A stretch of 64,000 nt of DNA, from assembly GCF_003852535.1 (NCBI RefSeq), contig NZ_QAJP01000008.1, positions 378,013 through 442,012 of the forward strand. Reading direction: 5' to 3'. The notes below the pieces were generated by a model. It was not told the origin of the DNA, did not search any database, and saw only the letters and a list, made by a program, of their open reading frames with translations. Positions 1-64,000 of the stretch are shown here, one piece after another (position 1 is the stretch's first letter; every line of letters starts with the position of its first letter). This DNA is from Herminiimonas sp. KBW02 (GTDB lineage Bacteria; Pseudomonadota; Gammaproteobacteria; Burkholderiales; Burkholderiaceae_D). Made by a program: the position numbers and the translations under genes.

Positions 1-3000
1 CAGATCGAGCGATTGTGTGCCTGCTGCGAAGTATTCTGTGGCGATGAAGTCAGTGGTGCATCTATACCGACGGCGATATTACCGCCCCATGCATTCAGCG
101 TACCGTCGACCACGATGCTGCTCTTGCCACCACCTTGCAAACTGATGGAACGTCCCGGATCAACCGAGACCACTGCGCCATGACCGATGACGACGTCGCC
201 ACCTTCCTGCTGCATACGCTGTGAGCGCAAGACCAGGTCCGCGCCAGCACGCTGTACCATTTGGCGCTTGGCCGGATCATCCTGATATTGCTCCGGCGTC
301 CAGATTTCAAATGCATTGTGTCCGTCGATACTGCCGGCGCCATTCTCTGTGATGCGATACACCGGCATCAATACATCCAGCTTCGCACCATCTGAAACCT
401 GCAAACCGGCATGACCGTTGATATCGTATTTGCTGAAACCTGTTTGCAAGCGTGTCGCATCCAGGTTCATTGCGCCTGCGGTCGGAGTGGCAGCGCCAAT
501 GACGACTGCATTACCGGTTTCCAGTTTGAGTGTGCCGCTACCAGCGACACCATAACCGCGTACTTCGCCATCCAGCGTCAGTACACCATTGTCATTATTC
601 TGTGCACCACTTACATCCGCCAGCAGGCTGACACTGCCGCCTTTGCCACCGGTTTGCTTGCCTTTGTCCTGGATCGCAGCACCGGAGGACGCATCTATCA
701 GACTATCTTGTTCAATCTTGACGTCACGCGTGCTTTCCAGCTTGACCGAACCGCCATTCAGGTAAGCCAGGCCACTGCGCTCCGTCGGAGCCAGCAGCGT
801 ATTTACCCAGCGACCACTGACGTCCAGCGTTGCGCCGGTATGCAGCGTGATAGCTGAACCACCGTTGGACAATCCGCCCGCTTGCGAACCAGGTAGCGGC
901 GAAAGAAACATATTCGAGGCATTGATAGTGCCACCGCGCACCGTCACATTCGCAGCGATATCTATATTTGCACCTATCAGGTTCAGCTTGCCGCCATCGT
1001 TCAGGGTGACGGCTTTGTCGATCACGATGTTGCCGCGCGTACCCAGATCCAGTCCGGCCAGATGTTGGTCATTAATGTATTGGCTATCCAGCCAGACGGT
1101 ATTGATCCGTGACGGGTCCAGCGCATCACGTGCTGCCATGCCGATAGTCACTTCGTTGACATCGCCAAGTTTGACGTCGGAGTCGTAAAGACCGGTACGG
1201 CCAGGACCCGTGTACTGACCCAGTGAGATGGTCGCGCCTTTGGCAACCGCTGTTTGCGCTTGTTTGTAACCATCACTGACCGCATCACGGCCACGTGTCT
1301 GCTGCTCACCCTGATAGACCTTGGAAACGATCTCGCCTTCCAGTACTGCCGTTGGTGCACTGATGACCAGATTGCCTGCGTCACGACCTACGGTGTAACC
1401 GTTCTCGATACGCTGACGCGCTGCGATCAGCGGGTTGTAGTAATACTTGGTGGCCTTGTCGCCCCAGCGTTCGCTGGTGTCTTCAAAGCCCTTATAAATG
1501 CCAACGTAGCTGACGCCAGCCGGTGCTTCACCGATGCGATACAGCTTGCCGTCACTGCCCTTGAGCCAGGTCTGGTTGACCATGCCGGTTTGCACATTGA
1601 AGCTGCCGCCGGAGAGGTTGATGGCTGAACCTTGTTGTGTAATGACTTCGCTGCCGCCGAGGGTGACCGTACCGCCCTGTGCTGCCCATTCGCCTATGCT
1701 GTGGCCTTGATTGCTGAGGTAGCCGCTGACTTCAAGCAAGCCGCCTGCTGCATACCAGCGGTCACTCGCATAACCACCGGTACCGGCTGACACCAGGATG
1801 AGTTCACGACGGTCCAGCCAGATGTCGTTGTTAGCGAGCTTGCCGCTATCACGATTATCTGGCGAATCACGCAGTTCATTACCCTGGATGTTGACTTTGA
1901 CGTTGTTGCTTTCCATTGCGACGTTGACACCGACTGCGCCGGAGACATCCAGATTCGCTTTGTCTGCAACAAAGGTACGGGTCTTGGCGCTGACGGCGAT
2001 CTGACCACCAGTGGCCAGTGTCAGCGAGTCAGCTGCGAAGTTGACATCACCGCCGGAGACGATTTCTACGCGTGACTGGTCGCGGCGGTCACTGAGTGTG
2101 GACAGGTTGTCATAGGTAGCAGTGGTCACGCGCAGCAAGTCTTGCGCTGCGGATTCCTTGATGAGTGCGTCGCGCTGGCTGTCGAGTGCCGTCGTTTTAC
2201 CGTCATCTTCGATCAGGATGGCGGTGCTGCTGCCCTGGCCCAAAGTAACGCTACCCTGTGTATCACTTGCCGAATTGAGCAGATGAATAGTGCCGCGTGT
2301 ATTAACGGTAGTCGTAGCAACGGCCACACCGTTTTGCTGCACATCACGACCGGTCAAGGTCACGTCACCTTCACGCGCGATGATGAGACCGGTGTTGGTT
2401 ACCTTACCGGCATCGCTATCAGCATCAATCTTCGCAGCGACTTCATTACCGCGTGTGGTGCTATAGGTATTACCTTCAGTGCCGACACCTTTGCGGATGA
2501 AGAAGCTGTCACCTGCTGCCAAAGTAGTCTGGCCTTTGCGCGTACTGATTTCACCTGCGTTGTGTACTTCCTTACCCATGACCAGTACATAACCACCACC
2601 GGAGGTAACGGAGGTCGGTTCATGGGTGGTGATCTGTGCACCGGATTCGATGATGACGTTGCCATTTGCACCGGTGAAGCTGGCGGTGTTCAGGTTAGGG
2701 CTGTAGATACCGGTATTGAATTGCGAATCGAGGATGTGCGCTGCTGCGACGACGAGGTTACGCGTGTTGACCTGGCTGCTGCCGGTGAAGATGATGCCGT
2801 TCGCATTCACGATCATGACGGTACCCGGCGCCTTAATCTGGCCCTGGATGACGCTAGGTGCAGTTGCGTTATTGATGCGGTTCAGTACTGACCAGTCGGC
2901 TTGCTGGTCAAAGTTCAGTATCGTGTTCTTGCCAATGTTGAAGGTTTCCCAGTTCAGGATCGCCTTGTCAGCAGTCTGCTTGATGTCGACGATGGTCTTG

Positions 3001-3488
3001 CCGTTCGCGGTGCTTTGCGTCGGACCATTCGCATTGATCCAGCTGTTGACCAGGCTGCCTGCATTGAGACCACCAACGCCGAGACCATCGGGTACTGTGC
3101 CAGCACCTGCGCTGGCGGCGAGGCGGTCTGCACCTTGCTGTGCTTGTTGCAGGGCAATCGCACGTGCGGCGGAATTGAGATTGGCGAGCGAGCGTTGCAG
3201 CTGGGAGTTGGCTGCCTGTTGCTGTGCCAGTGGCGTGCTCACGGGCATGGCCGGCATGCCGTTCGGCAGTTTGCCGGTGGCGACTGCTGCCGCTTGTACT
3301 GCACCCTTCTGCGCATACCATGCGGCGCTGAATGCCTGCTGTGCGTTCGCATTTCCCATTACGCTACCGGTCGCTAACATCAGCGCGATGGCATGGGCTA
3401 GTGGCTTCATCCGGCGCAAACCTGCATCTGCAGATTGCTGACGGTTGAAAAATGCTGGGTTCATCTTGGCAGGACGGATGGACGGCAT
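1..3488 (-). CDS. TpsA-type filamentous haemagglutinin exoprotein (partial, runs off left edge)
   Basis: One uninterrupted minus-strand frame of more than 1160 codons starts at 3488 and is still open at base 1. Residues about 28-49 form a long signal peptide ending NANA|QQ. Residues about 165-250 are the two-partner-secretion (haemagglutination activity) domain, with NWETFNIG, NRI and NANGIIF matching the NPNGI signature of FHA. The rest is repetitive beta-helix sequence rich in G, N, V and T. Known role of the family: a secreted adhesin or effector exported by a TpsB partner, here probably the protein encoded at 13594-15246. A second possible start lies at Met9 (3464). The true C-terminus is outside the window. 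Equivalent context: PdtA of Pseudomonas aeruginosa (inference). Confidence 0.93.
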   Translation of the reverse strand, partial: MPSIRPAKMNPAFFNRQQSADAGLRRMKPLAHAIALMLATGSVMGNANAQQAFSAAWYAQKGAVQAAAVATGKLPNGMPAMPVSTPLAQQQAANSQLQRSLANLNSAARAIALQQAQQGADRLAASAGAGTVPDGLGVGGLNAGSLVNSWINANGPTQSTANGKTIVDIKQTADKAILNWETFNIGKNTILNFDQQADWSVLNRINNATAPSVIQGQIKAPGTVMIVNANGIIFTGSSQVNTRNLVVAAAHILDSQFNTGIYSPNLNTASFTGANGNVIIESGAQITTHEPTSVTSGGGYVLVMGKEVHNAGEISTRKGQTTLAAGDSFFIRKGVGTEGNTYSTTRGNEVAAKIDADSDAGKVTNTGLIIAREGDVTLTGRDVQQNGVAVATTTVNTRGTIHLLNSASDTQGSVTLGQGSSTAILIEDDGKTTALDSQRDALIKESAAQDLLRVTTATYDNLSTLSDRRDQSRVEIVSGGDVNFAADSLTLATGGQIAVSAKTRTFVADKANLDVSGAVGVNVAMESNNVKVNIQGNELRDSPDNRDSGKLANNDIWLDRRELILVSAGTGGYASDRWYAAGGLLEVSGYLSNQGHSIGEWAAQGGTVTLGGSEVITQQGSAINLSGGSFNVQTGMVNQTWLKGSDGKLYRIGEAPAGVSYVGIYKGFEDTSERWGDKATKYYYNPLIAARQRIENGYTVGRDAGNLVISAPTAVLEGEIVSKVYQGEQQTRGRDAVSDGYKQAQTAVAKGATISLGQYTGPGRTGLYDSDVKLGDVNEVTIGMAARDALDPSRINTVWLDSQYINDQHLAGLDLGTRGNIVIDKAVTLNDGGKLNLIGANIDIAANVTVRGGTINASNMFLSPLPGSQAGGLSNGGSAITLHTGATLDVSGRWVNTLLAPTERSGLAYLNGGSVKLESTRDVKIEQDSLIDASSGAAIQDKGKQTGGKGGSVSLLADVSGAQNNDNGVLTLDGEVRGYGVAGSGTLKLETGNAVVIGAATPTAGAMNLDATRLQTGFSKYDINGHAGLQVSDGAKLDVLMPVYRITENGAGSIDGHNAFEIWTPEQYQDDPAKRQMVQRAGADLVLRSQRMQQEGGDVVIGHGAVVSVDPGRSISLQGGGKSSIVVDGTLNAWGGNIAVGIDAPLTSSPQNTSQQAHNRSI

Positions 3489-3708
3489 GGCTGACTCTTT
3501 CAGTGATGACTCATGTTGGAAGGAATAAATATGGCGGAAATTTTCCTGACCGCCTTTGCCTCCCTAGACGAAAGCCAACACCAAAAGCTATACGGAGATT
3601 TGCTGAAAAATATGAGCAGCCACGCGCAGCGATAGCACTGGTATGGCTTACCGTAAAACGGATATTTTTTATGACAATCAGATGACATGATCTGACCGCC
3701 TGTTTACG
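3489..3708 (-). promoter_or_regulatory. tpsA upstream region with a Pho-box-like direct repeat (3671-3688)
   Basis: The 220-bp gap between the anti-sigma gene and tpsA carries, on the minus strand, ATGTCAT-CTGA-TTGTCAT at 3688-3671. These two 7-mers at 11-bp periodicity each match 6 of 7 positions of the PhoB half-site CTGTCAT. No convincing -10 lies at the usual 10-bp spacing. Nearer the gene, CGTCTAGG (3570-3563, 75 bp before the start) could be part of an ECF-type -10. The gap implies that tpsA can be transcribed separately from the anti-sigma gene. Confidence 0.45.
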
Positions 3709-4719
3709 CTATTTGAGCAGGATCAGACCGCCTGGCAGCGAGGTCACATCAAGCTTGAACAAACGCTGGATTTGCGCGATTGCTTTATCCAGATCGCGGA
3801 TGTGGAAACGACCGCTGACCGGCTTGTCTGCCATTGCTTTCGACATCAATACGACACGACCCGGACGGTAACGATTGATCTCTTCGACCACCTGCGCCAA
3901 TGCCGTCTGACGGAAGCTCAATATGCCGCTACGCCAGCCGGATGACTCTGCCGGATTGATACTGCGTATCGCCTGTATGGCCTGACTATCGTATGTAACT
4001 TGTTGCGCTGCGCGCAGCACCACTTCGTCGTTGCCCGACGCAACCTTGACCATGCCGTCCAGACAGGTCACACAGACCGCATTCCCCAGACGACGTAATT
4101 CAAAACGCGCATCGATACTGGAAGCACGGCCGCCTGCGGCACTGACCACGAAAGGCTGCGCCCTATGCGTCGCATCTACTGCCACTTCACCATCCAGCAA
4201 CTGTATGCCTACGGTTTCGCCGCGCAAGGTTTGCACGGCGATGGCGCTGCGTGTATTCAGCTCTACCGAGACACCGGATGCCAATTGAATATCGCGTTGC
4301 TCGCCTGCAGCAGTACGGTAATCTGCACGCCATGCATCGGCCATCGATGGCCACAGATCCAGCGGTGGATCAATCAGGGCTATGCTCGCTATCGCCGCGC
4401 AGGAAGTTGCCAGCGCGCCGCCAAGGAAGGCGCGACGCGAGATACCTTGCTGCGGCGCCTTGCGTGGCTGACGGTTGCGCAGCGCAGCCAGTTCCGCATC
4501 ACCGGCACTCGCCAGTACTGCAGCCGGCAGCATGTCCTGCCACATACGTTGCGCCTTTTCAAAAGCCTGTGCGTGCGCGGGACTGGTCGCACACCAGCGA
4601 CGCAAGGCATTTGCATCTGCTGCACGTGCAGTACCTGAACGCAGGCGACGCAGCCACGCGTGTGCCTGCAGCTCCAGCTCATCAGGCGTGCGACGGGATG
4701 GGTGCATGTGCTCAGACAC
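3709..4719 (-). CDS. FecR/VreR-type transmembrane anti-sigma factor
   Basis: The 336-residue protein has the FecR-family layout: an N-terminal cytoplasmic sigma-binding domain (about 10-65, DUF4880-like, with ELELQAHAWLRRL), a single hydrophobic segment (about 98-116), a periplasmic FecR domain (about 135-235), and a C-terminal signalling part ending in SGRFHIRDLDKAIAQIQRLF. The hydrophobic segment is preceded by SRRAFLGG, a twin-arginine motif, so Tat-dependent insertion is likely (FecR of E. coli is reported to use Tat). It starts with GTG, 9 nt after GGAG. It should hold the sigma factor at 4822-5352 in check until the STN-domain protein at 5352-6038 signals. Confidence 0.9.
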   Translation of the reverse strand: MSEHMHPSRRTPDELELQAHAWLRRLRSGTARAADANALRRWCATSPAHAQAFEKAQRMWQDMLPAAVLASAGDAELAALRNRQPRKAPQQGISRRAFLGGALATSCAAIASIALIDPPLDLWPSMADAWRADYRTAAGEQRDIQLASGVSVELNTRSAIAVQTLRGETVGIQLLDGEVAVDATHRAQPFVVSAAGGRASSIDARFELRRLGNAVCVTCLDGMVKVASGNDEVVLRAAQQVTYDSQAIQAIRSINPAESSGWRSGILSFRQTALAQVVEEINRYRPGRVVLMSKAMADKPVSGRFHIRDLDKAIAQIQRLFKLDVTSLPGGLILLK

Positions 4720-4821
4720 GATGACAGGCTCCGACAGATGGCGACAGGGTCATGGATATTCCAGAAAATGGACGGTATATACCCAAGACGGATTTCGCTC
4801 GCTGAAACTGCACTTTGTTTT

Positions 4822-5352
4822 TCATGATGTGTGCTCGTTCATATGCTGAATCACATGCTCGTGCGCCCGCTTGAGCTCACGATCAACCAGGCTCAGCGAT
4901 ACGCCTAGCCGGTCCGCGACTTCCTGCCGCGGCATCTCGTCTACCCGTATCAGTATCAGGATATTGCGGCGACGCGAGGGCATCTGCTGGATGATGGCCG
5001 CCAGCCGCTCCGCTTCGGAACGGGCTTCAAAAGTACGCGCCGGACCAGCCGCCGGATCAGAGAGATCAGACAGTACCTGCTCCACTTCGTCACCGCTAAG
5101 AAAACGTTTTTCCGATCGCATGCGGTCGAGTGCCGCATTGGTCGCCATCCGCATCAGGTAACTCAACGGATATTGCACCGGTTCGCTGCCTTCCTTAGCG
5201 CCGTCCTTGCTGCTTTCCAGGCGCAGCCAGGTTTCCTGCAAGGCTTCACTGGCCAGGTCGGCATTACCCAGATGCAGGGTCAGACGACGCTTGAGGTCGT
5301 CATAGCGCCGCACCAGAAAGTCACGCAAACCTGTGATGCCGGTATCGCTCAT
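4822..5352 (-). CDS. ECF sigma factor, FecI/VreI type
   Basis: The 176-residue protein has sigma70 region 2 (about 10-80, with LASEALQETWLRLE and YLMRMATNAALDRMR) and region 4 (about 115-170, with ADRLGVSLSLVDRELKRAHEHV as the helix-turn-helix). The start at 5352 is preferred because its ATG shares one base with the stop of the STN-domain gene (TGATG), a translational-coupling arrangement. An in-frame ATG at 5376 is possible. Stop to the anti-sigma GTG is about 100 nt. Gene order STN protein, sigma, anti-sigma matches vreA-vreI-vreR of Pseudomonas aeruginosa. Likely targets are the tps and ton genes around it (inference). Confidence 0.9.
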   Translation of the reverse strand: MSDTGITGLRDFLVRRYDDLKRRLTLHLGNADLASEALQETWLRLESSKDGAKEGSEPVQYPLSYLMRMATNAALDRMRSEKRFLSGDEVEQVLSDLSDPAAGPARTFEARSEAERLAAIIQQMPSRRRNILILIRVDEMPRQEVADRLGVSLSLVDRELKRAHEHVIQHMNEHTS

Positions 5353-6038
5353 CAGTGCCTCGTCACAGCAGGACAATCGCCACTGGCAGCAAGTTGCTGC
5401 GGCAGAATGAGCATAAAAAAAGGCAGTGACAGATCGGACGGACCGCGTCCGATGTCAACTTTTTTGAGTGCCTGCAAGATGGCGCTGTCACGCGCTTTGT
5501 TGCCGCTGCTATCGAGCAGCAGTGCTTGCGTAACGCGGCCTTTGACATCGACATAAAAACGCAAAGCGATGCGAAAATCCAGCGCAGCCAGCAGCGGCTC
5601 GCGACAAAATGCATCGCGCACGCCGGACTGTAGCAAGGCCGGGTAAGTATGGCTTTCCTGTTTTCCTTGTGTGGTTTTAATCTGCGCTTCCAGCACAAAG
5701 GCATCGGCCGCCGTAAAGGTGGCAGCCAGACCGCTACCCTCGAGCAGAACGCGCAATGCGGCGTCTGCCGTGTAGCTACCGGAAACCTGTGTGGAGAACA
5801 AACCCTGAACAGCCGATGCACTGTACAACCCCGAGTAGCCGGTCTGCTCATTGTAGGCATCCAGCGCTGCCTGCAGAGGCTGGGCCGGAATATCAAATAA
5901 CATACTGCCTGCCACCAGCGCAGACTGCGCGCGGGCTGGCAGGTGACGCACATCCGGCTGCGCAGCTAGATCGCGCATCAGCAACGACATGCCCACCACC
6001 AAGGTGTACATGGCGATGGACACGATTCTTCTTGCCAT
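5352..6038 (-). CDS. Barrel-less cell-surface signalling protein with STN domain (VreA-like)
   Basis: Starting at 6038 the protein has 228 residues: a signal peptide (MARR then a hydrophobic run to about 20), an STN/secretin-TonB short N-terminal domain (about 48-115, FDIPAQPLQAALDAYNEQTG), and a C-terminal segment (about 135-214) resembling the TonB C-terminal fold (FYVDVKGRVTQALLLDSSGN, DSAILQALKKVDIG). It has no plug or 22-strand barrel, so it cannot be a receptor itself; the P. aeruginosa VreA protein is likewise barrel-less. Upstream in-frame starts (ATG 6119, TTG 6128) are disfavoured because they fall at or before the transcription start predicted from the Pho-type promoter at 6118-6151. 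Probably passes a signal to the anti-sigma factor in the periplasm. Confidence 0.82.
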   Translation of the reverse strand: MARRIVSIAMYTLVVGMSLLMRDLAAQPDVRHLPARAQSALVAGSMLFDIPAQPLQAALDAYNEQTGYSGLYSASAVQGLFSTQVSGSYTADAALRVLLEGSGLAATFTAADAFVLEAQIKTTQGKQESHTYPALLQSGVRDAFCREPLLAALDFRIALRFYVDVKGRVTQALLLDSSGNKARDSAILQALKKVDIGRGPSDLSLPFFMLILPQQLAASGDCPAVTRH

Positions 6039-6117
6039 AGGGATGTGAGTAATATTTTCATGGATGAGATGTGCGATCCAGACTAAGGGCTGCTTCAGCA
6101 CCTCAAGCAGCCTGCGC

Positions 6118-6151
6118 ATCGTACCCAAGCAATATGACCTTGCCGTGACAG
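6118..6151 (-). promoter_or_regulatory. Pho-box-like promoter of the STN-sigma-anti-sigma operon
   Basis: On the minus strand, CTGTCAC-GGCA-AGGTCAT (6151-6134) is followed after exactly 10 nt by TACGAT (6123-6118). This is the layout of PhoB-activated promoters, in which the box takes the place of the -35 element. The 23-base stretch 6151-6129 is identical in 20 positions to 15667-15645 ahead of tpsB. The predicted transcription start is near 6111. Confidence 0.6.
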
Positions 6152-6179
6152 AAGGTTTACTCTTGTCAACCTTGAACTG

Positions 6180-6443
6180 TCAGTCGTCCGGCTCACCTTC
6201 GTGCAAGTCCTGCGTTTCGGATTCCGGTGCCCTGTTGCCGCCGCGATCACCGATGGCGCGACGTGCCGCCACCAGTTCTGCGTGGGAGATGCCAAATTCG
6301 GCCATCGACGCAGCCATCAAATTCAATAAAGCCACGCGCTGGCGCTGGCGTACTGCTTCAGCACGGCGTGTCCGCCTGACCTGACGGTCTGCGGCCGTCA
6401 GTTGCTGCAGGTGGACGTCATGCGACTCTTCATGTGTCGGCAT
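6180..6443 (-). CDS. Small charged protein of unknown function
   Basis: An 87-residue protein with an AAGGAA ribosome-binding site 7 nt before the ATG, last gene of the tpsB-led gene run. It is rich in Arg, Glu, Asp and His, with a predicted helical centre (QRVALLNLMAASMAEFGISHAELVAARRA) and an acidic tail (ETQDLHEGEPDD). No signal peptide or membrane segment. The pattern MAEFGIS.AEL faintly recalls the linker of H-NS-like proteins, but the DNA-binding GRG.P motif is absent, so no function is assigned. A small hairpin (TCCCGC-TAT-GCGGGA, 6466-6480) separates it from the YbjN gene upstream. Confidence 0.6.
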   Translation of the reverse strand: MPTHEESHDVHLQQLTAADRQVRRTRRAEAVRQRQRVALLNLMAASMAEFGISHAELVAARRAIGDRGGNRAPESETQDLHEGEPDD

Positions 6444-6504
6444 AGCGATTCCTTATTCATATCGATCCCGCTATGCGGGACCGATGGTCTGCCTGTATTC
6501 AAAC

Positions 6505-7023
6505 TCAGGCGGCTACCGATTCATCCGCTTTTGCAACATCGGCTTCTGCTGCTGCAGCTGCGACGGATTCCGGTTTGTAATTACGCAGGTGCAGGAAGAA
6601 CTGTCCCATCATCTGCGTCCACAGCTGCAAGGACACTGCGAGGTGCGCAGGTGCGACGCCACCAGCTACCATCACGTCCATTTCCAGCACAACGAAATCG
6701 CCATGCAAAGCCACGCGTGCGAAACGTTTAGTGCGGTGCCATTCGGTCAGCACACCTTCCGGCAATACGCCGCCTTGCACGCGCAACGGGCAGCTCAGGG
6801 TGAAGTCAGCGTACTGACCTGGTGTGACTGCATTGCCCCACAGAACCTGGAAGCCGATACCGTGACTGGCGCTATGCAACCAGGTAGTACCGTCTTGCTC
6901 GGTAGTGGTGACTGCGCAACCGGCTTCCTTGATGGCGTCCGAGACTTGTTCTGCATTGACGGTGTTCAACAACTCAATTGCTGGCGTAGTTGCTGCAGCT
7001 GCTGCGTTAGTAGATTTGCTCAT
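6505..7023 (-). CDS. YbjN-domain protein
   Basis: The 172-residue protein has no signal peptide, so it is probably cytoplasmic. Residues about 15-150 match the YbjN/type III-chaperone-like fold: a helix-strand start (LLNTVNAEQVSDAIKEAGC), central strands ending FARVALHGDFVVLEMDVMVAGGV, and a final helix (HLAVSLQLWTQMMGQFFLHLR). The C-terminus is an Ala/Glu-rich tail. YbjN-family proteins are small folds of poorly defined, sometimes chaperone-like or regulatory role. Its place in the tps run suggests a helper for export or signalling (inference). AGGAAATAAT precedes the ATG. Confidence 0.72.
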   Translation of the reverse strand: MSKSTNAAAAATTPAIELLNTVNAEQVSDAIKEAGCAVTTTEQDGTTWLHSASHGIGFQVLWGNAVTPGQYADFTLSCPLRVQGGVLPEGVLTEWHRTKRFARVALHGDFVVLEMDVMVAGGVAPAHLAVSLQLWTQMMGQFFLHLRNYKPESVAAAAAEADVAKADESVAA

Positions 7024-7097
7024 ATTATTTCCTGATCATTAAAAGGGTAAGTGTGCGCGCCGGAAGTCACGCACCATGCGGGTTCCGGCTACTGCAT

Positions 7098-8021
7098 TTA
7101 TTTCTGCAAGGCTGCATCCAGTGCTGCGCTGTCTATCTTCAGGCTGCCGGCAGGTACCAGTCCGGCCATATGTGCCTGTACCAATTGCTGCTGACGCTGA
7201 TCGCGCAAGGCGGTTTGCAGGCGTGGCTTGATTTCTTCCAGCGTCGCTGTACGTGCAGGCTGGGTTTCCAGCAACTTGACGATGTGGAAGCCGCTGGCCG
7301 ATTGCACCGGTTCGCTGACCTGGCCTGTTTTCAGCTTAGCCACGGCCTCACGTACCTCAGGCAGCATCTGTTCCAGTGGCAGCATGCCGACTTCACCGCC
7401 ACGCTCAGCGCTGCGCGGATCTTGCGAGCGGCTACGTGCCAGTGCGGCGAAATCACCACCGCGTGCCTGGGTTGCCAGTTTTTTTGCTTCATCACGCAGT
7501 TTGCTTGTTGCCGCTGCATCGCCACCATTGCTGGCCAGGTAGATTTGCGCGACGCGATAGGTAGCCGGTAAATTGAAGTTGGCCTTGCCTTGTTCGTACG
7601 CTGCTTTTACTTCTGCATCGGATGGGTAGGTCGCAGGTACCTGGGCAACCGATTCCAGATAAGCGGTGCTGACGATACGCGCGGTAACTTCACGCACCGC
7701 TGCATCGACCTTGGCCTTGACGTCAGGGCGTTCGCCCCAGCCTTTGGACTGTGCTTCACGCAGCAAGGATTCGCTGGCGACACGCTGACGCAACCAGTTC
7801 TCTACACCGGCACGGTTGTTTTTAATGGCGCTACGCTCTGCTTCCGGCATACCCTGCAACAAACGGGTAATTTCGTTCTGACCGATGGTGACGCTGCCTG
7901 CGCTGGCAACGACTTTGTCCGGTGCTGCCGATTGCGCAACCGACATACCCATGACGGATGCCAGCAAGACGCCGACAGCAGTACGTGCAACCGGCAAAAT
8001 TTTATTCATATTCGATTTCAT
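7098..8021 (-). CDS. Periplasmic PpiC/parvulin-type peptidyl-prolyl isomerase
   Basis: The 307-residue protein has a signal peptide (1 to about 31, ending SVAQS), a SurA-like helical N-region (about 36-130) and one parvulin domain (about 153-252, with RVAQIYLAS, FAALARSRSQDP, GGEVGMLPLEQMLPEV and SGFHIVKLLE). It should act on unfolded outer-membrane or exported proteins in the periplasm. AAGGAA lies 9 nt before the ATG. A PpiC-type gene is also present beside the Pdt locus of Pseudomonas aeruginosa, which supports a dedicated chaperone role for TpsA, TpsB or the barrel protein (inference). Confidence 0.9.
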   Translation of the reverse strand: MKSNMNKILPVARTAVGVLLASVMGMSVAQSAAPDKVVASAGSVTIGQNEITRLLQGMPEAERSAIKNNRAGVENWLRQRVASESLLREAQSKGWGERPDVKAKVDAAVREVTARIVSTAYLESVAQVPATYPSDAEVKAAYEQGKANFNLPATYRVAQIYLASNGGDAAATSKLRDEAKKLATQARGGDFAALARSRSQDPRSAERGGEVGMLPLEQMLPEVREAVAKLKTGQVSEPVQSASGFHIVKLLETQPARTATLEEIKPRLQTALRDQRQQQLVQAHMAGLVPAGSLKIDSAALDAALQK

Positions 8022-8084
8022 TTTTCGTTTCCTTTACTGTGAATTCGTACAGACACAGTGTGCCTGTACGAGATGACACGGGCA

Positions 8085-8762
8085 TTACTGACTGCGTGCT
8101 TGCTCCACTGCTGTATTGCTGCTGCGTGCATCGAAACGACCTTCATACAATTTATCGCCGTACTGCTGTGCAATCTGATCCAGCTTGACACGGCTTTGCG
8201 CTGCAAATGGCTGACGTGCGCTCATCACGGTCGCCATGTCCACCGATTCATAGGCTTGCAGGATTTCCTGGCCGACTGCATACAGCTGTGCATTCTTCGC
8301 TTCACATTGCGACACAGCCCTGGCTTGCGTGCTGGTGTCGAGCGCCAGGCGCTGACGTTCGGCTTCGGATGCACGTGCCAGCTTCAGCAACTCGTCATAA
8401 GCACCACGATACTGGGCGATCTGCGCATGAGCTTTGTCCAGTGCGGCCTGATTCTGCTGTTTGACGCCGCTGAGTTGCTCACGGGCCTTGCGTTCTGCCG
8501 CCTGGCTATTGCTCAGGTCCTTTTTGACCTTTTCAATATCTGCCGGAGTCGATGGCGCGGCTGCGCCACCCTTGAATGCCGCCAGCTCGTTCTGCGCCTG
8601 TTGCAACTGCGTGGTGGTAATCCGCAATTGCGCACGCAGTCGTTCTTCCATGCTTTGGTTTTGTGCCTGTGCCGCAGCGCTGGCCAGCATCACGACGATG
8701 GCAGTAGCCAAAGGTCGCAAGGTGGCAATACGTGCGCGGCCAGGGAGGATGTGTAGTGACAT
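8085..8762 (-). CDS. Periplasmic coiled-coil protein, unknown function
   Basis: The 225-residue protein has an N-terminal signal sequence ending AAAQAQ (about residue 34). Residues 36-135 are a nearly continuous heptad-rich coiled coil (MEERLRAQLRITTTQLQQAQNELAAFKGG and KARE/KQQNQAALDKAH), broken by one Pro-rich hinge. A less regular C-terminal helical part contains a single Cys (SQCEAKNAQLY). It lies 11 nt after the barrel gene, with GAGGACCCT before its ATG, so it is cotranscribed. It could span between the TonB complex and the outer membrane, but no family was recognised. Confidence 0.68.
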   Translation of the reverse strand: MSLHILPGRARIATLRPLATAIVVMLASAAAQAQNQSMEERLRAQLRITTTQLQQAQNELAAFKGGAAAPSTPADIEKVKKDLSNSQAAERKAREQLSGVKQQNQAALDKAHAQIAQYRGAYDELLKLARASEAERQRLALDTSTQARAVSQCEAKNAQLYAVGQEILQAYESVDMATVMSARQPFAAQSRVKLDQIAQQYGDKLYEGRFDARSSNTAVEQARSQ

Positions 8763-8773
8763 AGGGTCCTCGT

Positions 8774-10561
8774 TTAGAAGCGTGTGTTCAGCTCAAGCTG
8801 CATCACGTCGATAGCAAATGGCGAGCTATAGATGGATTTGCTCGACAACCAGCGACCACTCAGAGTAGTGTTTTTGTCGACGGCGTAGGTACCGCTGAGC
8901 GTGTAACCACGTGCATTGGTACCACCCAGGTGGAAGGACGAATCGTTGTAAGCGTCAGGCAAGGCATCCGGTTCGATATACTTGTAACCGGCCGACACAT
9001 TCCATTCGCCGCGTACGACCGGATTTGATTTACCCAGGGTCGCCTGCACCATGTAGGCATTGCCTCCGCTCTGGAAGTTGGCACGCGTATTGTTACCGGT
9101 CGAGTCGTAGTTGTTGAAGATACCGCCGCCTGCGCGTCGGAACATTTCATCTTCATCATAGGCAAGATTGCGGATGTAGTTGGCGTCCAGACGCAAGCCA
9201 TAGTCACCCAGCACCTTGGTTTCCCAACGTGCATTCAAGTCCAGCAACTGAAACTTGGAAGCCAGGCCCATGTATTGCGGCAACGGTGTATTCGCAGGAC
9301 CAGCCGGATTGAGTGCGATATTGCGCAACAGCATCAGGGTATTACCCTTTTGCATATAGGCAGGACGCGACCAGTCAGTGTTACAGGCGGTTGCACCGGC
9401 ATACAGAGCACATGGATCAGACAGCTTGCCGGTAATGTTCTGGAAGCTATAGTAAGCAACCGTACCACGCAGGCGATTGGTCGAATCCAGTTTCCAGTTC
9501 GCGCCTACTTGCGCCCCAAGCAGCCATTTGGTTTCACTGCGCATCTTGTCGGCGCTATTCTTCGGTGCGCTATCGGATGAATATTCCAGCGGAATAATAC
9601 CCAGCGTACCGAACATTGATAACGCTTCATTGCCGAGTTTTTTGTCGAATTGCGCAGCCACACCGTCAAAGTTCAAGTCGTTCGAGAACAACATGTCGGT
9701 CGAGACGAACGGATTACCGAAACGACCACCGGTGATCTTCAGCCAGTCTGTCGGACGGTTCGAAATCCAGGCCTGATCCAGCCAGATGTTTTTCTTGTTC
9801 AGACCACCGCCCAGGGTCTGGGTTGTGGAAACCGGATTGTCATCGCTACCCGTTGCCAGACGCACACCGGCGCTGGTGGTATCCGAGATCTCAGCAATCA
9901 CACCAAAGCGGGCGCGCACACGCCAGAGATTTTTGCGGTCCTGACGCGTATTCAGCATCGGTGGCAAACCGGCAGTGGTATTGGTATTTACGTCATACGG
10001 ACTGCCTGCATTAATCGCCGCGTAGTCTGCCAGATTCAGGTTGTCGTTATAACGACCGTAGTAGCGTGATTCATTACGCAAACGCATATCGCCTTCGATA
10101 CGGATGCGCTTGGTCCATTCCGGTGTTTCATTCGGTGCTGCCCAGCCTTCGGTACGGGCTTGTGCCATGACCTGGCCTTTGACTTCATCACGGATCTGGT
10201 CACGTACGGTTTGCGAGATATACGGTACGCGTACATCACCCGCTTCCGGACGCATCGCCGCAGTACCTGCCACCGGCGCGGCGGCTGCCGTAGCTGCAGC
10301 AACCTGGCGTTGTGCCTGCTGCGCTGCCATCGCTTCGGTTTGCGCCTGTGCCAGCAAGGCTTCGCCGACATCTTTGTTCAAAGTACCGCTCTGAATCAGG
10401 CCACGGATCAGCTTGACCATCGCGCTTTCGGCCGGTGCTGCGGTTTGTGCATGCGCCGCGCCAGTCGCCATCAGCAGGGCAACGGCCGAAGCAATCGCCA
10501 GGTTCTGCACGGATTTGCGTGCCGGGAGGCTGCGGCCCCGTGGATTAGATAAATAATTCAT
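8774..10561 (-). CDS. Outer-membrane porin-like beta-barrel with N-terminal helical region
   Basis: From Met at 10561 the protein has 595 residues: signal peptide to about residue 39 (GAAHAQ), a helical Ala/Gln-rich segment (to about 115), then about 450 residues of alternating beta strands (WTKRIRIEGDMRLRNESRYYGR, WLKITGGRFGNPF, YGLRLDANYIRNL) ending in MQLELNTRF. The C-terminal Phe is the usual outer-membrane assembly signal. It resembles the 'putative porin' family. An in-frame ATG at 10612 overlaps the tonB stop (ATGA), but the signal peptide and GAAAGAAAG site favour 10561. Downstream of exbB-exbD-tonB, it may be the partner energised by that complex (inference), although no TonB box or plug was seen. 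Confidence 0.82.
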   Translation of the reverse strand: MNYLSNPRGRSLPARKSVQNLAIASAVALLMATGAAHAQTAAPAESAMVKLIRGLIQSGTLNKDVGEALLAQAQTEAMAAQQAQRQVAAATAAAAPVAGTAAMRPEAGDVRVPYISQTVRDQIRDEVKGQVMAQARTEGWAAPNETPEWTKRIRIEGDMRLRNESRYYGRYNDNLNLADYAAINAGSPYDVNTNTTAGLPPMLNTRQDRKNLWRVRARFGVIAEISDTTSAGVRLATGSDDNPVSTTQTLGGGLNKKNIWLDQAWISNRPTDWLKITGGRFGNPFVSTDMLFSNDLNFDGVAAQFDKKLGNEALSMFGTLGIIPLEYSSDSAPKNSADKMRSETKWLLGAQVGANWKLDSTNRLRGTVAYYSFQNITGKLSDPCALYAGATACNTDWSRPAYMQKGNTLMLLRNIALNPAGPANTPLPQYMGLASKFQLLDLNARWETKVLGDYGLRLDANYIRNLAYDEDEMFRRAGGGIFNNYDSTGNNTRANFQSGGNAYMVQATLGKSNPVVRGEWNVSAGYKYIEPDALPDAYNDSSFHLGGTNARGYTLSGTYAVDKNTTLSGRWLSSKSIYSSPFAIDVMQLELNTRF

Positions 10562-10608
10562 GCTTTCTTTCACCAATTGAAATGAAATGGAATGGTTGTC
10601 AGGCTTCG

Positions 10609-11301
10609 TCATGGACGACGCCCCTTGATCGTCATGCGTGCCGGGAAACGTTGGGTCGCAGGTGGTCGTACATCACTGCGGAAATCACGCACCATCGCCA
10701 GCACCGCCTCATCGATTTGCGTATTACCCGTGCTTTGTACAAGTTCCGCCCGCGTTGCTTTACCGTCTGCATCCAGCCAGAGGTTGATGCGGATTTCCTG
10801 GAAGGCCAGCGTGCGGGTACGCGGATCACGGGCGAATGCCTGTTGCACTGCATTCCCGATGTAACCGGCATACGAACCCATGCCGCCACCGCCCCCCGTC
10901 GAGCCACCGCCACGTCCGGCAGCAATGCCGAAGGAATCAGTACCCGCTTGCGCCGCACCGTCTATCGTTACCGGGTCGCCAGCATCCGGTGCAGGAGTCG
11001 GCGAGTCGGCAGGTGCTTCCTGCGGATTGGTGGTCGGTTCAGGCGGTGCTTCCGGCTGTACCTTCTCCGGCTCCGGTTCCGGCAACTTCTCCGGCTCTGG
11101 TGGCGGCGGCGGCGGTGGCGGCAACATCAGCATCGGGGTGGCAGCCACCTCACGCTTGGTGCTCGCCGTACCCGACACCAGATACCAGACGACCGCTACC
11201 AGCACGACCAGAATGAATCCGCCTATCGCATAACCGCCCCAGCGGCGCCATAAATCGGCAGTCCGCGAGCTTCGGTGAGAACTTAAATGAAGGCGATTCA
11301 C
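10609..11301 (-). CDS. TonB-like energy transducer
   Basis: The 230-residue protein has one N-terminal membrane anchor (about 26-46, IGGFILVVLVAVVWYLV), a Pro/Glu-rich periplasmic spacer (about 58-105, with a run of prolines then PEPEKLPEPEPEK), a Gly-rich linker, and a TonB C-terminal domain (about 140-225, FQEIRINLWLDADGKATRAELVQSTGN). It couples the proton-motive force harvested by ExbB/ExbD to an outer-membrane client. GTG start with AAGGGGG just upstream, 10 bp after exbD. This is a locus-specific TonB, probably dedicated to the tps system. Confidence 0.92.
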   Translation of the reverse strand: MNRLHLSSHRSSRTADLWRRWGGYAIGGFILVVLVAVVWYLVSGTASTKREVAATPMLMLPPPPPPPPEPEKLPEPEPEKVQPEAPPEPTTNPQEAPADSPTPAPDAGDPVTIDGAAQAGTDSFGIAAGRGGGSTGGGGGMGSYAGYIGNAVQQAFARDPRTRTLAFQEIRINLWLDADGKATRAELVQSTGNTQIDEAVLAMVRDFRSDVRPPATQRFPARMTIKGRRP

Positions 11302-11311
11302 GTTAGCCCCC

Positions 11312-11722
11312 TTAAGCCGCTTTACCGGTCACGAGGCCGATCTGGTTGAGCTCGATGCGACGTAGCAGATCCAATACCTCCACTACCTTCGCGTACTGCA
11401 CCGATGCATCACCGCGCACGATCACCGGGAAATCCGGTGTCAGTGCTTTCTCGGTACGCAGGCGTTCTTCGAGTTCCGGCAAGGTCACCGGAAATGCATC
11501 GAGGAATACCTGACCTGCGTTATCGATGGTGATAGCTTTGGTCTTCGGTTTTTCCAGTGCTACCGATGAACTCGCCTTCGGCAAGTCAACCTTGATGCCA
11601 GGGATGCTGGCATTGCTGGTCAGGATAAAGATCACCAACACCACCAGCAGCACGTCAACAAAAGGCGTGATGTTGATGCCGCCGGCACGTTTTTTTGTGC
11701 CGAATTTGGCTGCGTTTGCCAT
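11312..11722 (-). CDS. exbD: ExbD-type proton-channel protein
   Basis: The 136-residue protein has the ExbD/TolR layout: a short cytoplasmic N-terminus (AAKFGTKKRAGGINITPF), one membrane helix (about 18-40, with the proton-path Asp in FVDVLLVVLVIF), and a periplasmic domain (about 60-130). The start at 11722 is chosen because GAGGAG lies 9 nt upstream and the N-terminus is canonical; a longer reading to 11872 would overlap exbB heavily. It works with the ExbB fusion protein and TonB encoded on either side. Confidence 0.94.
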   Translation of the reverse strand: MANAAKFGTKKRAGGINITPFVDVLLVVLVIFILTSNASIPGIKVDLPKASSSVALEKPKTKAITIDNAGQVFLDAFPVTLPELEERLRTEKALTPDFPVIVRGDASVQYAKVVEVLDLLRRIELNQIGLVTGKAA

Positions 11723-11735
11723 AGTTATCTGCTCC

Positions 11736-13511
11736 TCAAGCCTGGCGCAGGGTAGCGCGAGCTTGACGGCCTTCGCCCTGCTCTTCAGCCAGGCGGGTAG
11801 CAAATTCGTCGACGAATACCGCCATGTCGGCGCCGATCGCATCGGAACGCGAAGCCAGCCAGTTGTAGCCAAACAGCGCAGGAATCGCGACGCCCAGGCC
11901 AGCCGCAGTACACAACAGCGCTGCCGCCATACCTGGTGCCACCGAGTTGATGTCCACTGCGCCAGCCATCGCTGCCACCACGAACACCAGCATGATGCCG
12001 ATGACGGTACCGAACAGACCTACGTAAGGCGCACCTTCAATCGCGGTCGACAACCAGTTCATGCGGTGCGACATACGTTCGTTTTCACGCACCATCACGC
12101 CGTCCATTGCTGCACGGATCGCGCTGATGGTTGCATTCGATACGGCATTGAGGTCATAGCCACGATCATGGCGACGGCGCATTTCATCCACCGCAACCTT
12201 GTACAGACGCCACAGCGACGAATCGGCTTTCACGTCTTGCGGCAATTTGCTGCTGTTAGCCAATTGATCGAGCGGTGCACCTGCGGTTTCACGGAAGTGA
12301 TCCATGAAAACAGCATTGGCACGCGAGATCGCAGCGTAGTTACGACCTTTGCTGATCATGATGGCCCACGACAACACCATCATCACACCCAGAATGATCA
12401 CCACCAGCCACGCATCCAGCGGCATCGCTGCCAGGATGTAACCAAAGTGGCTCTTGCCTGCCTGTTGTTCATCGCTGCCAAATACTGCCAGGCGCGATTC
12501 CGCACCTTGCGACACGGCGTCAGCCAGCAACACGGTATCGCTGCGTGCCACCTTGGACAGGCGCACTTCATCAATCGCGCCTATGAACGGGGTCATCGCT
12601 GCCGATTGTGGTGTGGTATCTGCACCGATGGCTGCTGCGGTATTCAATGCCGGCATGCTGGCTTCCAGCGATGCGCTAGCACGGCCACCGACGTGCAGCG
12701 TGACGTTTTTGCCATCAGCTGTCACTGCCAGGTGCGACCATAGCCCGGCCTGGATAGGCTGACCTGGTTTGCTGCGCTGACCATTGACCTGAACGAAAGG
12801 CACACCCTGATCGATACCAAGCAGGAATTCACGGCCGCCGTCGCGACGTGCATAGATCACTTGCTGTGCGCCCAGCTGTTCCGGACGTACCCAGACCGAG
12901 AAGGTAAACGCGCCGCCTGCTTCCTGCGTCAGCGATGGTGCAGCTGGCAGCATCAATGGTGTGCCGCTCAGTTTCGCGCCCTTGCCAATGACAGTACCGT
13001 CTATGCTGACGACTGCGGTTTGTGCATTGTTGCCGTAAGCAGTGGTATCGCGCGGTGGGGTTGCTGCTTCCGCAAAGTGATACACCAGTGTGTAGTCAGG
13101 ATCGAAAGTACGCTGGCCATTGCCGGATGCCGGTGCCTTCGGGTTACCGTAGTACATCCAGACTTGCTGTGGCGCACCCGCTGGCAATGCAGGCATATCT
13201 ACCCACACCAGTGCGATGCCGAGCAAAGGATCGAATTGTTCGATCTGATGGTTCAGCACAGTCTTGTCGTCGCCTGCCACAAAGCGCAGGTCGGCACCGG
13301 TGTCGCTGACGCCTTCAAAGCTGAAGTTACCGGTATGCAGGCGCACCAATACTGGTGTGCGACCAGCGTCGCCACCCAAAGCGCCGCCTTGCGGACCCGC
13401 GTCGACGGTGATCGGCTTGCGGTAAGCCCAGTCAGGTTGCCACCAGGCGTGTGCCAGGTTGGGCAAGAGCGTGCTCAGCATGGTGAGCGTAAGTAAAAGA
13501 ATGCGTCGCAT
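11736..13511 (-). CDS. DUF2341/LamG-ExbB fusion, MotA/TolQ/ExbB proton-channel protein
   Basis: The 591-residue protein is far longer than normal ExbB (about 240). Signal peptide 1-22 (LAHAWW), then a DUF2341 domain (about 23-125, WAYRKPITVDAG), a LamG/concanavalin-like domain (about 150-330, FTFSVWVRPEQ and IGAIDEVRLSKVARSD), a first membrane helix near 365-385, and the ExbB/TolQ channel core (about 470-580, EGAPYVGLFGTVIGIMLVFVV and AAALLCTAAGLGVAIPALFGYNWL). The periplasmic N-terminal half could bind a carbohydrate or protein ligand and sense or gate the channel (inference). CGGAGAA precedes the ATG. Its neighbours are tpsB upstream and exbD downstream. Confidence 0.9.
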   Translation of the reverse strand: MRRILLLTLTMLSTLLPNLAHAWWQPDWAYRKPITVDAGPQGGALGGDAGRTPVLVRLHTGNFSFEGVSDTGADLRFVAGDDKTVLNHQIEQFDPLLGIALVWVDMPALPAGAPQQVWMYYGNPKAPASGNGQRTFDPDYTLVYHFAEAATPPRDTTAYGNNAQTAVVSIDGTVIGKGAKLSGTPLMLPAAPSLTQEAGGAFTFSVWVRPEQLGAQQVIYARRDGGREFLLGIDQGVPFVQVNGQRSKPGQPIQAGLWSHLAVTADGKNVTLHVGGRASASLEASMPALNTAAAIGADTTPQSAAMTPFIGAIDEVRLSKVARSDTVLLADAVSQGAESRLAVFGSDEQQAGKSHFGYILAAMPLDAWLVVIILGVMMVLSWAIMISKGRNYAAISRANAVFMDHFRETAGAPLDQLANSSKLPQDVKADSSLWRLYKVAVDEMRRRHDRGYDLNAVSNATISAIRAAMDGVMVRENERMSHRMNWLSTAIEGAPYVGLFGTVIGIMLVFVVAAMAGAVDINSVAPGMAAALLCTAAGLGVAIPALFGYNWLASRSDAIGADMAVFVDEFATRLAEEQGEGRQARATLRQA

Positions 13512-13593
13512 AACAGTAGTTCTCCGAAAACTCGTCTAAAAATAAAAGGGATGTGCGCTGCTTGTTTGAAAAAGAGCTATCAATAAATCTCGC

Positions 13594-15246
13594 TCAATAA
13601 CTGGCATTGAGACTAAAGTTCACGCGCGTATCGTGCTTCTCGGTGCGCGGTCCTGACTTCAACGGATAGCCGACATCGACTCGTCCGCTGACTTGTTCGC
13701 CGAGGCGGAAGCTGGTACCGATACCCACCGATGCCAGCGTGAAAAGGTCTTGCTGTTCGATCAGCGGATCGCGCAGCTTCAGTCTGGACGCATCGCCAAA
13801 TGCATAGACACGCCAGTTTTCGACCCAGGGATTGAGGTAAGTCAGAGATTTGCTGCGCAGTTCCAGCGAGCCGACCACACCGTAGTCGCCAGTGGTTTCT
13901 GCTGACAGGTAACCGCGTACCGAATTCATGCCGCCGGCAGCAATCTGTTCACCGGATACCAGCGGCGAATCGGTCAGCTGACCAGCGAAACGGAAGCCGA
14001 TCTGCGCGTCATTCTCAAAGTTGTACGAGCCATTCAGGTCGGCTTTGAGCACCATGAAGTTAGGTTTGGCTTCATAACGTTTGTAGCGGAATGCTTTCTC
14101 ATCGCTGCCGTAACCAAACAGGCTGCGGGTACCGGCCAACATCGTCAGGCCGATGCTGTACTGGCTACGCTCGTTTTGCACAAAGCCCATATAACCAAGC
14201 GTGATCGGTGCATATTTCAAAGGCACCTTGTCGCCGCTTCCGCCTAGTTGCAGAGCTTCTTCATTGTTTTTGAAGTCCACGCCGACGCTCATGGTGTGCC
14301 ACCAGTTACCGGTGTTCGGTACGGTATAAGTCGCCTTGAAGCCGACCGCATAACCTTTACCGAGCACGGTGGTGCCGCCAACGGTAGAGACCGTGCTGTC
14401 CGATTTATAGCCGGACGCATCCAGCGTCCAGTTGCTGTTTCGCAGCGGCGCGGTATAGGAACCCGACCACACTTTGGTCTGATTCAGGTCTTGCGGCGTA
14501 CCGAAAAAACTCAGCGAAGCACTATGTCCGAGCTGCCACAGGTTGTCGTGACCGATGGACGCAGTGGCACGCAATTCCTTGGTATCGGCGCTGTAATCGT
14601 TGTTCAGGCCAGCACTGGCGCGCCATGGGCTGCTGTCGTCCACTTTCAAATCAACATCCATGGTGCCGGGCAAAGCGCCCTGCTTGACCAAGGGCATGAC
14701 CTGACGCTTGGCGCTGCGGTTCAATGTAGTCAGTTGGGCTTGTGCCAGATTGAAGTCAGGCACTTTGCCTTCCTGCAGCGCAGGCACCTGTTCACGTACT
14801 TCCAGCGGCGAGTTGTATTGCGCACCGACGACGCGCACACGACCGACCTTGGTTTCATTGACCTGCAGATAGACCACACCGCCAGTTACCTGCTGCTCCG
14901 GCAAATCGACATACACCGATTGGTAACCGCGGGCGTTATAAGCCGACAACAAGGCATCGCGTGCATTTTCGACATCCTTCATCGTGCGCTTGGGGCCGAG
15001 GTAAGGCGTGACTGCCAACTCAATGGTGCGTGCATCCAGCACGCTGTTGCCACGTACGATGTATTCGTTGATATCTACCCTGGGTGCGTTGTCAGCGTCA
15101 GAAGCAGCCGCTTCGCTTGCTGCCGCATCTGTCGTACCCACCGACTGCGCCATGACCGCGCCATGCAAACCCAGCGCCAGCACAGCCAGGCAAATTGCCT
15201 TCAGTCGGAGTGGCTGTTCATTCCGGTTTTTCTTCACGTCACACAT
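13594..15246 (-). CDS. TpsB/ShlB-type two-partner secretion outer-membrane transporter
   Basis: The 550-residue protein has a signal peptide (to about 34, GAVMAQ), a POTRA pair (about 54-205, DINEYIVRGNSVLDARTIELAV, then YQSVYVDLPEQQVTGGVVYLQV), and a C-terminal 16-strand FhaC/ShlB barrel (about 210-550) with VRGY-type (NSVRGYLSAET) and GDASRLKL motifs. It exports the TpsA protein across the outer membrane, with the client 10 kb downstream on the same strand. It is the first gene of a long collinear run. The ATG has only a weak ribosome-binding site (AGGGATTGAG, distant); a GTG three codons later is an alternative. Confidence 0.93.
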   Translation of the reverse strand: MCDVKKNRNEQPLRLKAICLAVLALGLHGAVMAQSVGTTDAAASEAAASDADNAPRVDINEYIVRGNSVLDARTIELAVTPYLGPKRTMKDVENARDALLSAYNARGYQSVYVDLPEQQVTGGVVYLQVNETKVGRVRVVGAQYNSPLEVREQVPALQEGKVPDFNLAQAQLTTLNRSAKRQVMPLVKQGALPGTMDVDLKVDDSSPWRASAGLNNDYSADTKELRATASIGHDNLWQLGHSASLSFFGTPQDLNQTKVWSGSYTAPLRNSNWTLDASGYKSDSTVSTVGGTTVLGKGYAVGFKATYTVPNTGNWWHTMSVGVDFKNNEEALQLGGSGDKVPLKYAPITLGYMGFVQNERSQYSIGLTMLAGTRSLFGYGSDEKAFRYKRYEAKPNFMVLKADLNGSYNFENDAQIGFRFAGQLTDSPLVSGEQIAAGGMNSVRGYLSAETTGDYGVVGSLELRSKSLTYLNPWVENWRVYAFGDASRLKLRDPLIEQQDLFTLASVGIGTSFRLGEQVSGRVDVGYPLKSGPRTEKHDTRVNFSLNASY

Positions 15247-15633
15247 GTGTTGAACTCAATCCCTAAAATCAAACTTGTCTTTACTTCCCTGCATCGATTG
15301 CTAGCGCGTGCTTTGCAGGGCCGTCATGTCTGTGTACTGATGCCTAGACGGTTGACACTTGCAACAACTGTCGTTTGTCATCAAATGTTCATAATTCTTT
15401 TTCGTGACAAAGAAGATGCAAGACTGTCCGCACTCATCTGAAGTCATCGCGCTGTCATATATCGATGACAATGAGACGCTGGGTTTCGACGGGAGGTGGC
15501 GCTGCGACGGACAGCGCAGATTTAAAGGCGTTTACGCCCTGGTAAAGTCAGAGGCTAAAAACAGAAGGCAATAGTCGGCGGTAGAGATACCGGTCTCGCA
15601 CCATCGCAGCGGAGATAGAAACGTACAAACAGA

Positions 15634-15667
15634 AAGATAACGTCGGAATATGACTATGCCGTGACAG
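15634..15667 (-). promoter_or_regulatory. Pho-box-like promoter facing tpsB
   Basis: On the minus strand, CTGTCAC-GGCA-TAGTCAT (15667-15650) is followed after exactly 10 nt by TATCTT (15639-15634). Half-sites match CTGTCAT in 6 and 5 of 7 positions. The 23-base block 15667-15645 shares 20 bases with the element at 6151-6129, and the -10 spacing is the same. The predicted start is near 15627. Confidence 0.6.
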
Positions 15668-15701
15668 TCATAGGGCATCTGGATTTCAAAAATCGGAGAT
15701 A

Positions 15702-15720
15702 GTCGTGTCACCGACACGAC
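15702..15720. promoter_or_regulatory. Perfect inverted repeat, possible operator
   Basis: GTCGTGTC and GACACGAC are perfect 8-bp arms around ACC. The site lies 67 bp before the start of the secreted-protein gene at 15787 and 35 bp beyond the Pho-like box on the tpsB side. The symmetry suits a dimeric regulator, whose identity is not known. Confidence 0.35.
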
Positions 15721-15786
15721 ATATGGATTTGCTAGCATGCGCAAACACACCTTCGTCCACGCAGCACAGGATAGAAAGAAAAGACC

Positions 15787-16137
15787 ATGCGCACATACCC
15801 ATTACTATCGCTGGCAGCTATCGGATTATTCACTGCAGGCTGGCTGCATGCAGCAGAACCTGCCGCCGTTCCTGCAAGCAAAGCGGGTAAAGCCGAGTTG
15901 GCTTGCGTCGAAGTGGAAGTCGATGGCGTACGCACACCATCGTATAACTGCCTAAGTCAGAAGCTGCAGCCGAAAATAACGCCTACCAATCCAAACGCAC
16001 CTCAAATGGGATCAGAAGCCATTATCCAGCGTCCATCAAATCAACTGGGTGTATTCAACCGCGCTGCGACCAGCAATCGCATGGGCAATACCTTCGGCAC
16101 CTCGGTGTATCCGCAGCGCCCGCCTGAGAAGCCATAA
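15787..16137 (+). CDS. Small secreted protein of unknown function
   Basis: The 116-residue protein has a clear signal peptide (about 1-22, ending LHAAEP). The mature part has two cysteines in ELACVEVEVDGVRTPSYNCLSQKL, which could form one disulfide, followed by a Pro/Asn-rich, probably unstructured tail (PTNPNAPQMGSE, YPQRPPEKP). AGGATAGAAAG precedes the ATG. It is transcribed divergently from tpsB and could share regulation with it. No function was recognised. Confidence 0.7.
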   Translation: MRTYPLLSLAAIGLFTAGWLHAAEPAAVPASKAGKAELACVEVEVDGVRTPSYNCLSQKLQPKITPTNPNAPQMGSEAIIQRPSNQLGVFNRAATSNRMGNTFGTSVYPQRPPEKP

Positions 16138-16753
16138 GCTAAAGATGTAAATATAAAAAGTGCTGCCTGATACTGAAGCTGGTTCAGTCATTGAAAGGTG
16201 GCGGCCATCATCACCTTCTGGAATTGGTACCGGTATATTTTCGAACCGCCGGCTCCGGTATGGTCATGCATATGTTCACGACATCACTGACGTAACCCCG
16301 TTAAACAATGTCGCCAGATTACAGGTGCATATCGCGCTTTACAACGAAGTCTTTCCAATAAGCTTATGCATCCTGTAACGCAATTCTTGCGTTGATCTGC
16401 ACGCCACGACTGTTAGTCTGCACGTATTTATTTTTCAAATATCGACATGCGAAAAGATTCGTTTTGCATATGCAAAGCTAATGTGATCATTGCGCTTCCT
16501 TATCTGTTCATCGCTCATTAGCTTACAAGCAAATGATGAATCAAGGTATGGCAGCTCCACCAGAAGACACATAGCCTGCTCCATGCTAACGCTATCGGCC
16601 TTACTCTCAGCAGTCGGGTTCTGATCAGTTTTATCCGGCACTCACGTCAGGGTAGCCGATGGAAAATCCGCCGTCTTATGTGGACGACATGACGGACACA
16701 ATCTGCATGTCGACGAATAGCTGCCTGTTAACTATCAATCACAGGATACGCTC
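16138..16753. other. Intergenic region without a convincing gene
   Basis: About 600 bp between the secreted-protein gene and the Bug gene. A minus-strand frame at 16435-16641 (GTG start, 68 codons) has no ribosome-binding site or recognisable motif and is not accepted. Near the right end, CGACATG (16685-16691) and CATGTCG (16706-16712) form an inverted pair 21 bp apart, a possible operator for the downstream operon. Confidence 0.4.
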
Positions 16754-17779
16754 ATGACTCTCAGTTCCAGATTCGCCACACCGCTTATTGCACCATTCAA
16801 CAAACGTTTCTTCCTGCATGCCATCGCCGGCATCAGTGCACTTGTCGTCGGCACGATGGCACTGGCTGCGCCTGCCGATACTTATCCGGATCGTCTGATT
16901 AAACTGGTCGTCCCCTTCCCGGCTGGTGGGCCTACCGATATCGTGGCCCGTCCTCTTGCGCATGACCTGTCGGTGCAACTGAAACAAACCGTCGTCATTG
17001 AAAACAAAGGCGGCGCAGGTGGCGCGATAGCAGCGGACTCGGTAGCGAAGTCGCCAGCGGATGGCTATACCCTGCTGGTCGGCACCGTCGGCACGCAGGC
17101 CATCAATGCCGCCTTGTACAAAAAATTGTCATACGATCCTGCGGTTGACTTCACCCCATTGGGCGTCGTCGCGGCAGCACCTGTCGCTATTGTCGTCAAT
17201 GCGAAATCGCCGTACCAGACGCTGGGTGAACTGGTCGCTGCGGCCAAGAAGAAACCTGCCGGCATCACCTTCGGCTCGGCGGGTAACGGTACGCCCGGAC
17301 ACTTGACGGGTGAAATGTTCTCGACCGCAGCAGGTATTAAATTCGCACATATTCCTTATCGTGGCAGCGCACCAGCCGTAACCGACTTGTTGGGACAACA
17401 AATCGAAGTCATGTTCGATCCGGTGCAATCGGTCTTGCCGCATATCCAGTCCGGCAAGCTGCGCGTACTCGCCATCAGCGGTGCACAACGTTCACCTGTA
17501 TTGCCACAAGTGCCGACCGTAGCGGAATCCGGCTACAAGCAATTTGAAGCAGAAGCATGGTGGGCGATTTACGCGCCAGCCAATCTGCCAGCATCGATTG
17601 CCAGCCAGCTCAGCAAAAACATCGCCGAGATCGTCGCTTCTGCATCCTTCCGTGACCGCCTCAGCAGCCTGGGTGTAACACCTGTTTCTATTCCACCTGG
17701 CCCGTATGCCAAATTCGGGCGCAACGAATTGGAAAAATGGGGCAAGGCAGTACACGAGTCTGGCGCACAGATCGACTGA
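16754..17779 (+). CDS. Bug-family tripartite tricarboxylate transporter (TTT) substrate-binding protein
   Basis: The 341-residue protein has a signal peptide (about 1-39, ending ALAAPA) and the TctC/Bug fold: KLVVPFPAGGPTDIVARP (ligand-loop 1), NKGGAGGAIAADSVAKSPADGYTLL (conserved AG..G region) and HIPYRGSAPAVTDLLGQQIEVMFD. Such proteins bind carboxylates or amino-acid-like solutes in the periplasm. No TctA/TctB membrane genes are nearby, which is common for these expanded families. AGGATACGCTC precedes the ATG. It lies 37 bp ahead of the aconitase X genes, so it probably binds their substrate or a related compound (inference). Confidence 0.92.
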   Translation: MTLSSRFATPLIAPFNKRFFLHAIAGISALVVGTMALAAPADTYPDRLIKLVVPFPAGGPTDIVARPLAHDLSVQLKQTVVIENKGGAGGAIAADSVAKSPADGYTLLVGTVGTQAINAALYKKLSYDPAVDFTPLGVVAAAPVAIVVNAKSPYQTLGELVAAAKKKPAGITFGSAGNGTPGHLTGEMFSTAAGIKFAHIPYRGSAPAVTDLLGQQIEVMFDPVQSVLPHIQSGKLRVLAISGAQRSPVLPQVPTVAESGYKQFEAEAWWAIYAPANLPASIASQLSKNIAEIVASASFRDRLSSLGVTPVSIPPGPYAKFGRNELEKWGKAVHESGAQID

Positions 17780-17816
17780 GTGATATAGCAAACGCAAGTA
17801 GCAAAGAAAGTACTGA

Positions 17817-19052
17817 ATGAAACTGAATGCAGAAGAAAAATCCATCCTGGCAGGTGAACAGGGACGTGTGCCGCAACTAGCCTTGCAACACCAGATCGCT
17901 GTCGGCGATTTCTTTGGCGCGCAAGACTTCGTCCCGGTGAGCCAGGCGCACATCATGGCCGATACAGAAAGTCTCGGCCAGGCCGGTGTGATCTGGCTGG
18001 AGAAACTGGGCGAGATCACCGAAGGTCAACGCCAGGTCAGAATACCGACCATCACCGATCCGCGCGGTACCGACTTTGCCAAATCATCGGTACTCAAGCA
18101 GGACGGCTGGATGCTGGATCTCGAACAACGTGCGATCGATGCTTTCGTCAAACTCGGCGTCTCAATGACGGATACCTGCATCAACTATCAGACCATCGCT
18201 GCACCGACACGCGGCGAACACGTCGCCTTCGGCGATACCGGCGTGGTGATTTATTCGAACTCGGTATGCGGTGCACGCTCCAATTTTGAAGGCGGCCCGT
18301 CCGCCCTCGCCGCCGGCCTGACCGGTCGCACGCCACGCTATGGCTTCCATCTGGATAGTCAACGCCAGGCAACACTGCGCATACGCGTGAACTGGACGCC
18401 GCAAACCCTGAACGACTGGGGTGCGCTCGGTGGAGTGATCGGACGCTTGTCGGCCAACTACTGGACTGTGCCCGTCGTCGAAGGGCTGGAAGGTGCACCA
18501 ACTTCGGATCAGCTCAAACACTTTGGCGCGGCAATGGCCAGCTTCGGCTCCAGCGCGCTCTACCATCTGGTTGGCATTACACCGGAAGCCTACCGACTCG
18601 AAGATGTAGGCGGCGATAAGTTGCCGGTCGCACATCGCGTCGGCGAAGCTGAAGTCAAGGCGTTGCAAACTGCTTATGCGGTGACAGATGAAATCGACGT
18701 CGTCGTGTTTTCCGCGCCGCAACTCAGCCTGTACGAGTTGCGCGAGATCGCCAAGCTATGCGACGGCAAGCAATTCATCAAACCGATGCTGGCAGTGACC
18801 AGTCCGCAAGTCAAACCGGATGCAGATCGCATGGGCTTCACCGCGCGCATCGAAGCGGCAGGCGGGCAAGTCTTGTCCGGCATGTGCTTCTACCAGTCGT
18901 ACGCACGCGAAATGGCTGATGCCAACGGCTGGAAACGCCTCGCGACGAATAGCGCGAAGCTGGTCAACATCCTCGGCGGCTATGGTTATGTGCCTATGCT
19001 CGCCTCGATGCAACGCTGCATAGACGCAGCAGTAACCGGGAAATTGAAATGA
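17817..19052 (+). CDS. Aconitase X large subunit (probable cis-3-hydroxy-L-proline dehydratase)
   Basis: The 411-residue protein matches the aconitase X catalytic (AcnX_L) domain over nearly its whole length: SILAGEQGRVPQLALQHQI, DTCINYQTIAAPTRGEHVAFGDTG, YSNSVCGARSNFEGGPSALAAGLTGRTP and a C-terminal swivel contact region. In bacteria the split AcnX (large plus DUF126 small subunit) is known as cis-3-hydroxy-L-proline dehydratase, giving pyrroline-2-carboxylate. Other members dehydrate phosphomevalonate, so the substrate here is inferred. AAAGAAAG precedes the ATG. The stop overlaps the small-subunit start by 4 bp (ATGA), consistent with a 1:1 complex. Confidence 0.86.
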   Translation: MKLNAEEKSILAGEQGRVPQLALQHQIAVGDFFGAQDFVPVSQAHIMADTESLGQAGVIWLEKLGEITEGQRQVRIPTITDPRGTDFAKSSVLKQDGWMLDLEQRAIDAFVKLGVSMTDTCINYQTIAAPTRGEHVAFGDTGVVIYSNSVCGARSNFEGGPSALAAGLTGRTPRYGFHLDSQRQATLRIRVNWTPQTLNDWGALGGVIGRLSANYWTVPVVEGLEGAPTSDQLKHFGAAMASFGSSALYHLVGITPEAYRLEDVGGDKLPVAHRVGEAEVKALQTAYAVTDEIDVVVFSAPQLSLYELREIAKLCDGKQFIKPMLAVTSPQVKPDADRMGFTARIEAAGGQVLSGMCFYQSYAREMADANGWKRLATNSAKLVNILGGYGYVPMLASMQRCIDAAVTGKLK

Positions 19053-19453
19053 TAGAACTCATCGCGCGTCACGCGATCGGTGAAAAAGTAAGCGGTGCGA
19101 CATTGGTCGCCAATGATGGCTTCTCGGCGCGCTATGACCTGGATCGCATCAACGGTACCTTCTCGCGTCCGGCGCACAAACTAGCCGGCTTGTCCTATGT
19201 CGGCAAGATCCTGGTGCTGGATACGGCCAAGGGCGGCGTCGCCAGTGCCTGGATGCTGCACGAGATGGCTTCGCGCAACAAAATGCCGCTGGCCATCGTC
19301 TTCAACACGGTCAATCCCATCCTGGTGCAAGGTGCGGCCTTTGGTGGCCTGACCATGCTGGCTGGCTTTGATGTCGATGTCACCGCGACCATTCCAAATG
19401 GTGCGACGGTAGAAATCGACCCTCTGCGCAAGTCATTAAAGGTACTGGCTTAA
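19049..19453 (+). CDS. Aconitase X small (swivel) subunit, DUF126
   Basis: The 134-residue protein is the AcnX swivel domain (DUF126): VSGATLVANDGFSARYDLDRINGTFSRP, KILVLDTAKGGVASAWML (the conserved serine/glycine loop of the family) and a final MLAGFDVDVTATIPNGATVEIDP. It pairs with the large subunit encoded immediately upstream with a 4-bp ATGA overlap. A weak hairpin (AGCAGA/TCTGCT, 19453-19469) lies at the stop but has no T-run. Confidence 0.88.
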   Translation: MIELIARHAIGEKVSGATLVANDGFSARYDLDRINGTFSRPAHKLAGLSYVGKILVLDTAKGGVASAWMLHEMASRNKMPLAIVFNTVNPILVQGAAFGGLTMLAGFDVDVTATIPNGATVEIDPLRKSLKVLA

Positions 19454-19550
19454 GCAGAACCGGTCTGCTGAAAATCCACCTGCACAGTGGTCCCGATTGC
19501 AGAATCACTGTGTAGTTGCAGCGTGTCCTTGACGCGCTGTTGACGGACTG
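19452..19550 (-). pseudogene. Remnant of a sensor histidine kinase C-terminus
   Basis: A minus-strand frame ending at 19452 reads RQQRVKDTLQLHSDSAIGTTVQVDFQQ plus a short tail. This resembles the last ATPase-domain strands of NarX/DesK-type kinases (RqRv..l.G.l.l.S....GT.V.v). Nothing upstream in that frame continues the domain. It merges directly into the receptor remnant, so both look like pieces left by deletion. Confidence 0.35.
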
Positions 19551-19885
19551 CCGGCGGCATTTCCGAAGAAGGTCGATGGATCAGTGCGTACAGGTGTGCC
19601 CTTGAATGGCGTAATACCGCGACCAGCGATACGGTCATCTTCAAAGTACTTATAGCCCAACGTTACATGGGTGTTAGGCGCGATGCGCATCAACACGGTC
19701 AGATCGATGCCTTTACGCTTAATCGATACGCCATTGCGATAGCTGTCCGAATCTTCATACATACCGTTCAGGCGGAAGCTGAGGTTTTCCGACATCAGTT
19801 GATGGATATCGACGGTAGCACGGCAATTGCGGTTCGAATCCAGGGCCACGGATGCATCACGGATAACTGTGTTTGCACCTGTACA
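19505..19885 (-). pseudogene. Fragment of a TonB-dependent siderophore receptor barrel
   Basis: About 110 codons on the minus strand encode a barrel segment like those of Fiu/CirA-type receptors: CRATVDIHQLMSENLSFRLNGMYEDSDSYRNG, then MRIAPNTHVTLGYKYFEDD and DPSTFFGNAAGSP. There is no plug, no signal peptide and no C-terminal barrel. A stop codon lies a short way upstream and the frame ends in unrelated residues (ARQGHAATTQ) at 19505. This is a decayed gene, not a functional protein. Confidence 0.6.
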
Positions 19886-19931
19886 TCAGCCGACATTGCG
19901 ACCCGACCCTGCTGCAACCAAGAAGACTGCA

Positions 19932-19970
19932 AATAAAAATGGGCCCTGCAGAATTTCTGGAGAGCCCATA
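19932..19970 (-). terminator. Rho-independent terminator of the chemoreceptor gene
   Basis: On the minus strand an ATGGGC...GCCCAT stem encloses CAGAA/TTCTG and is followed by TTTTTATTT. It lies 31 bp beyond the stop of the MCP gene. Confidence 0.65.
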
Positions 19971-20000
19971 TACAACATTCAGTTAAGCTATCACATCCGC

Positions 20001-21701
20001 TTAAAACTCTTCCCAATCCTTGCTGGCTTGCATAGACGGGCTATTCGCTGCGGTTTTAACAGGCAGCAATTTAGGCTTGGATGTAGACTGCACTGCCGGC
20101 GCGGCGATAGATGGCGCGGCCTGCCTTAATGCTGACTGCCCTGCTTCCAGACGGAACACGCTGACGATCTGTGCCAGATTGGCCGCCTGATCCTGCAGTG
20201 ATTCCGCTGCGGCCGCTGCCTCTTCCACCAACGCTGCATTTTGCTGTGTTACCTGATCCATCTGTCCGATAGCCTGGTTTACCTGCTCAATACCCGCGCT
20301 CTGTTCCTGGCTGGCCGCCATGATCTCGGACATGACGTCGGTTACTTTGCGCACGCTGCCGACCACTTCATCCATGGTCGCACCTGCTTCTGCCACCAGC
20401 TTGCCACCGGCATCGACCTTCTCTACCGAGTCACCGATCAATTGCTTGATTTCTTTAGCTGCACTTGCCGAACGATGTGCCAGGCTGCGCACTTCAGATG
20501 CGACCACTGCAAAACCGCGTCCCTGTTCACCAGCACGCGCTGCTTCGACTGCCGCGTTCAACGCCAGAATATTAGTCTGGAAAGCTATGCCGTCAATCAC
20601 GCCAATGATGTCGACGATCTTCTTGGCAGATGCATCGATAGCACCCATGGTTTCTACGACTTGTGCAACGACCACACCGCCTTTGGAAGCGACGTCAGCC
20701 GCCGACATCGCCATTTGATTCGCTTGCCGCGCGTTTTCCACGTTCTGGCGCACGGTCGAGGTCAGCTCTTCCATCGATGAAGCGGTCTCTTCCAATGAGC
20801 TGGCTTGCTCTTCTGTGCGTGACGAGAGATCCAGGTTGCCGGTTGCAATCTGGCTGGATGCCGTCGCGATGGTGTCAGTACCGATCCGTACGTTACCGAC
20901 GATGGATACCAGGCTGTCGCGCATAGTCTTCATTGCAAATAAGAGACTGCTCTTGTCATTGCCCTTGAGCTGAATGTTGCCGGTCAGGTCGCCGTCAGCG
21001 ATACGGGACGCAATTTCTGCCGCATAGCCAGGCTCGCCACCCAGTTGCTTATTGATATTACGTGTGATCAGCAAGCCCAGCGAGATACCTGCAATCACGC
21101 TACATCCAACCAGTACCAGCATCATGGTCAATGCAGATTCATAGGACACTGTGGATTGCGCGGATGCGATTTGCGCGTTGGCTTCCTTTTGTTTCGACAA
21201 CTCAGTCAGCATCTCATCCAGCAGATTGGCGCTGATGCGCGTTTGTACCAGCACCTCGCTCAACTCACTGCTACGTTCGTGCAGTTTTTCCTTTGCTCCA
21301 AGTTCCAGCCCTTTAAACACCTGAGCCTCGTATTCTTTTACGATGGTTTCGTATTTGGCTAAAATTTCCTTGCCTTTTTCACTGTAGAAAAGATTCTTTG
21401 CTTTTTGTATCTGCGCATCCGCAGCGACCATGTATCGTTTAATGTTGTTCAGATTGGTGTTACGGTCTTCCTGCGTGGTAGACAGCAGGAAGTTGGCACG
21501 TGCGCGGCCAATGTAAATCAGATTGATATTGGCTTCCTTGATCGCCGACACGCCCAACAGCTCAACTTCATACATCTTGGTAGCAAGGGTATTGATCTTG
21601 CTCATGTTGTAAATACCGATGCCGGCAACGATGGCTCCGAGCACCGAGACGCTTAAAAATCCGATGATGAGCTTGGTTCCCACTTTCATATTGCTAAACA
21701 T
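20001..21701 (-). CDS. Methyl-accepting chemotaxis protein with CheR-tether pentapeptide
   Basis: The 566-residue protein has TM1 (about 9-31), a four-helix-bundle periplasmic sensor (about 35-185), TM2 (about 188-211), HAMP (about 212-265) and a cytoplasmic signalling domain with the conserved hairpin ([27 protein letters not shown], about 375-400). The C-terminus ends KDWEEF, fitting the xWxxF tether that recruits CheR/CheB, so it can be a high-abundance-type receptor able to assist others. AAGGAAAAAG precedes the ATG. The ligand is unknown. A CheW gene lies just upstream in the same direction. Confidence 0.94.
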
Positions 21702-21810
21702 ATTGTTCTTTTTCCTTGCTTCAGTTTGAAATGATTTGCCCAGCCGAACGCAAGCAATGTGAGTTCACTCACATTAGCTAATGCCTGCTTTGGGTAGTAA
21801 GGCGGGGGTA

Positions 21811-22287
21811 CTAGGCTGCGATCTTGTCCGGCACTGAGATTTGCTCAGCTTCCATGAACAGATCTATATCGAGCAATATCACCATCCGCTCGTCTACGGC
21901 ACCCATGCCCCTGATGTAATCACTGGAGAACAGCGTGCCGAACTCGGGGACTGGCTTGATCTGATCTGCGGAAAAAGTCGTGACGTCTGATACGCCGTCG
22001 ACCACCATGCCTATTACCTTGCTGCCGACGTTGAGGATGATGACAACCGTCAAGGCATCGTATGTAGGCGCCCCGAGTTGCAGCTTGATACGCAAATCTA
22101 TGATGGGAACGATGGTTCCGCGCAGATTGACAACACCTTTGATGTAATCCGGACTATTGGCTATGGTTGTGACTGGATCATAGCCACGGATTTCCTGTAC
22201 GTTGAGAATGTCTATGCCGTACTCTTCATTGCCTAATTTAAAAATAAGTACTTCAGATGAGCCTGATATAGCTCGCTCCTTTTTCAT
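21811..22287 (-). CDS. cheW: CheW chemotaxis coupling protein
   Basis: The 158-residue protein is a single CheW domain: EVLIFKLGNEEYGIDILNVQEIRGYDPVTTIANSPDYIKGVVNLRG, the strongly conserved N-R-G loop and IDLR. CheW bridges chemoreceptors to CheA. It is 109 bp upstream of the chemoreceptor gene and likely forms a unit with it, an 'orphan' pair outside the main che cluster. TTAGGGA precedes the ATG. Confidence 0.94.
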   Translation of the reverse strand: MKKERAISGSSEVLIFKLGNEEYGIDILNVQEIRGYDPVTTIANSPDYIKGVVNLRGTIVPIIDLRIKLQLGAPTYDALTVVIILNVGSKVIGMVVDGVSDVTTFSADQIKPVPEFGTLFSSDYIRGMGAVDERMVILLDIDLFMEAEQISVPDKIAA

Positions 22288-22765
22288 GAATAATTCCCTA
22301 ACGCTAATTGGATGTAGATGTAAAAACTCCTCAGCGTTTGCGACGCACGAACGACTTCAAAAATCGCGTGTCACGCCCATCTGAAAAATTAAAAGTTGCA
22401 TCTGTCGGCCAACAAATCAGGGGTAAATATACGTTAAAAAGCTTACTCAAATATTACTTTTCGGCAATGTTACTGACATGTCAATCGCATGACAGGCAAG
22501 GTTCTGCGACGAGTTTGGCCTGGGCACAGCACGTATAAGCAGAAGTAATTCAAACGCGCTTTCCGCTTAGAGGATGTGGATATGGCTATCGAACCTACAG
22601 TGCTTGCTCCAGGCATTCCATCGACCATTCTTCGCAACTCGGTCTATCTGGACGCGCTTCAGCCCGAACTACGGGTGGACATCATAGTCCGCCGGTGAAG
22701 GCGACTAATGCATAAGTTGTAGCCGCTCGGTATGCAGCAATGATGGTTGAAAGTCCGCTGGTAGT
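22288..22765. other. Intergenic region ahead of cheW, holding one 38-codon frame
   Basis: 480 bp between cheW and the AraC-type gene. The only coding candidate is the short frame at 22582-22698. The rest shows no recognisable RNA gene or repeat. Confidence 0.4.
22582..22698 (+). CDS. Possible 38-residue peptide or gene fragment
   Basis: An ATG with AGAGGA about 8 nt upstream opens a 38-codon frame (MAIEPTVLAPGIPSTILRN to VDIIVRR). The protein was not recognised. It may be the surviving N-terminus of a gene lost when the neighbouring region rearranged, since it ends abruptly before the convergent AraC gene. Confidence 0.3.
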   Translation: MAIEPTVLAPGIPSTILRNSVYLDALQPELRVDIIVRR

Positions 22766-23665
22766 TTATGGCCTCAATGTTTGAGCCAGTCTCGCTGCGT
22801 CTTTGGCCGGAGGTTGCCCAAACTGGCGGGAGTACTCTCTGCTGAACTGGGTCGAACTCTGATAACCGACTTCATAGGCCGCTGCTGTAACACTGTAGCC
22901 TGCAGAAATGAGCAAAGTGCGCGCTTTTAGCAGGCGAATTTGCTTTTGATATTGAACCGGGCTTAGCGCCGTGACTGATTTAAAGTGACGATGAAATGCA
23001 GATATGCTCATAGCAGCACTATCCGCCAAATCATCCACACGCAAGGGCTCGGCGTAATCGCGGCGAATCATTTGAATGGCCAGATTAACCTTAGCCAAAG
23101 CAGTATCTGGCAGAGCAATGTCACGCAGCATCCATCCCATAGGCCCCTCTATAACGCGATAGAGAATTTCACGTTCATAAGCGGGGGCCAGCGCCGCAAT
23201 ATCATTCGGATGGTTCATCAGTCGAAGCATACGAACCCATGCGTCGAGCAGTTCTGGCGTCACCCTGGCAACAGAAAACCCTGATGAATCATCAATCTTC
23301 TTTACAGTATTAGGCAGGTCGGCAAGGAGATTCGCAATGATGCCCGAGTCCAAGGTCAGACTTACTGCGAGATAGGGGTCACCATTATCTGCTGGACGAA
23401 CCACACCTGCAGCTGGGAGGTCTACCGACATAACAAAATAGGTTGATGGGTCATACTGCAAGGTTCGCCCACCCACAGTCATTAACTTACTACCTCGCAG
23501 AATGAGATTAATCATCGGGTCGTAGACTGCTGCAAGCTCGTGTTCCGGGATGCTCCCTTGCGCCATCGCTACACGGGGAATGCCAGTTTCGGTACGTCGG
23601 TTTTGCGCATGTGCCGCTAACGCACGCAACTCATTCAGTTGATTATCCATGCTGCGATTAGACAT
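22766..23665 (-). CDS. AraC-family transcriptional regulator
   Basis: The 299-residue protein has an AraC N-terminal cupin-like domain (about 25-180, YDPMINLILRGSKLMTVGGRTLQYDPSTYFVMSVDLPA, matching the AraC_N family) and two C-terminal helix-turn-helices (about 195-290, LRVDDLADSAAMSISAFHRHFKSVTALSPVQYQKQIRLLKAR and AAYEVGYQSSTQFSREYSRQFG). Divergent from an SDR-VOC gene pair, the usual arrangement for a regulator of that pair. Members of this subfamily often respond to aldehydes or small toxic compounds (inference). Confidence 0.92.
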   Translation of the reverse strand: MSNRSMDNQLNELRALAAHAQNRRTETGIPRVAMAQGSIPEHELAAVYDPMINLILRGSKLMTVGGRTLQYDPSTYFVMSVDLPAAGVVRPADNGDPYLAVSLTLDSGIIANLLADLPNTVKKIDDSSGFSVARVTPELLDAWVRMLRLMNHPNDIAALAPAYEREILYRVIEGPMGWMLRDIALPDTALAKVNLAIQMIRRDYAEPLRVDDLADSAAMSISAFHRHFKSVTALSPVQYQKQIRLLKARTLLISAGYSVTAAAYEVGYQSSTQFSREYSRQFGQPPAKDAARLAQTLRP

Positions 23666-23754
23666 CAGCTAAAAACAGTAAGCAATCGAAAAGCAGGATT
23701 AGGCAGGTTTAAGGCGTGAATTGGCATGCCCAGCTCAACGCCAATATATATCGT

Positions 23755-23786
23755 AGAGGCTCTTATAAAAGCTTATCGGAGCCTCT
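23755..23786 (+). promoter_or_regulatory. Inverted repeat overlapping the SDR ribosome-binding site
   Basis: AGAGGCTC (23755-23762) and GAGCCTCT (23779-23786) are perfect 8-bp arms around a 16-nt spacer. The right arm contains the ribosome-binding GGAG and ends 2 nt before the ATG at 23789. It could be the AraC operator or an RNA hairpin that hides the ribosome-binding site. Confidence 0.4.
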
Positions 23787-23788
23787 TA

Positions 23789-24532
23789 ATGAACGTTGTT
23801 GTCATCACTGGCGGGAGCCGTGGAATCGGAGCAAGTACGGCACTGGAATGCGCTCGTCGCGGATTGGGTGTCATCCTCACCTACAACAGCCAGTCAACGA
23901 AGGCTGACGAAATTGTGAATCAGATTTACGACCTAGGCGGCAAGGCGGTTGCTTTGAAGCTAGATGTGAGTGATACAAACTCATTTTTAGCGTTTCGTAA
24001 TGACGTCGAAAAATGCCTGGACACTGTTTGGAACAGCAAGCAACTTGTCGGTCTGGTTAATAACGCTGGTTATGGTCTATTCAATCTGATTGAGAGCGTC
24101 ACGGAAGAACAGTTCGATGGACTGATGAATGTCCACTTAAAAGGCCCATTCTTCCTTACCCAAAAGCTGTTGCCGTTAATGAAGGAAGGCGCCAGTATCG
24201 TCAATCTAACAAGCGCAACTACACGTGTCGCTTTCTCTGGAGTCGCACCATACGCCGCCTTTAAGGGGGGCTTGAATGTGCTTACCAGATACATGGCAAA
24301 GGAATTTGGCGAACGCCGTATCCGCGTTAATGCCGTTTCTCCTGGCGCGATTCGAACTGAGCTGGGCGGAGGGCTAAATGATGAATTCGAGACTCTCTTG
24401 GCATCCCAAACTGCTCTGGGGCGGGTTGGAGAACCAGAGGAAGTAGCGAAGGTAATCGTCAGTCTTTTAACAGAAGACAATGGCTGGATAAATGCACAAA
24501 CCATCGAAGTCGCTGGCGGCTTCAATATTTGA
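23789..24532 (+). CDS. Short-chain dehydrogenase/reductase
   Basis: The 247-residue protein is a classical SDR: cofactor motif TGGSRGIG (about 7-14), NNAG at about 90, and catalytic Ser with Y-x3-K (PYAAFKGG). VNAVSPGAIRTE follows the active site, and the C-terminal INAQTIEVAGGF is typical of FabG-like members. Its substrate cannot be told. Start 23789 has CGGAG at good spacing; an upstream in-frame ATG at 23726 has none and would add residues before the Rossmann strand. Cotranscribed with the VOC gene 18 bp downstream. Confidence 0.9.
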   Translation: MNVVVITGGSRGIGASTALECARRGLGVILTYNSQSTKADEIVNQIYDLGGKAVALKLDVSDTNSFLAFRNDVEKCLDTVWNSKQLVGLVNNAGYGLFNLIESVTEEQFDGLMNVHLKGPFFLTQKLLPLMKEGASIVNLTSATTRVAFSGVAPYAAFKGGLNVLTRYMAKEFGERRIRVNAVSPGAIRTELGGGLNDEFETLLASQTALGRVGEPEEVAKVIVSLLTEDNGWINAQTIEVAGGFNI

Positions 24533-24550
24533 TACTGAACGGAGAACCTT

Positions 24551-24946
24551 ATGTTGGACCATGTATTCCTATCGGTAAGCGATATTGACCGCTCTGTCGC
24601 GTTTTACACGACTGTCCTTGCACCACTTGGTGTAACGACTCGACTCGATTACGACGGCAAAGATGGACCACCCGGACATCCGGACCTCAAGGGATTTGGC
24701 GCTAACGGTCGCATGTCCTTTTGGTTACGACTAGGTGTAGTGGACGGTCGTGCCGCGCACATCGGATTTCTCGCGCGCAGCGAAGCTGCCGTCAATGAAG
24801 CCTACGCGGCAGCCATGGTATCGGGTGGCAGCAACAATGGCGAGCCTGGATTCAGGCTGCACTATGACCCGCGTTATTACGCAGCAAATGTACTGGACCC
24901 TGATGGGTACAGCTTGGAATTCGTATACAAAAATTGGCAGGTATAG
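24551..24946 (+). CDS. VOC-superfamily (glyoxalase-like) protein
   Basis: The 131-residue protein starts MLDHVFLSVSDIDRSVAFYTTVLAPLG, the standard VOC beta-alpha-beta-beta-beta opening, and ends VLDPDGYSLEFVYK with the usual metal-ligand Glu. The His near the N-terminus (DHVFL) and the C-terminal Glu are the expected metal positions. The family covers lyases, dioxygenases and resistance proteins, so no reaction is assigned. CGGAGAACC precedes the ATG, second gene after the SDR. Confidence 0.85.
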   Translation: MLDHVFLSVSDIDRSVAFYTTVLAPLGVTTRLDYDGKDGPPGHPDLKGFGANGRMSFWLRLGVVDGRAAHIGFLARSEAAVNEAYAAAMVSGGSNNGEPGFRLHYDPRYYAANVLDPDGYSLEFVYKNWQV

Positions 24947-24948
24947 GC

Positions 24949-25038
24949 ATGGACACTTTACTTATTTACGGCGCGACCGGTTACACCGGTCGCATGGCAT
25001 CCCGATATGCTGCCGCTGAAGGCGCGCTTGGGCAATAA
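24949..25038 (+). pseudogene. Truncated Rossmann-fold dehydrogenase (saccharopine dehydrogenase-like) N-terminus
   Basis: A 29-codon frame begins 2 nt after the VOC stop and reads MDTLLIYGATGYTGRMASRYAA then a stop. GATGYTG is the nucleotide-binding motif of saccharopine dehydrogenase-like and trans-acting enoyl reductases, proteins usually over 350 residues. Only the first strand and helix remain, so the third gene of this operon has been cut off just where the sigma-factor cassette begins. Confidence 0.55.
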
Positions 25039-25072
25039 CACTATTTTGCAAGTTAGTAATGGATAAGCATAT

Positions 25073-25093
25073 AATTGAGAACACTTCTCAATT
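25073..25093 (+). promoter_or_regulatory. Perfect palindrome resembling a Fur box
   Basis: Nine-bp arms AATTGAGAA and TTCTCAATT flank CAC, giving a perfect 21-bp inverted repeat 30 bp before the ECF sigma start. It resembles GAGAA..TTCTC-centred Fur boxes seen ahead of iron-regulated sigma genes in betaproteobacteria. Confidence 0.6.
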
Positions 25094-25122
25094 GCGGAAA
25101 CCAATCCGCTCAGGTGCCTAAT

Positions 25123-25641
25123 ATGCCAGCGGCTTCCGACCCTCGTTTAGACTCAGTCAAAACGCTCTACAGCGACCATCATGGATGGTTGCACGGATGG
25201 CTGCGCAGAAAACTAGGTTGTCACGATATGGCCGCCGATCTCGCCCACGAAACATTTCTCAAACTGCTGGCAGGACAGATCGCGACGGCCGGACTGCGTG
25301 AACCACGCGCCTTTTTGACCACCCTAGCAAGCCGCTTGCTAATCGACCTTACACGCCATCAGAAAATTGAACAGGCTTACCTGGCCGAGTTAGCGCTTGT
25401 TATGGAAAGCGCAGATTGTGCACCAACCCCGGAATCGATTCTTATGGCAATCCAGGCACTGAAGCAATTTTCGGATGTCCTGGAAGATATGCCACCGAAA
25501 GTCCGGGAAGCATTTGTTCTTCATTACATTGACGAACGTTCACAGCCTGATATTTCAAAGCAACTGGGCGTCTCTGTCCGCATGGTGCAAAAATATCTGG
25601 CCCAGGCATTAGTGAAGTGCCATTCGATTATTTCGCAATAG
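25123..25641 (+). CDS. ECF sigma factor, FecI/iron-starvation type
   Basis: The 172-residue protein has region 2 (about 12-80, LYSDHHGWLHGWLRRKLGCHDMAADLAHETFLKLL, the FecI-type signature) and region 4 (about 110-165, LEDMPPKVREAFVLHYIDERSQPDISKQLGVSVRMVQKYLAQAL). The start at 25123 has CAGGTG upstream and avoids including the palindrome at 25073-25093, which an upstream TTG start would. First gene of a sigma/anti-sigma/receptor cassette. Expected to be repressed with iron by Fur and activated through the receptor. Confidence 0.93.
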   Translation: MPAASDPRLDSVKTLYSDHHGWLHGWLRRKLGCHDMAADLAHETFLKLLAGQIATAGLREPRAFLTTLASRLLIDLTRHQKIEQAYLAELALVMESADCAPTPESILMAIQALKQFSDVLEDMPPKVREAFVLHYIDERSQPDISKQLGVSVRMVQKYLAQALVKCHSIISQ

Positions 25642-25656
25642 ATTGTTGAAGCAGCC

Positions 25657-26694
25657 ATGACCACCCCCTCAATTCCTGGCGACATTCAGGAAGAAGCAGC
25701 TAGCTGGGTTGTGCGGCTGAGTTACGGCTCGCCCTCTGAACGTCAACAGGCGCAAGCAGAATTCAATGAGTGGAAAGCAATAAATCCGCTTCATGAGGCA
25801 GCGGCGGCAAGCATGCAGGAAGTTATTACAAGGTTGACGGCTGTACGGTCTGTAGCCGCAGGCAATGCCGCACCAATCCAGGCTGCTTTGAGGGCTGGCA
25901 ATCTCTCGGTTAAAAGAAAGCGTCGCAAGCTGATTGTCGCCACATTGGTATTGGCTACTGCGTTCTCGGCAATAAGCTGGATGACCTTACACACGTACAC
26001 GCCATCCTATTTAACTGCGGATATACGCAGCACGACGGGAGAATGGGCCAACCACACGCTTGCGGACGGGTCACGCATCGTGTTGAAGAATACCAGCGCG
26101 ATCAATCTGGCGTTCGACACGGATCGACGACTGCTGACGCTTGTCAAGGGCCAAGTCCTGATCCAGGTCGCGCCCGATAGCAGCAGGCCATTCTATGTCG
26201 AGACGCCGGATGGCGACATTCGAGCACTGGGTACGCGATTTATCGTTGATAGGCAAAGAGACGGAACGGTCGTATCGATGCTGGAGTCATCCGTAGCGAT
26301 CAGAACTGCTGAGCAGCGCGAGCGCAGTGGTCAGAGCAGCACTGTCCTTCACGCCGGCCAGCAGGTACGCATAGAGACTCAATCCATCGGTGATATCAAA
26401 AATATCGAAATCGATAGCATTGAAGCCGCATGGAAGAATCATCAGGTGGTGGCGCATAACCGTCCACTCGTCGAAATACTGGATGAAATCAATCGTCATC
26501 GTCCAGGACAAATTTTTTATGATCGTAAAGCGCTGGCGCATATCACGATGGGAGCCGTGCTGCCTCTGGATAACACCGATCAGGCACTTCAGCTTCTGGC
26601 AAACAGCTTGCCGGCCCTGCGCATCAGAACAATGTCACCCTACCTGGTATTTGTCGATATTCATCCTGACCTCGCTTCGCCAACAGCCAAATAA
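25657..26694 (+). CDS. FecR-type anti-sigma factor
   Basis: The 345-residue protein has an N-terminal sigma-binding domain (about 8-75, EEAASWVVRLSYGSPSERQQAQAEFNEW), one membrane helix (about 90-110, KLIVATLVLATAFSAISWM), the FecR domain (about 120-230, STTGEWANHTLADGSRIVLKNTS) and a C-terminal receptor-contact region (VEILDEINRHRPGQIF, LDNTDQALQLL). Unlike the anti-sigma at 3709-4719 it has no clear twin-arginine pair before the helix (KRKRRK instead). 15 bp after the sigma gene. Confidence 0.92.
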   Translation: MTTPSIPGDIQEEAASWVVRLSYGSPSERQQAQAEFNEWKAINPLHEAAAASMQEVITRLTAVRSVAAGNAAPIQAALRAGNLSVKRKRRKLIVATLVLATAFSAISWMTLHTYTPSYLTADIRSTTGEWANHTLADGSRIVLKNTSAINLAFDTDRRLLTLVKGQVLIQVAPDSSRPFYVETPDGDIRALGTRFIVDRQRDGTVVSMLESSVAIRTAEQRERSGQSSTVLHAGQQVRIETQSIGDIKNIEIDSIEAAWKNHQVVAHNRPLVEILDEINRHRPGQIFYDRKALAHITMGAVLPLDNTDQALQLLANSLPALRIRTMSPYLVFVDIHPDLASPTAK

Positions 26695-26854
26695 TTATTT
26701 TTTGCTTTTTAGTTCGTGTTTTACGGTTTCGTACGTCATGTCTTCCATGAATGACGAAAAACGGACCGCCAAGCAACAAGCAATCTGCCCTAGCCAGTTG
26801 CCGTTCTCGCCTTGTTTGCCATCCATGGCCCGAACCGTAACCTAAGGAAGTAGG

Positions 26855-29314
26855 ATGTATTCTCAACACGCACGAACTGCCAGCAGTCACCGACTTACCC
26901 AAATCACCATTGCAATCCACCTCATCTGCGCGAGTATGGCTACTGTCATTTGCACCTCTCCGGCGAGCGCTCAATCTGCCAAAGCACAGTACAACATTCC
27001 GGCTGGACCGCTAAGTGAAGCGCTCAGCCGCTTTGCACAACAGGCTGGAGTAGCGATTTCCTTTGATGCGGGCATCCTGAAAGGCATTCAGACCGAAGGA
27101 CTGCAAGGAAGCTATGCAGTCGATGAAGGATTCAGCCACCTCCTTCGTCAAACCGGATATGCGGTAGGCCGAACAGCAGCTGGCTATGTACTACAAGTGC
27201 TTCCATCGACTCAACACACCCCTGCTATTCAGATTGATGCAGTGCTGCCTGCCATTCAAGTTTCCGGCTCCCACCTTGAAAATCCGGCCGGTCCGATGCA
27301 CGGCTATGTCGCCACACGTGCTAACACAGGAACCAAGACTAACACCGCCCTCATTGAGATACCGCAATCCATCAGCATCGTCACGCGCGACCAAATGGAT
27401 GCACAAAATGTCCAGACAGTGGGCGAAGCATTGCGCTATACAGCTGGCGTGATTGCTGACTCCAATGGCCCAGATCCTCGATCAGACAATCTTGTTATAC
27501 GTGGCTTAAGCTCGAACGGCAGCGAGTCTTATCGCGATGGATTGAGATCTTTCGCTTTCAATAATCAGGGTGGGACCGTAATGGAAACATATGGTCTGGA
27601 ACGCATTGAAGTAATGCGCGGCCCCTCTTCCATTCTGTATGGTCAAGGGGGTGCGGGCGGTATTGTTAACTACGTAACGAAGCGTCCCACTGCAGAAACC
27701 CTTCGGGAGCTTCAGATGCAGCTTGGAACATATGGCCGAAAACAGCTGGCAGGCGACTTCAGTGGGAAACTTAGCGAAGATGGGCGATGGACTTATCGCC
27801 TCACTGCATTGGCGAGAGAAAGCGACACCTTCATCGATTATGTGAATGATGATAGAAGCTATATTGCACCGGCACTTACCTGGAAGCCCAATGCCGACAC
27901 CTCATTGACCCTGCTTGCCGATTATCAAATGAATCGCAGCGGCCAGGGATATCAGGCACTACCGCGTATCGGCACGCTCGTTTCTAATGCAAACGGCCAG
28001 ATCCCGACTAATCGATTTTTAGGTGAGCCGGGTTTTGACAAACACAATCAGGAACGCAAATCCATCGGCTATCTATTCGAACATCGCTTCAATGAGCAGC
28101 TAAGCTTTCGACAAAATGCGCGCTATCAAGAAATAGATACCAATGCCAACTACATCTATATGAATTCCTTGCGCGCCGGTAATCGTACGGTAGGTCGAAG
28201 AGCTTCCAGCAATCAGGAACACATCACCAATGCATCGATTGACAACCAGCTACAGTTGAATTGGCAACATGGGAAAGTCGAACACACCACCCTTTTTGGT
28301 TTCGATTTTCAAAACATGGACAATGAATTCACTCGCTACCTGAGTCCGAACAATGCGGTTGCAGACCTTAACCTTTACAACCCTGTTTATGGCTTGCCTT
28401 TACCTGCCTTGCCGATGACCGGCAAGCAAACGCAACATCTACGACAATCAGGCGTCTACCTTCAGGATCAGATCAAAATCGACAAAACCTGGGTAGCAAC
28501 ACTGGGGCTTCGTCACGACTCCACTGAGCAAAAAACCAATAATCTTCTCAACGGCAGCAATACCAGACAGAAAGACAGCGCAACAACAGGCAGGGTCGGA
28601 CTGGTGTATCTCGCGCCCATGGGATTTGCACCATATATCAGCTATAGCGAATCATTCATGCCAGTAGTCGGAACGACCTTTGGCGGCGCGCAATTCAAGC
28701 CTGAAAATGGCAAGCAAAAAGAAATAGGATTGCGCTACCAACCTACCGCTAGCAGTGTCTCTATCACTGCATCGATTTATGATCTGACCCGTCAAAACCT
28801 TACCACCACAGATCTGGCAAATCCGGGATTCAGAAGTCAACGGGGTGAAGTCCAATCAAAAGGATTTGAACTGGAAGCCAAAGCCAGTTTGGCTCGCAAC
28901 TGGGACATCATTGCCAGTTACGCATATGGGAAAGTAAAGCTGACGCAGAACAATGATGGTACGCAAGGCAATCGGCTTGGAGATACCCCGCAAACCACTG
29001 CCAGCGGGTGGTTGCAATATACAGTGACGGATGGTGGCTTAAGCGGATTAGCGATCGCCCTGGGCGTCCGATACGTTGGGACACGTTATTTCAATGACGC
29101 AAATACGCAGTTACTTCCCGCATATACATTAAGCGATATGGCTGTGCACTATGACCTGGCACGCCTCGGTTCCGGCTGGAAGGGCTGGAACGTCGCTCTG
29201 AATGTCAGCAATATCTTTGACAAAACGTATATCGCTTCATGCGGCTATACGGGTGACGCCTGTAAATACGGCTACAGAAGAACTGGTGCTGCCACTATGA
29301 CTTATCGATGGTGA
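26855..29314 (+). CDS. TonB-dependent siderophore receptor with STN signalling domain
   Basis: The 819-residue protein has a signal peptide (to about 40, SPASAQ), an STN domain (about 45-115, YNIPAGPLSEALSRFAQQAGVAISFD), a plug (about 160-270, ALIEIPQSISIVTRDQMDAQNVQTVGEALRYTAGV and RGPSSILYGQGGAGGIVNYVTKRP) and a 22-strand barrel ending TMTYRW. The STN makes it a transducer-type receptor of the FpvA/FoxA/FhuE group, signalling to the FecR protein encoded upstream. AAGGAAGTAGG precedes the ATG. The siderophore is not predictable; no siderophore synthesis genes are nearby, so it may take up a foreign one. Confidence 0.94.
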   Translation: MYSQHARTASSHRLTQITIAIHLICASMATVICTSPASAQSAKAQYNIPAGPLSEALSRFAQQAGVAISFDAGILKGIQTEGLQGSYAVDEGFSHLLRQTGYAVGRTAAGYVLQVLPSTQHTPAIQIDAVLPAIQVSGSHLENPAGPMHGYVATRANTGTKTNTALIEIPQSISIVTRDQMDAQNVQTVGEALRYTAGVIADSNGPDPRSDNLVIRGLSSNGSESYRDGLRSFAFNNQGGTVMETYGLERIEVMRGPSSILYGQGGAGGIVNYVTKRPTAETLRELQMQLGTYGRKQLAGDFSGKLSEDGRWTYRLTALARESDTFIDYVNDDRSYIAPALTWKPNADTSLTLLADYQMNRSGQGYQALPRIGTLVSNANGQIPTNRFLGEPGFDKHNQERKSIGYLFEHRFNEQLSFRQNARYQEIDTNANYIYMNSLRAGNRTVGRRASSNQEHITNASIDNQLQLNWQHGKVEHTTLFGFDFQNMDNEFTRYLSPNNAVADLNLYNPVYGLPLPALPMTGKQTQHLRQSGVYLQDQIKIDKTWVATLGLRHDSTEQKTNNLLNGSNTRQKDSATTGRVGLVYLAPMGFAPYISYSESFMPVVGTTFGGAQFKPENGKQKEIGLRYQPTASSVSITASIYDLTRQNLTTTDLANPGFRSQRGEVQSKGFELEAKASLARNWDIIASYAYGKVKLTQNNDGTQGNRLGDTPQTTASGWLQYTVTDGGLSGLAIALGVRYVGTRYFNDANTQLLPAYTLSDMAVHYDLARLGSGWKGWNVALNVSNIFDKTYIASCGYTGDACKYGYRRTGAATMTYRW

Positions 29315-29506
29315 CGCACCTGATTTCAGGGATATTCAAAACTTCCATTTTGCTATCTAATATTGCTTTTTAAAAACATGACGCAAATCGGTTCGCTGTA
29401 CGCACTACCCGCTTTGATCCCTGACTCGTTGCCCGACCATTTGCATGCAAGCAGCGTACTTGCAGTCTTGCAGTATATAAACACCCACATACCTGGAGAT
29501 TGCTTT

Positions 29507-31741
29507 ATGAACCGCAGCTTTAAATCTGTCTTTAATCTTCGCATCGACGCTTGGCAATTCGCCTCGGAAAAAGTACGCAATGCAGGCAAGACTGGTAGTA
29601 AGGCCAACAAACCCCTTTTGGCAATGGTACTCGGACTGTCCACAGGAACAGTCATGGCGCAGGCAACTATCGACGGCGGCACTTCACAGAACGTTTCCGG
29701 CACTCAATGGGATACAGGTGGCACTCTTGTTGTTGGTAGAAATTCAACCGGCCAGCTCTACGTCGAAAATGGCGGAGAAGTAAGCAATACCAATTCGTAT
29801 ATCGGACTTTTTACGGGCAGCAGGGGTGATGTGTTTGTTAACGGCCCAAGCTCCCGCTGGACCACCACTGGCACTCTTGAGATAGGCTACGAGGGACAGG
29901 CAGTCCTCGTGATAGAAAATGGCGGAACCGTCATCAATACCGGCGGAACCGGATTCGCGGCAGACAGCAGCAGTATGGCCCAATTAAATCTCAATGGCAG
30001 CAGCAGTGCTCGTGGAATGCTTTCTACGACTTATCTTTTTAGAGGACTTGGCGCTGCGTTATTTCAATGGAATGGCGGCGTCCTGCAAGCGCGAAGCAAT
30101 GAAACCGAATTCCTGCCCAACTTCGTCAATGGCGATATAGAAATCGGGAGCCAGGGCGCGTACTTCGATACACAAGCCTATAACGTTGGCATGCAAACTG
30201 CAGGTGTCCTGGCTGGTGTGGGCGGCCTGACCAAATTAGGCAGTGGCACGCTCACCATCGCCGGCGGCAATACTTATTCCGGCAATACCACCGTATCATC
30301 AGGCACGCTGAAGTTCGATAGCTACACACAATCTGCAAGTCAAACGCTGGGTATAGGTGTAACGAATCACGGCAACTACGGCAAACTGAATGTCACCGGT
30401 ACCGCAACCTTCAATACCAATGCCAAGCTCCACGTTGAAGTGGCATCCGTACCAACACTGGCAAACGGAGCAATCCTGTCGGATGTCATCCGCGCTGGCA
30501 CCCTGAATACCCATGGATTTACTGTCACGGATAACTCGGCACTCTTCAATTTCGAAACCATAGAGAACGCTAATTCTGTTGATTTGAGGGTCGGCGTCAG
30601 CAGTTCGAACGGGATTCTTGATGCAGTCAATGGACATCGTCATTGGTCAGCTGCGGGCGCAGCAAAGGTTCTCGATACCCAGGTAAGCAATGGTGCGACC
30701 GGCGATATGGGTACTGTAGTTACCGCCCTGGGTCAACTATCGAATAATCGTGATTTGTCACGTGCTGCTACACAGACGCTTCCTCTTATCTCCGGTAATC
30801 AGGCTATTCAGGGTACTCTGTCTACTTTTCAAAAATTGGTGCAAAACCGAAACGGCATGAGTGCAGGAGCAAGTGGTTTATCATCCGGTGATGCGCTCTC
30901 AAATAAAAACGGCTGGGGAAAAATATTCGGTTCACGAGCAGAACAGGATGACCGAGGCGGTGCATCTGGCTTCAAGGCTGATACATGGGGTCTGGCACTG
31001 GGGGGCGATGCAGAAGTCGCACCGGGTGCGCGATTCGGTGTGGCGTATGCTTATGCGAAAACCTCTGTCGAAGGCAACACTAACATAAGCGGTTCAGCAC
31101 AAAATGCCAATATTGATTCGCATATTCTTTCTGCTTACGGCAGCAAAGACATTGGAGGTAATCGTACATTCTCCTTCCAGGCTGACGTAGGTGTGAGCCA
31201 AAACAAGAGTACGCGTTATATCGATTTCGGTGGTTTGAACCGTACCGCACGTGCTGACTATCGTACTTACAGTACACATATTGGTGCAGCCATCTCGCAA
31301 AACTTTGACCTGGATTCAAAGACAACGCTGACACCAGCGCTGCGTGCCGATTACACCTGGCTCAAATCGCAAGGCTATAACGAGAGCGGCGCCGATGCAT
31401 TGAACCTGGGCGTTGCCTCGAATCGTACTGATGCTTTCGTGATTGGTGCCGATACGTTTCTGCAGCATCGTTTCTCGGACGTCTCCAGACTGGATGCCAA
31501 CCTTGGTGTTGGATACGACGCTATCAATGAGACTGGCAACATCCTGGCAACTTACGCAGGAGCGCCAGGGCAATCATTCATGACAACGGGCATAGACCAT
31601 TCGCCATGGCTGGTGCGTGGCGGTATCGGCTACAGCGCAATAGTAGCAAACGGTACTGAAGTATCCTTCCGTTATGACGCCGAAGGCCGATCAGACTATT
31701 TAAATCACACCGCTTCGGCTCGAGCAAAGTGGGCATTCTGA
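29507..31741 (+). CDS. Type Va autotransporter with extended signal peptide
   Basis: The 744-residue protein begins MNRSFKSVFNLRIDAWQFASE, an extended signal-peptide region typical of large autotransporters, followed by a hydrophobic stretch ending VMAQ (about 50). The passenger (about 52-440) is a beta-helix with a GGLTKLGSGTLTIAGGNTYSG repeat of the PATR type. The translocator barrel (about 465-744) starts near NGWGKIFGSRAEQDD and ends ARAKWAF. Start 29507 has CTGGAG upstream; a longer reading from 29363 lacks one. No protease or esterase motif seen, so an adhesin-like role is inferred. Confidence 0.9.
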   Translation: MNRSFKSVFNLRIDAWQFASEKVRNAGKTGSKANKPLLAMVLGLSTGTVMAQATIDGGTSQNVSGTQWDTGGTLVVGRNSTGQLYVENGGEVSNTNSYIGLFTGSRGDVFVNGPSSRWTTTGTLEIGYEGQAVLVIENGGTVINTGGTGFAADSSSMAQLNLNGSSSARGMLSTTYLFRGLGAALFQWNGGVLQARSNETEFLPNFVNGDIEIGSQGAYFDTQAYNVGMQTAGVLAGVGGLTKLGSGTLTIAGGNTYSGNTTVSSGTLKFDSYTQSASQTLGIGVTNHGNYGKLNVTGTATFNTNAKLHVEVASVPTLANGAILSDVIRAGTLNTHGFTVTDNSALFNFETIENANSVDLRVGVSSSNGILDAVNGHRHWSAAGAAKVLDTQVSNGATGDMGTVVTALGQLSNNRDLSRAATQTLPLISGNQAIQGTLSTFQKLVQNRNGMSAGASGLSSGDALSNKNGWGKIFGSRAEQDDRGGASGFKADTWGLALGGDAEVAPGARFGVAYAYAKTSVEGNTNISGSAQNANIDSHILSAYGSKDIGGNRTFSFQADVGVSQNKSTRYIDFGGLNRTARADYRTYSTHIGAAISQNFDLDSKTTLTPALRADYTWLKSQGYNESGADALNLGVASNRTDAFVIGADTFLQHRFSDVSRLDANLGVGYDAINETGNILATYAGAPGQSFMTTGIDHSPWLVRGGIGYSAIVANGTEVSFRYDAEGRSDYLNHTASARAKWAF

Positions 31742-31754
31742 TATTAGTCTCCCC

Positions 31755-31784
31755 AAAAAAGGCGACCTGCTGGTCGCCTTTTTT
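31755..31784 (+). terminator. Strong bidirectional terminator after the autotransporter
   Basis: AAAAAAGGCGACC and GGTCGCCTTTTTT form a perfect 13-bp stem with a TGCT loop, 13 bp after the autotransporter stop. The A and T runs make it usable from both sides. Confidence 0.9.
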
Positions 31785-31834
31785 CTTCTCCGGCTGTCGG
31801 CTTTCGAGCAAAGTGGCAGGTTCAACCAGCTAAA

Positions 31835-32284
31835 TCAGCGCCTTAATATTGAGAGAAAATACTCTGGCCTTCCCTGCTCGTCTCCAGCATCTTTATATCT
31901 CGGATAGTTGTATGGGTTTGATTTGCTCGCAGAGTTGACCCTCTCTAACTGATCCCCCTTCCACTGTCTGGCGAAGGCTGCGACCCGGTCACAGGCCCCT
32001 TCATATCCCAACGCGCACAAGTCGATGTGTTTCTGTTTCAAAGTACGTCGTTGCTTGCGTGACTTCGTCGCCTCGGTCTTTATCCACGCTGAAAGCTTGA
32101 ACGTGTATTTGTCGGGAGAAGTCGGGGAACGTCGATCAGCATAGGCTGACTCGACAGCATCAGCGCGTAGATAGCGCCGGACGGTATTTCGAGAGATACC
32201 CAGTCGTTTGGATATCTCCCTTAAAGACACGTGGTCACGAAGGTGCCAGCGCCGAACAATTCCAAGTAATGCCACCTCGATCAC
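31835..32284 (-). pseudogene. Truncated IS21-family transposase (IstA N-terminus)
   Basis: A 149-codon frame starts with GTG behind GGGAGATTAGA. Residues 1-110 match the IstA helix-turn-helix region (VSLREISKRLGISRNTVRRYLRAD, TEATKSRKQRRTLKQKH, GYEGACDRVAAFARQWK). After about residue 115 the sequence is unrelated and stops at 31835; the DDE catalytic core (normally to about 500 residues) and IstB are missing. GTGAGTCAGTTTTCGATGC at about 32329-32347 may be the outer end of the element. This is an immobile remnant at the border of the iron-uptake region. Confidence 0.8.
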
Positions 32285-32427
32285 TCTAATCTCCCACTCA
32301 CTTTGGTAAGCAGGATTGTGTTCTAAACGTGAGTCAGTTTTCGATGCAAATCAACAAAGAACGATTAAAAAACACTTATATAGACAGATAACATACCTAA
32401 ATCATTGATTTTAAAAAAACTTAATAC

Positions 32428-33039
32428 CTAGCGAGATGCACTCAGCATTCTTTCCACATAACGCGCGATCAAATCAATCTCCAGGTTTACCTTGCTGCCC
32501 ACCTTGAGATGCTTGAGCGTCGTGACCTGCACCGTATGTGGAATCAGGTTGACCGAGAAAGTACATGCATCTGCACTATCGGCCACGGTATTCACCGTCA
32601 GCGATACGCCATTGATGACGATAGAACCTTTGACAGCAATGAACTTGCCCAATTCTTTAGGTGCAGCGACCGCCAGCAACCACGACTCGCCGACCGGTTC
32701 AAACTTGCTGACCGTGCCGAGTCCGTCAACGTGGCCGGAAACCAGATGACCGCCCAGGCGTTCCGACAGGGTCACTGCTTTTTCCAGGTTCACTTCACCG
32801 ATTGCATCCAGCCCTGCGGTACAGTTCAGGCTCTCGCGTGAGACATCGACATCAAACTGCTTGTCGGTTTTAGCAACAACTGTCATGCACGCACCGTTCA
32901 ATGTGATCGAATCGCCGAGCGCAACGTCGGCCAGAGGCAGGCCGCCGGCATCAACGGTCAGGCGGTGCCCTGCATCGGCATCGCCGAGCGGGGTAATGTG
33001 GGTGATGTTGCCGATGGCAGCGACGATTCCAGTAAACAT
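32428..33039 (-). CDS. ribE: Riboflavin synthase, alpha chain
   Basis: The 203-residue protein has the two Lum-binding repeats: MFTGIVAAIGNI at the start, then TLNGACMTVV and LNCTAGLDAIGEVNLEKAV, and the second half with GHVDGLGTV and INGVSLTVNTV. It converts two 6,7-dimethyl-8-ribityllumazines to riboflavin. It is 18 bp downstream of ribD on the same strand. The ribB-ribH genes are not in the window. Confidence 0.95.
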   Translation of the reverse strand: MFTGIVAAIGNITHITPLGDADAGHRLTVDAGGLPLADVALGDSITLNGACMTVVAKTDKQFDVDVSRESLNCTAGLDAIGEVNLEKAVTLSERLGGHLVSGHVDGLGTVSKFEPVGESWLLAVAAPKELGKFIAVKGSIVINGVSLTVNTVADSADACTFSVNLIPHTVQVTTLKHLKVGSKVNLEIDLIARYVERMLSASR

Positions 33040-33057
33040 GATGGCGATAACTATGAG

Positions 33058-34149
33058 TTAGATGAAACGGGCAAGGATACGCAAATCGGCGCCGATCTGC
33101 TTGACCTCATGGAAAGTTAAGTTTTTCTTATGCTCCAGCGACTCCAGCGCTGGCAGGTTGAACATGCGTTGCGCATCGCCCAGCAGCGTCGGTGCCAGGT
33201 AGACCAGCAACTCATCGACACAGCCTTCGCGTATCAACGAGCCATTCAATTTGAAACCTGCCTCTACGTGCAATTCATTAATCTGACGTCGCCCCAGTTC
33301 CTGCATCAGGGCTGCCAGATCGACCTTGCCACTGGCATTGGCCAGGACGAGCACTTCATGCCCTAGATCACGCAGCGGCTTTTCTTTTTCCGGATTAGAT
33401 TGTGCTGCCACGATCAGAGTACCGCCGCCGCTCAAGACACGCGCGTGCTGGCTGATCTGCAGCTGGCTGTCGATCACGATGCGTTGCGGCTGACGTGGCG
33501 TATCGATGGCGCGCACATTCAATTGCGGATCGTCTTCCATCACGGTACCGATACCGGTCAGGATGGCACAGGCACGCGCACGCCAGTAATGACCGTCGGC
33601 ACGCGCTTCGTCGCCGGTAATCCACTGGCTAATACCGTTATGCAGGGCCGTCATTCCATCCAGGCTGGCGGCACTCTTCATGCGTACCCAGGGCTTGCCA
33701 CGCTGCATGCGTGACAGGAAGCCGATATTCATCTCGCGTGCTTCCTGCTCCAGCACACCACATGTGACTTGTATGCCCGCCGCTTCCAGTCGCGCCAAAC
33801 CCTGCCCTGATACCAGCGGATTTGGGTCGGCAATGGCGGCCACGACCCGGCCTACCCGCGCGCGTATCAGTGCATCAGCACAAGGCGGTGTGCGACCGTG
33901 ATGACTACATGGTTCCAGCGTGACATAGACGGTGGAACCGCTGACATCAAAGCCACGGTCCGCCGCATCGTTCAGCGCCTGCACTTCAGCATGTGCATGT
34001 CCGACCGGCTGCGTATAACCGCTGCCGATGACCTTGTTTTCCTTGACGATAACGCAACCCACGCGCGGATTGGGCGTGGTGGTGAACATGCCTTTGGCGG
34101 CCAGTTCCAGTGCCAGGCGTATGCCTTGTACGTCGCTATGAATTTCCAC
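33058..34149 (-). CDS. ribD: Bifunctional riboflavin deaminase-reductase
   Basis: With the GTG at 34149 the protein has 363 residues, close to the 367 of E. coli RibD. The N-terminal deaminase (about 8-150) has HAEVQAL and the zinc site PCSHHGRTPPCADALI. The C-terminal reductase (about 150-360) has GISQWITGDEARADGHYWRARACAILTGIGTV. It makes the second and third intermediates of riboflavin synthesis. In-frame codons run upstream to 34236 but would precede the normal family start. Only 53 bp separate it from fimT, too little for an FMN riboswitch. Confidence 0.94.
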   Translation of the reverse strand: MEIHSDVQGIRLALELAAKGMFTTTPNPRVGCVIVKENKVIGSGYTQPVGHAHAEVQALNDAADRGFDVSGSTVYVTLEPCSHHGRTPPCADALIRARVGRVVAAIADPNPLVSGQGLARLEAAGIQVTCGVLEQEAREMNIGFLSRMQRGKPWVRMKSAASLDGMTALHNGISQWITGDEARADGHYWRARACAILTGIGTVMEDDPQLNVRAIDTPRQPQRIVIDSQLQISQHARVLSGGGTLIVAAQSNPEKEKPLRDLGHEVLVLANASGKVDLAALMQELGRRQINELHVEAGFKLNGSLIREGCVDELLVYLAPTLLGDAQRMFNLPALESLEHKKNLTFHEVKQIGADLRILARFI

Positions 34150-34202
34150 GAGAATCTTTACTGTTAATGTCTGTATATCTGCTGCAGCATGCACTGCGCC
34201 TG

Positions 34203-34760
34203 TCAGCAGCTGATCTTGTCTTTCAGCGGATCGCATGTGCGTGGCCGTCCCAGGAAATTGATCACGACCTTGCGTTTATACGGCCCCAGTTCCAGCAGCC
34301 AGTGCCCGGACTGCGCGACCTGCCTGCCAGCATTGCCATGGCTACGGCCGGTACCGCTGTATGCGACATATTGTACTTTTGAATCAGTAAACCGTGGCGT
34401 GATCTGCAAATCGGCTATTTTCACGGCATGGGTGTGCAGTACGGTTTCGTGGCTGTCCGGTCGCTGATTATTGTTTTCGTCTATGAATACGAGCCAGCCG
34501 TGCTTCCAGTCCATATTATCCAGCGGTACCAGATCGACACGTCGTCCACGATGGATAGCTTCGGAGCGCGCCAGATTGACAGCCATAAACAAGGCATTGG
34601 AAGCCGTGCGCAGGCGCTGACCCTGGATAAAATGCTGAAATACAGGCACGGCGCTCGCCAGCAGGATGCAGACTATCGCCAGTACTACCAGCAACTCAAC
34701 GATAGAATATCCGTTGCGGTGGCGGCAGTTCCTGCAAGCATCACCAGCAATCATCTGCAT
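34203..34760 (-). CDS. FimT/GspH-type minor pseudopilin
   Basis: The 185-residue protein has a prepilin site and hydrophobic stalk, RNGYSIVELLVVLAIVCILLASAVPVF (about 15-41), with cleavage after Gly and Glu at +5, and a globular GspH-like domain (SNALFMAVNLARSEAIHRGRRVDLVP, GWLVFIDENNN). Last gene of the minor-pilin run, overlapping the pilE end by 20 bp. Minor pilins prime pilus assembly. FimT-type proteins can also bind DNA for uptake in some bacteria. Confidence 0.9.
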   Translation of the reverse strand: MQMIAGDACRNCRHRNGYSIVELLVVLAIVCILLASAVPVFQHFIQGQRLRTASNALFMAVNLARSEAIHRGRRVDLVPLDNMDWKHGWLVFIDENNNQRPDSHETVLHTHAVKIADLQITPRFTDSKVQYVAYSGTGRSHGNAGRQVAQSGHWLLELGPYKRKVVINFLGRPRTCDPLKDKISC

Positions 34761-35181
34761 CTGCCGTCTTTTCGCCGCGACTGTTGATACTTAAGATGCC
34801 GCAGCGCGAATCACGGTAATTCGCATTAACACGCACTGTACCGGGCAGCGCTATCAGGCGTATACAATGCCCGATGCCATCCTCATCACATGCTTGCGCA
34901 TTGATTTCATAGGAGCTGGTTAGACTCGAGGAACCTGAAAACCATAGCATTCCATGTACCTGTCCTTCCTGCTCGTCGGAAGAAAACGCCAGGTAGCGCG
35001 TATGCACCGAGTAGTAACGCTCCTGTTGCTGCATCAGCGTCATCAAGGCTGCACGTCCTTCCGCCCGCTTGCCCTTCACCACAGCATGCTGATAGGACTG
35101 CACAGCCCACCCGGCCAGCAGCACCATAATGAATAAGGCGATCAATACTTCTATCAACGTAAATCCGCTATGCAAACGCAT
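34741..35181 (-). CDS. pilE: PilE-type minor type IV pilin
   Basis: The 146-residue protein begins MRLHSGFTLIEVLIALFIMVLLAG, with prepilin cleavage site G|F and Glu5, then a pilin headgroup with a C-terminal disulfide pair (CGILSINSRG, DDCW). Start 35181 has GGGAGG 6 nt upstream, better than the GTG at 35187. In other species the gene encoding PilY1 precedes pilE; here pilX does. Confidence 0.9.
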   Translation of the reverse strand: MRLHSGFTLIEVLIALFIMVLLAGWAVQSYQHAVVKGKRAEGRAALMTLMQQQERYYSVHTRYLAFSSDEQEGQVHGMLWFSGSSSLTSSYEINAQACDEDGIGHCIRLIALPGTVRVNANYRDSRCGILSINSRGEKTADADDCW

Positions 35182-35196
35182 CTCCACCTCCCGGCT

Positions 35197-35835
35197 TTAA
35201 TTTCCTGCGTTATTCAGCTCCGGCCCATTAATCATTTCGCGCCAGCTTAGACGCCCCGTAGCTATGGATGACTGCTCTCCAGATAAGGCCGCTGCCAGCT
35301 GCTTTCTATAAACGCTTTGCAATACCACCTGCGTGCTGACGCGTGCACCGTAGCCTATGGCAGTGATTCTGTAAAAGTAAGCAGGCTTGCCAGTCAATAA
35401 ACTCACCTTTTGATCCAAAATTAGTTCAATGGCATAACGTGGTGCGACTACTGGCAAAGCAGCAACGCCAGTCACAAACTGATTTCCGGTAAAGCGACCA
35501 TAAGGCACCGTATCGCACAAGCCCGGATAAACATAGTTTGCTGCGCTGGCGCACTCCTCTTGATCCGGCAACGGGAAGTCCAACTCACTCTGCCGAGCAA
35601 AAATATGGCGACGGGAATTAGCCGCATCAGGAGAGTGCTCGATAGTGATCTCTGCATCCAGCAAAGCAGCCTCTGCCGCCTGGAAAGCGATATGTCTATC
35701 CCTGTCGTTGCGTGCAGCCTTCTCACTCTGCAAGGCTATTTGTGCCGCTGCGAGCCCCAGCATAAGTATCAGCAACAGCATCACCAGCACAGTGATCAAG
35801 GTCGTCCCGGTCTGAGCACCCTTTCCTTGCCACAT
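35197..35835 (-). CDS. pilX: PilX-type minor pilin
   Basis: The protein (212 residues from 35835) carries TGTTLITVLVMLLLILMLGLAAAQIALQSEKAARNDRDRHIAFQAAEAALLDAE, the PilX N-terminal helix with AFQAAEAAL diagnostic of the family. It lacks the strict Glu5 motif, as PilX proteins can. An alternative ATG at 35868 would overlap pilW by 26 bp. Located between pilW and pilE. Confidence 0.88.
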   Translation of the reverse strand: MWQGKGAQTGTTLITVLVMLLLILMLGLAAAQIALQSEKAARNDRDRHIAFQAAEAALLDAEITIEHSPDAANSRRHIFARQSELDFPLPDQEECASAANYVYPGLCDTVPYGRFTGNQFVTGVAALPVVAPRYAIELILDQKVSLLTGKPAYFYRITAIGYGARVSTQVVLQSVYRKQLAAALSGEQSSIATGRLSWREMINGPELNNAGN

Positions 35836-35842
35836 GGGCTGC

Positions 35843-36763
35843 TTAGATACCGTCTGCTGCGCCGCCATTGCGCAACTGTATGGTTTGCGTAAATACCTTG
35901 CGTATCCGTTTGCGTTCGCTAACCGGCATATCTTGCTCGTTGATATGCACTCCAATATCGTCAGCGTTCTGATAGGCTGCATCAAATAAGTGATACGCCA
36001 TCTTCGCGTCCTCATCACGTGCCGCCTGCGCACTCCTGACCAGTATCGATACTTTGACAGCGCGCACTTTCTTCCAGTGCGTCCGCTGCTGGCGGTCGGC
36101 CAGCCACGCTATAGCATTCTCTCCATTCAGCGGAATTACATCATCCATGGCCTCGACATCGCTCGCATTGATATAGCGATCGACGACTCCATTGTCATCA
36201 GCATCCAACCCATACAAAACCTGGAACGACTCTATGCCACGCGCAATCGCATCTGCATTCCAGCCGCGCCTGGAGCGATACTTACAACGTAGTTCAGGCT
36301 CACCCGTCCTGTCCCTGCCTACAAAAAACATGCTCCATGCATCTTCATCCTTATCAACTGACGTCACCGTCATCCCGGCGCAATTAAACATTGCTTCATC
36401 ACTGGCGTAAGACAAGGCCAGCACATCGCTACCGTTCACAACCGTGGACGACGCTGCGGCATCCAGACCTGCCGTCGTTCGCTTGAGGCTGCTCGCATCC
36501 ATGCCGATCACATGCGGATGAATATCTGTGGTGCTGCTGGCTGCATCCAGTTTTTTGTATCCAGCCTGTCGTATCGCACGTGCCAGCATCTCCATCGCAT
36601 AACGTCCTGTTTCCTGAACCTGCGCATACTGATCTTGCGCCAGATAGGCAGCCTGGTTCGATGCCAATAATCCGGTCGCGAGCAAAGTGATGAACAACCC
36701 TATGGTCATGGCAACCATCAGCTCCGTGATGCTTAGTCCGCGTTGATGTGAGAATGATTTCAT
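35843..36763 (-). CDS. pilW: PilW-type minor pilin
   Basis: The 306-residue protein starts MKSFSHQRGLSITELMVAMTIGLFI, with prepilin cleavage G|L and Glu at +5, then the PilW hallmark YAMEMLARAIRQAGY. The large C-terminal headgroup has two well-separated Cys (NCAGMTV, LRCKYRSR). Between pilV (3 bp upstream) and pilX. Part of the minor-pilin tip complex. Confidence 0.92.
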   Translation of the reverse strand: MKSFSHQRGLSITELMVAMTIGLFITLLATGLLASNQAAYLAQDQYAQVQETGRYAMEMLARAIRQAGYKKLDAASSTTDIHPHVIGMDASSLKRTTAGLDAAASSTVVNGSDVLALSYASDEAMFNCAGMTVTSVDKDEDAWSMFFVGRDRTGEPELRCKYRSRRGWNADAIARGIESFQVLYGLDADDNGVVDRYINASDVEAMDDVIPLNGENAIAWLADRQQRTHWKKVRAVKVSILVRSAQAARDEDAKMAYHLFDAAYQNADDIGVHINEQDMPVSERKRIRKVFTQTIQLRNGGAADGI

Positions 36764-36765
36764 GG

Positions 36766-37317
36766 CTAGCGAAGTGCGACAGGTAGTACCAGTACCGGAG
36801 GAAAATCGCTGTCTGCTGCGTTCTGCTCAGGCCAGCCTATTTTGATAAAAATAAGCGGATTGGAATTCGCGCCACTGCTTTCGGTACAGTTCCATGTATA
36901 TCGCCGCCTGCCCGCATCCCAAGGTTGCATATCGCGGCAAACCCGCACGCGTGCGGCAGGCAACTCTTTACTGACACGCTTTAGCCATAGTGCTATCTCA
37001 AACTGCGCGAGTTCCCCCGCATCGCAATTGACCTCCCGTCCATAGCAATTAATCGCCGGGTGATGGTAGGGAATTTGATAATCGATAGCCAGATAAGGAT
37101 TGCTCATATCGCCCGATTGGATTTGGCGACTATGGCTACGTATGTGGTCAGCCATCTCAAGCGCGAGATGCAAGGCTGTCGTTTGAAAAGCAGACCAGCG
37201 AGATGTCTGCAAAGCGGTGAGCTGCATGCTGGCGGCACCGATTACACCAACCGTCAGCACAAATATCGAGATCAATACTTCGATCAGTGAAAAGCCATCT
37301 GCCGCAGAAGTCTTCAT
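36766..37317 (-). CDS. pilV: PilV-type minor pilin
   Basis: The 183-residue protein starts MKTSAADGFSLIEVLISIFVLTVGVIG with prepilin cleavage G|F, Glu5, and the PilV feature AASMQLTALQTSRWSAFQTTALHLALEMADHIRSH. Start 37317 has CGGAGAAC upstream; an ATG at 37344 does not. First gene of the operon pilV-pilW-pilX-pilE-fimT. Confidence 0.92.
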   Translation of the reverse strand: MKTSAADGFSLIEVLISIFVLTVGVIGAASMQLTALQTSRWSAFQTTALHLALEMADHIRSHSRQIQSGDMSNPYLAIDYQIPYHHPAINCYGREVNCDAGELAQFEIALWLKRVSKELPAARVRVCRDMQPWDAGRRRYTWNCTESSGANSNPLIFIKIGWPEQNAADSDFPPVLVLPVALR

Positions 37318-37504
37318 TTCTGTTCTCCGTGATACGAACAACATCTCGAAAATGAACCGACATTTTGTGAAGTTGATGCCTGACTTCGCATCCCATCAAC
37401 ATGGGAAATGATGACTACTGATGCGCGGAATCCTCCCGAAGAACAGGGGAAATTTACACATGGACATTATTTGAAAAAGTGATGCTTAAGAAAGATGAAG
37501 GTGG

Positions 37505-38386
37505 CTAGGCTACCGCCAGCGCAATCACACCCAGCGCAATAAAGATCGCACCTATCAGGCGTTCAGTCCGGTCGCCTTCTTTCAGTAAATGACCACCAAT
37601 GATGGCGGCAAACAGCATGGACACTTCACGTGCCGGTGCCACATGTGACAAGGGCGCCAGCTTCACTGCATACAGCACCAGTACGTACGAGATGGGACTG
37701 ATCGCGCCGACGATCAACGCATACTTCCACTGCTTCTTCCACAGCTCTGCTGCGGTAGCACGATCATGGAAGTAAGTCGGAGCCAGTACAGCGATGCGGA
37801 CAAAATTACCGATGTAGTCGATCAGGATGGGTGACATCAGCATGAACTTGACTGCATAGCCGTCCACCACCGTGTAGCAGGCAATAAAAGCACCTGTCAG
37901 CAAACCGTAGAAGATACCGACATGCACGCGCTTGCGCTGTTCCGCATCCTTGGCCGCGAGGAAAAGCTTGGGGCCACCGGCAATCAGAAAGACGCCCAAT
38001 ACGACACCTGCTATGCCACCCGCACCCAGTGCCGATATCTGTTCACCCAGAAATAGCAAAGCCGCCATCGAAGACAGCAAAGGTCCGGAACCACGCGCCA
38101 ATGGGTAAACAACTGTCAAATCAGCCTTGCGATAACCGCGCAGCAGCACGACGTAGTAAATGACGTGCAGTATTCCGCTCACCAGGATAACGACCCATTC
38201 CTTCCAGCCCCAGCCCGGCACCACATCCCATGCCAGCCACAAACCCAGCGGAGTCCATATCAGAGCCAGAAAGAGACTGGTGAACAAGGCGAAGCGTGCA
38301 TCGCCACCCGCACGCTTGGCTACGATATTCCAGCCCGCATGAATGAAGCCGGCTGTGATCAGTAAAGCGAGTGCGGAAAATGACAT
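37505..38386 (-). CDS. EamA/DMT-superfamily transporter
   Basis: The 293-residue protein has about ten predicted membrane helices in two EamA halves (ALALLITAGFIHAGWNIVAKRAGG, and ISYVLVLYAVKLAPLSHVAPAREVSMLFAAIIGG). The reuse of VYPLARGSGPLLSSMAALL is typical of EamA proteins. The family exports amino acids and other metabolites, or imports sugars; the substrate is not predictable here. It is a monocistronic-looking gene between the pilin operon and nrdR. Confidence 0.88.
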   Translation of the reverse strand: MSFSALALLITAGFIHAGWNIVAKRAGGDARFALFTSLFLALIWTPLGLWLAWDVVPGWGWKEWVVILVSGILHVIYYVVLLRGYRKADLTVVYPLARGSGPLLSSMAALLFLGEQISALGAGGIAGVVLGVFLIAGGPKLFLAAKDAEQRKRVHVGIFYGLLTGAFIACYTVVDGYAVKFMLMSPILIDYIGNFVRIAVLAPTYFHDRATAAELWKKQWKYALIVGAISPISYVLVLYAVKLAPLSHVAPAREVSMLFAAIIGGHLLKEGDRTERLIGAIFIALGVIALAVA

Positions 38387-38418
38387 TAAGGAATGTGAAG
38401 TGGAACGAAGACGACTGC

Positions 38419-38775
38419 TCAGGTATTTACATTGGCAAACGCCTGCCTGACATAGTCCGCAAGATGTTTGCTTTTAATTTCATCCGGGCTGTGGATCTTG
38501 ATATGGCGACGTAGCTTACCCTTACCTTCCAACACCTGCCACGCATCCTGCAAATCGCAGCCGCGGCCAAATTCGATGGAGATGTGTTCGGCGTAGGCAA
38601 ATACGCCGCAAAAGTCGAGCGGTGCTGCGAACATGAAGCCGCCATACATCACGCGCTCCATGGCTTGCTTCACTTCCTTCTGAATGACGCGCCGTGCCGC
38701 CACCACCAATTCATAACGCTCAGGATTAACCAGGCGTATATCGTTGAGCAGTTGTTCGACCCGGGCGTCAGTCAT
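38419..38775 (-). CDS. DUF1801-like small protein
   Basis: From ATG 38775 the 118-residue protein reads MTDARVEQLLNDIRLVNPERYELVVAARRVI, then MYGGFMFAAPLDFCGVFAYAEHISIEFGRGCDL, ending with KIHSPDEIKSKHLADYVRQAFANV. This fits the DUF1801 (YdhG-like) fold, of unknown function. Its start lies one base after the nrdR stop (TAAGATG), implying translational coupling. A longer upstream reading lies inside nrdR in another frame and is rejected. Confidence 0.75.
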   Translation of the reverse strand: MTDARVEQLLNDIRLVNPERYELVVAARRVIQKEVKQAMERVMYGGFMFAAPLDFCGVFAYAEHISIEFGRGCDLQDAWQVLEGKGKLRRHIKIHSPDEIKSKHLADYVRQAFANVNT

Positions 38776-38776
38776 C

Positions 38777-39244
38777 TTATTTGGCAGGTTTGCGCTCGCG
38801 CCCGATCTCGGCAATCGCATCCTGGAACTCCGCCACGTCCTCAAAGCTCTTGTAAACAGATGCAAAGCGGATGTAAGCGATTTTGTCGAGGCGCTGCAAT
38901 TCGCGCATGACCAGTTCACCGATCTGGCCGGAGATAACTTCGCGTTCGCCACTGGAGAGCAGCTTTTGTTCTATCCGATGGATGGCGGCATCGACGGCTT
39001 CAGCTGAAACCGGACGCTTGCGCAGAGCCAGTTGCAGGCTGCCCTGCAATTTCTTCGGATCGAAATCGGTACGGCTGCCATTTTTTTTGACCACGACCGG
39101 CATCGTCAATTCGACGCGTTCGTAGGTAGTGAAGCGTTTGTCGCAGCTGGTACAACGGCGGCGACGGCGTATGCTATCGCCCTCCTCAGAGACACGGGTG
39201 TCGAGGACTTGGGTATCGTCGTGCTGGCAAAAAGGACATTTCAT
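38777..39244 (-). CDS. nrdR: Transcriptional repressor NrdR
   Basis: The 155-residue protein has the N-terminal zinc ribbon ([32 protein letters not shown]) and an ATP-cone domain (about 50-140, [31 protein letters not shown]). It represses ribonucleotide reductase genes in response to dATP/ATP. It lies downstream of glyA, a common order in betaproteobacteria. No rnr gene is in the window. Confidence 0.96.
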
Positions 39245-39354
39245 CGCGGTGCCTGGCCTTATGGATCGTTACATCAGCAAAAATTTAACAATCGAATTTA
39301 ATTATTATTAGCTAAAACTACCGTGTAAGTATCGGGATTACTTTCGTCTACATC

Positions 39355-39395
39355 CCAAAATGGCCCTGTCTGGATCAGTCATCCCGACAAGGCCA
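39355..39395 (-). terminator. Probable glyA terminator
   Basis: On the minus strand TGGCCTTGTC and GACAGGGCCA form a 9-of-10 stem around 15 nt, followed by TTTTG, 67 bp after the glyA stop. It would separate glyA from nrdR at least partly. Confidence 0.5.
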
Positions 39396-39462
39396 TTCTG
39401 CAGCGCGCTTCATGTTGCCGAAGCTCGCCTTAGTTACTACAACAAACTTTATATCAAAACAC

Positions 39463-40707
39463 TCAGCCGTAGACCGGGAAAGCGTCCGTCAGTTTTTTCA
39501 CTTCCGCTTTGACGCGCTCTATGGTCGCCGCATCATTTGGATTTTCCAGCACGTCGGCGATCAGGTTACCGACTTTGGTCGCTTCCGCTTCCTTGAAACC
39601 ACGGGTCGTCATGGCCGGGCTGCCAAGACGGATGCCGGAAGTGACGAATGGTTTTTCCGGATCGTTCGGAATCGCGTTCTTGTTGCAAGTGATGTGCGCG
39701 GAACCGAGCAGGTTTTCTGCATCTTTACCGGTGATCTTCTTCGCGCGCAGGTCAACCAGCATTACGTGCGATTCGGTGCGATGCGAAACGATGCGCAAGC
39801 CACGTGCGATCAATGCCTTCGCCAGTGCGTCAGCATTTTTCACGACTTGCTGCTGGTAGGTTTTGAATTCAGGTGCCAGTGCTTCCTTGAACGCAACTGC
39901 CTTACCGGCGATCACGTGCATCAGCGGGCCGCCTTGCAAGCCTGGGAAGATGGCCGAGTTGATGATCTTCTCGTGCTCTGCCTTCATCAGGATGAAGCCG
40001 CCGCGTGGGCCGCGCAATGATTTGTGCGTGGTCGAGGTGACGAAATCTGCGTAAGGAACCGGGTTCGGGTACTCACCTGCTGCGATCAGACCAGCGTAGT
40101 GCGCCATGTCGACCATGAAGTACGCGCCGATTTCCTTGGCGATTTTGGCGAAGCGTTCAAAGTCGATACGCAATGCATAAGCAGAAGCACCAGCGATGAT
40201 CAGCTTGGGCTTATGCTCACGTGCCAGGCGTTCCATGGCTTCGTAATCGATTTCTTCCTTGTCGTTCAGGCCGTAGGAAATAACGTTGAACCATTTGCCG
40301 GACATGTTCAATGCCATGCCGTGTGTCAGGTGACCGCCTTCAGCCAGCGACATACCCATGATGGTGTCGCCCGGTTTCAGGACTGCCAGGAACACGCCCT
40401 GGTTGGCTTGCGAACCGGAGTTCGGTTGTACGTTGGCAGCATCGGCGCCGTACAGTTGTTTCAGGCGGTCGATCGCGAGTTGCTCAACGATATCGACATA
40501 TTCGCAACCACCGTAGTAACGCTTGCCCGGATAACCTTCGGCGTATTTATTGGTCAGTTGCGTGCCTTGCGCTTCCATCACTGCAGGCGAAGTGTAGTTC
40601 TCGGATGCGATCAGCTCGATGTGTTCTTGCTGACGTGTATTTTCCTTCTGGATGGCCGACCACAGTTCTGCGTCTGTTTTTGCTAAGGTCTGGTCTTTTG
40701 AAAACAT
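39463..40707 (-). CDS. glyA: Serine hydroxymethyltransferase
   Basis: The 414-residue protein has the full SHMT fold-type I signature: [49 protein letters not shown], and the PLP-lysine motif [15 protein letters not shown]. It converts serine to glycine and methylenetetrahydrofolate. Length is normal. The 475-bp region upstream, up to exonuclease III, holds its promoter and a dispersed repeat-like stretch. Confidence 0.97.
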
Positions 40708-41182
40708 GAATCACTCCAATCGTTCAAAAAATGGGCAGGAAGCTAAATCGGGCAGGCCGTGACGAATCACGACATGCTAAATAACACTACCTGGGATCGA
40801 ATGAGGAGGCCGAAAACGGAATGTGCAGGCAGCCTCAGTCGTACTCTCCATTCGGGCTACCCAGGCGCACGGCAATGAAATCTCACGCTTCACGGTGGGT
40901 AAGCCCACCTTACGACGTAATTTACCCAGAACAGCAGGAAAATCAGCCGGATTCGCCAGTCACGTGAGACGAAATGGTGCAAGGATTCTACGACAAGCGC
41001 CTGTTTTCGGCAAGCAGCGCCCTACTCAAATGCCGTGAATAAATGACAATATCCAGCCAGCCACGCCGACCACGGCAGCACTGATACAATTCCGCATCTG
41101 TCGCGCAGCCGTCATGCATAAGTGCAAGCTTTTGCACTCCCTCTGCGCCACCCACCCGCATCACGAATGGATAGCTGCACAT
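40708..41182. other. glyA-xth intergenic region with a GGTGGG hairpin element
   Basis: Minus strand contains GGTGGGCTTACCCACC (40909-40894), a perfect 6-bp stem with CTTA loop, followed by GTGAAGCGTGAGA and GTAGCCCGAATGGA (40863-40850). This combination (GTGGGC..GCCCAC and GTAGCCCGGATGGA) is a common dispersed intergenic sequence in proteobacteria. No glycine riboswitch core was found despite the glyA neighbour. Confidence 0.5.
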
Positions 41183-41947
41183 ATGAAAATCGCCACCTGG
41201 AACGTCAACTCCCTCAAAGTCCGCCTGCCGCAGGTCCTGCAATGGCTGACGGACAATCCGGTGGACGTGCTCTGCCTGCAGGAAACCAAGACCGTCGATG
41301 AAAAATTCCCGGCCGCTGAAATCGAAGCCGCCGGTTACCACGTCGTCTACACCGGACAAAAAACCTATAACGGCGTCGCCATCCTGTCGCGCCATCCGAT
41401 TACAGATGTCGTCAAAAACAATCCGCTGTTTGAAGATGAACATCAGCGCATCATCATCGGCACCATACAAGGCGTGCGCATCATCTGCGCCTACATCCCG
41501 AATGGTCAGTCACTGGAATCGGACAAGTATCAATACAAGCTGCGCTGGCTGGCAGGCTTGCATGCATTGCTGGCGCAGGAATTGAAGCAACATGAAAACG
41601 TCGCGCTGCTCGGCGACTACAACATTGCGCCGGAAGACCGCGATGTACACGATCCGGTTGCATGGCAAGGCCAGGTACTGGTATCGGAACCGGAACGCGC
41701 TGCGTTTGTGCGCATGCAGGAAATGGGTTTCACCGATGCTTTCCGCATGTTTGAACAGCCTGAGAAACTGTATAGCTGGTGGGATTACCGCCAGATGGGC
41801 TTCCGCCTCAACCGTGGTTTGCGCATCGATCACATCCTGCTGTCACCTGCATTGACCAAACGTTGCACCGCCTGCGTGATCGACAAGGTACCGCGCAAAT
41901 GGGAACAACCGTCCGACCACACTCCGGTCATCGCAACGCTGGATTAA
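41183..41947 (+). CDS. xth: Exonuclease III
   Basis: The 254-residue protein has the EEP-nuclease motifs: MKIATWNVNSLKVRL (Asn7), LCLQETK (Glu), GVAILSRHP, LLGDYNIAPEDRDVHDP (Asp/Asn) and the catalytic WEQPSDHTPV (His). It removes AP sites and 3'-blocked ends in DNA repair. The start at 41183 gives the canonical MKIATWN; an ATG at 41114 would add 23 unconserved residues. Confidence 0.95.
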   Translation: MKIATWNVNSLKVRLPQVLQWLTDNPVDVLCLQETKTVDEKFPAAEIEAAGYHVVYTGQKTYNGVAILSRHPITDVVKNNPLFEDEHQRIIIGTIQGVRIICAYIPNGQSLESDKYQYKLRWLAGLHALLAQELKQHENVALLGDYNIAPEDRDVHDPVAWQGQVLVSEPERAAFVRMQEMGFTDAFRMFEQPEKLYSWWDYRQMGFRLNRGLRIDHILLSPALTKRCTACVIDKVPRKWEQPSDHTPVIATLD

Positions 41948-41980
41948 AGCGCGAACGACCAGTTGCCGCCAGGCGGCTGG

Positions 41981-42484
41981 TCAGTTTTTTTCGTCCAGAA
42001 TAAGTTGCCAATAACCGACATCCAGCCACTGGTCGAACTTGCGCCCGATCTGCGACAGGTGCGCAACTTTCACAAAGCCGAGCTTTTCGTGCAGCGCCAC
42101 GCTGCCCGGATTCGGCAAGACTATCCCGCCCAGCACCGCATGCACAGATAGTCGGGACAGTTCGCTGATCAGCGCCTGATACAAGCGCGTGCCGACGCCG
42201 CGTCCACCGCTGTCCTGCGCCAGATAAACCGAACCTTCGACTGAGTGCTGGTAAGCCTTCCTCACCTTCCACTTGCTGGCGTAGGCATAGCCCAGTATGC
42301 GCCCGTCAACTTCATACACCAGCCATGGGAACTGCGTCATGGTTTCATCTATGCGGGCGCTCATCTCATCTACAGTCACAGCCTCCGTTTCAAAGCTGAT
42401 GACGGTGTTGAGCACGTAATGATTGTAGATTTCGCAGATGGCTGCGGCATCGTTGCGCGTCGCCGGGCGTATGGCTTCAGACAT
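41981..42484 (-). CDS. GNAT N-acetyltransferase, phosphinothricin-acetyltransferase family
   Basis: The 167-residue protein has the PAT-like GNAT fold: IRPATRNDAAAICEIYNHYVLNTVISFET, LGYAYASKWKVRKAYQHSVEGSVYLAQDSGGRGVGTRLYQALI (acetyl-CoA loop G.G.G) and NPGSVALHEKLGFVKVAHL. Substrates of such chromosomal members include methionine sulfone/sulfoximine; activity on phosphinothricin is not implied. Convergent with exonuclease III. Confidence 0.87.
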   Translation of the reverse strand: MSEAIRPATRNDAAAICEIYNHYVLNTVISFETEAVTVDEMSARIDETMTQFPWLVYEVDGRILGYAYASKWKVRKAYQHSVEGSVYLAQDSGGRGVGTRLYQALISELSRLSVHAVLGGIVLPNPGSVALHEKLGFVKVAHLSQIGRKFDQWLDVGYWQLILDEKN

Positions 42485-42556
42485 GATGAAGGTTCAAGGC
42501 AATGGGATAGCTGTAGTGTACCGACAATAGACTACACGCTCCCCGCCCCGGAGCAA

Positions 42557-42584
42557 TAAAAAAGCCCTGTCGCAGGACAGGGCT
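42557..42584 (-). terminator. Terminator of the second Bug gene
   Basis: AGCCCTGTC and GACAGGGCT pair perfectly around a 4-nt loop. On the minus strand the stem is followed by TTTTTT. It lies 47 bp beyond the Bug gene stop at 42631. Confidence 0.85.
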
Positions 42585-42630
42585 TCCGGGTAAAACTGGC
42601 TTGCTACCCATGTCGGATAGCCAGTCGTCA

Positions 42631-43614
42631 TCAGTCTACGGTCGCGCCGCTTTCTTTCACGACTTTCGCCCATTTCACTGATTCTTCTTTTACGAAGGCA
42701 GCGAAGTTTTCCGGGGTGTCGCCTACATAGTCAGAGCCGGTATCTGCCAGGATTTTTTGGAATGCTGGCTCTTTCATGATTTTTTGTGTTTCAGCATTGA
42801 TCTTGTTCACGATCGCTTTTGGTGTACCTGCTGGTGCGAAGAAACCGTACCATGCGTAAGAAACCACTGCCGGCACGCCGGATTCAGCGAAGGTAGGTAC
42901 GTCAGGCAATTGTGGCGAACGGTGTGCGCCCGAAACAGCAATTGCTTTTACCTTGCCGCTCTTGATGTGCGGCATGATCGCGATCATGCTGTCGAACATC
43001 ACAGGAATGTGACCGCCCAACAGATCGGAAATTGCAGGCGCCGAACCTTTGTAAGGAACGTGCGTCATTTCCAGCTTGGTGACGCTTTTAAACAATTCGC
43101 CAGTCATGTGCTGTGGTGTGCCCGAACCAGCAGAAGCGTAGGAGAACTGACCTTTTTGCGCCTTGATGTACGCCATCAATTCTTTCAGATTGTTGGCAGG
43201 TACGGCAGGGTTGGCAACCAGAACCAGCGGCACGCGCAGCAGGTTGGTGATAGGTACCAGATCCTTGCTCGGATCAAAGGTCATTTTTTTGTACAGGCTA
43301 GGATTGATCACGATCGGTGCGCTGGATGTGATCAGCAGAGTGTTACCGTCTGCTGGAGCACGTGCCACTGCTGCACTACCGATGTTGCCGCCGCCACCGC
43401 CACGGTTGTCGATCACGAATGGATGACCGAGGTCTTCGGTCAAACGTTTGGCGACAGGACGCGCAGCGATATCAGATGGACCGCCTGGTGGCCAAGGCAC
43501 CACGACCGTTACCGTTGAATTTGGCCAGCTTTGGGCCAGGGCGTTAGCAGAAAAACTCGCTGCTGCTGCGAATGCGCACAGGAGTAATTTGCTGCCGCGG
43601 GATAGTTGTCTCAT
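42631..43614 (-). CDS. Bug-family tripartite tricarboxylate transporter (TTT) substrate-binding protein
   Basis: The 327-residue protein has a signal peptide (to about 27, ANALAQ), then TVTVVVPWPPGGPSDIAARP, NRGGGGGNIGSAAVARAPADGNTLL and MTHVPYKGSAPAISDLLGGHIPVMFD. It is a paralogue of the Bug protein at 16754-17779. The gene stands alone with its own terminator, so the ligand cannot be inferred from context. Confidence 0.92.
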   Translation of the reverse strand: MRQLSRGSKLLLCAFAAAASFSANALAQSWPNSTVTVVVPWPPGGPSDIAARPVAKRLTEDLGHPFVIDNRGGGGGNIGSAAVARAPADGNTLLITSSAPIVINPSLYKKMTFDPSKDLVPITNLLRVPLVLVANPAVPANNLKELMAYIKAQKGQFSYASAGSGTPQHMTGELFKSVTKLEMTHVPYKGSAPAISDLLGGHIPVMFDSMIAIMPHIKSGKVKAIAVSGAHRSPQLPDVPTFAESGVPAVVSYAWYGFFAPAGTPKAIVNKINAETQKIMKEPAFQKILADTGSDYVGDTPENFAAFVKEESVKWAKVVKESGATVD

Positions 43615-43829
43615 TATTCAATCCTTATAAAAAGTAAATCACGCTTCAGGAATCGCGGCCTCAGGGCATGCCAAAAAGAACACAAAACCAGAATCGCTAA
43701 GGGCAAAGGCGACGGAGATTACGCCTAGGTGGGGAAGGATACCTCATTCAGTATCCTCATAACGATTTTTACGCAGCGCATATGCAACTGACATGCCGAC
43801 GTTTATCGCTGCATATCCTTACTACAGGC

Positions 43830-44186
43830 TTACAAAGCCTCATCTGCATAGTCAGAGCCGAGCGGCCCTATCCGCAAAAGGTAGCCTGCGTCACGGATGA
43901 TATTGCCGGCACTCTCGAGAAACAAACTCGCGTGGCTGCCCGGTGCGTAGATGCAGCGCAGCTCAATTGCAAAATCCAGTCCCTGCTCGGCCCGTTCCTG
44001 CAGCGCCGGATACTGGACAAAAATTTCGCCGCTTTCTATATAGCGCAGATAGGTATTCAGCTTGGTTTGTAACAGCTGTAAATGCAGCTCATCCCAAACC
44101 AGATCGTCGATGATAGCCAAAATACAGACAGCGCCCGCCTGGTCCAGGCTGACGCTATCTATCAGTTCGGTTTGTTCTACGGTCAT
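43830..44186 (-). CDS. Conserved small protein (DUF6572-like)
   Basis: The 118-residue protein reads TVEQTELIDSVSLDQAGAVCILAIIDDLVWDELHLQLLQTKLNTYLRYIESGEI, then FAIELRCIYAPGSHASLFLES. This pattern (I...D.L.W.....HL..LQ.K...YL.FIESGE) fits DUF6572, a small cytoplasmic family of unknown function. There is no signal peptide. It lies 27 bp after the 83-codon gene and may be cotranscribed with it and the methyltransferase. Confidence 0.7.
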   Translation of the reverse strand: MTVEQTELIDSVSLDQAGAVCILAIIDDLVWDELHLQLLQTKLNTYLRYIESGEIFVQYPALQERAEQGLDFAIELRCIYAPGSHASLFLESAGNIIRDAGYLLRIGPLGSDYADEAL

Positions 44187-44213
44187 GCGCGCAGTCCGGC
44201 TGACAATGCAGGC

Positions 44214-44465
44214 TCAGCGTTTGATCAGTTGCTTTTCGAAAGCAATATCGGACTTGGTCTGGCGGCGCGGTTTTTGCGGGCCGTAGGCTTTGACGAAGGT
44301 GACGAATTCATCCAGCGGCAAACGTTCGCTGACGATGACGGGCTTGTCACCCGCGTTATCGACCAGATAAAACAATTCTTCGGAAGTACGCACCATGGCA
44401 TAGTGTTCATTCCCGCTACGTTCCTTCAGTCGCTCAACGGCGGCGGTGGCTCTGGTTGATCTCAT
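44214..44465 (-). CDS. Small conserved-looking protein, unknown function
   Basis: The 83-residue protein is hydrophilic: EHYAMVRTSEELFYLVDNAGDKPVIVSERLPLDEFVTFVKAYGPQKPRRQ, with a basic C-terminus. The codon pattern and collinear position between the methyltransferase (27 bp upstream) and the DUF6572-like gene support it as real. No family was recognised. Confidence 0.6.
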   Translation of the reverse strand: MRSTRATAAVERLKERSGNEHYAMVRTSEELFYLVDNAGDKPVIVSERLPLDEFVTFVKAYGPQKPRRQTKSDIAFEKQLIKR

Positions 44466-44492
44466 ACTTTCCTCGACATGGAAACGGATGAC

Positions 44493-45149
44493 CTAGCGCA
44501 GGCGCGCGGTCAGCATCCAGTAATGTTCAAAGTGATGCACGCGCATATCTTTCAACAAAGGGCCCAGACGTTTGCGCAGGGTGCTATTCGTGTAGTAGTT
44601 TTTGAGAATCTCGTAACGCTCGCCATTCGGCGCCGCATGGATCTGGTAAGTATTACCCTCCTGATCGGTACGCGCGATCACGGTCTTTTCGGTATCGACC
44701 TGCGAATTATCGACCAAGACCAGCAAGCCATCCTGTCCTATGATCTTGCGAATACGCGCGATCACGTCGACCTGATCCTGGCGCCGCACATGCGACCACC
44801 AGAAACCGGCGAAGCAGGCAGTGAACTCACCTTCGACCTTGGGATCAAGGGCGTCAGCAACTGCAAACTGTACGATATCTTCCGGCAACTCGCGGGTTTT
44901 TGCCTGTTCCAGCAAACCCGGATTGATGTCGGTCGCCAGAACCGAGGCCGCGTATTCCGCCAGCTCATCGGTCCAGTAACCGTCGCCGCATGCGAGCTCC
45001 AGTACGTGCTGGCCGCTCATCAGCTTACGCAGATTCTCCATGATGTCGTCCAGCGCATCGGCGCCGTCCGGGTTTTCGATATCTTCTTCATCGAAGTTAT
45101 CGCGGACCGCGTAATACTCGGCCATATCGGTGTTTACCGGTTTAATCAT
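44493..45149 (-). CDS. SAM-dependent class I methyltransferase
   Basis: The 218-residue protein has the SAM-binding motif I VLELACGDGYWTDELA, the acidic end of motif II VLATDINPGLLEQA, and VQFAVADALD. The C-terminal half has CFAGFWWSHVRRQDQVDVIARIRKIIGQDGLLVLVDNS, typical of small-molecule class I methyltransferases. Substrate unknown. Lead gene of a three-gene run with two small proteins. Confidence 0.85.
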   Translation of the reverse strand: MIKPVNTDMAEYYAVRDNFDEEDIENPDGADALDDIMENLRKLMSGQHVLELACGDGYWTDELAEYAASVLATDINPGLLEQAKTRELPEDIVQFAVADALDPKVEGEFTACFAGFWWSHVRRQDQVDVIARIRKIIGQDGLLVLVDNSQVDTEKTVIARTDQEGNTYQIHAAPNGERYEILKNYYTNSTLRKRLGPLLKDMRVHHFEHYWMLTARLR

Positions 45150-45187
45150 GCTGCTTCTGCTTCCAGTTCAAAATAGTGAATACTCAT

Positions 45188-46129
45188 TCAAAGTTCATAC
45201 ATGTCTTTTTCGCCGTTCAATACCTGCTCGACCAGCTTGCGGTTGAGGGTAGGCGTCAACAATTCGATGAACGTAAATACATAGCTGCGCAAGTATGCGC
45301 CCTGCTTCAGCGCCACGCGTGACACATTGGTGCCGAACAAATGCCCGGCCGGGATCGCGCGCAGGTTCTTGTCGCGCTCCGGATCGAAGGCCATACCGGC
45401 GATGATGCCTATGCCCATACCGAGCTCGACATAGGTTTTGATTACATCGGCATCAATCGCTTCCAGCAAGACGTCCGGCTTCAGATTACGCAGGCTGAAC
45501 GCATGGTCTATCTTATTGCGCCCGGCAAACGCGCTGTCATAGGTAATCAGCGGATAAGCCGTTAACTCTTCCAGCGTAATCGACTTGGACTTGAGCAAGG
45601 GATGATCAAGCGGCACCACCACCTGATGCTCCCATTGATAACACGGCAATGAAATCAGGCCATCGATGCTGGCAATTGATTCCGTCGCAATCGCCAGGTC
45701 AGCCTGATCCATCAGCACCATATCGGCAACCTGTTTGGGATTGCCTTGCAACAATGACAATCGCACCTTGGGGAATTTCTGCGTGAACGCCTGCACCACC
45801 TTAGGCAGCGAATAGCGCGCCTGCGTGTGCGTGGTGGCGATCGTAAAGCTGCCGCTGTCATGCGCGGCGAATTCATTACCTATGCGTTTGAGGCCGTCAA
45901 TTTCCTGCATGATCAGCTCAACCGACTTCAACACTGCCCGTCCCGGCTCGGTCAGGCCGCGAATACGCTTGCCGTGGCGCGAAAAAATATCCACGCCCAG
46001 CTCTTCTTCCAACTCAATAATTGCCTTGGAGACACCCGGTTGAGAGGTAAACAGTGCCTTGGCAGCCTCAGTCAAATTAAAGTTCTGCCGCACCGCTTCC
46101 CGAACGAAGCGAAGTTGATGAAGATTCAT
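45188..46129 (-). CDS. cysB: CysB-type LysR transcriptional regulator
   Basis: The 313-residue protein has the LysR helix-turn-helix (about 1-60, MNLHQLRFVREAVRQNFNLTEAAKALFTSQPGVSKAI, the sequence diagnostic of CysB/Cbl) and a PBP-like sensor domain (about 90-300). CysB activates sulfur-assimilation genes with N-acetylserine as inducer. Divergent from the TauE-cysI operon, the usual position in this order. The length is close to the 324 of E. coli CysB. Confidence 0.93.
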   Translation of the reverse strand: MNLHQLRFVREAVRQNFNLTEAAKALFTSQPGVSKAIIELEEELGVDIFSRHGKRIRGLTEPGRAVLKSVELIMQEIDGLKRIGNEFAAHDSGSFTIATTHTQARYSLPKVVQAFTQKFPKVRLSLLQGNPKQVADMVLMDQADLAIATESIASIDGLISLPCYQWEHQVVVPLDHPLLKSKSITLEELTAYPLITYDSAFAGRNKIDHAFSLRNLKPDVLLEAIDADVIKTYVELGMGIGIIAGMAFDPERDKNLRAIPAGHLFGTNVSRVALKQGAYLRSYVFTFIELLTPTLNRKLVEQVLNGEKDMYEL

Positions 46130-46190
46130 GTCTTCCCCTCATGTTTTCGACTGAATACACGCATTTACGCGCTCCAGTCATTTTTCATTA

Positions 46191-46219
46191 TTGCTTATGC
46201 CAAAAAAGCATATAAGCAA
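46191..46219. promoter_or_regulatory. Inverted repeat between cysB and the cys operon
   Basis: TTGCTTAT (46191-46198) and ATAAGCAA (46212-46219) are perfect 8-bp arms in the divergent region, 69 bp before the TauE start. The AT-rich symmetry and position suit a CysB/LysR-type site, but CysB sites are degenerate, so this is a candidate only. Confidence 0.4.
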
Positions 46220-46287
46220 ATAATTAGTAAGTAGTTTGGAATAAGGCTCAAGTTTATTACTATTCGCCCTACTTTGCGCGAGGTCTT

Positions 46288-47061
46288 ATGTCGGTTACTT
46301 ATATTGTTTCAGGTTTTGCAGTCGGTTTACTGGTCGGTCTGACCGGTGTCGGCGGCGGCTCCCTGATGACACCCCTGCTTACCCTGCTGTTTGGCGTCTC
46401 GCCGACGGTAGCAGTCGGGACCGACCTCGCCTTCGCCTCCACCACCAAGATCGCAGGCACCTTTGCCCACCGTTACAAGGGCAATGTGCACTGGGATATC
46501 GTCAAGCAACTCTGCCTGGGCGCGCTGCCTGCAGCGGTGCTGACCACCCTCGTCCTGAAGTACCTCGGCGGCCTCGACAAGGAAATTGGCCAGGTCATAC
46601 GCTACTCGATCGCCGGCTCCGTCATGCTAACCGTGATCGCGCTGATTTTCCGCACCCGCCTGCAAAACTGGATGAGTGCGCATCCCAACCGTCAGTTTCA
46701 CGGCAAAAAACTGGTCATAGCGACCATAGTTTCGGGTGCAATTCTCGGTACATTGGTTACAATCTCGTCTATTGGTGCAGGAGCAATCGGCGCCACCATA
46801 CTGGTTCTGCTTTATCCACGCCTGACACCGGCCGAAATTGCCGGTACCGACATAGCCTATGCAGTGCCTTTGACCGCAATAGCGGCGCTCGGCCACTGGT
46901 GGCTCGGATCGATCCATTGGGAATTACTGGCCATGCTGTTGCTGGGCTCCGTGCCGGGCATCACCCTCGGATCGCTGGCGTCACGAGCTATACCGGAAAA
47001 AGTATTGCGCGTTCTGTTGGCTACCACGCTGACGACCGTTGCCTTCAAGTTAGTTTACTAA
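46288..47061 (+). CDS. TauE/SafE-family sulfite or organosulfonate exporter
   Basis: The 257-residue protein has about eight membrane helices and the TauE repeats (VGLLVGLTGVGGGSLMTPLLTLLFGVSPTVAVGTDLAFA and GAILGTLVTISSIGAGAIGATIL). Family members move sulfite, sulfoacetate or other sulfur anions. Being first in the operon with cysI, it may export excess sulfite when reductase capacity is limiting (inference). 9 bp before cysI. Confidence 0.87.
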   Translation: MSVTYIVSGFAVGLLVGLTGVGGGSLMTPLLTLLFGVSPTVAVGTDLAFASTTKIAGTFAHRYKGNVHWDIVKQLCLGALPAAVLTTLVLKYLGGLDKEIGQVIRYSIAGSVMLTVIALIFRTRLQNWMSAHPNRQFHGKKLVIATIVSGAILGTLVTISSIGAGAIGATILVLLYPRLTPAEIAGTDIAYAVPLTAIAALGHWWLGSIHWELLAMLLLGSVPGITLGSLASRAIPEKVLRVLLATTLTTVAFKLVY

Positions 47062-47070
47062 GGAATTGAG

Positions 47071-48765
47071 ATGTATCGCTACGATCAATACGACCATCAA
47101 ATCGTTAAAGAACGCATCGCGCAATACCGCGATCAGGTCCGTCGTCGCTTGTCCGACGAACTGGCAGAGGACGAATTCCGTATCCTGCGCCTGCAAAACG
47201 GCCTTTACATGCAACGTCATGCCTACATGCTGCGCATCGCCGTACCATACGGCCTGCTGTCGTCGGCACAAATGCGCATGTTTGGCCATATCGCCCGCAC
47301 CTATGACCGCGGCTATGGTCACTTCACGACCCGTCAAAACATCCAGTTCAACTGGATCAACCTGGAACAGACACCGGACATCCTGACTGAACTGGCTTCG
47401 GTCGAGATGCACGCGATCCAGACTTCCGGTAACTGCATCCGCAACACCACTTCGGACGAACTGGCCGGCGTCGCTGCCGACGAAATCGTCGATCCGCGTC
47501 CGTATGCAGAAATCATCCGTGAATGGAGCACCTTCCATCCGGAGTTCGCTTACCTGCCACGTAAATTCAAGATCGCCATCAATGGCGCCGTCGAAGACCG
47601 CGCGGCCACCGCCGTGCATGACATCGGCCTGCACGTGATCAAGAACGAACAAGGTGAAGTCGGCTTCCGCGTGATGGTAGGCGGCGGCATGGGCCGTACC
47701 CCTATCCTCGGCAGCGTGATCTGCGAATTCCTGCCATGGCGTCACGTCATGACCTATCTGGAAGCGATCCTGCGCGTCTATAACCAATACGGTCGTCGCG
47801 ACAACATTTATAAAGCGCGTATCAAGATCCTGGTCAAAGCGATCGGTATCGATGAATATCGCCGTCAGGTCGAAGCAGAATGGCAAGACATCAAGGACGG
47901 TCCGGGCACCCTGACCGACGAAGAACTGCAACGCGTTGCCGCATTCTTCACCATGCCTGCTTACGACACGCTGCCAGCAACAGATGCAGAGTTTGAAAAA
48001 CACAAAGCAGAAAACAAAGCCTTCAACAGCTGGCTCACCCGCAACGTCAAGGCGCACAAAGTAAGCGGCTATGCAGCGGTGGTGCTGTCGCTGAAGAAAA
48101 CCGGCGTACCTCCGGGCGACGCTACTGCCGAGCAACTGGACTTCATGGCGGAACTGGCTGATCGCTACAGCTTTGGCGAACTGCGCGTTACACATGAACA
48201 AAACGTGGTGCTGTCCGACGTCAAGATTTCCGACCTCTATGCAGTGTGGGAAGCAGCCAAGTCGCAAGGTCTGGCAACACCAAACATCGGCTTGCTGACC
48301 GACATCATCTGCTGCCCTGGCGGCGATTTCTGCTCGCTGGCAAATGCCAAATCGATTCCGATTGCGGAAGCGATTGCAGAGCGTTTCGACAGCCTGGACT
48401 TCCAGCATGACATCGGCGATATCGAACTCAATATCTCCGGCTGTATCAATGCCTGCGGTCACCATCACGTCGGCAACATCGGCATCCTGGGTGTCGATAA
48501 AGACGGTGCCGAGTGGTATCAGGTATCTATCGGCGGTGCGCAAGGCAATACCAGCTCGATCGGCAAAATCATCGGCCCATCGTTCTCGGCGCATCAAATG
48601 CCGACCGTGATCGAACGCCTGCTCGAAGTTTATGTCCGCGACCGTATCGAAGATGAACGCTTCATCGATACCACACGCCGTATCGGCGTCACGCCATTCA
48701 AGGAACATGTGTACGCAACACCGATCAAGGTTGCGCACGCCGCAGGAGAAGATGCATATGCTTAA
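47071..48765 (+). CDS. cysI: Sulfite reductase (siroheme hemoprotein)
   Basis: The 564-residue protein has two NiR/SiR half-domains and the 4Fe-4S/siroheme ligands: C415-PGGDF-C421 and C458-INA-C462 near the C-terminus. The N-terminal part has YGLLSSAQMRMFGHIARTYDRGYGHFTTRQNIQFNWI, the substrate-pocket motif. It reduces sulfite to sulfide. No cysJ flavoprotein gene follows; the next gene is DUF934, so electrons may come from ferredoxin or an unlinked flavoprotein (inference). AAGGAATTGAG precedes the ATG. Confidence 0.95.
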   Translation: MYRYDQYDHQIVKERIAQYRDQVRRRLSDELAEDEFRILRLQNGLYMQRHAYMLRIAVPYGLLSSAQMRMFGHIARTYDRGYGHFTTRQNIQFNWINLEQTPDILTELASVEMHAIQTSGNCIRNTTSDELAGVAADEIVDPRPYAEIIREWSTFHPEFAYLPRKFKIAINGAVEDRAATAVHDIGLHVIKNEQGEVGFRVMVGGGMGRTPILGSVICEFLPWRHVMTYLEAILRVYNQYGRRDNIYKARIKILVKAIGIDEYRRQVEAEWQDIKDGPGTLTDEELQRVAAFFTMPAYDTLPATDAEFEKHKAENKAFNSWLTRNVKAHKVSGYAAVVLSLKKTGVPPGDATAEQLDFMAELADRYSFGELRVTHEQNVVLSDVKISDLYAVWEAAKSQGLATPNIGLLTDIICCPGGDFCSLANAKSIPIAEAIAERFDSLDFQHDIGDIELNISGCINACGHHHVGNIGILGVDKDGAEWYQVSIGGAQGNTSSIGKIIGPSFSAHQMPTVIERLLEVYVRDRIEDERFIDTTRRIGVTPFKEHVYATPIKVAHAAGEDAYA

Positions 48766-49285
48766 CATCATCAAAGACAAAGCCGTAGTCGGCACCGACG
48801 ACTGGAACCTGCTGCGCCTGGCAGAAGGCGAAACCGCTGACACCGTTGCGGTTCCGGCCGGTAAAGTTATTGTCCCGCTGACCGTCTGGCAAGCCCAGGC
48901 CGCCACCTTGAAAGCACGCAGCGACGTCGGCGTCTGGCTCGCCAGCGACGAACGTCCGGAAGCATTAAAAGACGATACCGCCACGCTGCAAATGATCGCA
49001 GTCGACTTCCCTAAATTTGGTGACGGTCGCGGTTATTCCATCGCGTATAACCTGCGCATGCGCTTTGATTACACTGGCGAACTGCGTGCAGTCGGCGATG
49101 TATTGCGCGATCAATTGTTCTACATGCAGCGCGTCGGCTTCAACTCGTTTGCCGTGCGTGCTGACCGCGACGTCAACGATGCATTGAAAGGCTTAAGCGA
49201 CTTCTCCGAAAGCTATCAGCAATCGTGGGACAAAAAGACCCCTTTGTTCCGTCGTGTAGATCGTCAGGCCGTGGCACCAAAATGA
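48758..49285 (+). CDS. DUF934 protein linked to sulfite reduction
   Basis: The 175-residue protein matches the DUF934 family: VVGTDDWNLLRLAEGETADTVAVPAGKVIVPLTVW, KDDTATLQMIAVDFPKFGDGRGYSIAYNLRMRFDYTGELRAVGDVLRDQLFYMQRVGFNSFAVR. This family is found almost only between cysI and cysH in proteobacteria and is presumed to support sulfite reductase, possibly as an assembly or electron-transfer partner; its reaction is not established. Overlaps the cysI end by 8 bp and the cysH start by 4 bp. Confidence 0.88.
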   Translation: MLNIIKDKAVVGTDDWNLLRLAEGETADTVAVPAGKVIVPLTVWQAQAATLKARSDVGVWLASDERPEALKDDTATLQMIAVDFPKFGDGRGYSIAYNLRMRFDYTGELRAVGDVLRDQLFYMQRVGFNSFAVRADRDVNDALKGLSDFSESYQQSWDKKTPLFRRVDRQAVAPK

Positions 49286-50010
49286 ATGAAGCAGATTTCG
49301 CCGCGCTGGTAGCGGCCACCAAAGAAACACTGCAGCGCGTAGCGGATCAGTTCGCGCCTGCAGTCTTCGCTTCCAGTCTGGCGGCGGAAGATATGGTGCT
49401 GACCGACATGATCCTGCGCGACAAACTGCCTATCAGCATTTTTACGCTGGAAACCGGCCGTCTGCATGCAGAAACGCTGAGCGTGCTGGACCGCATCAAG
49501 GAAACTTACGACTACGAGGTGGAACTGTATCGCCCGCAGCCGGAAGCGGTCGAAGCATATGTGCAGCAAAACGGCCTGAACGCTTTCTATGAAAGCGTGG
49601 ACATGCGCAAGGAATGCTGCCGTATCCGCAAGGTAGAACCGCTGAACCGCGCACTGGCCGGCAAGCATGCCTGGGTCACCGGCCAGCGTCGTGCGCAATC
49701 GACTACCCGCGCTGCACTCGATGTGCAGGAGCAGGACGATGCGCATGCGATGACCAAATTCAATCCGCTCGCGGATTGGTCGGAAGAGGATGTCTGGCAC
49801 TACATACGCAGCAACCATGTGCCTTACAACTCGCTGCACGACAAAGGGTATCCGTCCATCGGTTGCGAACCTTGCACCCGTGCCATCCAGCCTGGCGAAG
49901 ATGTACGCGCCGGACGCTGGTGGTGGGAAAACCCGGAATCCAAGGAATGCGGCCTGCACGTCGTTGACGGCAAGCTGATCAGAATCAAACCCGTAGCAAC
50001 TAACGCCTGA
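49282..50010 (+). CDS. cysH: Assimilatory APS reductase (4Fe-4S type)
   Basis: The 242-residue protein has the PP-loop-like SLAAEDMVL, the iron-sulfur cysteines Cys112-Cys113 (KECCRIRKVEPL) and Cys195-x2-Cys198 (GCEPCTR), and the catalytic C-terminal KECGLH (Cys223). The CC...CxxC set marks APS-reducing enzymes rather than E. coli-type PAPS reductase. It reduces APS to sulfite with thioredoxin. This agrees with the absence of an APS kinase (cysC). ATG overlaps the DUF934 stop (ATGA). Confidence 0.94.
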   Translation: MNEADFAALVAATKETLQRVADQFAPAVFASSLAAEDMVLTDMILRDKLPISIFTLETGRLHAETLSVLDRIKETYDYEVELYRPQPEAVEAYVQQNGLNAFYESVDMRKECCRIRKVEPLNRALAGKHAWVTGQRRAQSTTRAALDVQEQDDAHAMTKFNPLADWSEEDVWHYIRSNHVPYNSLHDKGYPSIGCEPCTRAIQPGEDVRAGRWWWENPESKECGLHVVDGKLIRIKPVATNA

Positions 50011-50016
50011 GATCCT

Positions 50017-50952
50017 ATGAACACAGTAGTCGACAAATTATTCCTCGATAGCGCCAGCAACAAGCATCTGGACTGGCTCGAATCGGAAGCCATCCACATC
50101 ATGCGTGAAGTGGCAGCTGAATGCGCCAATCCGGCATTGCTGTTTTCCGGCGGCAAGGACTCGGTCGTGATGTTGCGCCTGGCGGAAAAAGCGTTCCGTC
50201 CTGGCAAATTCCCGTTCCCGCTGGTACACATCGATACCGGTCACAACTTTGACGAAGTGATCTCCTTCCGCGACAAGCGCGCGGCTGAACTCGGCGAACG
50301 CCTGATCGTCGGCTCGGTGGAAGATTCGATCAAACGCGGCACCGTACGCCTGCGTAATCCTTTGACCGATTCGCGCAATGCGGCACAGGCTGTGACCTTG
50401 CTGGAAACCATCGCCGAACACAAATTCGACGCCTGTATCGGTGGTGCCCGTCGCGATGAAGAAAAAGCACGCGCCAAGGAACGTATCTTTTCCTTCCGCG
50501 ATGAATTCGGCCAATGGAATCCAAAAGCACAACGTCCTGAACTCTGGGACCTGTACAACACCCGCGTCCATCCGGGCGAAAACATGCGCGTGTTCCCGAT
50601 CTCGAACTGGACCGAACTCGACGTCTGGCAATACATCGCCCGCGAAAAACTCGAACTGCCGTCGATCTACTTCGCACATCAGCGTGAAGTGATCCCGCGC
50701 AATGGCTTGCTGGTACCGCTGACACCATTGACCCCGGCCAAGGAAGGCGAAACTGTTGAGACCCAGACCGTACGTTTCCGTACCGTCGGCGACATCTCCT
50801 GCACCTGCCCGGTCTCGTCGGATGCTGATAGCGTCGAAGCGATCATTGCAGAAACAGCTGTCACCCAAATCACCGAGCGCGGCGCGACCCGCATGGACGA
50901 TCAGACGTCCGAAGCATCGATGGAAAAACGTAAAAAAGAAGGATATTTCTAA
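50017..50952 (+). CDS. cysD: Sulfate adenylyltransferase subunit 2
   Basis: The 311-residue protein has the PP-loop LLFSGGKDSVVMLRLAEKAF, then HIDTGHNFDEVI and GGARRDEEKARAKERIFSFRDEFGQWNPKAQRPELWD, all conserved in CysD. It adenylates sulfate to APS with the GTPase subunit encoded by cysN, which starts on the next base. 6 bp after cysH. Confidence 0.97.
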   Translation: MNTVVDKLFLDSASNKHLDWLESEAIHIMREVAAECANPALLFSGGKDSVVMLRLAEKAFRPGKFPFPLVHIDTGHNFDEVISFRDKRAAELGERLIVGSVEDSIKRGTVRLRNPLTDSRNAAQAVTLLETIAEHKFDACIGGARRDEEKARAKERIFSFRDEFGQWNPKAQRPELWDLYNTRVHPGENMRVFPISNWTELDVWQYIAREKLELPSIYFAHQREVIPRNGLLVPLTPLTPAKEGETVETQTVRFRTVGDISCTCPVSSDADSVEAIIAETAVTQITERGATRMDDQTSEASMEKRKKEGYF

Positions 50953-52302
50953 ATGAGTGTTCAGTTAAATGCGGCTGTAGTTGCAGATCAAATGTCCGGC
51001 AAAAATGCAGGCACCCCATCGGCTGAACGCGGCCTGCTGCGTTTCATTACAGCCGGTTCCGTCGACGACGGCAAAAGCACACTGATCGGTCGCCTGCTGT
51101 TCGACAGCAAAGGCATTTTCGCCGATCAGCTGGATGCGATGTCGCGCGCCAAGCACAAGCGTACCGTCGGCGACACCATCGACTTGTCCCTGCTGACCGA
51201 TGGCCTGGAAGCAGAACGCGAACAAGGCATCACCATCGACGTAGCGTATCGCTACTTCGCTACCCCTAAACGCAAATTCATCATCGCCGACACTCCGGGC
51301 CACGAGCAATACACCCGCAACATGGTGACCGGTGCCTCGACTGCAGATGCCGTCATCATTCTGATCGACGTCTCCAAGGTCAAGCTGGGCGACGACGGCA
51401 GCGTGGAATTGCTGATCCAGACCAAACGTCATTCGACCATTGCGCACTTGCTGCAAATCGAACACGTGATCGTAGCTGTCAACAAAATGGATCTGGTCAA
51501 CTACGACCAGGTTGTCTACGACCGTATCGTGGCTGCTTACGCTGAATTCGCAAAAACACTGGGCCTGAAAGATATCCGCCCTATCCCGCTGTCCGCCCTC
51601 ACCGGCGACAACGTGGTGGCCAGCGGCGGCAATATGCCGTGGTATCAGGGTCCTACCCTGATCGAATTGCTGGAATCGCTCAGTGTCTACGACGAATCGC
51701 ACGACGAACCATTCCGCTTCCCGGTACAACTGGTCGCGCGTCATAACGGCCACGAAGCCGATGACTTCCGCGGTTACATGGGTCGTATCGAAGCAGGTAA
51801 AGTCAGCAAGGGCGCCAAGCTGGTAATCCAGCCTGGCGGCCAGACTGCCACCGTAAAAGATATCCAGACTCTGGATGGCTCGTTGGAGCAGGCAGTGGTC
51901 GGTCAATCGATCACCCTGCTGCTGGAAGAGTACGTGGACATTTCGCGCGGCGATATGTTGTCGGCTGCCGAACGTCCGGCTGAATTGCTGAAGACCGTGA
52001 ATGCAGACCTGTGCTGGCTGTCGGAAGAACCGCTGGATACCCGTCGCAAATACTGGCTCAAGCACACCACACGTCAGGTCGCTGCACGCGTGACCAAGAT
52101 CGATACCCTGCTCGACATCAACACCCAGGAAAAACGCCCTGCTGATGAAGTCAAACTCAACGGCATCGCACGCGTCACCCTGAATGTCGCGCAACCACTG
52201 GCGGCAGATGCCTACGATGAGATCCGTTCCACCGGCTCCTTCATCCTGATCGACGAAGTCACGCATCAAACCGTGGCCGCCGGCATGATCCGTCTGGCTT
52301 AA
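50953..52302 (+). CDS. cysN: Sulfate adenylyltransferase subunit 1 (GTPase)
   Basis: The 449-residue protein is a translation-factor-like GTPase: P-loop GSVDDGKST, switch DTPGHEQYTRNM, NKMDLVNYDQVVYDRI. The C-terminal domains (about 230-449) are EF-Tu-like barrels. Unlike CysNC fusions it has no APS-kinase domain, in line with direct APS reduction by CysH. Start abuts the cysD stop. Confidence 0.97.
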   Translation: MSVQLNAAVVADQMSGKNAGTPSAERGLLRFITAGSVDDGKSTLIGRLLFDSKGIFADQLDAMSRAKHKRTVGDTIDLSLLTDGLEAEREQGITIDVAYRYFATPKRKFIIADTPGHEQYTRNMVTGASTADAVIILIDVSKVKLGDDGSVELLIQTKRHSTIAHLLQIEHVIVAVNKMDLVNYDQVVYDRIVAAYAEFAKTLGLKDIRPIPLSALTGDNVVASGGNMPWYQGPTLIELLESLSVYDESHDEPFRFPVQLVARHNGHEADDFRGYMGRIEAGKVSKGAKLVIQPGGQTATVKDIQTLDGSLEQAVVGQSITLLLEEYVDISRGDMLSAAERPAELLKTVNADLCWLSEEPLDTRRKYWLKHTTRQVAARVTKIDTLLDINTQEKRPADEVKLNGIARVTLNVAQPLAADAYDEIRSTGSFILIDEVTHQTVAAGMIRLA

Positions 52303-52328
52303 GAGGCGCTAGCCAGAAACACAGCAGC

Positions 52329-53057
52329 ATGACTGAAACGAAAAAAGCGTACGGCAAAGTCTATCTGATCGGTGCCGGGCCAGGTGCCGTCGATCTGATT
52401 ACCGTACGCGGTGCGCGTATCCTGGCGCAAGCCGATGTCGTGCTGCACGATGCACTGGTTACACCTGAAATGCTGGCGCTGTGCCCGCAGGCGGAGAAAA
52501 TCTCTGTCGGCAAACGCAGCGGCCAGCGTTCTACTGCGCAACTCGCAATCAATCAATTGCTGGTCGATTGCGCGGCCAGATACAAACTGGTGGTACGCCT
52601 GAAAGGTGGCGATCCGATGTTATTCGGACGCGCCGATGAAGAACTGCATGCGCTCGAAGCGCACGGCATCGAAATCGAAATCGTACCCGGCGTCACTACT
52701 GCCTTCGCTGCCGCCGCGGCTACACAGCTCCCGCTGACCAAACGCGGCATTGCCCGCAGCATCGCCTTCTTTACTTCAGCTACTGCACCGAACCAGCCGG
52801 ATCAGCTCACGCTGCCGGATTGCGACACACTGATCCAGTACATGGGCGGCCGTGAAGCCGTAGTCACCGCACAAAAACTCCTGGAGCAAGGTCGCTCCCC
52901 CGAGCTGCCTGTCGTCATCGTGGAAAACTGCAGTCTGGCGAATCAAAAGATAGTGCGCATGAACTTGCGCGAACTGGAACGCGGTCTGCAGGATACGCAG
53001 GGACCGGTGCTGGTGATGATAGGTGCAGCACTGGCTGCCCGTGACAACGCAGACTAA
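52329..53057 (+). CDS. cobA: Uroporphyrinogen-III C-methyltransferase (SUMT)
   Basis: The 242-residue protein is a stand-alone SUMT: VYLIGAGPGAVDLITVRGARILAQADVVLHDALV at the N-terminus, VRLKGGDPMLFGRADEELHAL and VVPGVTTAFAAAAATQLPLTKRG, all family motifs. It makes precorrin-2 for siroheme, the cofactor of CysI upstream. It lacks the CysG dehydrogenase-chelatase domain. The facing gene at 53063 encodes a candidate chelatase; the dehydrogenase must be elsewhere. Confidence 0.95.
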   Translation: MTETKKAYGKVYLIGAGPGAVDLITVRGARILAQADVVLHDALVTPEMLALCPQAEKISVGKRSGQRSTAQLAINQLLVDCAARYKLVVRLKGGDPMLFGRADEELHALEAHGIEIEIVPGVTTAFAAAAATQLPLTKRGIARSIAFFTSATAPNQPDQLTLPDCDTLIQYMGGREAVVTAQKLLEQGRSPELPVVIVENCSLANQKIVRMNLRELERGLQDTQGPVLVMIGAALAARDNAD

Positions 53058-53062
53058 TTAAA

Positions 53063-53434
53063 TCAATTGAGCGTGGCCACGCAATAACTGGCCATCGCCT
53101 TCAGTACCTGCTCATTTTCCCCGACTGCTTCAACGATCCTGAAACTGACTGCAGGATGCTGCAGTTTCAGTTCATCAACGATGCGCGGCAAATCCGCCCG
53201 CACATGACCGCCCTGCCCGAGGAAGACCGGGACCACCGTCACATCGGTCACGCCGGCCTGCACCAACTCAGTCGTCAGTTCAGGCAAACGTGGTGTCATC
53301 AATTCCAGGAATGCCAGCTTCACCACCGACTCCGGCGATTGCGCCTGCACCAGCGCCTGCAAGCGCTGGAACGGCTCGGCCCAGCGCGGATCGCGTGCAC
53401 CGTGGGCAAACAGGATCAGCGCAGGCTTCTTCAT
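53063..53434 (-). CDS. Small CbiX-type chelatase (sirohydrochlorin cobalto/ferrochelatase-like)
   Basis: The 123-residue protein is a single CbiX domain (short CbiX): ILFAHGARDPRWAEPFQRL with the metal-binding His10, VVPVFLGQGGHVRADLPRIVDEL with the second His. It may insert Fe or Co into sirohydrochlorin. Start 53434 overlaps the lptG stop (TGATG), so it is translated with the lipopolysaccharide-transport operon. It meets the SUMT gene tail to tail 5 bp away, which supports a siroheme role (inference). Confidence 0.85.
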   Translation of the reverse strand: MKKPALILFAHGARDPRWAEPFQRLQALVQAQSPESVVKLAFLELMTPRLPELTTELVQAGVTDVTVVPVFLGQGGHVRADLPRIVDELKLQHPAVSFRIVEAVGENEQVLKAMASYCVATLN

Positions 53435-54582
53435 CAGTGACGCTCCACCCACAGCAAGGCACCCACTGCGACTGTCAGGAAGAGCAGACTAGGCAGGATG
53501 GCAGTCGCGAACGGTGGCCAGGTATTGAGCAAACCCAGATGCGAGAACAGGCTGTTAATCAGCTGGAAGCTGACGCCTATCATGATGCCGGTAAAGATCT
53601 TCAGGCTGACGCCGCCGGAACGGAAATGCAGATAAGCAAACGGCAAAGCCAGCGCCATCATGACGAAGACGGCGAATGGATAAACAACCTTCTTCCACAG
53701 CGCGATTTCGTAGCGTACGGTGTCACGATTGTTTTCCGACAGATATTGCGTGTAATTCACCAGCGCGATCGCCGACATCGTGGCCGGATCGGTAAATCCG
53801 ACTGACAGGATTTCCGGCGTCATTTCAGACACCAGTTCCTTGCTGCTGAACTTGCTGGTCGAAATTGCGGTGGTGATATCCGTTGCGGTAATCGCCCCTT
53901 GTAATTTGGTTTCGCCGAAAGCAGCTTCGGTACCGTCATGCAAAGTCCAGGTATTGCCACCGACGTAATCCGCAGAGGTCGCCGTAATCAAAGCAGTCAG
54001 ATGGAAATTGCGATTGAACTCATAAATCTTCAGGTTCTCCAGCTTGCCGTCGGACTTTAGTGCACGCACGTTGACGAAGCGCGAACCGATAACTTCACCT
54101 TCCTGTCCATTGGTACGGATCACATCCTTGGTCCACAGACCGGAACGGAATTCCTGAGCCAGGGCACCACCCTGGCTGGTAACGCGTATCTTCTCCGCCA
54201 TATTCGACGTGATCGGCACCACGAATTCACCGAACACAAAAGTAATCAGTGCAAACACCACACCGATTTTGAACAGGATCATGCCCACCATTGCGGTGGA
54301 CATGCTGGATGCGCGCATGATGGTGAATTCCGAACGCGCAGCGAATTGCGACAACGCCCAGATAGTGCCGATCAGAGCCGCAATCGGCATCAGCTCATAC
54401 ACATAGCCCGGCATTTCCATCACCACATACAGGAAAGCATGCTGGATCTTATAGCCACCGTGGCCGACCGATTTCAGCTCGCCGACCATATCGAAGAAGG
54501 CGAACAAGGCGAGGAAGGCGATCAGTACGAACAGGACGGAGCGACCGATTTCCAGTGAAAAGTATTTTTGCAGGATCTTCAT
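53434..54582 (-). CDS. lptG: LPS export permease LptG
   Basis: The 382-residue protein is a YjgP/YjgQ permease: MKILQKYFSLEIGRSVLFVLIAFLALFAFFDMVGELK (TM1), six predicted helices and a periplasmic beta-jellyroll (about 130-270). It forms the LptB2FG transporter with LptF, encoded upstream with a 4-bp ATGA overlap. Start 54582 is canonical; longer reading to 54627 lies within lptF. Confidence 0.94.
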   Translation of the reverse strand: MKILQKYFSLEIGRSVLFVLIAFLALFAFFDMVGELKSVGHGGYKIQHAFLYVVMEMPGYVYELMPIAALIGTIWALSQFAARSEFTIMRASSMSTAMVGMILFKIGVVFALITFVFGEFVVPITSNMAEKIRVTSQGGALAQEFRSGLWTKDVIRTNGQEGEVIGSRFVNVRALKSDGKLENLKIYEFNRNFHLTALITATSADYVGGNTWTLHDGTEAAFGETKLQGAITATDITTAISTSKFSSKELVSEMTPEILSVGFTDPATMSAIALVNYTQYLSENNRDTVRYEIALWKKVVYPFAVFVMMALALPFAYLHFRSGGVSLKIFTGIMIGVSFQLINSLFSHLGLLNTWPPFATAILPSLLFLTVAVGALLWVERH

Positions 54583-55709
54583 GCGGCCGCCTTCCGTCCC
54601 AGACAGGTGCGCTTGAGCGCAGACCATGCCACCAATGGGTGATAACGGCTATTCACTTTCAGGCGCCACGCAAAGAAAACTGCGAGCACGATCAGCGCCA
54701 CCAGATGCACCGGCCACCACGCCAGCAGCAAGGTCGAACGATTTTGTACGACGGTTGCCTGCGCGTAGCTCAGCATATTGCTATAAAACACAAACAGGAA
54801 CAGCGCGATCAGCAGGTTGGCCGAACGGCCGCCACGCGGATTGACGAAGCCCAGCGGAATCGCCAGCAACATCAGCAGGATGCCCATCAAAGGCAACGAT
54901 ATCCGCCACAACAATTCGCCGTCGTTGAAATTATTCCGCTTGCTCAGGAGTTCGCGGGTCGAAGTCGAGCGCGCCGAGGTATCGCCGACCAGCGCTTTCG
55001 ATTGCGTAGCGACCAGCACGCCGTAGCGGTCGAACTCCATCAATTCAAAATCAGATTGGGTAGGCACACCGTCGTAGCGACGTCCCTGATGCATGACGAG
55101 GAATTTGTCGCCGGCCGGATCGATTTCTACCGTGCCCTCTTTCGCCACCACTACGCTGGTCTTGCCGTTGCGCATGCTGCTGACGAAAATATTTTTAACC
55201 TTGGTCGAATCGCCGGACACGCCTTCAACAAAGAACACACGGTCGGAAGATGAAGATTCCTGGAATTTGCCGGGCGAAACACGGGCAATATCTTCGCGAT
55301 TCGCATAACGCTCTTTATAAACAGCGCTTTGCTGGTTCGACCACGGCGTCAGGAAAAAGCTCAGGATGGCTGTCACGGTGACGATAGGCAGGCCAAACAT
55401 CAATACCGGCCGTATCCATTTGGCCAGGCTGAGGCCGGACGCGAACCAGACCACCATCTCGGAGTCCTGGTAACTGCGCGTCACCACCAGCAACACGGCG
55501 ACAAAACCGGTCAGGTTCAACAGGATAGGGAGGTAATTGAGTGCGGAAAAACCGAGCAGCGCGACCACATCGGCGGACGCGATCTTGCCACCCGCAGCCT
55601 GCCCCAGAATACGAATCAAGGTGACCGTGATCGTGATCGTAAAAAGGGTAGTGAAGACGGCGCCAGCGGTACTTAGCAAATCGCGTCGGAGCGCGCGCTG
55701 AAAAATCAT
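54579..55709 (-). CDS. lptF: LPS export permease LptF
   Basis: The 376-residue protein starts MIFQRALRRDLLSTAGAVFTTLFTITITVTLIRILGQAAGG, with the YjgP/YjgQ layout of six helices, a periplasmic domain (about 120-260) and KRNNFNDGELLWRISLPLMGILLMLLAIPLGFVNPR. It pairs with LptG to extract LPS from the inner membrane. Divergent from pepA, an order shared by many proteobacteria. The start at 55709 fits the family better than 55736. Confidence 0.94.
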   Translation of the reverse strand: MIFQRALRRDLLSTAGAVFTTLFTITITVTLIRILGQAAGGKIASADVVALLGFSALNYLPILLNLTGFVAVLLVVTRSYQDSEMVVWFASGLSLAKWIRPVLMFGLPIVTVTAILSFFLTPWSNQQSAVYKERYANREDIARVSPGKFQESSSSDRVFFVEGVSGDSTKVKNIFVSSMRNGKTSVVVAKEGTVEIDPAGDKFLVMHQGRRYDGVPTQSDFELMEFDRYGVLVATQSKALVGDTSARSTSTRELLSKRNNFNDGELLWRISLPLMGILLMLLAIPLGFVNPRGGRSANLLIALFLFVFYSNMLSYAQATVVQNRSTLLLAWWPVHLVALIVLAVFFAWRLKVNSRYHPLVAWSALKRTCLGRKAAA

Positions 55710-55748
55710 TGGGAGGCTATAATCGTGAATCGACAAGGAGAGTAACGC

Positions 55749-57260
55749 ATGGACTTTAGCATAAAACCATTGGACGCAAAAAGCACTATCGGCGGTATCA
55801 AGACGGGCTGTATCGCAGTTGCCGTATTTGAAGATAAGAAACTGTCATCGGCGGCACAGGCACTGGATCGCAAGGGCGAAATCAGTGCTGCACTAAAGTC
55901 CGGCGACATCACCGGCAAGGCCGGCTCCAGCCTGCTCCTGCGCGGCCTGAGCGACGGCGCTGCCGAACGCGTATTGCTGGTCGGCCTCGGCAAACAGGAT
56001 GCGGTCAGCGAAAAGGATTTCAATGCTGCGGCCCAGGCCGTAGTGCGTGTATTTACTACCCTCGGCAGCAACGAAGCCGTTGTAGCCCTGCCGTTTGACG
56101 CCGTCGCAGGCCGCGACAGCGCATGGGCGATCCGCAGCGCCATCCTGAGCGCGCGTGAAGCGGCTTACCGCTTCGACAGCCTGAAAAGCAAAAAAGACCC
56201 GGCTCCCAGCGGCGTCAGGAAAATCGCCTTTGCTGTACCGTCGGCAGCAGTCAGCAGCGCCAAAGAAGCCGTCACCCAGGCAGTTGCCGTGGCCAACGGC
56301 ATCGACCTGACCAAGGATCTCGGCAACTTCCCGGCCAATGTCTGCACCCCGACCTACCTGGCCAATACCGCCAAGAAAATGGCGAAAGAATTCAAGCTGG
56401 AAGTCGAAGTGCTGGATCGCAAGCAATTGCAGGCACTGAAAATGGGTAGCTTCCTGTCCGTCACCAATGGCAGCGTCGAGCCACCTAAATTCATCGTCCT
56501 CAAGCACAACGGCGGCAAAGCCAAGGACGCGCCTGTCGTGCTGGTCGGCAAAGGCATCACCTTTGACTCCGGCGGCATCTCGCTGAAACCGGGTGCGGCG
56601 ATGGATGAAATGAAATACGACATGGGCGGCGCGGCTTCCGTGCTCGGCACCATGCGTGCGATTGCTGAACTCAAGCTCAAGCTCAACGTCATCGTCGTCA
56701 TCCCGACCTGCGAAAACATGCCATCCGGCAGCGCCACCAAACCGGGCGACATCGTCACCTCCATGTCCGGCCAGACTATCGAAATCCTGAACACGGATGC
56801 CGAAGGCCGCCTGGTACTGTGCGATGCACTGACCTATGTCGAACGCTTCAAACCAGCCGCCGTGGTCGACGTGGCAACCCTGACCGGTGCCTGTATCGTC
56901 GCGCTCGGTCATCACAACTCCGGCTTGTTTACCCGTAATGACGACGCGCATGACGCGCTGGCCGATGAATTGCTCAAGGCCGGTAAAGTGGCAGGCGACA
57001 CCGCATGGCGCTTGCCTATCGAAGACAGCTATCAGGAACAACTGAAGTCGAATTTTGCCGACATGGCAAATATCGGCGGCCCGGCGGCTGGCTCAGTCAC
57101 CGCAGCCTGCTTCCTCGAGCGCTACACCAAGAAATACACCTGGGCCCATCTGGATATCGCCGGTACCGCCTGGAAGAGCGGCGCAGCGAAGGGTTCGACC
57201 GGACGTCCGGTGCCCTTGCTGACCACCTTCCTGATTAACCGCGCGCAAGCCGGCAAATAA
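55749..57260 (+). CDS. pepA: Leucyl aminopeptidase
   Basis: The 503-residue protein has an N-terminal macro-like domain and a C-terminal M17 catalytic domain with [34 protein letters not shown], and the signature [10 protein letters not shown] with the di-metal ligands. It removes N-terminal residues from peptides; in some bacteria it also acts as a DNA-binding accessory protein. AAGGAG lies 8-9 nt before the ATG. Confidence 0.97.
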
Positions 57261-57279
57261 GGTCGTCCACGGCAAAATA

Positions 57280-57320
57280 GGCGCATCTGGTCGTAAGGCC
57301 GGATGCGCCGCTTTATTCAG
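57280..57320 (+). terminator. Probable pepA terminator
   Basis: GGCGCATC (57280-57287) and GATGCGCC (57302-57309) form a perfect 8-bp stem, followed by GCTTTATT. It lies 19 bp after the pepA stop. Confidence 0.55.
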
Positions 57321-57392
57321 CATCCCGTTTTAACATCCGGTACTACTGCTTATCTCATCATAAGCACGCACTCTTTCCATAAAGGAAATCCC

Positions 57393-58139
57393 ATGATCGT
57401 TCTGGTCACAGGTGCAACTTCAGGCTTCGGCGCTGAAATGGCACGCAAATTTGCACAACATGGTCACAAAGTAATCGCTACCGGGCGTCGCCAGGATAGA
57501 CTGGACGAACTCGCCGCAGAAATCGGCGCGTCGGTGCTGACCGTTCCCATGGACGTCACCGACAAGGAATCCATTGCTTCTGCACTGACCAGCCTGCCAC
57601 CGGAATGGCAGGAAATCGACGTCCTGATCAATAACGCCGGCCTCGCGCTTGGCGTGGCACCCGCGCAATCCGCCTCGCTGGAACAATGGGAAACCATGAT
57701 AGAGACCAACTGCAAGGGCCTGGTCACCGTCACCCGCCTGCTGCTGCCGGAAATGCTCAAGCGCAATCGCGGCACCATCATCAACATCAGCTCCAGCGCT
57801 GGCGCTTATGCCTATCCGGGTGCCAACGTGTATGGCGCTACCAAAGCCTTCGTCGACCAATTCACCCGCAACCTGCGTGCTGACCTGGTTGGTACCGGCG
57901 TCCGTGCGTCCAACATTGCACCGGGCCTCGCTGGCGGCACCGAGTTCTCGAATGTCAGGCTGAAGGATGATGCGGCTGCGGCCAAGGTATATGAAGGTAC
58001 GGTACCACTCAGCCCGGCCGATATAGCCGAAACCGCATACTGGATCGCCACCCTGCCCGCCCACGTCAACATCAACCACATCGAATTGATGCCGACTTGC
58101 CAGGGTTTCGGACCGCTATTCATCAAGCGCAACACCTGA
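57393..58139 (+). CDS. YdfG-like short-chain dehydrogenase (3-hydroxy acid dehydrogenase type)
   Basis: The 248-residue protein has MIVLVTGATSGFGAEMARKFAQHGHKVIATGRRQDRL, NNAG, Ser in SSSAGAYAYPGANVYGATKAF with the catalytic Y-x3-K, and the C-terminal HVNINHIELMPT typical of E. coli YdfG, which oxidises L-allo-threonine and related 3-hydroxy acids with NADP. AAAGGAAA precedes the ATG. An ATG at 57303 lies inside the pepA terminator and is not used. Confidence 0.9.
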   Translation: MIVLVTGATSGFGAEMARKFAQHGHKVIATGRRQDRLDELAAEIGASVLTVPMDVTDKESIASALTSLPPEWQEIDVLINNAGLALGVAPAQSASLEQWETMIETNCKGLVTVTRLLLPEMLKRNRGTIINISSSAGAYAYPGANVYGATKAFVDQFTRNLRADLVGTGVRASNIAPGLAGGTEFSNVRLKDDAAAAKVYEGTVPLSPADIAETAYWIATLPAHVNINHIELMPTCQGFGPLFIKRNT

Positions 58140-58250
58140 AGCCGTACTTAAAAGCACCGGATTTTGGCTGCAAGCAGGCACTATCTGCAGCCAAAACTGT
58201 AAATTCAGGTAACAAGCTTGTCATGCTGATTAAATATCATCGATAATTCA

Positions 58251-58520
58251 TAGAACTCATTTCACAAATATCTGTGAGATGCGTTCTTACCAAAAGCGGT
58301 GCTGGCAAGGCGTGCGACGCGTCGCATAGCGGGGCTATGCGCAAGGAGCGCAACGCGGCCAGCGCCGCTTTTGGTAAGAACCCGAAGGGAACGGGCTATT
58401 TGGGCGTATTGCTGCGTTGCGCCGCTTGCCAAGGGAACCACCCTTGGCGGCGCGACACGCCTTGCACTACCTCCCAAATAGCCGCGTTCGCACTCACGGA
58501 TATTTGTGAAATGAGTTCTA
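58251..58520. repeat. Composite inverted-repeat element, MITE-like
   Basis: Outer 27-bp inverted repeats (58252-58278 and 58493-58519) match at 26 of 27 positions and end in TA on both sides, as a TA duplication would. Inside are two hairpins: one from TTCTTACCAAAAGCGG (58284-58299) to its complement CCGCTTTTGGTAAGAA (58365-58380) with CGCATAGC-GGG-GCTATGCG at the tip (58323-58341), and one from GGCTATTTGGG (58394-58404) to CCCAAATAGCC (58473-58483) with GCCAAGGG/CCCTTGGC at the tip. Variants of AAGGCG.GCGACGC recur in both arms. No gene is inside. It sits between the SDR gene and ybgC. Confidence 0.7.
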
Positions 58521-58580
58521 ATTTTCATCAGCACACTACAGGACAATGCTGCAGCACTGTCCAGCCAGGGTAAATCCAAG

Positions 58581-59015
58581 ATGTTGTCAAATTTTACGTG
58601 GACCGTACGCGTCTACTATGAAGATACCGATGCCGGCGGCGTCGTCTTCTACGCCAACTACCTGAAATTCTTTGAGCGCGCCCGCACCGAATGGCTGCGC
58701 AGCGCAGGCATCAACCAGCAACTGATGACCGAAACGCATGGCGTCATGTTTGTCGTCAAAAGCACCGCCGTTGATTATCACGCGCCAGCCAAACTCGATA
58801 ATGAACTGAAATTGACAGTCGTAGTCGAAAGGATGGGCCGCGCTTCGGTGCAGTTCATACAGGAAGCATGGCGTATCAATGGCGAGCAGCGGGAGTTGCT
58901 GGCAACCGGACGCATCAAAGTCGGTTGCGTCGATACACAGAACTTCAGACCCAGCCAGATTCCCAGCCAGGTAATGGATAGCATCAAAACCCTGGAATTA
59001 CGCGCGCCAGATTAA
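58581..59015 (+). CDS. ybgC: YbgC-type acyl-CoA thioesterase (Tol-Pal associated)
   Basis: The 144-residue protein is a hot-dog thioesterase with VYYEDTDAGGVVFYANYLKFFERARTEWLRS, containing the catalytic Asp in the YEDTDAGG motif. YbgC acts on short-chain or acyl-ACP thioesters and associates with phospholipid metabolism at the membrane. First gene of the Tol-Pal cluster, 124 bp before tolQ. Start ATG at 58581. Confidence 0.95.
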   Translation: MLSNFTWTVRVYYEDTDAGGVVFYANYLKFFERARTEWLRSAGINQQLMTETHGVMFVVKSTAVDYHAPAKLDNELKLTVVVERMGRASVQFIQEAWRINGEQRELLATGRIKVGCVDTQNFRPSQIPSQVMDSIKTLELRAPD

Positions 59016-59139
59016 GCGGCAAAACATCTGCCCGCAAGGCGCTCCAGACATAAATACATAAGGCAAATGCAGGGCAAAACCGCACCGCCTCAAGCAAGAT
59101 ACGCATACAATTGACCAAATTCGACTAAATCACACTCCC

Positions 59140-59832
59140 ATGACCGTCACCCAAGACCTTTCCTTCGTCCATCTCATCACCAACGCTTCGGTTCTTGTAC
59201 AGCTCGTCATGGCGCTTTTGCTGGCCGTGTCCGTCATGAGCTGGACCTATATCTTCCGCAAAATGTTCGCGATCAAAAACGCGCGTTTGCAAACCGAGGA
59301 ATTCGAACGCGCCTTCTGGTCCGGTGGCGACCTCAATACCCTCTACCTCGAAGCCACGTCCAACCGTCGCAAAAACAATGGTTCAACCGGTGCACTGGAG
59401 CGCATCTTTGAAGCCGGCATGAGTGAGTTCAACAAGGCCAAAGGTTCGAACGACGCCTTCCACATCAATGCCCGCCTCGACGGCGCACGTCGCGCGATGC
59501 GTGCTGCTTACCAGCGTGAAATGGACGCACTCGAATCCCACCTCGCCTTCCTGGCATCGGTCGGTTCGGTTTCGCCATACGTCGGTTTGTTCGGTACTGT
59601 ATGGGGCATCATGAACGCCTTCCGTGGCCTGGCCAACGTACAGCAAGCTACCCTCGCCGCCGTCGCGCCAGGTATTGCCGAAGCACTGATCGCAACCGCG
59701 ATCGGCCTGTTCGCCGCGATCCCTGCAGTGGTTGCTTACAACCGTTACTCGCACGATATCGATCGCCTGGCGATACGTTTCGAGAGCTTCGTTGAAGAAT
59801 TCTCGAATATCCTGCAACGCCAGACGCGATAA
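59140..59832 (+). CDS. tolQ: TolQ, Tol-Pal proton-channel protein
   Basis: The 230-residue protein has TM1 (about 17-38) and the TM2/TM3 core (about 140-195, SPYVGLFGTVWGIMNAFRGLAN and APGIAEALIATAIGLFAAIPAVVAYNRYS). It is homologous to ExbB/MotA and drives TolA through the proton gradient. 11 bp before tolR. Confidence 0.97.
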   Translation: MTVTQDLSFVHLITNASVLVQLVMALLLAVSVMSWTYIFRKMFAIKNARLQTEEFERAFWSGGDLNTLYLEATSNRRKNNGSTGALERIFEAGMSEFNKAKGSNDAFHINARLDGARRAMRAAYQREMDALESHLAFLASVGSVSPYVGLFGTVWGIMNAFRGLANVQQATLAAVAPGIAEALIATAIGLFAAIPAVVAYNRYSHDIDRLAIRFESFVEEFSNILQRQTR

Positions 59833-59843
59833 GGACGCCAGCG

Positions 59844-60284
59844 ATGTCATTCTCATCCGGTAGCATGCGCGGCGGTCGTACCCGCAAGTTCAAATCCGAA
59901 ATCAACGTCGTACCGTACATCGACGTCATGCTGGTCCTGCTGGTGATCTTCATGGTGGCCGCGCCGCTCACCAATCCCGGCGTCATCAATCTGCCGAATG
60001 CTGCCAAATCGACGCTGCCGCCGACCGAATACATACGCATAGACTTGCGTCCGGATACCTCGGCCACGCTGACCATCGCCGGCAGCAAAAGCGGCAAGGC
60101 ACCAACCGAAACCGCGGCCAATCGCGCTGCGCTGGCGCAAAAGCTGCAGGCCATACACGCTGACCGTCCGGAATTGCCAGTCATGATTTCGGCCGACAAG
60201 AACATCAAATACGACGAGGTGATACAAGCCATCTCGGAAGCCAAAAAACTTGGGATAGAGCGAGTTGGGCTAGCTACCAAATGA
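59844..60284 (+). CDS. tolR: TolR, Tol-Pal proton-channel protein
   Basis: The 146-residue protein has the TolR helix (about 22-42, NVVPYIDVMLVLLVIFMVAAP with the proton-path Asp) and a periplasmic domain (about 65-140) ending KYDEVIQAISEAKKLGIERVGLAT. Forms the channel with TolQ. Confidence 0.97.
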   Translation: MSFSSGSMRGGRTRKFKSEINVVPYIDVMLVLLVIFMVAAPLTNPGVINLPNAAKSTLPPTEYIRIDLRPDTSATLTIAGSKSGKAPTETAANRAALAQKLQAIHADRPELPVMISADKNIKYDEVIQAISEAKKLGIERVGLATK

Positions 60285-60308
60285 AGCTAGTTTTATGACC
60301 GCAGTTTT

Positions 60309-61187
60309 ATGACAGACACCACCCCGTACACCGTACCGAGAGAACCAGGTCGCTGGCGCGCCATCACGCTGGCGGCCGCGGTGCATGCCGCCTTGCTGGT
60401 ATTTTTCTGGATAGGGATAGACTGGCAGAGCGAAACTCCGGTCGCCGTGCAAGCCGAAATCTGGGACATGCAGGCGAAGGAAGCAGCACCACTGCCGCCC
60501 GAACCGGAACCGACGCCACAACCCAAACCAGAGCCACAACCTATCATCAAGGAAACGCCTAAAGCGGAACCGATAGAGCCGCCTGCGCCAAAAGTAGACA
60601 TCGCACTGGAACGCGAAAAGAAACGCAAGGAGCAGGAGCGCAAGGACAAACTGGCGCAGGAAGAAAAAGAGAAAAAGCTCAAACAACAGGCTGAGCAGGA
60701 CAAACAGCAAAAGCTGGAGAAACAGGCAGCCGACAAAAAAGCCGCAGAGCAACAGCAAAAAGCGGATCTTGAGAAAAAACGCAAACAGGAAGCAGCCGAC
60801 GCTGCCGTACGCGACAAGATACGCGCTGATGAAATGCGCCGCCTGACTGGTGCAGTCGGCAGCGGCGGTACCGGCGAAGCCGCCAAATCGCAAGGCAGCG
60901 GCCGTGCAGATAGTGGCTATGCCGATAAAATCCGTGCCAAGATCCGCCAAAACACGACTTTTATCGTCCCGGACAACTTAAGCGGGAATCCTGCTGCCGA
61001 ATTCGATGTCGAACTGCTGCCTGACGGCTCGCTGCGTGGTGAACCACGCCTGCGCAAGTCATCCGGCGTAGGCGGTTTCGATGAAGCCGTCAAACGCGCG
61101 ATCGAACGTTCGCAACCCTTTCCACCCGATAAATCCGGCACAGTTCCGAGCCGCTTTATCGTCGTTCACAAACCGAAAGATCAGTAA
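60309..61187 (+). CDS. tolA: TolA, Tol-Pal energy transducer
   Basis: The 292-residue protein has an N-terminal membrane helix (about 20-39), a Pro-rich spacer (PPEPEPTPQPKPEPQP), a long Lys/Glu/Gln coiled coil (about 95-185, with EREKKRKEQERKDKLAQEEK repeats), and a C-terminal globular domain (about 195-290, TTFIVPDNLSGNPAAEFDVELLPDGSLRGEPRLRKSSG). It bridges the inner membrane to Pal/TolB in cell division and outer-membrane constriction. Confidence 0.96.
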   Translation: MTDTTPYTVPREPGRWRAITLAAAVHAALLVFFWIGIDWQSETPVAVQAEIWDMQAKEAAPLPPEPEPTPQPKPEPQPIIKETPKAEPIEPPAPKVDIALEREKKRKEQERKDKLAQEEKEKKLKQQAEQDKQQKLEKQAADKKAAEQQQKADLEKKRKQEAADAAVRDKIRADEMRRLTGAVGSGGTGEAAKSQGSGRADSGYADKIRAKIRQNTTFIVPDNLSGNPAAEFDVELLPDGSLRGEPRLRKSSGVGGFDEAVKRAIERSQPFPPDKSGTVPSRFIVVHKPKDQ

Positions 61188-61190
61188 GCC

Positions 61191-62462
61191 ATGATAAAGA
61201 CTACTTTCTTACGCTCATTCGCGGTAATTGCCCTCTTCATTACCACCCTCGCCCATGCGCAATTACGAGTGGAAATTGCAGGCGTCGGCGCCAACCAGAT
61301 CCCGGTCGCCATTGCCGCCTTCGGCGACGAAACCCTTGCTCCACAGCAAATCAGCGCCATCATCAAGGCTGACCTGCAACGCAGCGGCTTCTTCAAAATC
61401 ATCGATACCGGCGGCGTCCTGACCGAAAACTCGCAACTCAACCTTGCCGACTGGAAATCACGCGGTGCAGACGCTATCGTGGTTGGCAGTGTGTCGCGCC
61501 TGGCAGATGGTCGCTTTGAAGTGCGCTACCGCTTGTTCGATACCGTCAAAGGCATGCAACTGTCGTCACTGGCCCTGGCCTCGCAACCGCAATTCCTGCG
61601 CGTTTCGGCCCACAAGGTAGCCGACGACGTCTATGAAAAGCTGACCGGTATCAAAGGTGCTTTCGCCACCCGCATCGCCTACGTCACCAAATCGGCCAAG
61701 GAATTCCGCCTCGAAATCGCCGACTCCGACGGTGAAGGCACGCAGGTAGCATTGCGCTCGAACGAACCTATCATCTCGCCTTCATGGTCGCCGGACGGCA
61801 CCAAAGTTGCCTATGTTTCATTTGAAAACAAAAAACCGGTCGTCTACATCCAGGATCTGGTGAGCCGCAAACGTACCGTCGCCGCCAACTTCAAGGGCAG
61901 CAACTCTGCACCATCGTGGGCACCGGACGGCAATCGCCTGGCAGTCGCATTGTCACGTGACGGTCTGACCCAGGTCTTTATCGTCAACGCTGACGGCACC
62001 GGCCTGCGCCGCCTGAGCAATTCGAACGGCATCGACACCGAGCCGCAATTCTCGGCCGACGGCCAAAGCATCTTCTTCACCAGCGACCGCAGCGGCGGCC
62101 CGCAAATCTACAAAATGAGCGCGAATGGCGGCGAAGCACGCCGTGTCACCTTCAGCGGCAGCTACAACATCAGCCCGCGCATTTCGCCGGATGGCAAATA
62201 TTTGGCCTATATTTCGCGCCGCGAAGGCAAATTCCAACTATTTCTGCTGGATTTGAGCAATGGTCAGGAACAACGCCTGTCTGATACCGTCAAAGACGAA
62301 TCACCGAGTTTTTCGCCGAACAGCAAATATTTGATGTATGCAACCGAATCCGGCCGTCGCGGTACGCTGGCAGTGGTTTCGGTTGACGGTCAGGTAAAAC
62401 AGCGTCTGACCACACAGGCAGGCGATATACGTGAGCCCACATGGGGCCCGTTTATGAAATAA
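61191..62462 (+). CDS. tolB: TolB, periplasmic beta-propeller
   Basis: The 423-residue protein has a signal peptide (to about 23, TLAHAQ), an N-terminal domain (about 24-155) and a six-bladed propeller (about 160-423) with repeats of the type PIISPSWSPDGTKVAYVSFEN, APSWAPDGNRLAVALSRDG and EPQFSADGQSIFFTSDR. It binds Pal and is released by TolA. 3 bp after tolA. Confidence 0.97.
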   Translation: MIKTTFLRSFAVIALFITTLAHAQLRVEIAGVGANQIPVAIAAFGDETLAPQQISAIIKADLQRSGFFKIIDTGGVLTENSQLNLADWKSRGADAIVVGSVSRLADGRFEVRYRLFDTVKGMQLSSLALASQPQFLRVSAHKVADDVYEKLTGIKGAFATRIAYVTKSAKEFRLEIADSDGEGTQVALRSNEPIISPSWSPDGTKVAYVSFENKKPVVYIQDLVSRKRTVAANFKGSNSAPSWAPDGNRLAVALSRDGLTQVFIVNADGTGLRRLSNSNGIDTEPQFSADGQSIFFTSDRSGGPQIYKMSANGGEARRVTFSGSYNISPRISPDGKYLAYISRREGKFQLFLLDLSNGQEQRLSDTVKDESPSFSPNSKYLMYATESGRRGTLAVVSVDGQVKQRLTTQAGDIREPTWGPFMK

Positions 62463-62520
62463 TGCACACCATATCGATTTTTAACACCCAACGCTTAACT
62501 TACACAAACAGGGGAATAAC

Positions 62521-63030
62521 ATGCGCGCCTTAACATCCGTTTTTATCTTATCAAGTGCTCTGCTGATGGCAGCCTGCTCGTCGACCAAACTGGACGACAA
62601 AGCACCAGTAGAAGATCGTACTGGCTCCAGCTCCGCAGTTGATCCACGCTCGGTTGGTACCGTCAATGCATCCAGCGATCCATTGAACGACCCACAAGGT
62701 GTATTGGCTAAACGCAGCGTCTACTTCGACTACGACAGCTACGTCGTCAAGCCAGAGTTCCAGCAAGTCGTTGAAAACCACGCCAAATACCTGAAGAGCA
62801 ATCAAGGTCGCAAAATCATCATCCAGGGTAATACCGATGATCGCGGCGGTGCAGAATACAACCTGGCACTCGGTCAAAAACGTGCAGAAGCAGTACGTAA
62901 ATCCCTGTCCCTGTTAGGTGTACCTGAATCGCAAATGGAAGCCGTCTCCCTGGGCAAAGAAAAACCAAAAGCACTGGGTAGCGACGAAGCAGCATGGGCA
63001 GAAAACCGCCGTGCCGACATCGTTTATTAA
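62521..63030 (+). CDS. pal: Pal, peptidoglycan-associated lipoprotein
   Basis: The 169-residue protein has a lipobox (LLMAACSS, Cys about 19) and an OmpA-like peptidoglycan-binding domain (about 60-169, KRSVYFDYDSYVVKPEFQQVVENHAKYL, GNTDDRGGAEYNLALGQKRAEAVRKSL). It anchors the outer membrane to the wall and binds TolB. AGGGGAATAAC precedes the ATG. Confidence 0.97.
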   Translation: MRALTSVFILSSALLMAACSSTKLDDKAPVEDRTGSSSAVDPRSVGTVNASSDPLNDPQGVLAKRSVYFDYDSYVVKPEFQQVVENHAKYLKSNQGRKIIIQGNTDDRGGAEYNLALGQKRAEAVRKSLSLLGVPESQMEAVSLGKEKPKALGSDEAAWAENRRADIVY

Positions 63031-63043
63031 TCTTTGCTAGCCA

Positions 63044-63775
63044 ATGATTAAAAAGACTCTTATTGCGGCCTTGATGGCCGCATTTTCTTGTGCGTCGCTG
63101 TCAGCGCATGCCGCGCTGTTCGGCGACGATGAGGCACGCAAAGCGATCATCGACTTGCGTGCCAAAGTCGATGCCGTCCAGCAAAGCAAAGCAGAAACAT
63201 CCGCCGTGCTGACGCTCTCCAACCAGAACGACGCATTGAAGCAGGAAATCTCCCGCCTCAATGGTCAGATCGAAGTCTTGTCGAATGAAGTGCAAAACCT
63301 GCAGCAAAGACAAAAAGACTTCTACGTCGATCTCGATAATCGTCTGCGCAAGCTGGAGCCACAAGTCGTTGCTGTTGACGGCAAGGATGCGATGGTCGGC
63401 CAGTCGGAACAAAGCGCTTACGACAACGCCCTCGCCTTATTCAAGGCTGGCGACTACAAAAAGTCAGGCACTTCGTTTGCAGACTTCATCCAGCGCTATC
63501 CTGAATCTGCCTACGCACCTTCGGCCCAGTACTGGATAGGCAATGCTTACTACGCGCAGCGTGACTACAAGAATGCGATCACTGCGCAGCAGGCACTGTT
63601 GAAAAAATATCCGGAGAATCCTAAAGCTGCTGACGCCTTGCTCAACATCGCCAGCTCGCAAGTGGAATTGAAAGACCGTCCGGCAGCCAAGAAAACCTTG
63701 GAATCGCTGGTCGCAAAATTCCCGAATGCTCCGGCTGCACAAACAGCAAAAGAACGCCTGGCAAACTTTAAATAA
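63044..63775 (+). CDS. cpoB: CpoB (YbgF), Tol-Pal coordinator
   Basis: The 243-residue protein has a signal peptide (to about 22, LSAHAALFG), an N-terminal coiled-coil (about 45-105, NQNDALKQEISRLNGQIEVLSNEVQNLQQRQK) that trimerises, and TPR repeats (about 118-240, AYDNALALFKAGDYKKSGTSFADFIQRYPESAYAPSAQYWIGNAYYAQRDYKNAI). It links Tol-Pal with the septal peptidoglycan synthase. Last gene of the cluster, 13 bp after pal. Confidence 0.95.
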   Translation: MIKKTLIAALMAAFSCASLSAHAALFGDDEARKAIIDLRAKVDAVQQSKAETSAVLTLSNQNDALKQEISRLNGQIEVLSNEVQNLQQRQKDFYVDLDNRLRKLEPQVVAVDGKDAMVGQSEQSAYDNALALFKAGDYKKSGTSFADFIQRYPESAYAPSAQYWIGNAYYAQRDYKNAITAQQALLKKYPENPKAADALLNIASSQVELKDRPAAKKTLESLVAKFPNAPAAQTAKERLANFK

Positions 63776-64000
63776 TCAGCACACATATAAACAGCGGCCT
63801 ATCTACTTATAGTCGCCAGTAAATATGTTTTAACGCTTGCCCCCTCGCCCGCCAGTCGGGCGATTTTTTTTGCCCGCAGTAAGCCCCGCACTACCAGTGC
63901 AAGACAGGCATCATGTGACTACAGACTGAGGGAAATACAGAGGAAAAGTGCAGGCCATGCCCGCGCCAAATCACGGGATAGAAAAAACCTTAGATAAAAA
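63776..64000 (+). terminator. Tol-Pal operon end with a Rho-independent terminator (63845-63871)
   Basis: TCGCCCG (63845-63851) and CGGGCGA (63857-63863) form a 7-bp stem with a 5-nt loop followed by eight T residues. The rest of the stretch to the window edge shows no gene. Confidence 0.85.

What the first reader, a model, noticed from the sequence alone, without database searches (positions are those of the whole stretch)
6129..6151. Duplicated Pho-box-like promoter linking the sigma operon and tpsB
The minus-strand 23-mers at 6151-6129 and 15667-15645 share 20 bases, both containing CTGTCACGGCA then GTCATATT. Each has a -10-like hexamer (TACGAT and TATCTT) exactly 10 nt after the second half-site. 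Conservation of the spacing as well as the sequence is hard to get by chance. The layout is that of PhoB-activated promoters, so phosphate starvation is the predicted inducer, as for P. aeruginosa VreA and PdtA.
Basis: partly seen in the sequence, partly recalled or inferred. Interest (0 to 1): 0.82.

Follow-up and report, generated by a model that had tools for sequence, protein, structure and literature searches.

The report
Phosphate-starvation promoters, one orphaned
Both sites look like genuine phosphate-starvation (PhoB) promoters; the first drives the sigma-factor operon, while the second appears to be the left-over promoter of a lost second copy of that operon and now points at the secretion genes, whose own conserved promoter lies elsewhere.

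Summary
In detail: 20 of 23 bases shared, same spacing to a -10 hexamer. A 20/23 pair alone is chance-level in 64 kb. As PhoB promoters the sites stand out: with a box-plus-minus-10 matrix from 15 pstS/ppk promoters they rank 1st and 2nd in the window, and with a box-only matrix 5th and 4th, the top five all lying in this locus.

Site 1 (6118-6151) is well supported as a PhoB/sigma-70 promoter of a VreA-VreI-VreR-like (PUMA3) operon: box, 6 nt, TANNNT in 13 of 16 relatives, and an identical block in the sister genome G008.

Site 2 (15634-15667) is not the conserved tpsB promoter. Its G008 counterpart drives a second STN-ECF-FecR-tpsA operon. The ECF gene of that operon is in 7 of 9 genomes searched and absent here. 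The promoter was probably orphaned by deletion and now faces tpsB.

This fits the published P. aeruginosa logic of PhoB plus sigma-VreI: a new member of a known kind, with an unusual promoter history.

The parts
6118..6151 (-). PhoB/sigma-70 promoter of the STN-ECF-FecR operon: box 6151-6130, 6-nt spacer, -10 TACGAT 6123-6118; predicted start near 6111
   Evidence: Rank 1 or 5 with box only; one of 6 exact genome matches; 41-bp block identical in sister genome G008; box + 6 nt + TANNNT in 13 of 16 relatives
5352..6038 (-). STN-domain signalling protein (VreA-like); ATG at 6038
   Evidence: Pfam STN; weak TIGR01352 tonB_Cterm, 25.4 bits, under its cut-off 27.1; PDB matches to signalling domains of pseudobactin receptors, HasR and FecA
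4822..5376 (-). ECF sigma factor (VreI-like)
   Evidence: Pfam Sigma70_r2/r4; TIGR02937 over cut-off
3709..4719 (-). FecR-type anti-sigma factor (VreR-like)
   Evidence: Pfam FecR and DUF4880
1..3488 (-). 5' part of tpsA1 (open frame of 4221 codons running out of the window)
   Evidence: PF05860 TPS domain at G000:C15:380259-381041; open frame
3667..3688 (-). PhoB box upstream of tpsA1 (ATGTCATCTGATTGTCATAAAA); CGTCTA at 3570-3565 further downstream may be an ECF -10
   Evidence: Rank 2 with the box-only matrix, rank 8 with box plus -10; conserved in G008
13594..15246 (-). tpsB (ShlB/FhaC-type transporter)
   Evidence: Pfam ShlB and POTRA_2
6180..13511 (-). Genes after tpsB: ExbB fusion (DUF2341-LamG-MotA_ExbB), ExbD, TonB, Porin_5, unknown 8085-8762, PPIase, YbjN, unknown 6180-6443
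   Evidence: order in relatives
15345..15392 (-). Conserved composite promoter of tpsB: inverted PhoB box 15392-15376, -35-like CGACAGTT 15373-15366, ECF-type -10 CGTCTA 15350-15345
   Evidence: Box rank 3 in window with the box-only matrix (15375+); identical in G008 from box through -35, and -10 identical; 15 or more of 17 box positions in 30 of 40 loci, CGTCT at +42 in 22 of the 23 that have it; 5 of 399 genomes match, 4 of these 5 upstream of tpsB or tpsA, control 0
15441..15462 (+). Second inverted PhoB box 66 bp upstream of the composite box
   Evidence: Rank 1 with the box-only matrix, rank 3 with box plus -10; TATATGAC-N4-CGATGAC at the same distance in G008
15634..15667 (-). Orphaned PhoB/sigma-70 promoter, counterpart of the promoter of STN2-ECF2-FecR2(-tpsA2) in relatives; box 15667-15646, -10 TATCTT 15639-15634
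   Evidence: Rank 2 or 4; aligns in order with G008's second-operon promoter; same layout in 7 of 7 loci with STN2-ECF2-FecR2
15413..15635 (.). Stretch in place of about 15.4 kb (second operon plus a terminator-like hairpin) present in G008; no terminator-like site found here
15787..16137 (+). Small predicted secreted protein (116 aa, no Pfam or NCBIfam match), divergent neighbour of the orphaned promoter; own PhoB-type promoter 15705-15738 (+)
   Evidence: rank 6 in window, counterpart in G008

Best explanation
The window holds a phosphate-gated cell-surface signalling locus of the PUMA3 (VreA-VreI-VreR) type. Under phosphate starvation phosphorylated PhoB binds the box at 6151-6130 and recruits sigma-70 to the -10 at 6123-6118. 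This makes an STN signalling protein, an ECF sigma factor and its FecR-type anti-sigma. PhoB and the released ECF sigma then jointly act at the composite promoter 15392-15345, which has an inverted PhoB box, a -35-like element and the -10 CGTCTA, to transcribe tpsB-exbB-exbD-tonB and the genes after it. That operon and its terminator were deleted in this lineage, leaving the promoter facing tpsB about 380-390 nt upstream, where it may now add ECF-sigma-independent transcription. Shown by sequence: the sites, spacing, conservation, synteny and absence of the second ECF gene. Inferred: PhoB binding, which sigma factor reads which promoter, the deletion event, and any present activity.
For: Matrix ranks 1 and 2, 0 of 40 resampled windows at 14 or more; box-only top five of the window all at the tpsA1, STN and tpsB-upstream regions. 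6 exact genome matches, including pstS and ppk with the same 6-nt spacing. STN promoter in relatives: 13 of 16; matrix median 5.2 (18 rows) against -7.8 to -14.5 for twelve other genes of the loci. G008 block identical. Second operon in the sister, junction alignment, ECF2 at 77% identity or more in 7 of 9 genomes and not in G000 or G017, same layout in 7 of 7 loci. The four STN-ECF copies of G008 that I examined each have a PhoB-type promoter. Composite tpsB element. Published P. aeruginosa geometry is similar: essential -5 to -11, -30 to -34, repeats -40 to -45 and -50 to -56 (PMC4971064). PhoB present.
Against: A 7-site matrix ranked the two sites only 6 and 19; the covariance model did not list them at E<=10; the 34-column matrix was trained on sites picked for TANNNT at 6 nt. 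3 of 16 relatives have CANNNT. 7 of 30 composite-element rows lack CGTCT at or near +42, only 5 of 399 order genomes match the strict pattern, and the pattern was drawn up after seeing these loci. No recognisable remnant of the lost operon in 15413-15635. tpsA2 itself was seen only in G008; in the six other genomes only STN2, ECF2 and FecR2 were checked. The terminator scans are weak evidence: about 0.6 expected by chance in each region. Three relatives without the second operon also have a PhoB promoter facing tpsB, so a functional tandem promoter remains possible. No expression or binding data.
Confidence: 0.82

Rival explanations
1. One reading: both sites are matched PhoB promoters that evolved to co-express the sigma operon and tpsB, and the 15667 site is the main tpsB promoter.
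For: Both sites are top PhoB matches; no terminator-like site lies between 15634 and tpsB; L014, L027 and L030 have a PhoB promoter facing tpsB in a similar place.
Against: The site is absent from the tpsB promoter region of the sister with 94% identical TpsB, and its counterpart there heads another operon. 18 of 22 loci with the neighbour gene near tpsB lack such a promoter with TANNNT, while the composite box is in 30 of 40 loci.
Confidence: 0.12
2. The orphaned promoter has been captured: it works as a distal tandem promoter that gives tpsB PhoB-only expression beside the two-key composite promoter.
For: Box core and -10 intact; the sister's terminator-like hairpin is absent here; similar layout in L014, L027, L030, and in L027 a tpsA 3' fragment points to a parallel loss.
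Against: No transcription data; retention may be due to a recent deletion or to use by the divergent gene 15787-16137.
Confidence: 0.4
3. The second operon was never here: it was inserted in the G008 lineage and others between a pre-existing promoter and tpsB.
For: 21 of 40 related loci have the neighbour gene within 1,600 nt of tpsB, so the operon is not between them there.
Against: STN2-ECF2-FecR2 sit at the same place in the same-genus genome G005 and in five genomes of a second genus; the promoter aligns in order with the window's.
Confidence: 0.12
4. Assembly artefact: the second operon was dropped because of repeats shared by tpsA genes.
For: The assembly has 16 contigs and six TPS-domain matches.
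Against: Best ECF2 match in G000 is 43%, at the ECF1 gene. The junction carries 223 bases without significant match to the G008 stretches tested. It lies inside contig C15.
Confidence: 0.05

Closest known systems
PUMA3 / VreA-VreI-VreR of Pseudomonas aeruginosa with pdtA, phdA-pdtB-exbB2D2-tonB4-PA0696-0701 (PMC2729926, PMC4971064)
   Same: STN protein, ECF sigma and FecR anti-sigma in one gene run; TPS, ExbBD, TonB, further genes; PhoB box at the STN promoter; PhoB box upstream of an ECF-type promoter at the TPS genes
   Different: Several STN-ECF-FecR copies in the sister genome, one lost here with its promoter kept; PhoB box of the composite promoter is inverted (orientation in P. aeruginosa not checked); hxc genes were not searched for
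PUMA3 homologues of Janthinobacterium sp. and others noted in PMC2729926
   Same: The passage seen reports four repeated clusters, three followed by tpsA and one by tpsB with exbBD; G008 resembles this
   Different: That passage does not mention PhoB boxes, a composite element or an orphaned promoter; the rest of the paper was not read
PhoB promoters of E. coli (phoA, pstS, phoB) and of pstS/ppk in this family
   Same: 22-bp box, 6 nt, -10
   Different: First half-site CTGTCACGGCA and the base before the second GTCA differ from the pstS/ppk consensus

Membership tests
PhoB/sigma-70 promoter | Two direct half-sites 11 bp apart in place of the -35 | tested here: met
   Both sites
PhoB/sigma-70 promoter | -10 at the spacing of known PhoB promoters | tested here: met
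   6 nt, as in own pstS and ppk and in E. coli phoA
PhoB/sigma-70 promoter | PhoB binding and phosphate-dependent transcription | not testable with these tools
   Needs gel shift, RACE or reporter
PUMA3-type (VreAIR) signalling system | STN protein without beta-barrel, encoded with ECF sigma and FecR | tested here: met
   228-aa protein with an STN domain and no room for a receptor barrel
PUMA3-type (VreAIR) signalling system | TonB/TolA-like C-terminal domain in the STN protein | tested here: inconclusive
   TIGR01352 25.4 bits against a cut-off of 27.1
PUMA3-type (VreAIR) signalling system | Linked TPS, ExbB/ExbD and PA0696-0701-like genes | tested here: met
   TPS, ExbB/ExbD, TonB by family; equivalence to PA0696-0701 by position only, P. 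aeruginosa sequence not fetched
PUMA3-type (VreAIR) signalling system | Target promoters need both PhoB and the ECF sigma | not testable with these tools
   Architecture fits; function untested
   Absent in G008; 18 of 22 loci lack a counterpart with TANNNT

The most novel reading that the evidence does not exclude
Promoter capture by operon loss: deletion of a whole signalling-plus-exoprotein operon and its terminator has handed a PhoB/sigma-70 promoter to the secretion operon. The tpsB genes would thereby move from two-key control (PhoB and released ECF sigma) to partial PhoB-only control. Apparent tpsA losses with promoters kept (L027, and perhaps L030 and L014) suggest this recurs.
Probability: 0.4. 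Interest if true: 0.65.

Novelty: new member of a known kind. Interest (0 to 1): 0.55.

Why it matters
It extends the P. aeruginosa PhoB plus sigma-VreI circuit to many Burkholderiales with a base-level promoter model (inverted PhoB box, 25 nt, CGTCT). That makes the question of how a response regulator recruits an ECF sigma factor testable by comparison and in harmless strains. It also gives a concrete case of a promoter outliving its operon and possibly rewiring a neighbour.

Tried and rejected
Rejected: the 20/23 identity as evidence on its own. Rejected by eye: an ECF promoter made of the two half-sites themselves; no shared second element was seen downstream. Tried with no result: first pattern with a wrong gap length; a 7-site matrix, too small; remnants of the lost operon in 15413-15635 (best of three targets equalled by 26 of 200 shuffles; tblastn hits only at E 0.15 or worse). 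Literature searches listed no paper, as far as titles and abstract starts show, on PhoB control of PUMA3-like loci in Burkholderiales; held library only, and searches listed 20 of 31 and 20 of 26 papers. PMC4971064 was seen in passages and sections 20, 21 and 24; PMC2729926 in passages from one find; PMC7035377 only as a listing with the start of its abstract. Faure et al. 2013 was not seen, only as cited in PMC4971064. Rows dropped before a count: L035 and L036 in the STN count (18 rows to 16), because their tblastn hit lies inside the tonB gene. For L031 the counted box is the second-best (best). The 16 include near relatives (such as L006/L007, L009/L011, L025/L029), so they are not independent. 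Names of E. coli PhoB-regulated genes and the guess that G008 is Janthinobacterium sp. Marseille are recalled.

Full report
Observation. As a bare repeat this is not remarkable: the window has about 22 clusters of 20/23 pairs, and three resampled windows had 3, 8 and 5. As PhoB promoters they are. I took upstream regions of 30 pstS genes of the family and picked by hand 15 sites, 12 in the pstS direction and 3 in the ppk direction, each with a good box and TANNNT 6 nt on; two strong divergent boxes without TANNNT were left out (the three ppk genes confirmed). With that matrix the two sites are first and second in the window (16.4 and 14.6), and 0 of 40 resampled windows reach 14. Genome-wide, GTCAY-N6-GTCAY-N10-TANNNT has 6 exact matches: pstS, ppk, a PAP2-family gene, a WXXGXW-protein gene and these two; with up to one mismatch there are 30, against 10 for the reversed control. 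I left out of that pattern a T before the second GTCA that is invariant in the training set, because both sites lack it. Results against: (see observation check).

Locus. All on the minus strand: tpsB, an ExbB fusion, ExbD, TonB, Porin_5, an unknown, a PPIase, YbjN, an unknown, then STN, ECF sigma, FecR and tpsA1, which runs out of the window. Of 40 related loci, all 40 have the ExbB fusion after tpsB and 38 have ExbD (L020 and L032 end before it); 13 show STN-ECF-FecR in the same 10 kb, 3 more end inside STN, and many that extend the full 10 kb show none. PMC4971064 (passages and sections 20, 21, 24) describes the P. aeruginosa counterpart: PhoB with probably sigma-70 at vreA, PhoB together with sigma-VreI at pdtA and phdA, the latter transcribing phdA, pdtB, exbB2D2, tonB4 and PA0696-PA0701. 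PMC2729926 (passages) already reports PUMA3 homologues in Janthinobacterium sp., repeated four times.

Site 1. In the sister genome G008 a 41-bp block containing box, spacer and -10 is identical while its upstream flank is not. Of 18 related loci with an STN hit, two were dropped because the hit lies in tonB; of the 16 left, 13 have the box followed after exactly 6 nt by TANNNT and 3 by CANNNT. The 16 include near relatives. With the 34-column matrix the STN upstream regions have a median of 5.2 (all 18 rows), against -7.8 to -14.5 for twelve other genes of the same loci. Scores of 8 or more occur in 7 of 18 STN rows, 3 of 22 for the small gene, 2 of 40 for tpsB, 1 of 22 for the PPIase, and none for the rest.

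Site 2. The window and G008 align from 19294 to 15706, again at 15666-15636 (the promoter itself, 87%), and then from 15412 on. Between the last two blocks G008 has about 15.4 kb: a second STN, ECF sigma, FecR and a 3,908-codon tpsA, followed by a 12-pair terminator-like hairpin (0.6 expected by chance). The second ECF gene is present at 77% identity or more in 7 of 9 genomes searched, G008 included, and missing from the window's genome and from G017; the nine were chosen for a close TpsB. In all 7 the layout is the small divergent gene, then a PhoB promoter (box, 6 nt, TANNNT), then STN2-ECF2-FecR2; tpsA2 was not checked in the other six. The four STN-ECF copies examined in G008 each have a PhoB-type promoter; a fifth, weaker ECF match there (34%) was not examined. 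So the duplicated promoter is best read as one promoter per signalling operon, with one operon lost here. No remnant was recognisable in the 223 intervening bases.

The tpsB promoter. ATGAA-N2-TTT-N-RTGACAAACGACAGTC matches at 19 or more of 24 positions in 24 of 40 related loci (the pattern was drawn up from these loci). Its box part matches at 15 or more of 17 positions in 30 of 40; 23 of these 30 have CGTCT, at exactly +42 in 22 and +43 in one. Most loci without it are Stenotrophomonas/Xanthomonas or other distant records. G008 and the window are identical from the box through the -35-like element and again at the -10. A search of 399 genomes of the order with at most one mismatch found 5 genomes, control 0; three matches lie upstream of tpsB (one is the window), one between FecR and tpsA, and one had no match to the locus proteins nearby. 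The distances agree with the mapped P. aeruginosa pdtA promoter to within about 3 nt; this alignment is mine. A second inverted PhoB box, the window's best box-only match, lies 66 bp further upstream here and at the same distance in G008.

What site 2 does now is open. No terminator-like site was found between it and tpsB (about 0.6 expected by chance). Among 22 loci (21 relatives and the window) with the small gene within 1,600 nt of tpsB, 4 have a PhoB promoter with TANNNT facing tpsB: the window, L014, L027 and L030; L025 and L037 have weaker boxes without TANNNT. L027 also keeps a tpsA 3' fragment (E 1e-13), and L030 shows two composite-like elements in tandem (the L030 reading is by eye). 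This suggests repeated tpsA loss with promoters retained and makes capture by tpsB plausible, at about 0.4.

Noticed in passing
window 15787-16137 (+): A 116-aa predicted secreted protein without Pfam or NCBIfam match is found beside tpsB or STN2 in many Burkholderiales and has its own PhoB-type promoter (15705-15738).
   Followed up: partly
G000:C11:499995-500026 (-): An exact PhoB-type promoter match lies upstream of a gene for a small WXXGXW-repeat protein.
   Followed up: partly
G000:C11:438133-438164 (-): A PhoB-type site (19.1 bits with the covariance model) lies upstream of an EAL-CBS gene, a possible link from phosphate to cyclic-di-GMP.
   Followed up: partly
L027 9000-10000; L030 9370-10000: L027 keeps a PhoB promoter and a tpsA 3' fragment before tpsB; L030 shows two composite-like elements in tandem, suggesting tpsA was lost there too.
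   Followed up: partly
L035: A record titled Bacillus subtilis carries this Gram-negative TPS locus, probably contamination.
   Followed up: no
window 11736-13511 (-): ExbB proton-channel domain fused to DUF2341 and a LamG-type domain in one protein.
   Followed up: no
L141 (G008), reverse complement 17766-18894: An open frame overlapping the end of tpsA2 looks like a continuation of it in another frame; not pursued.
   Followed up: no
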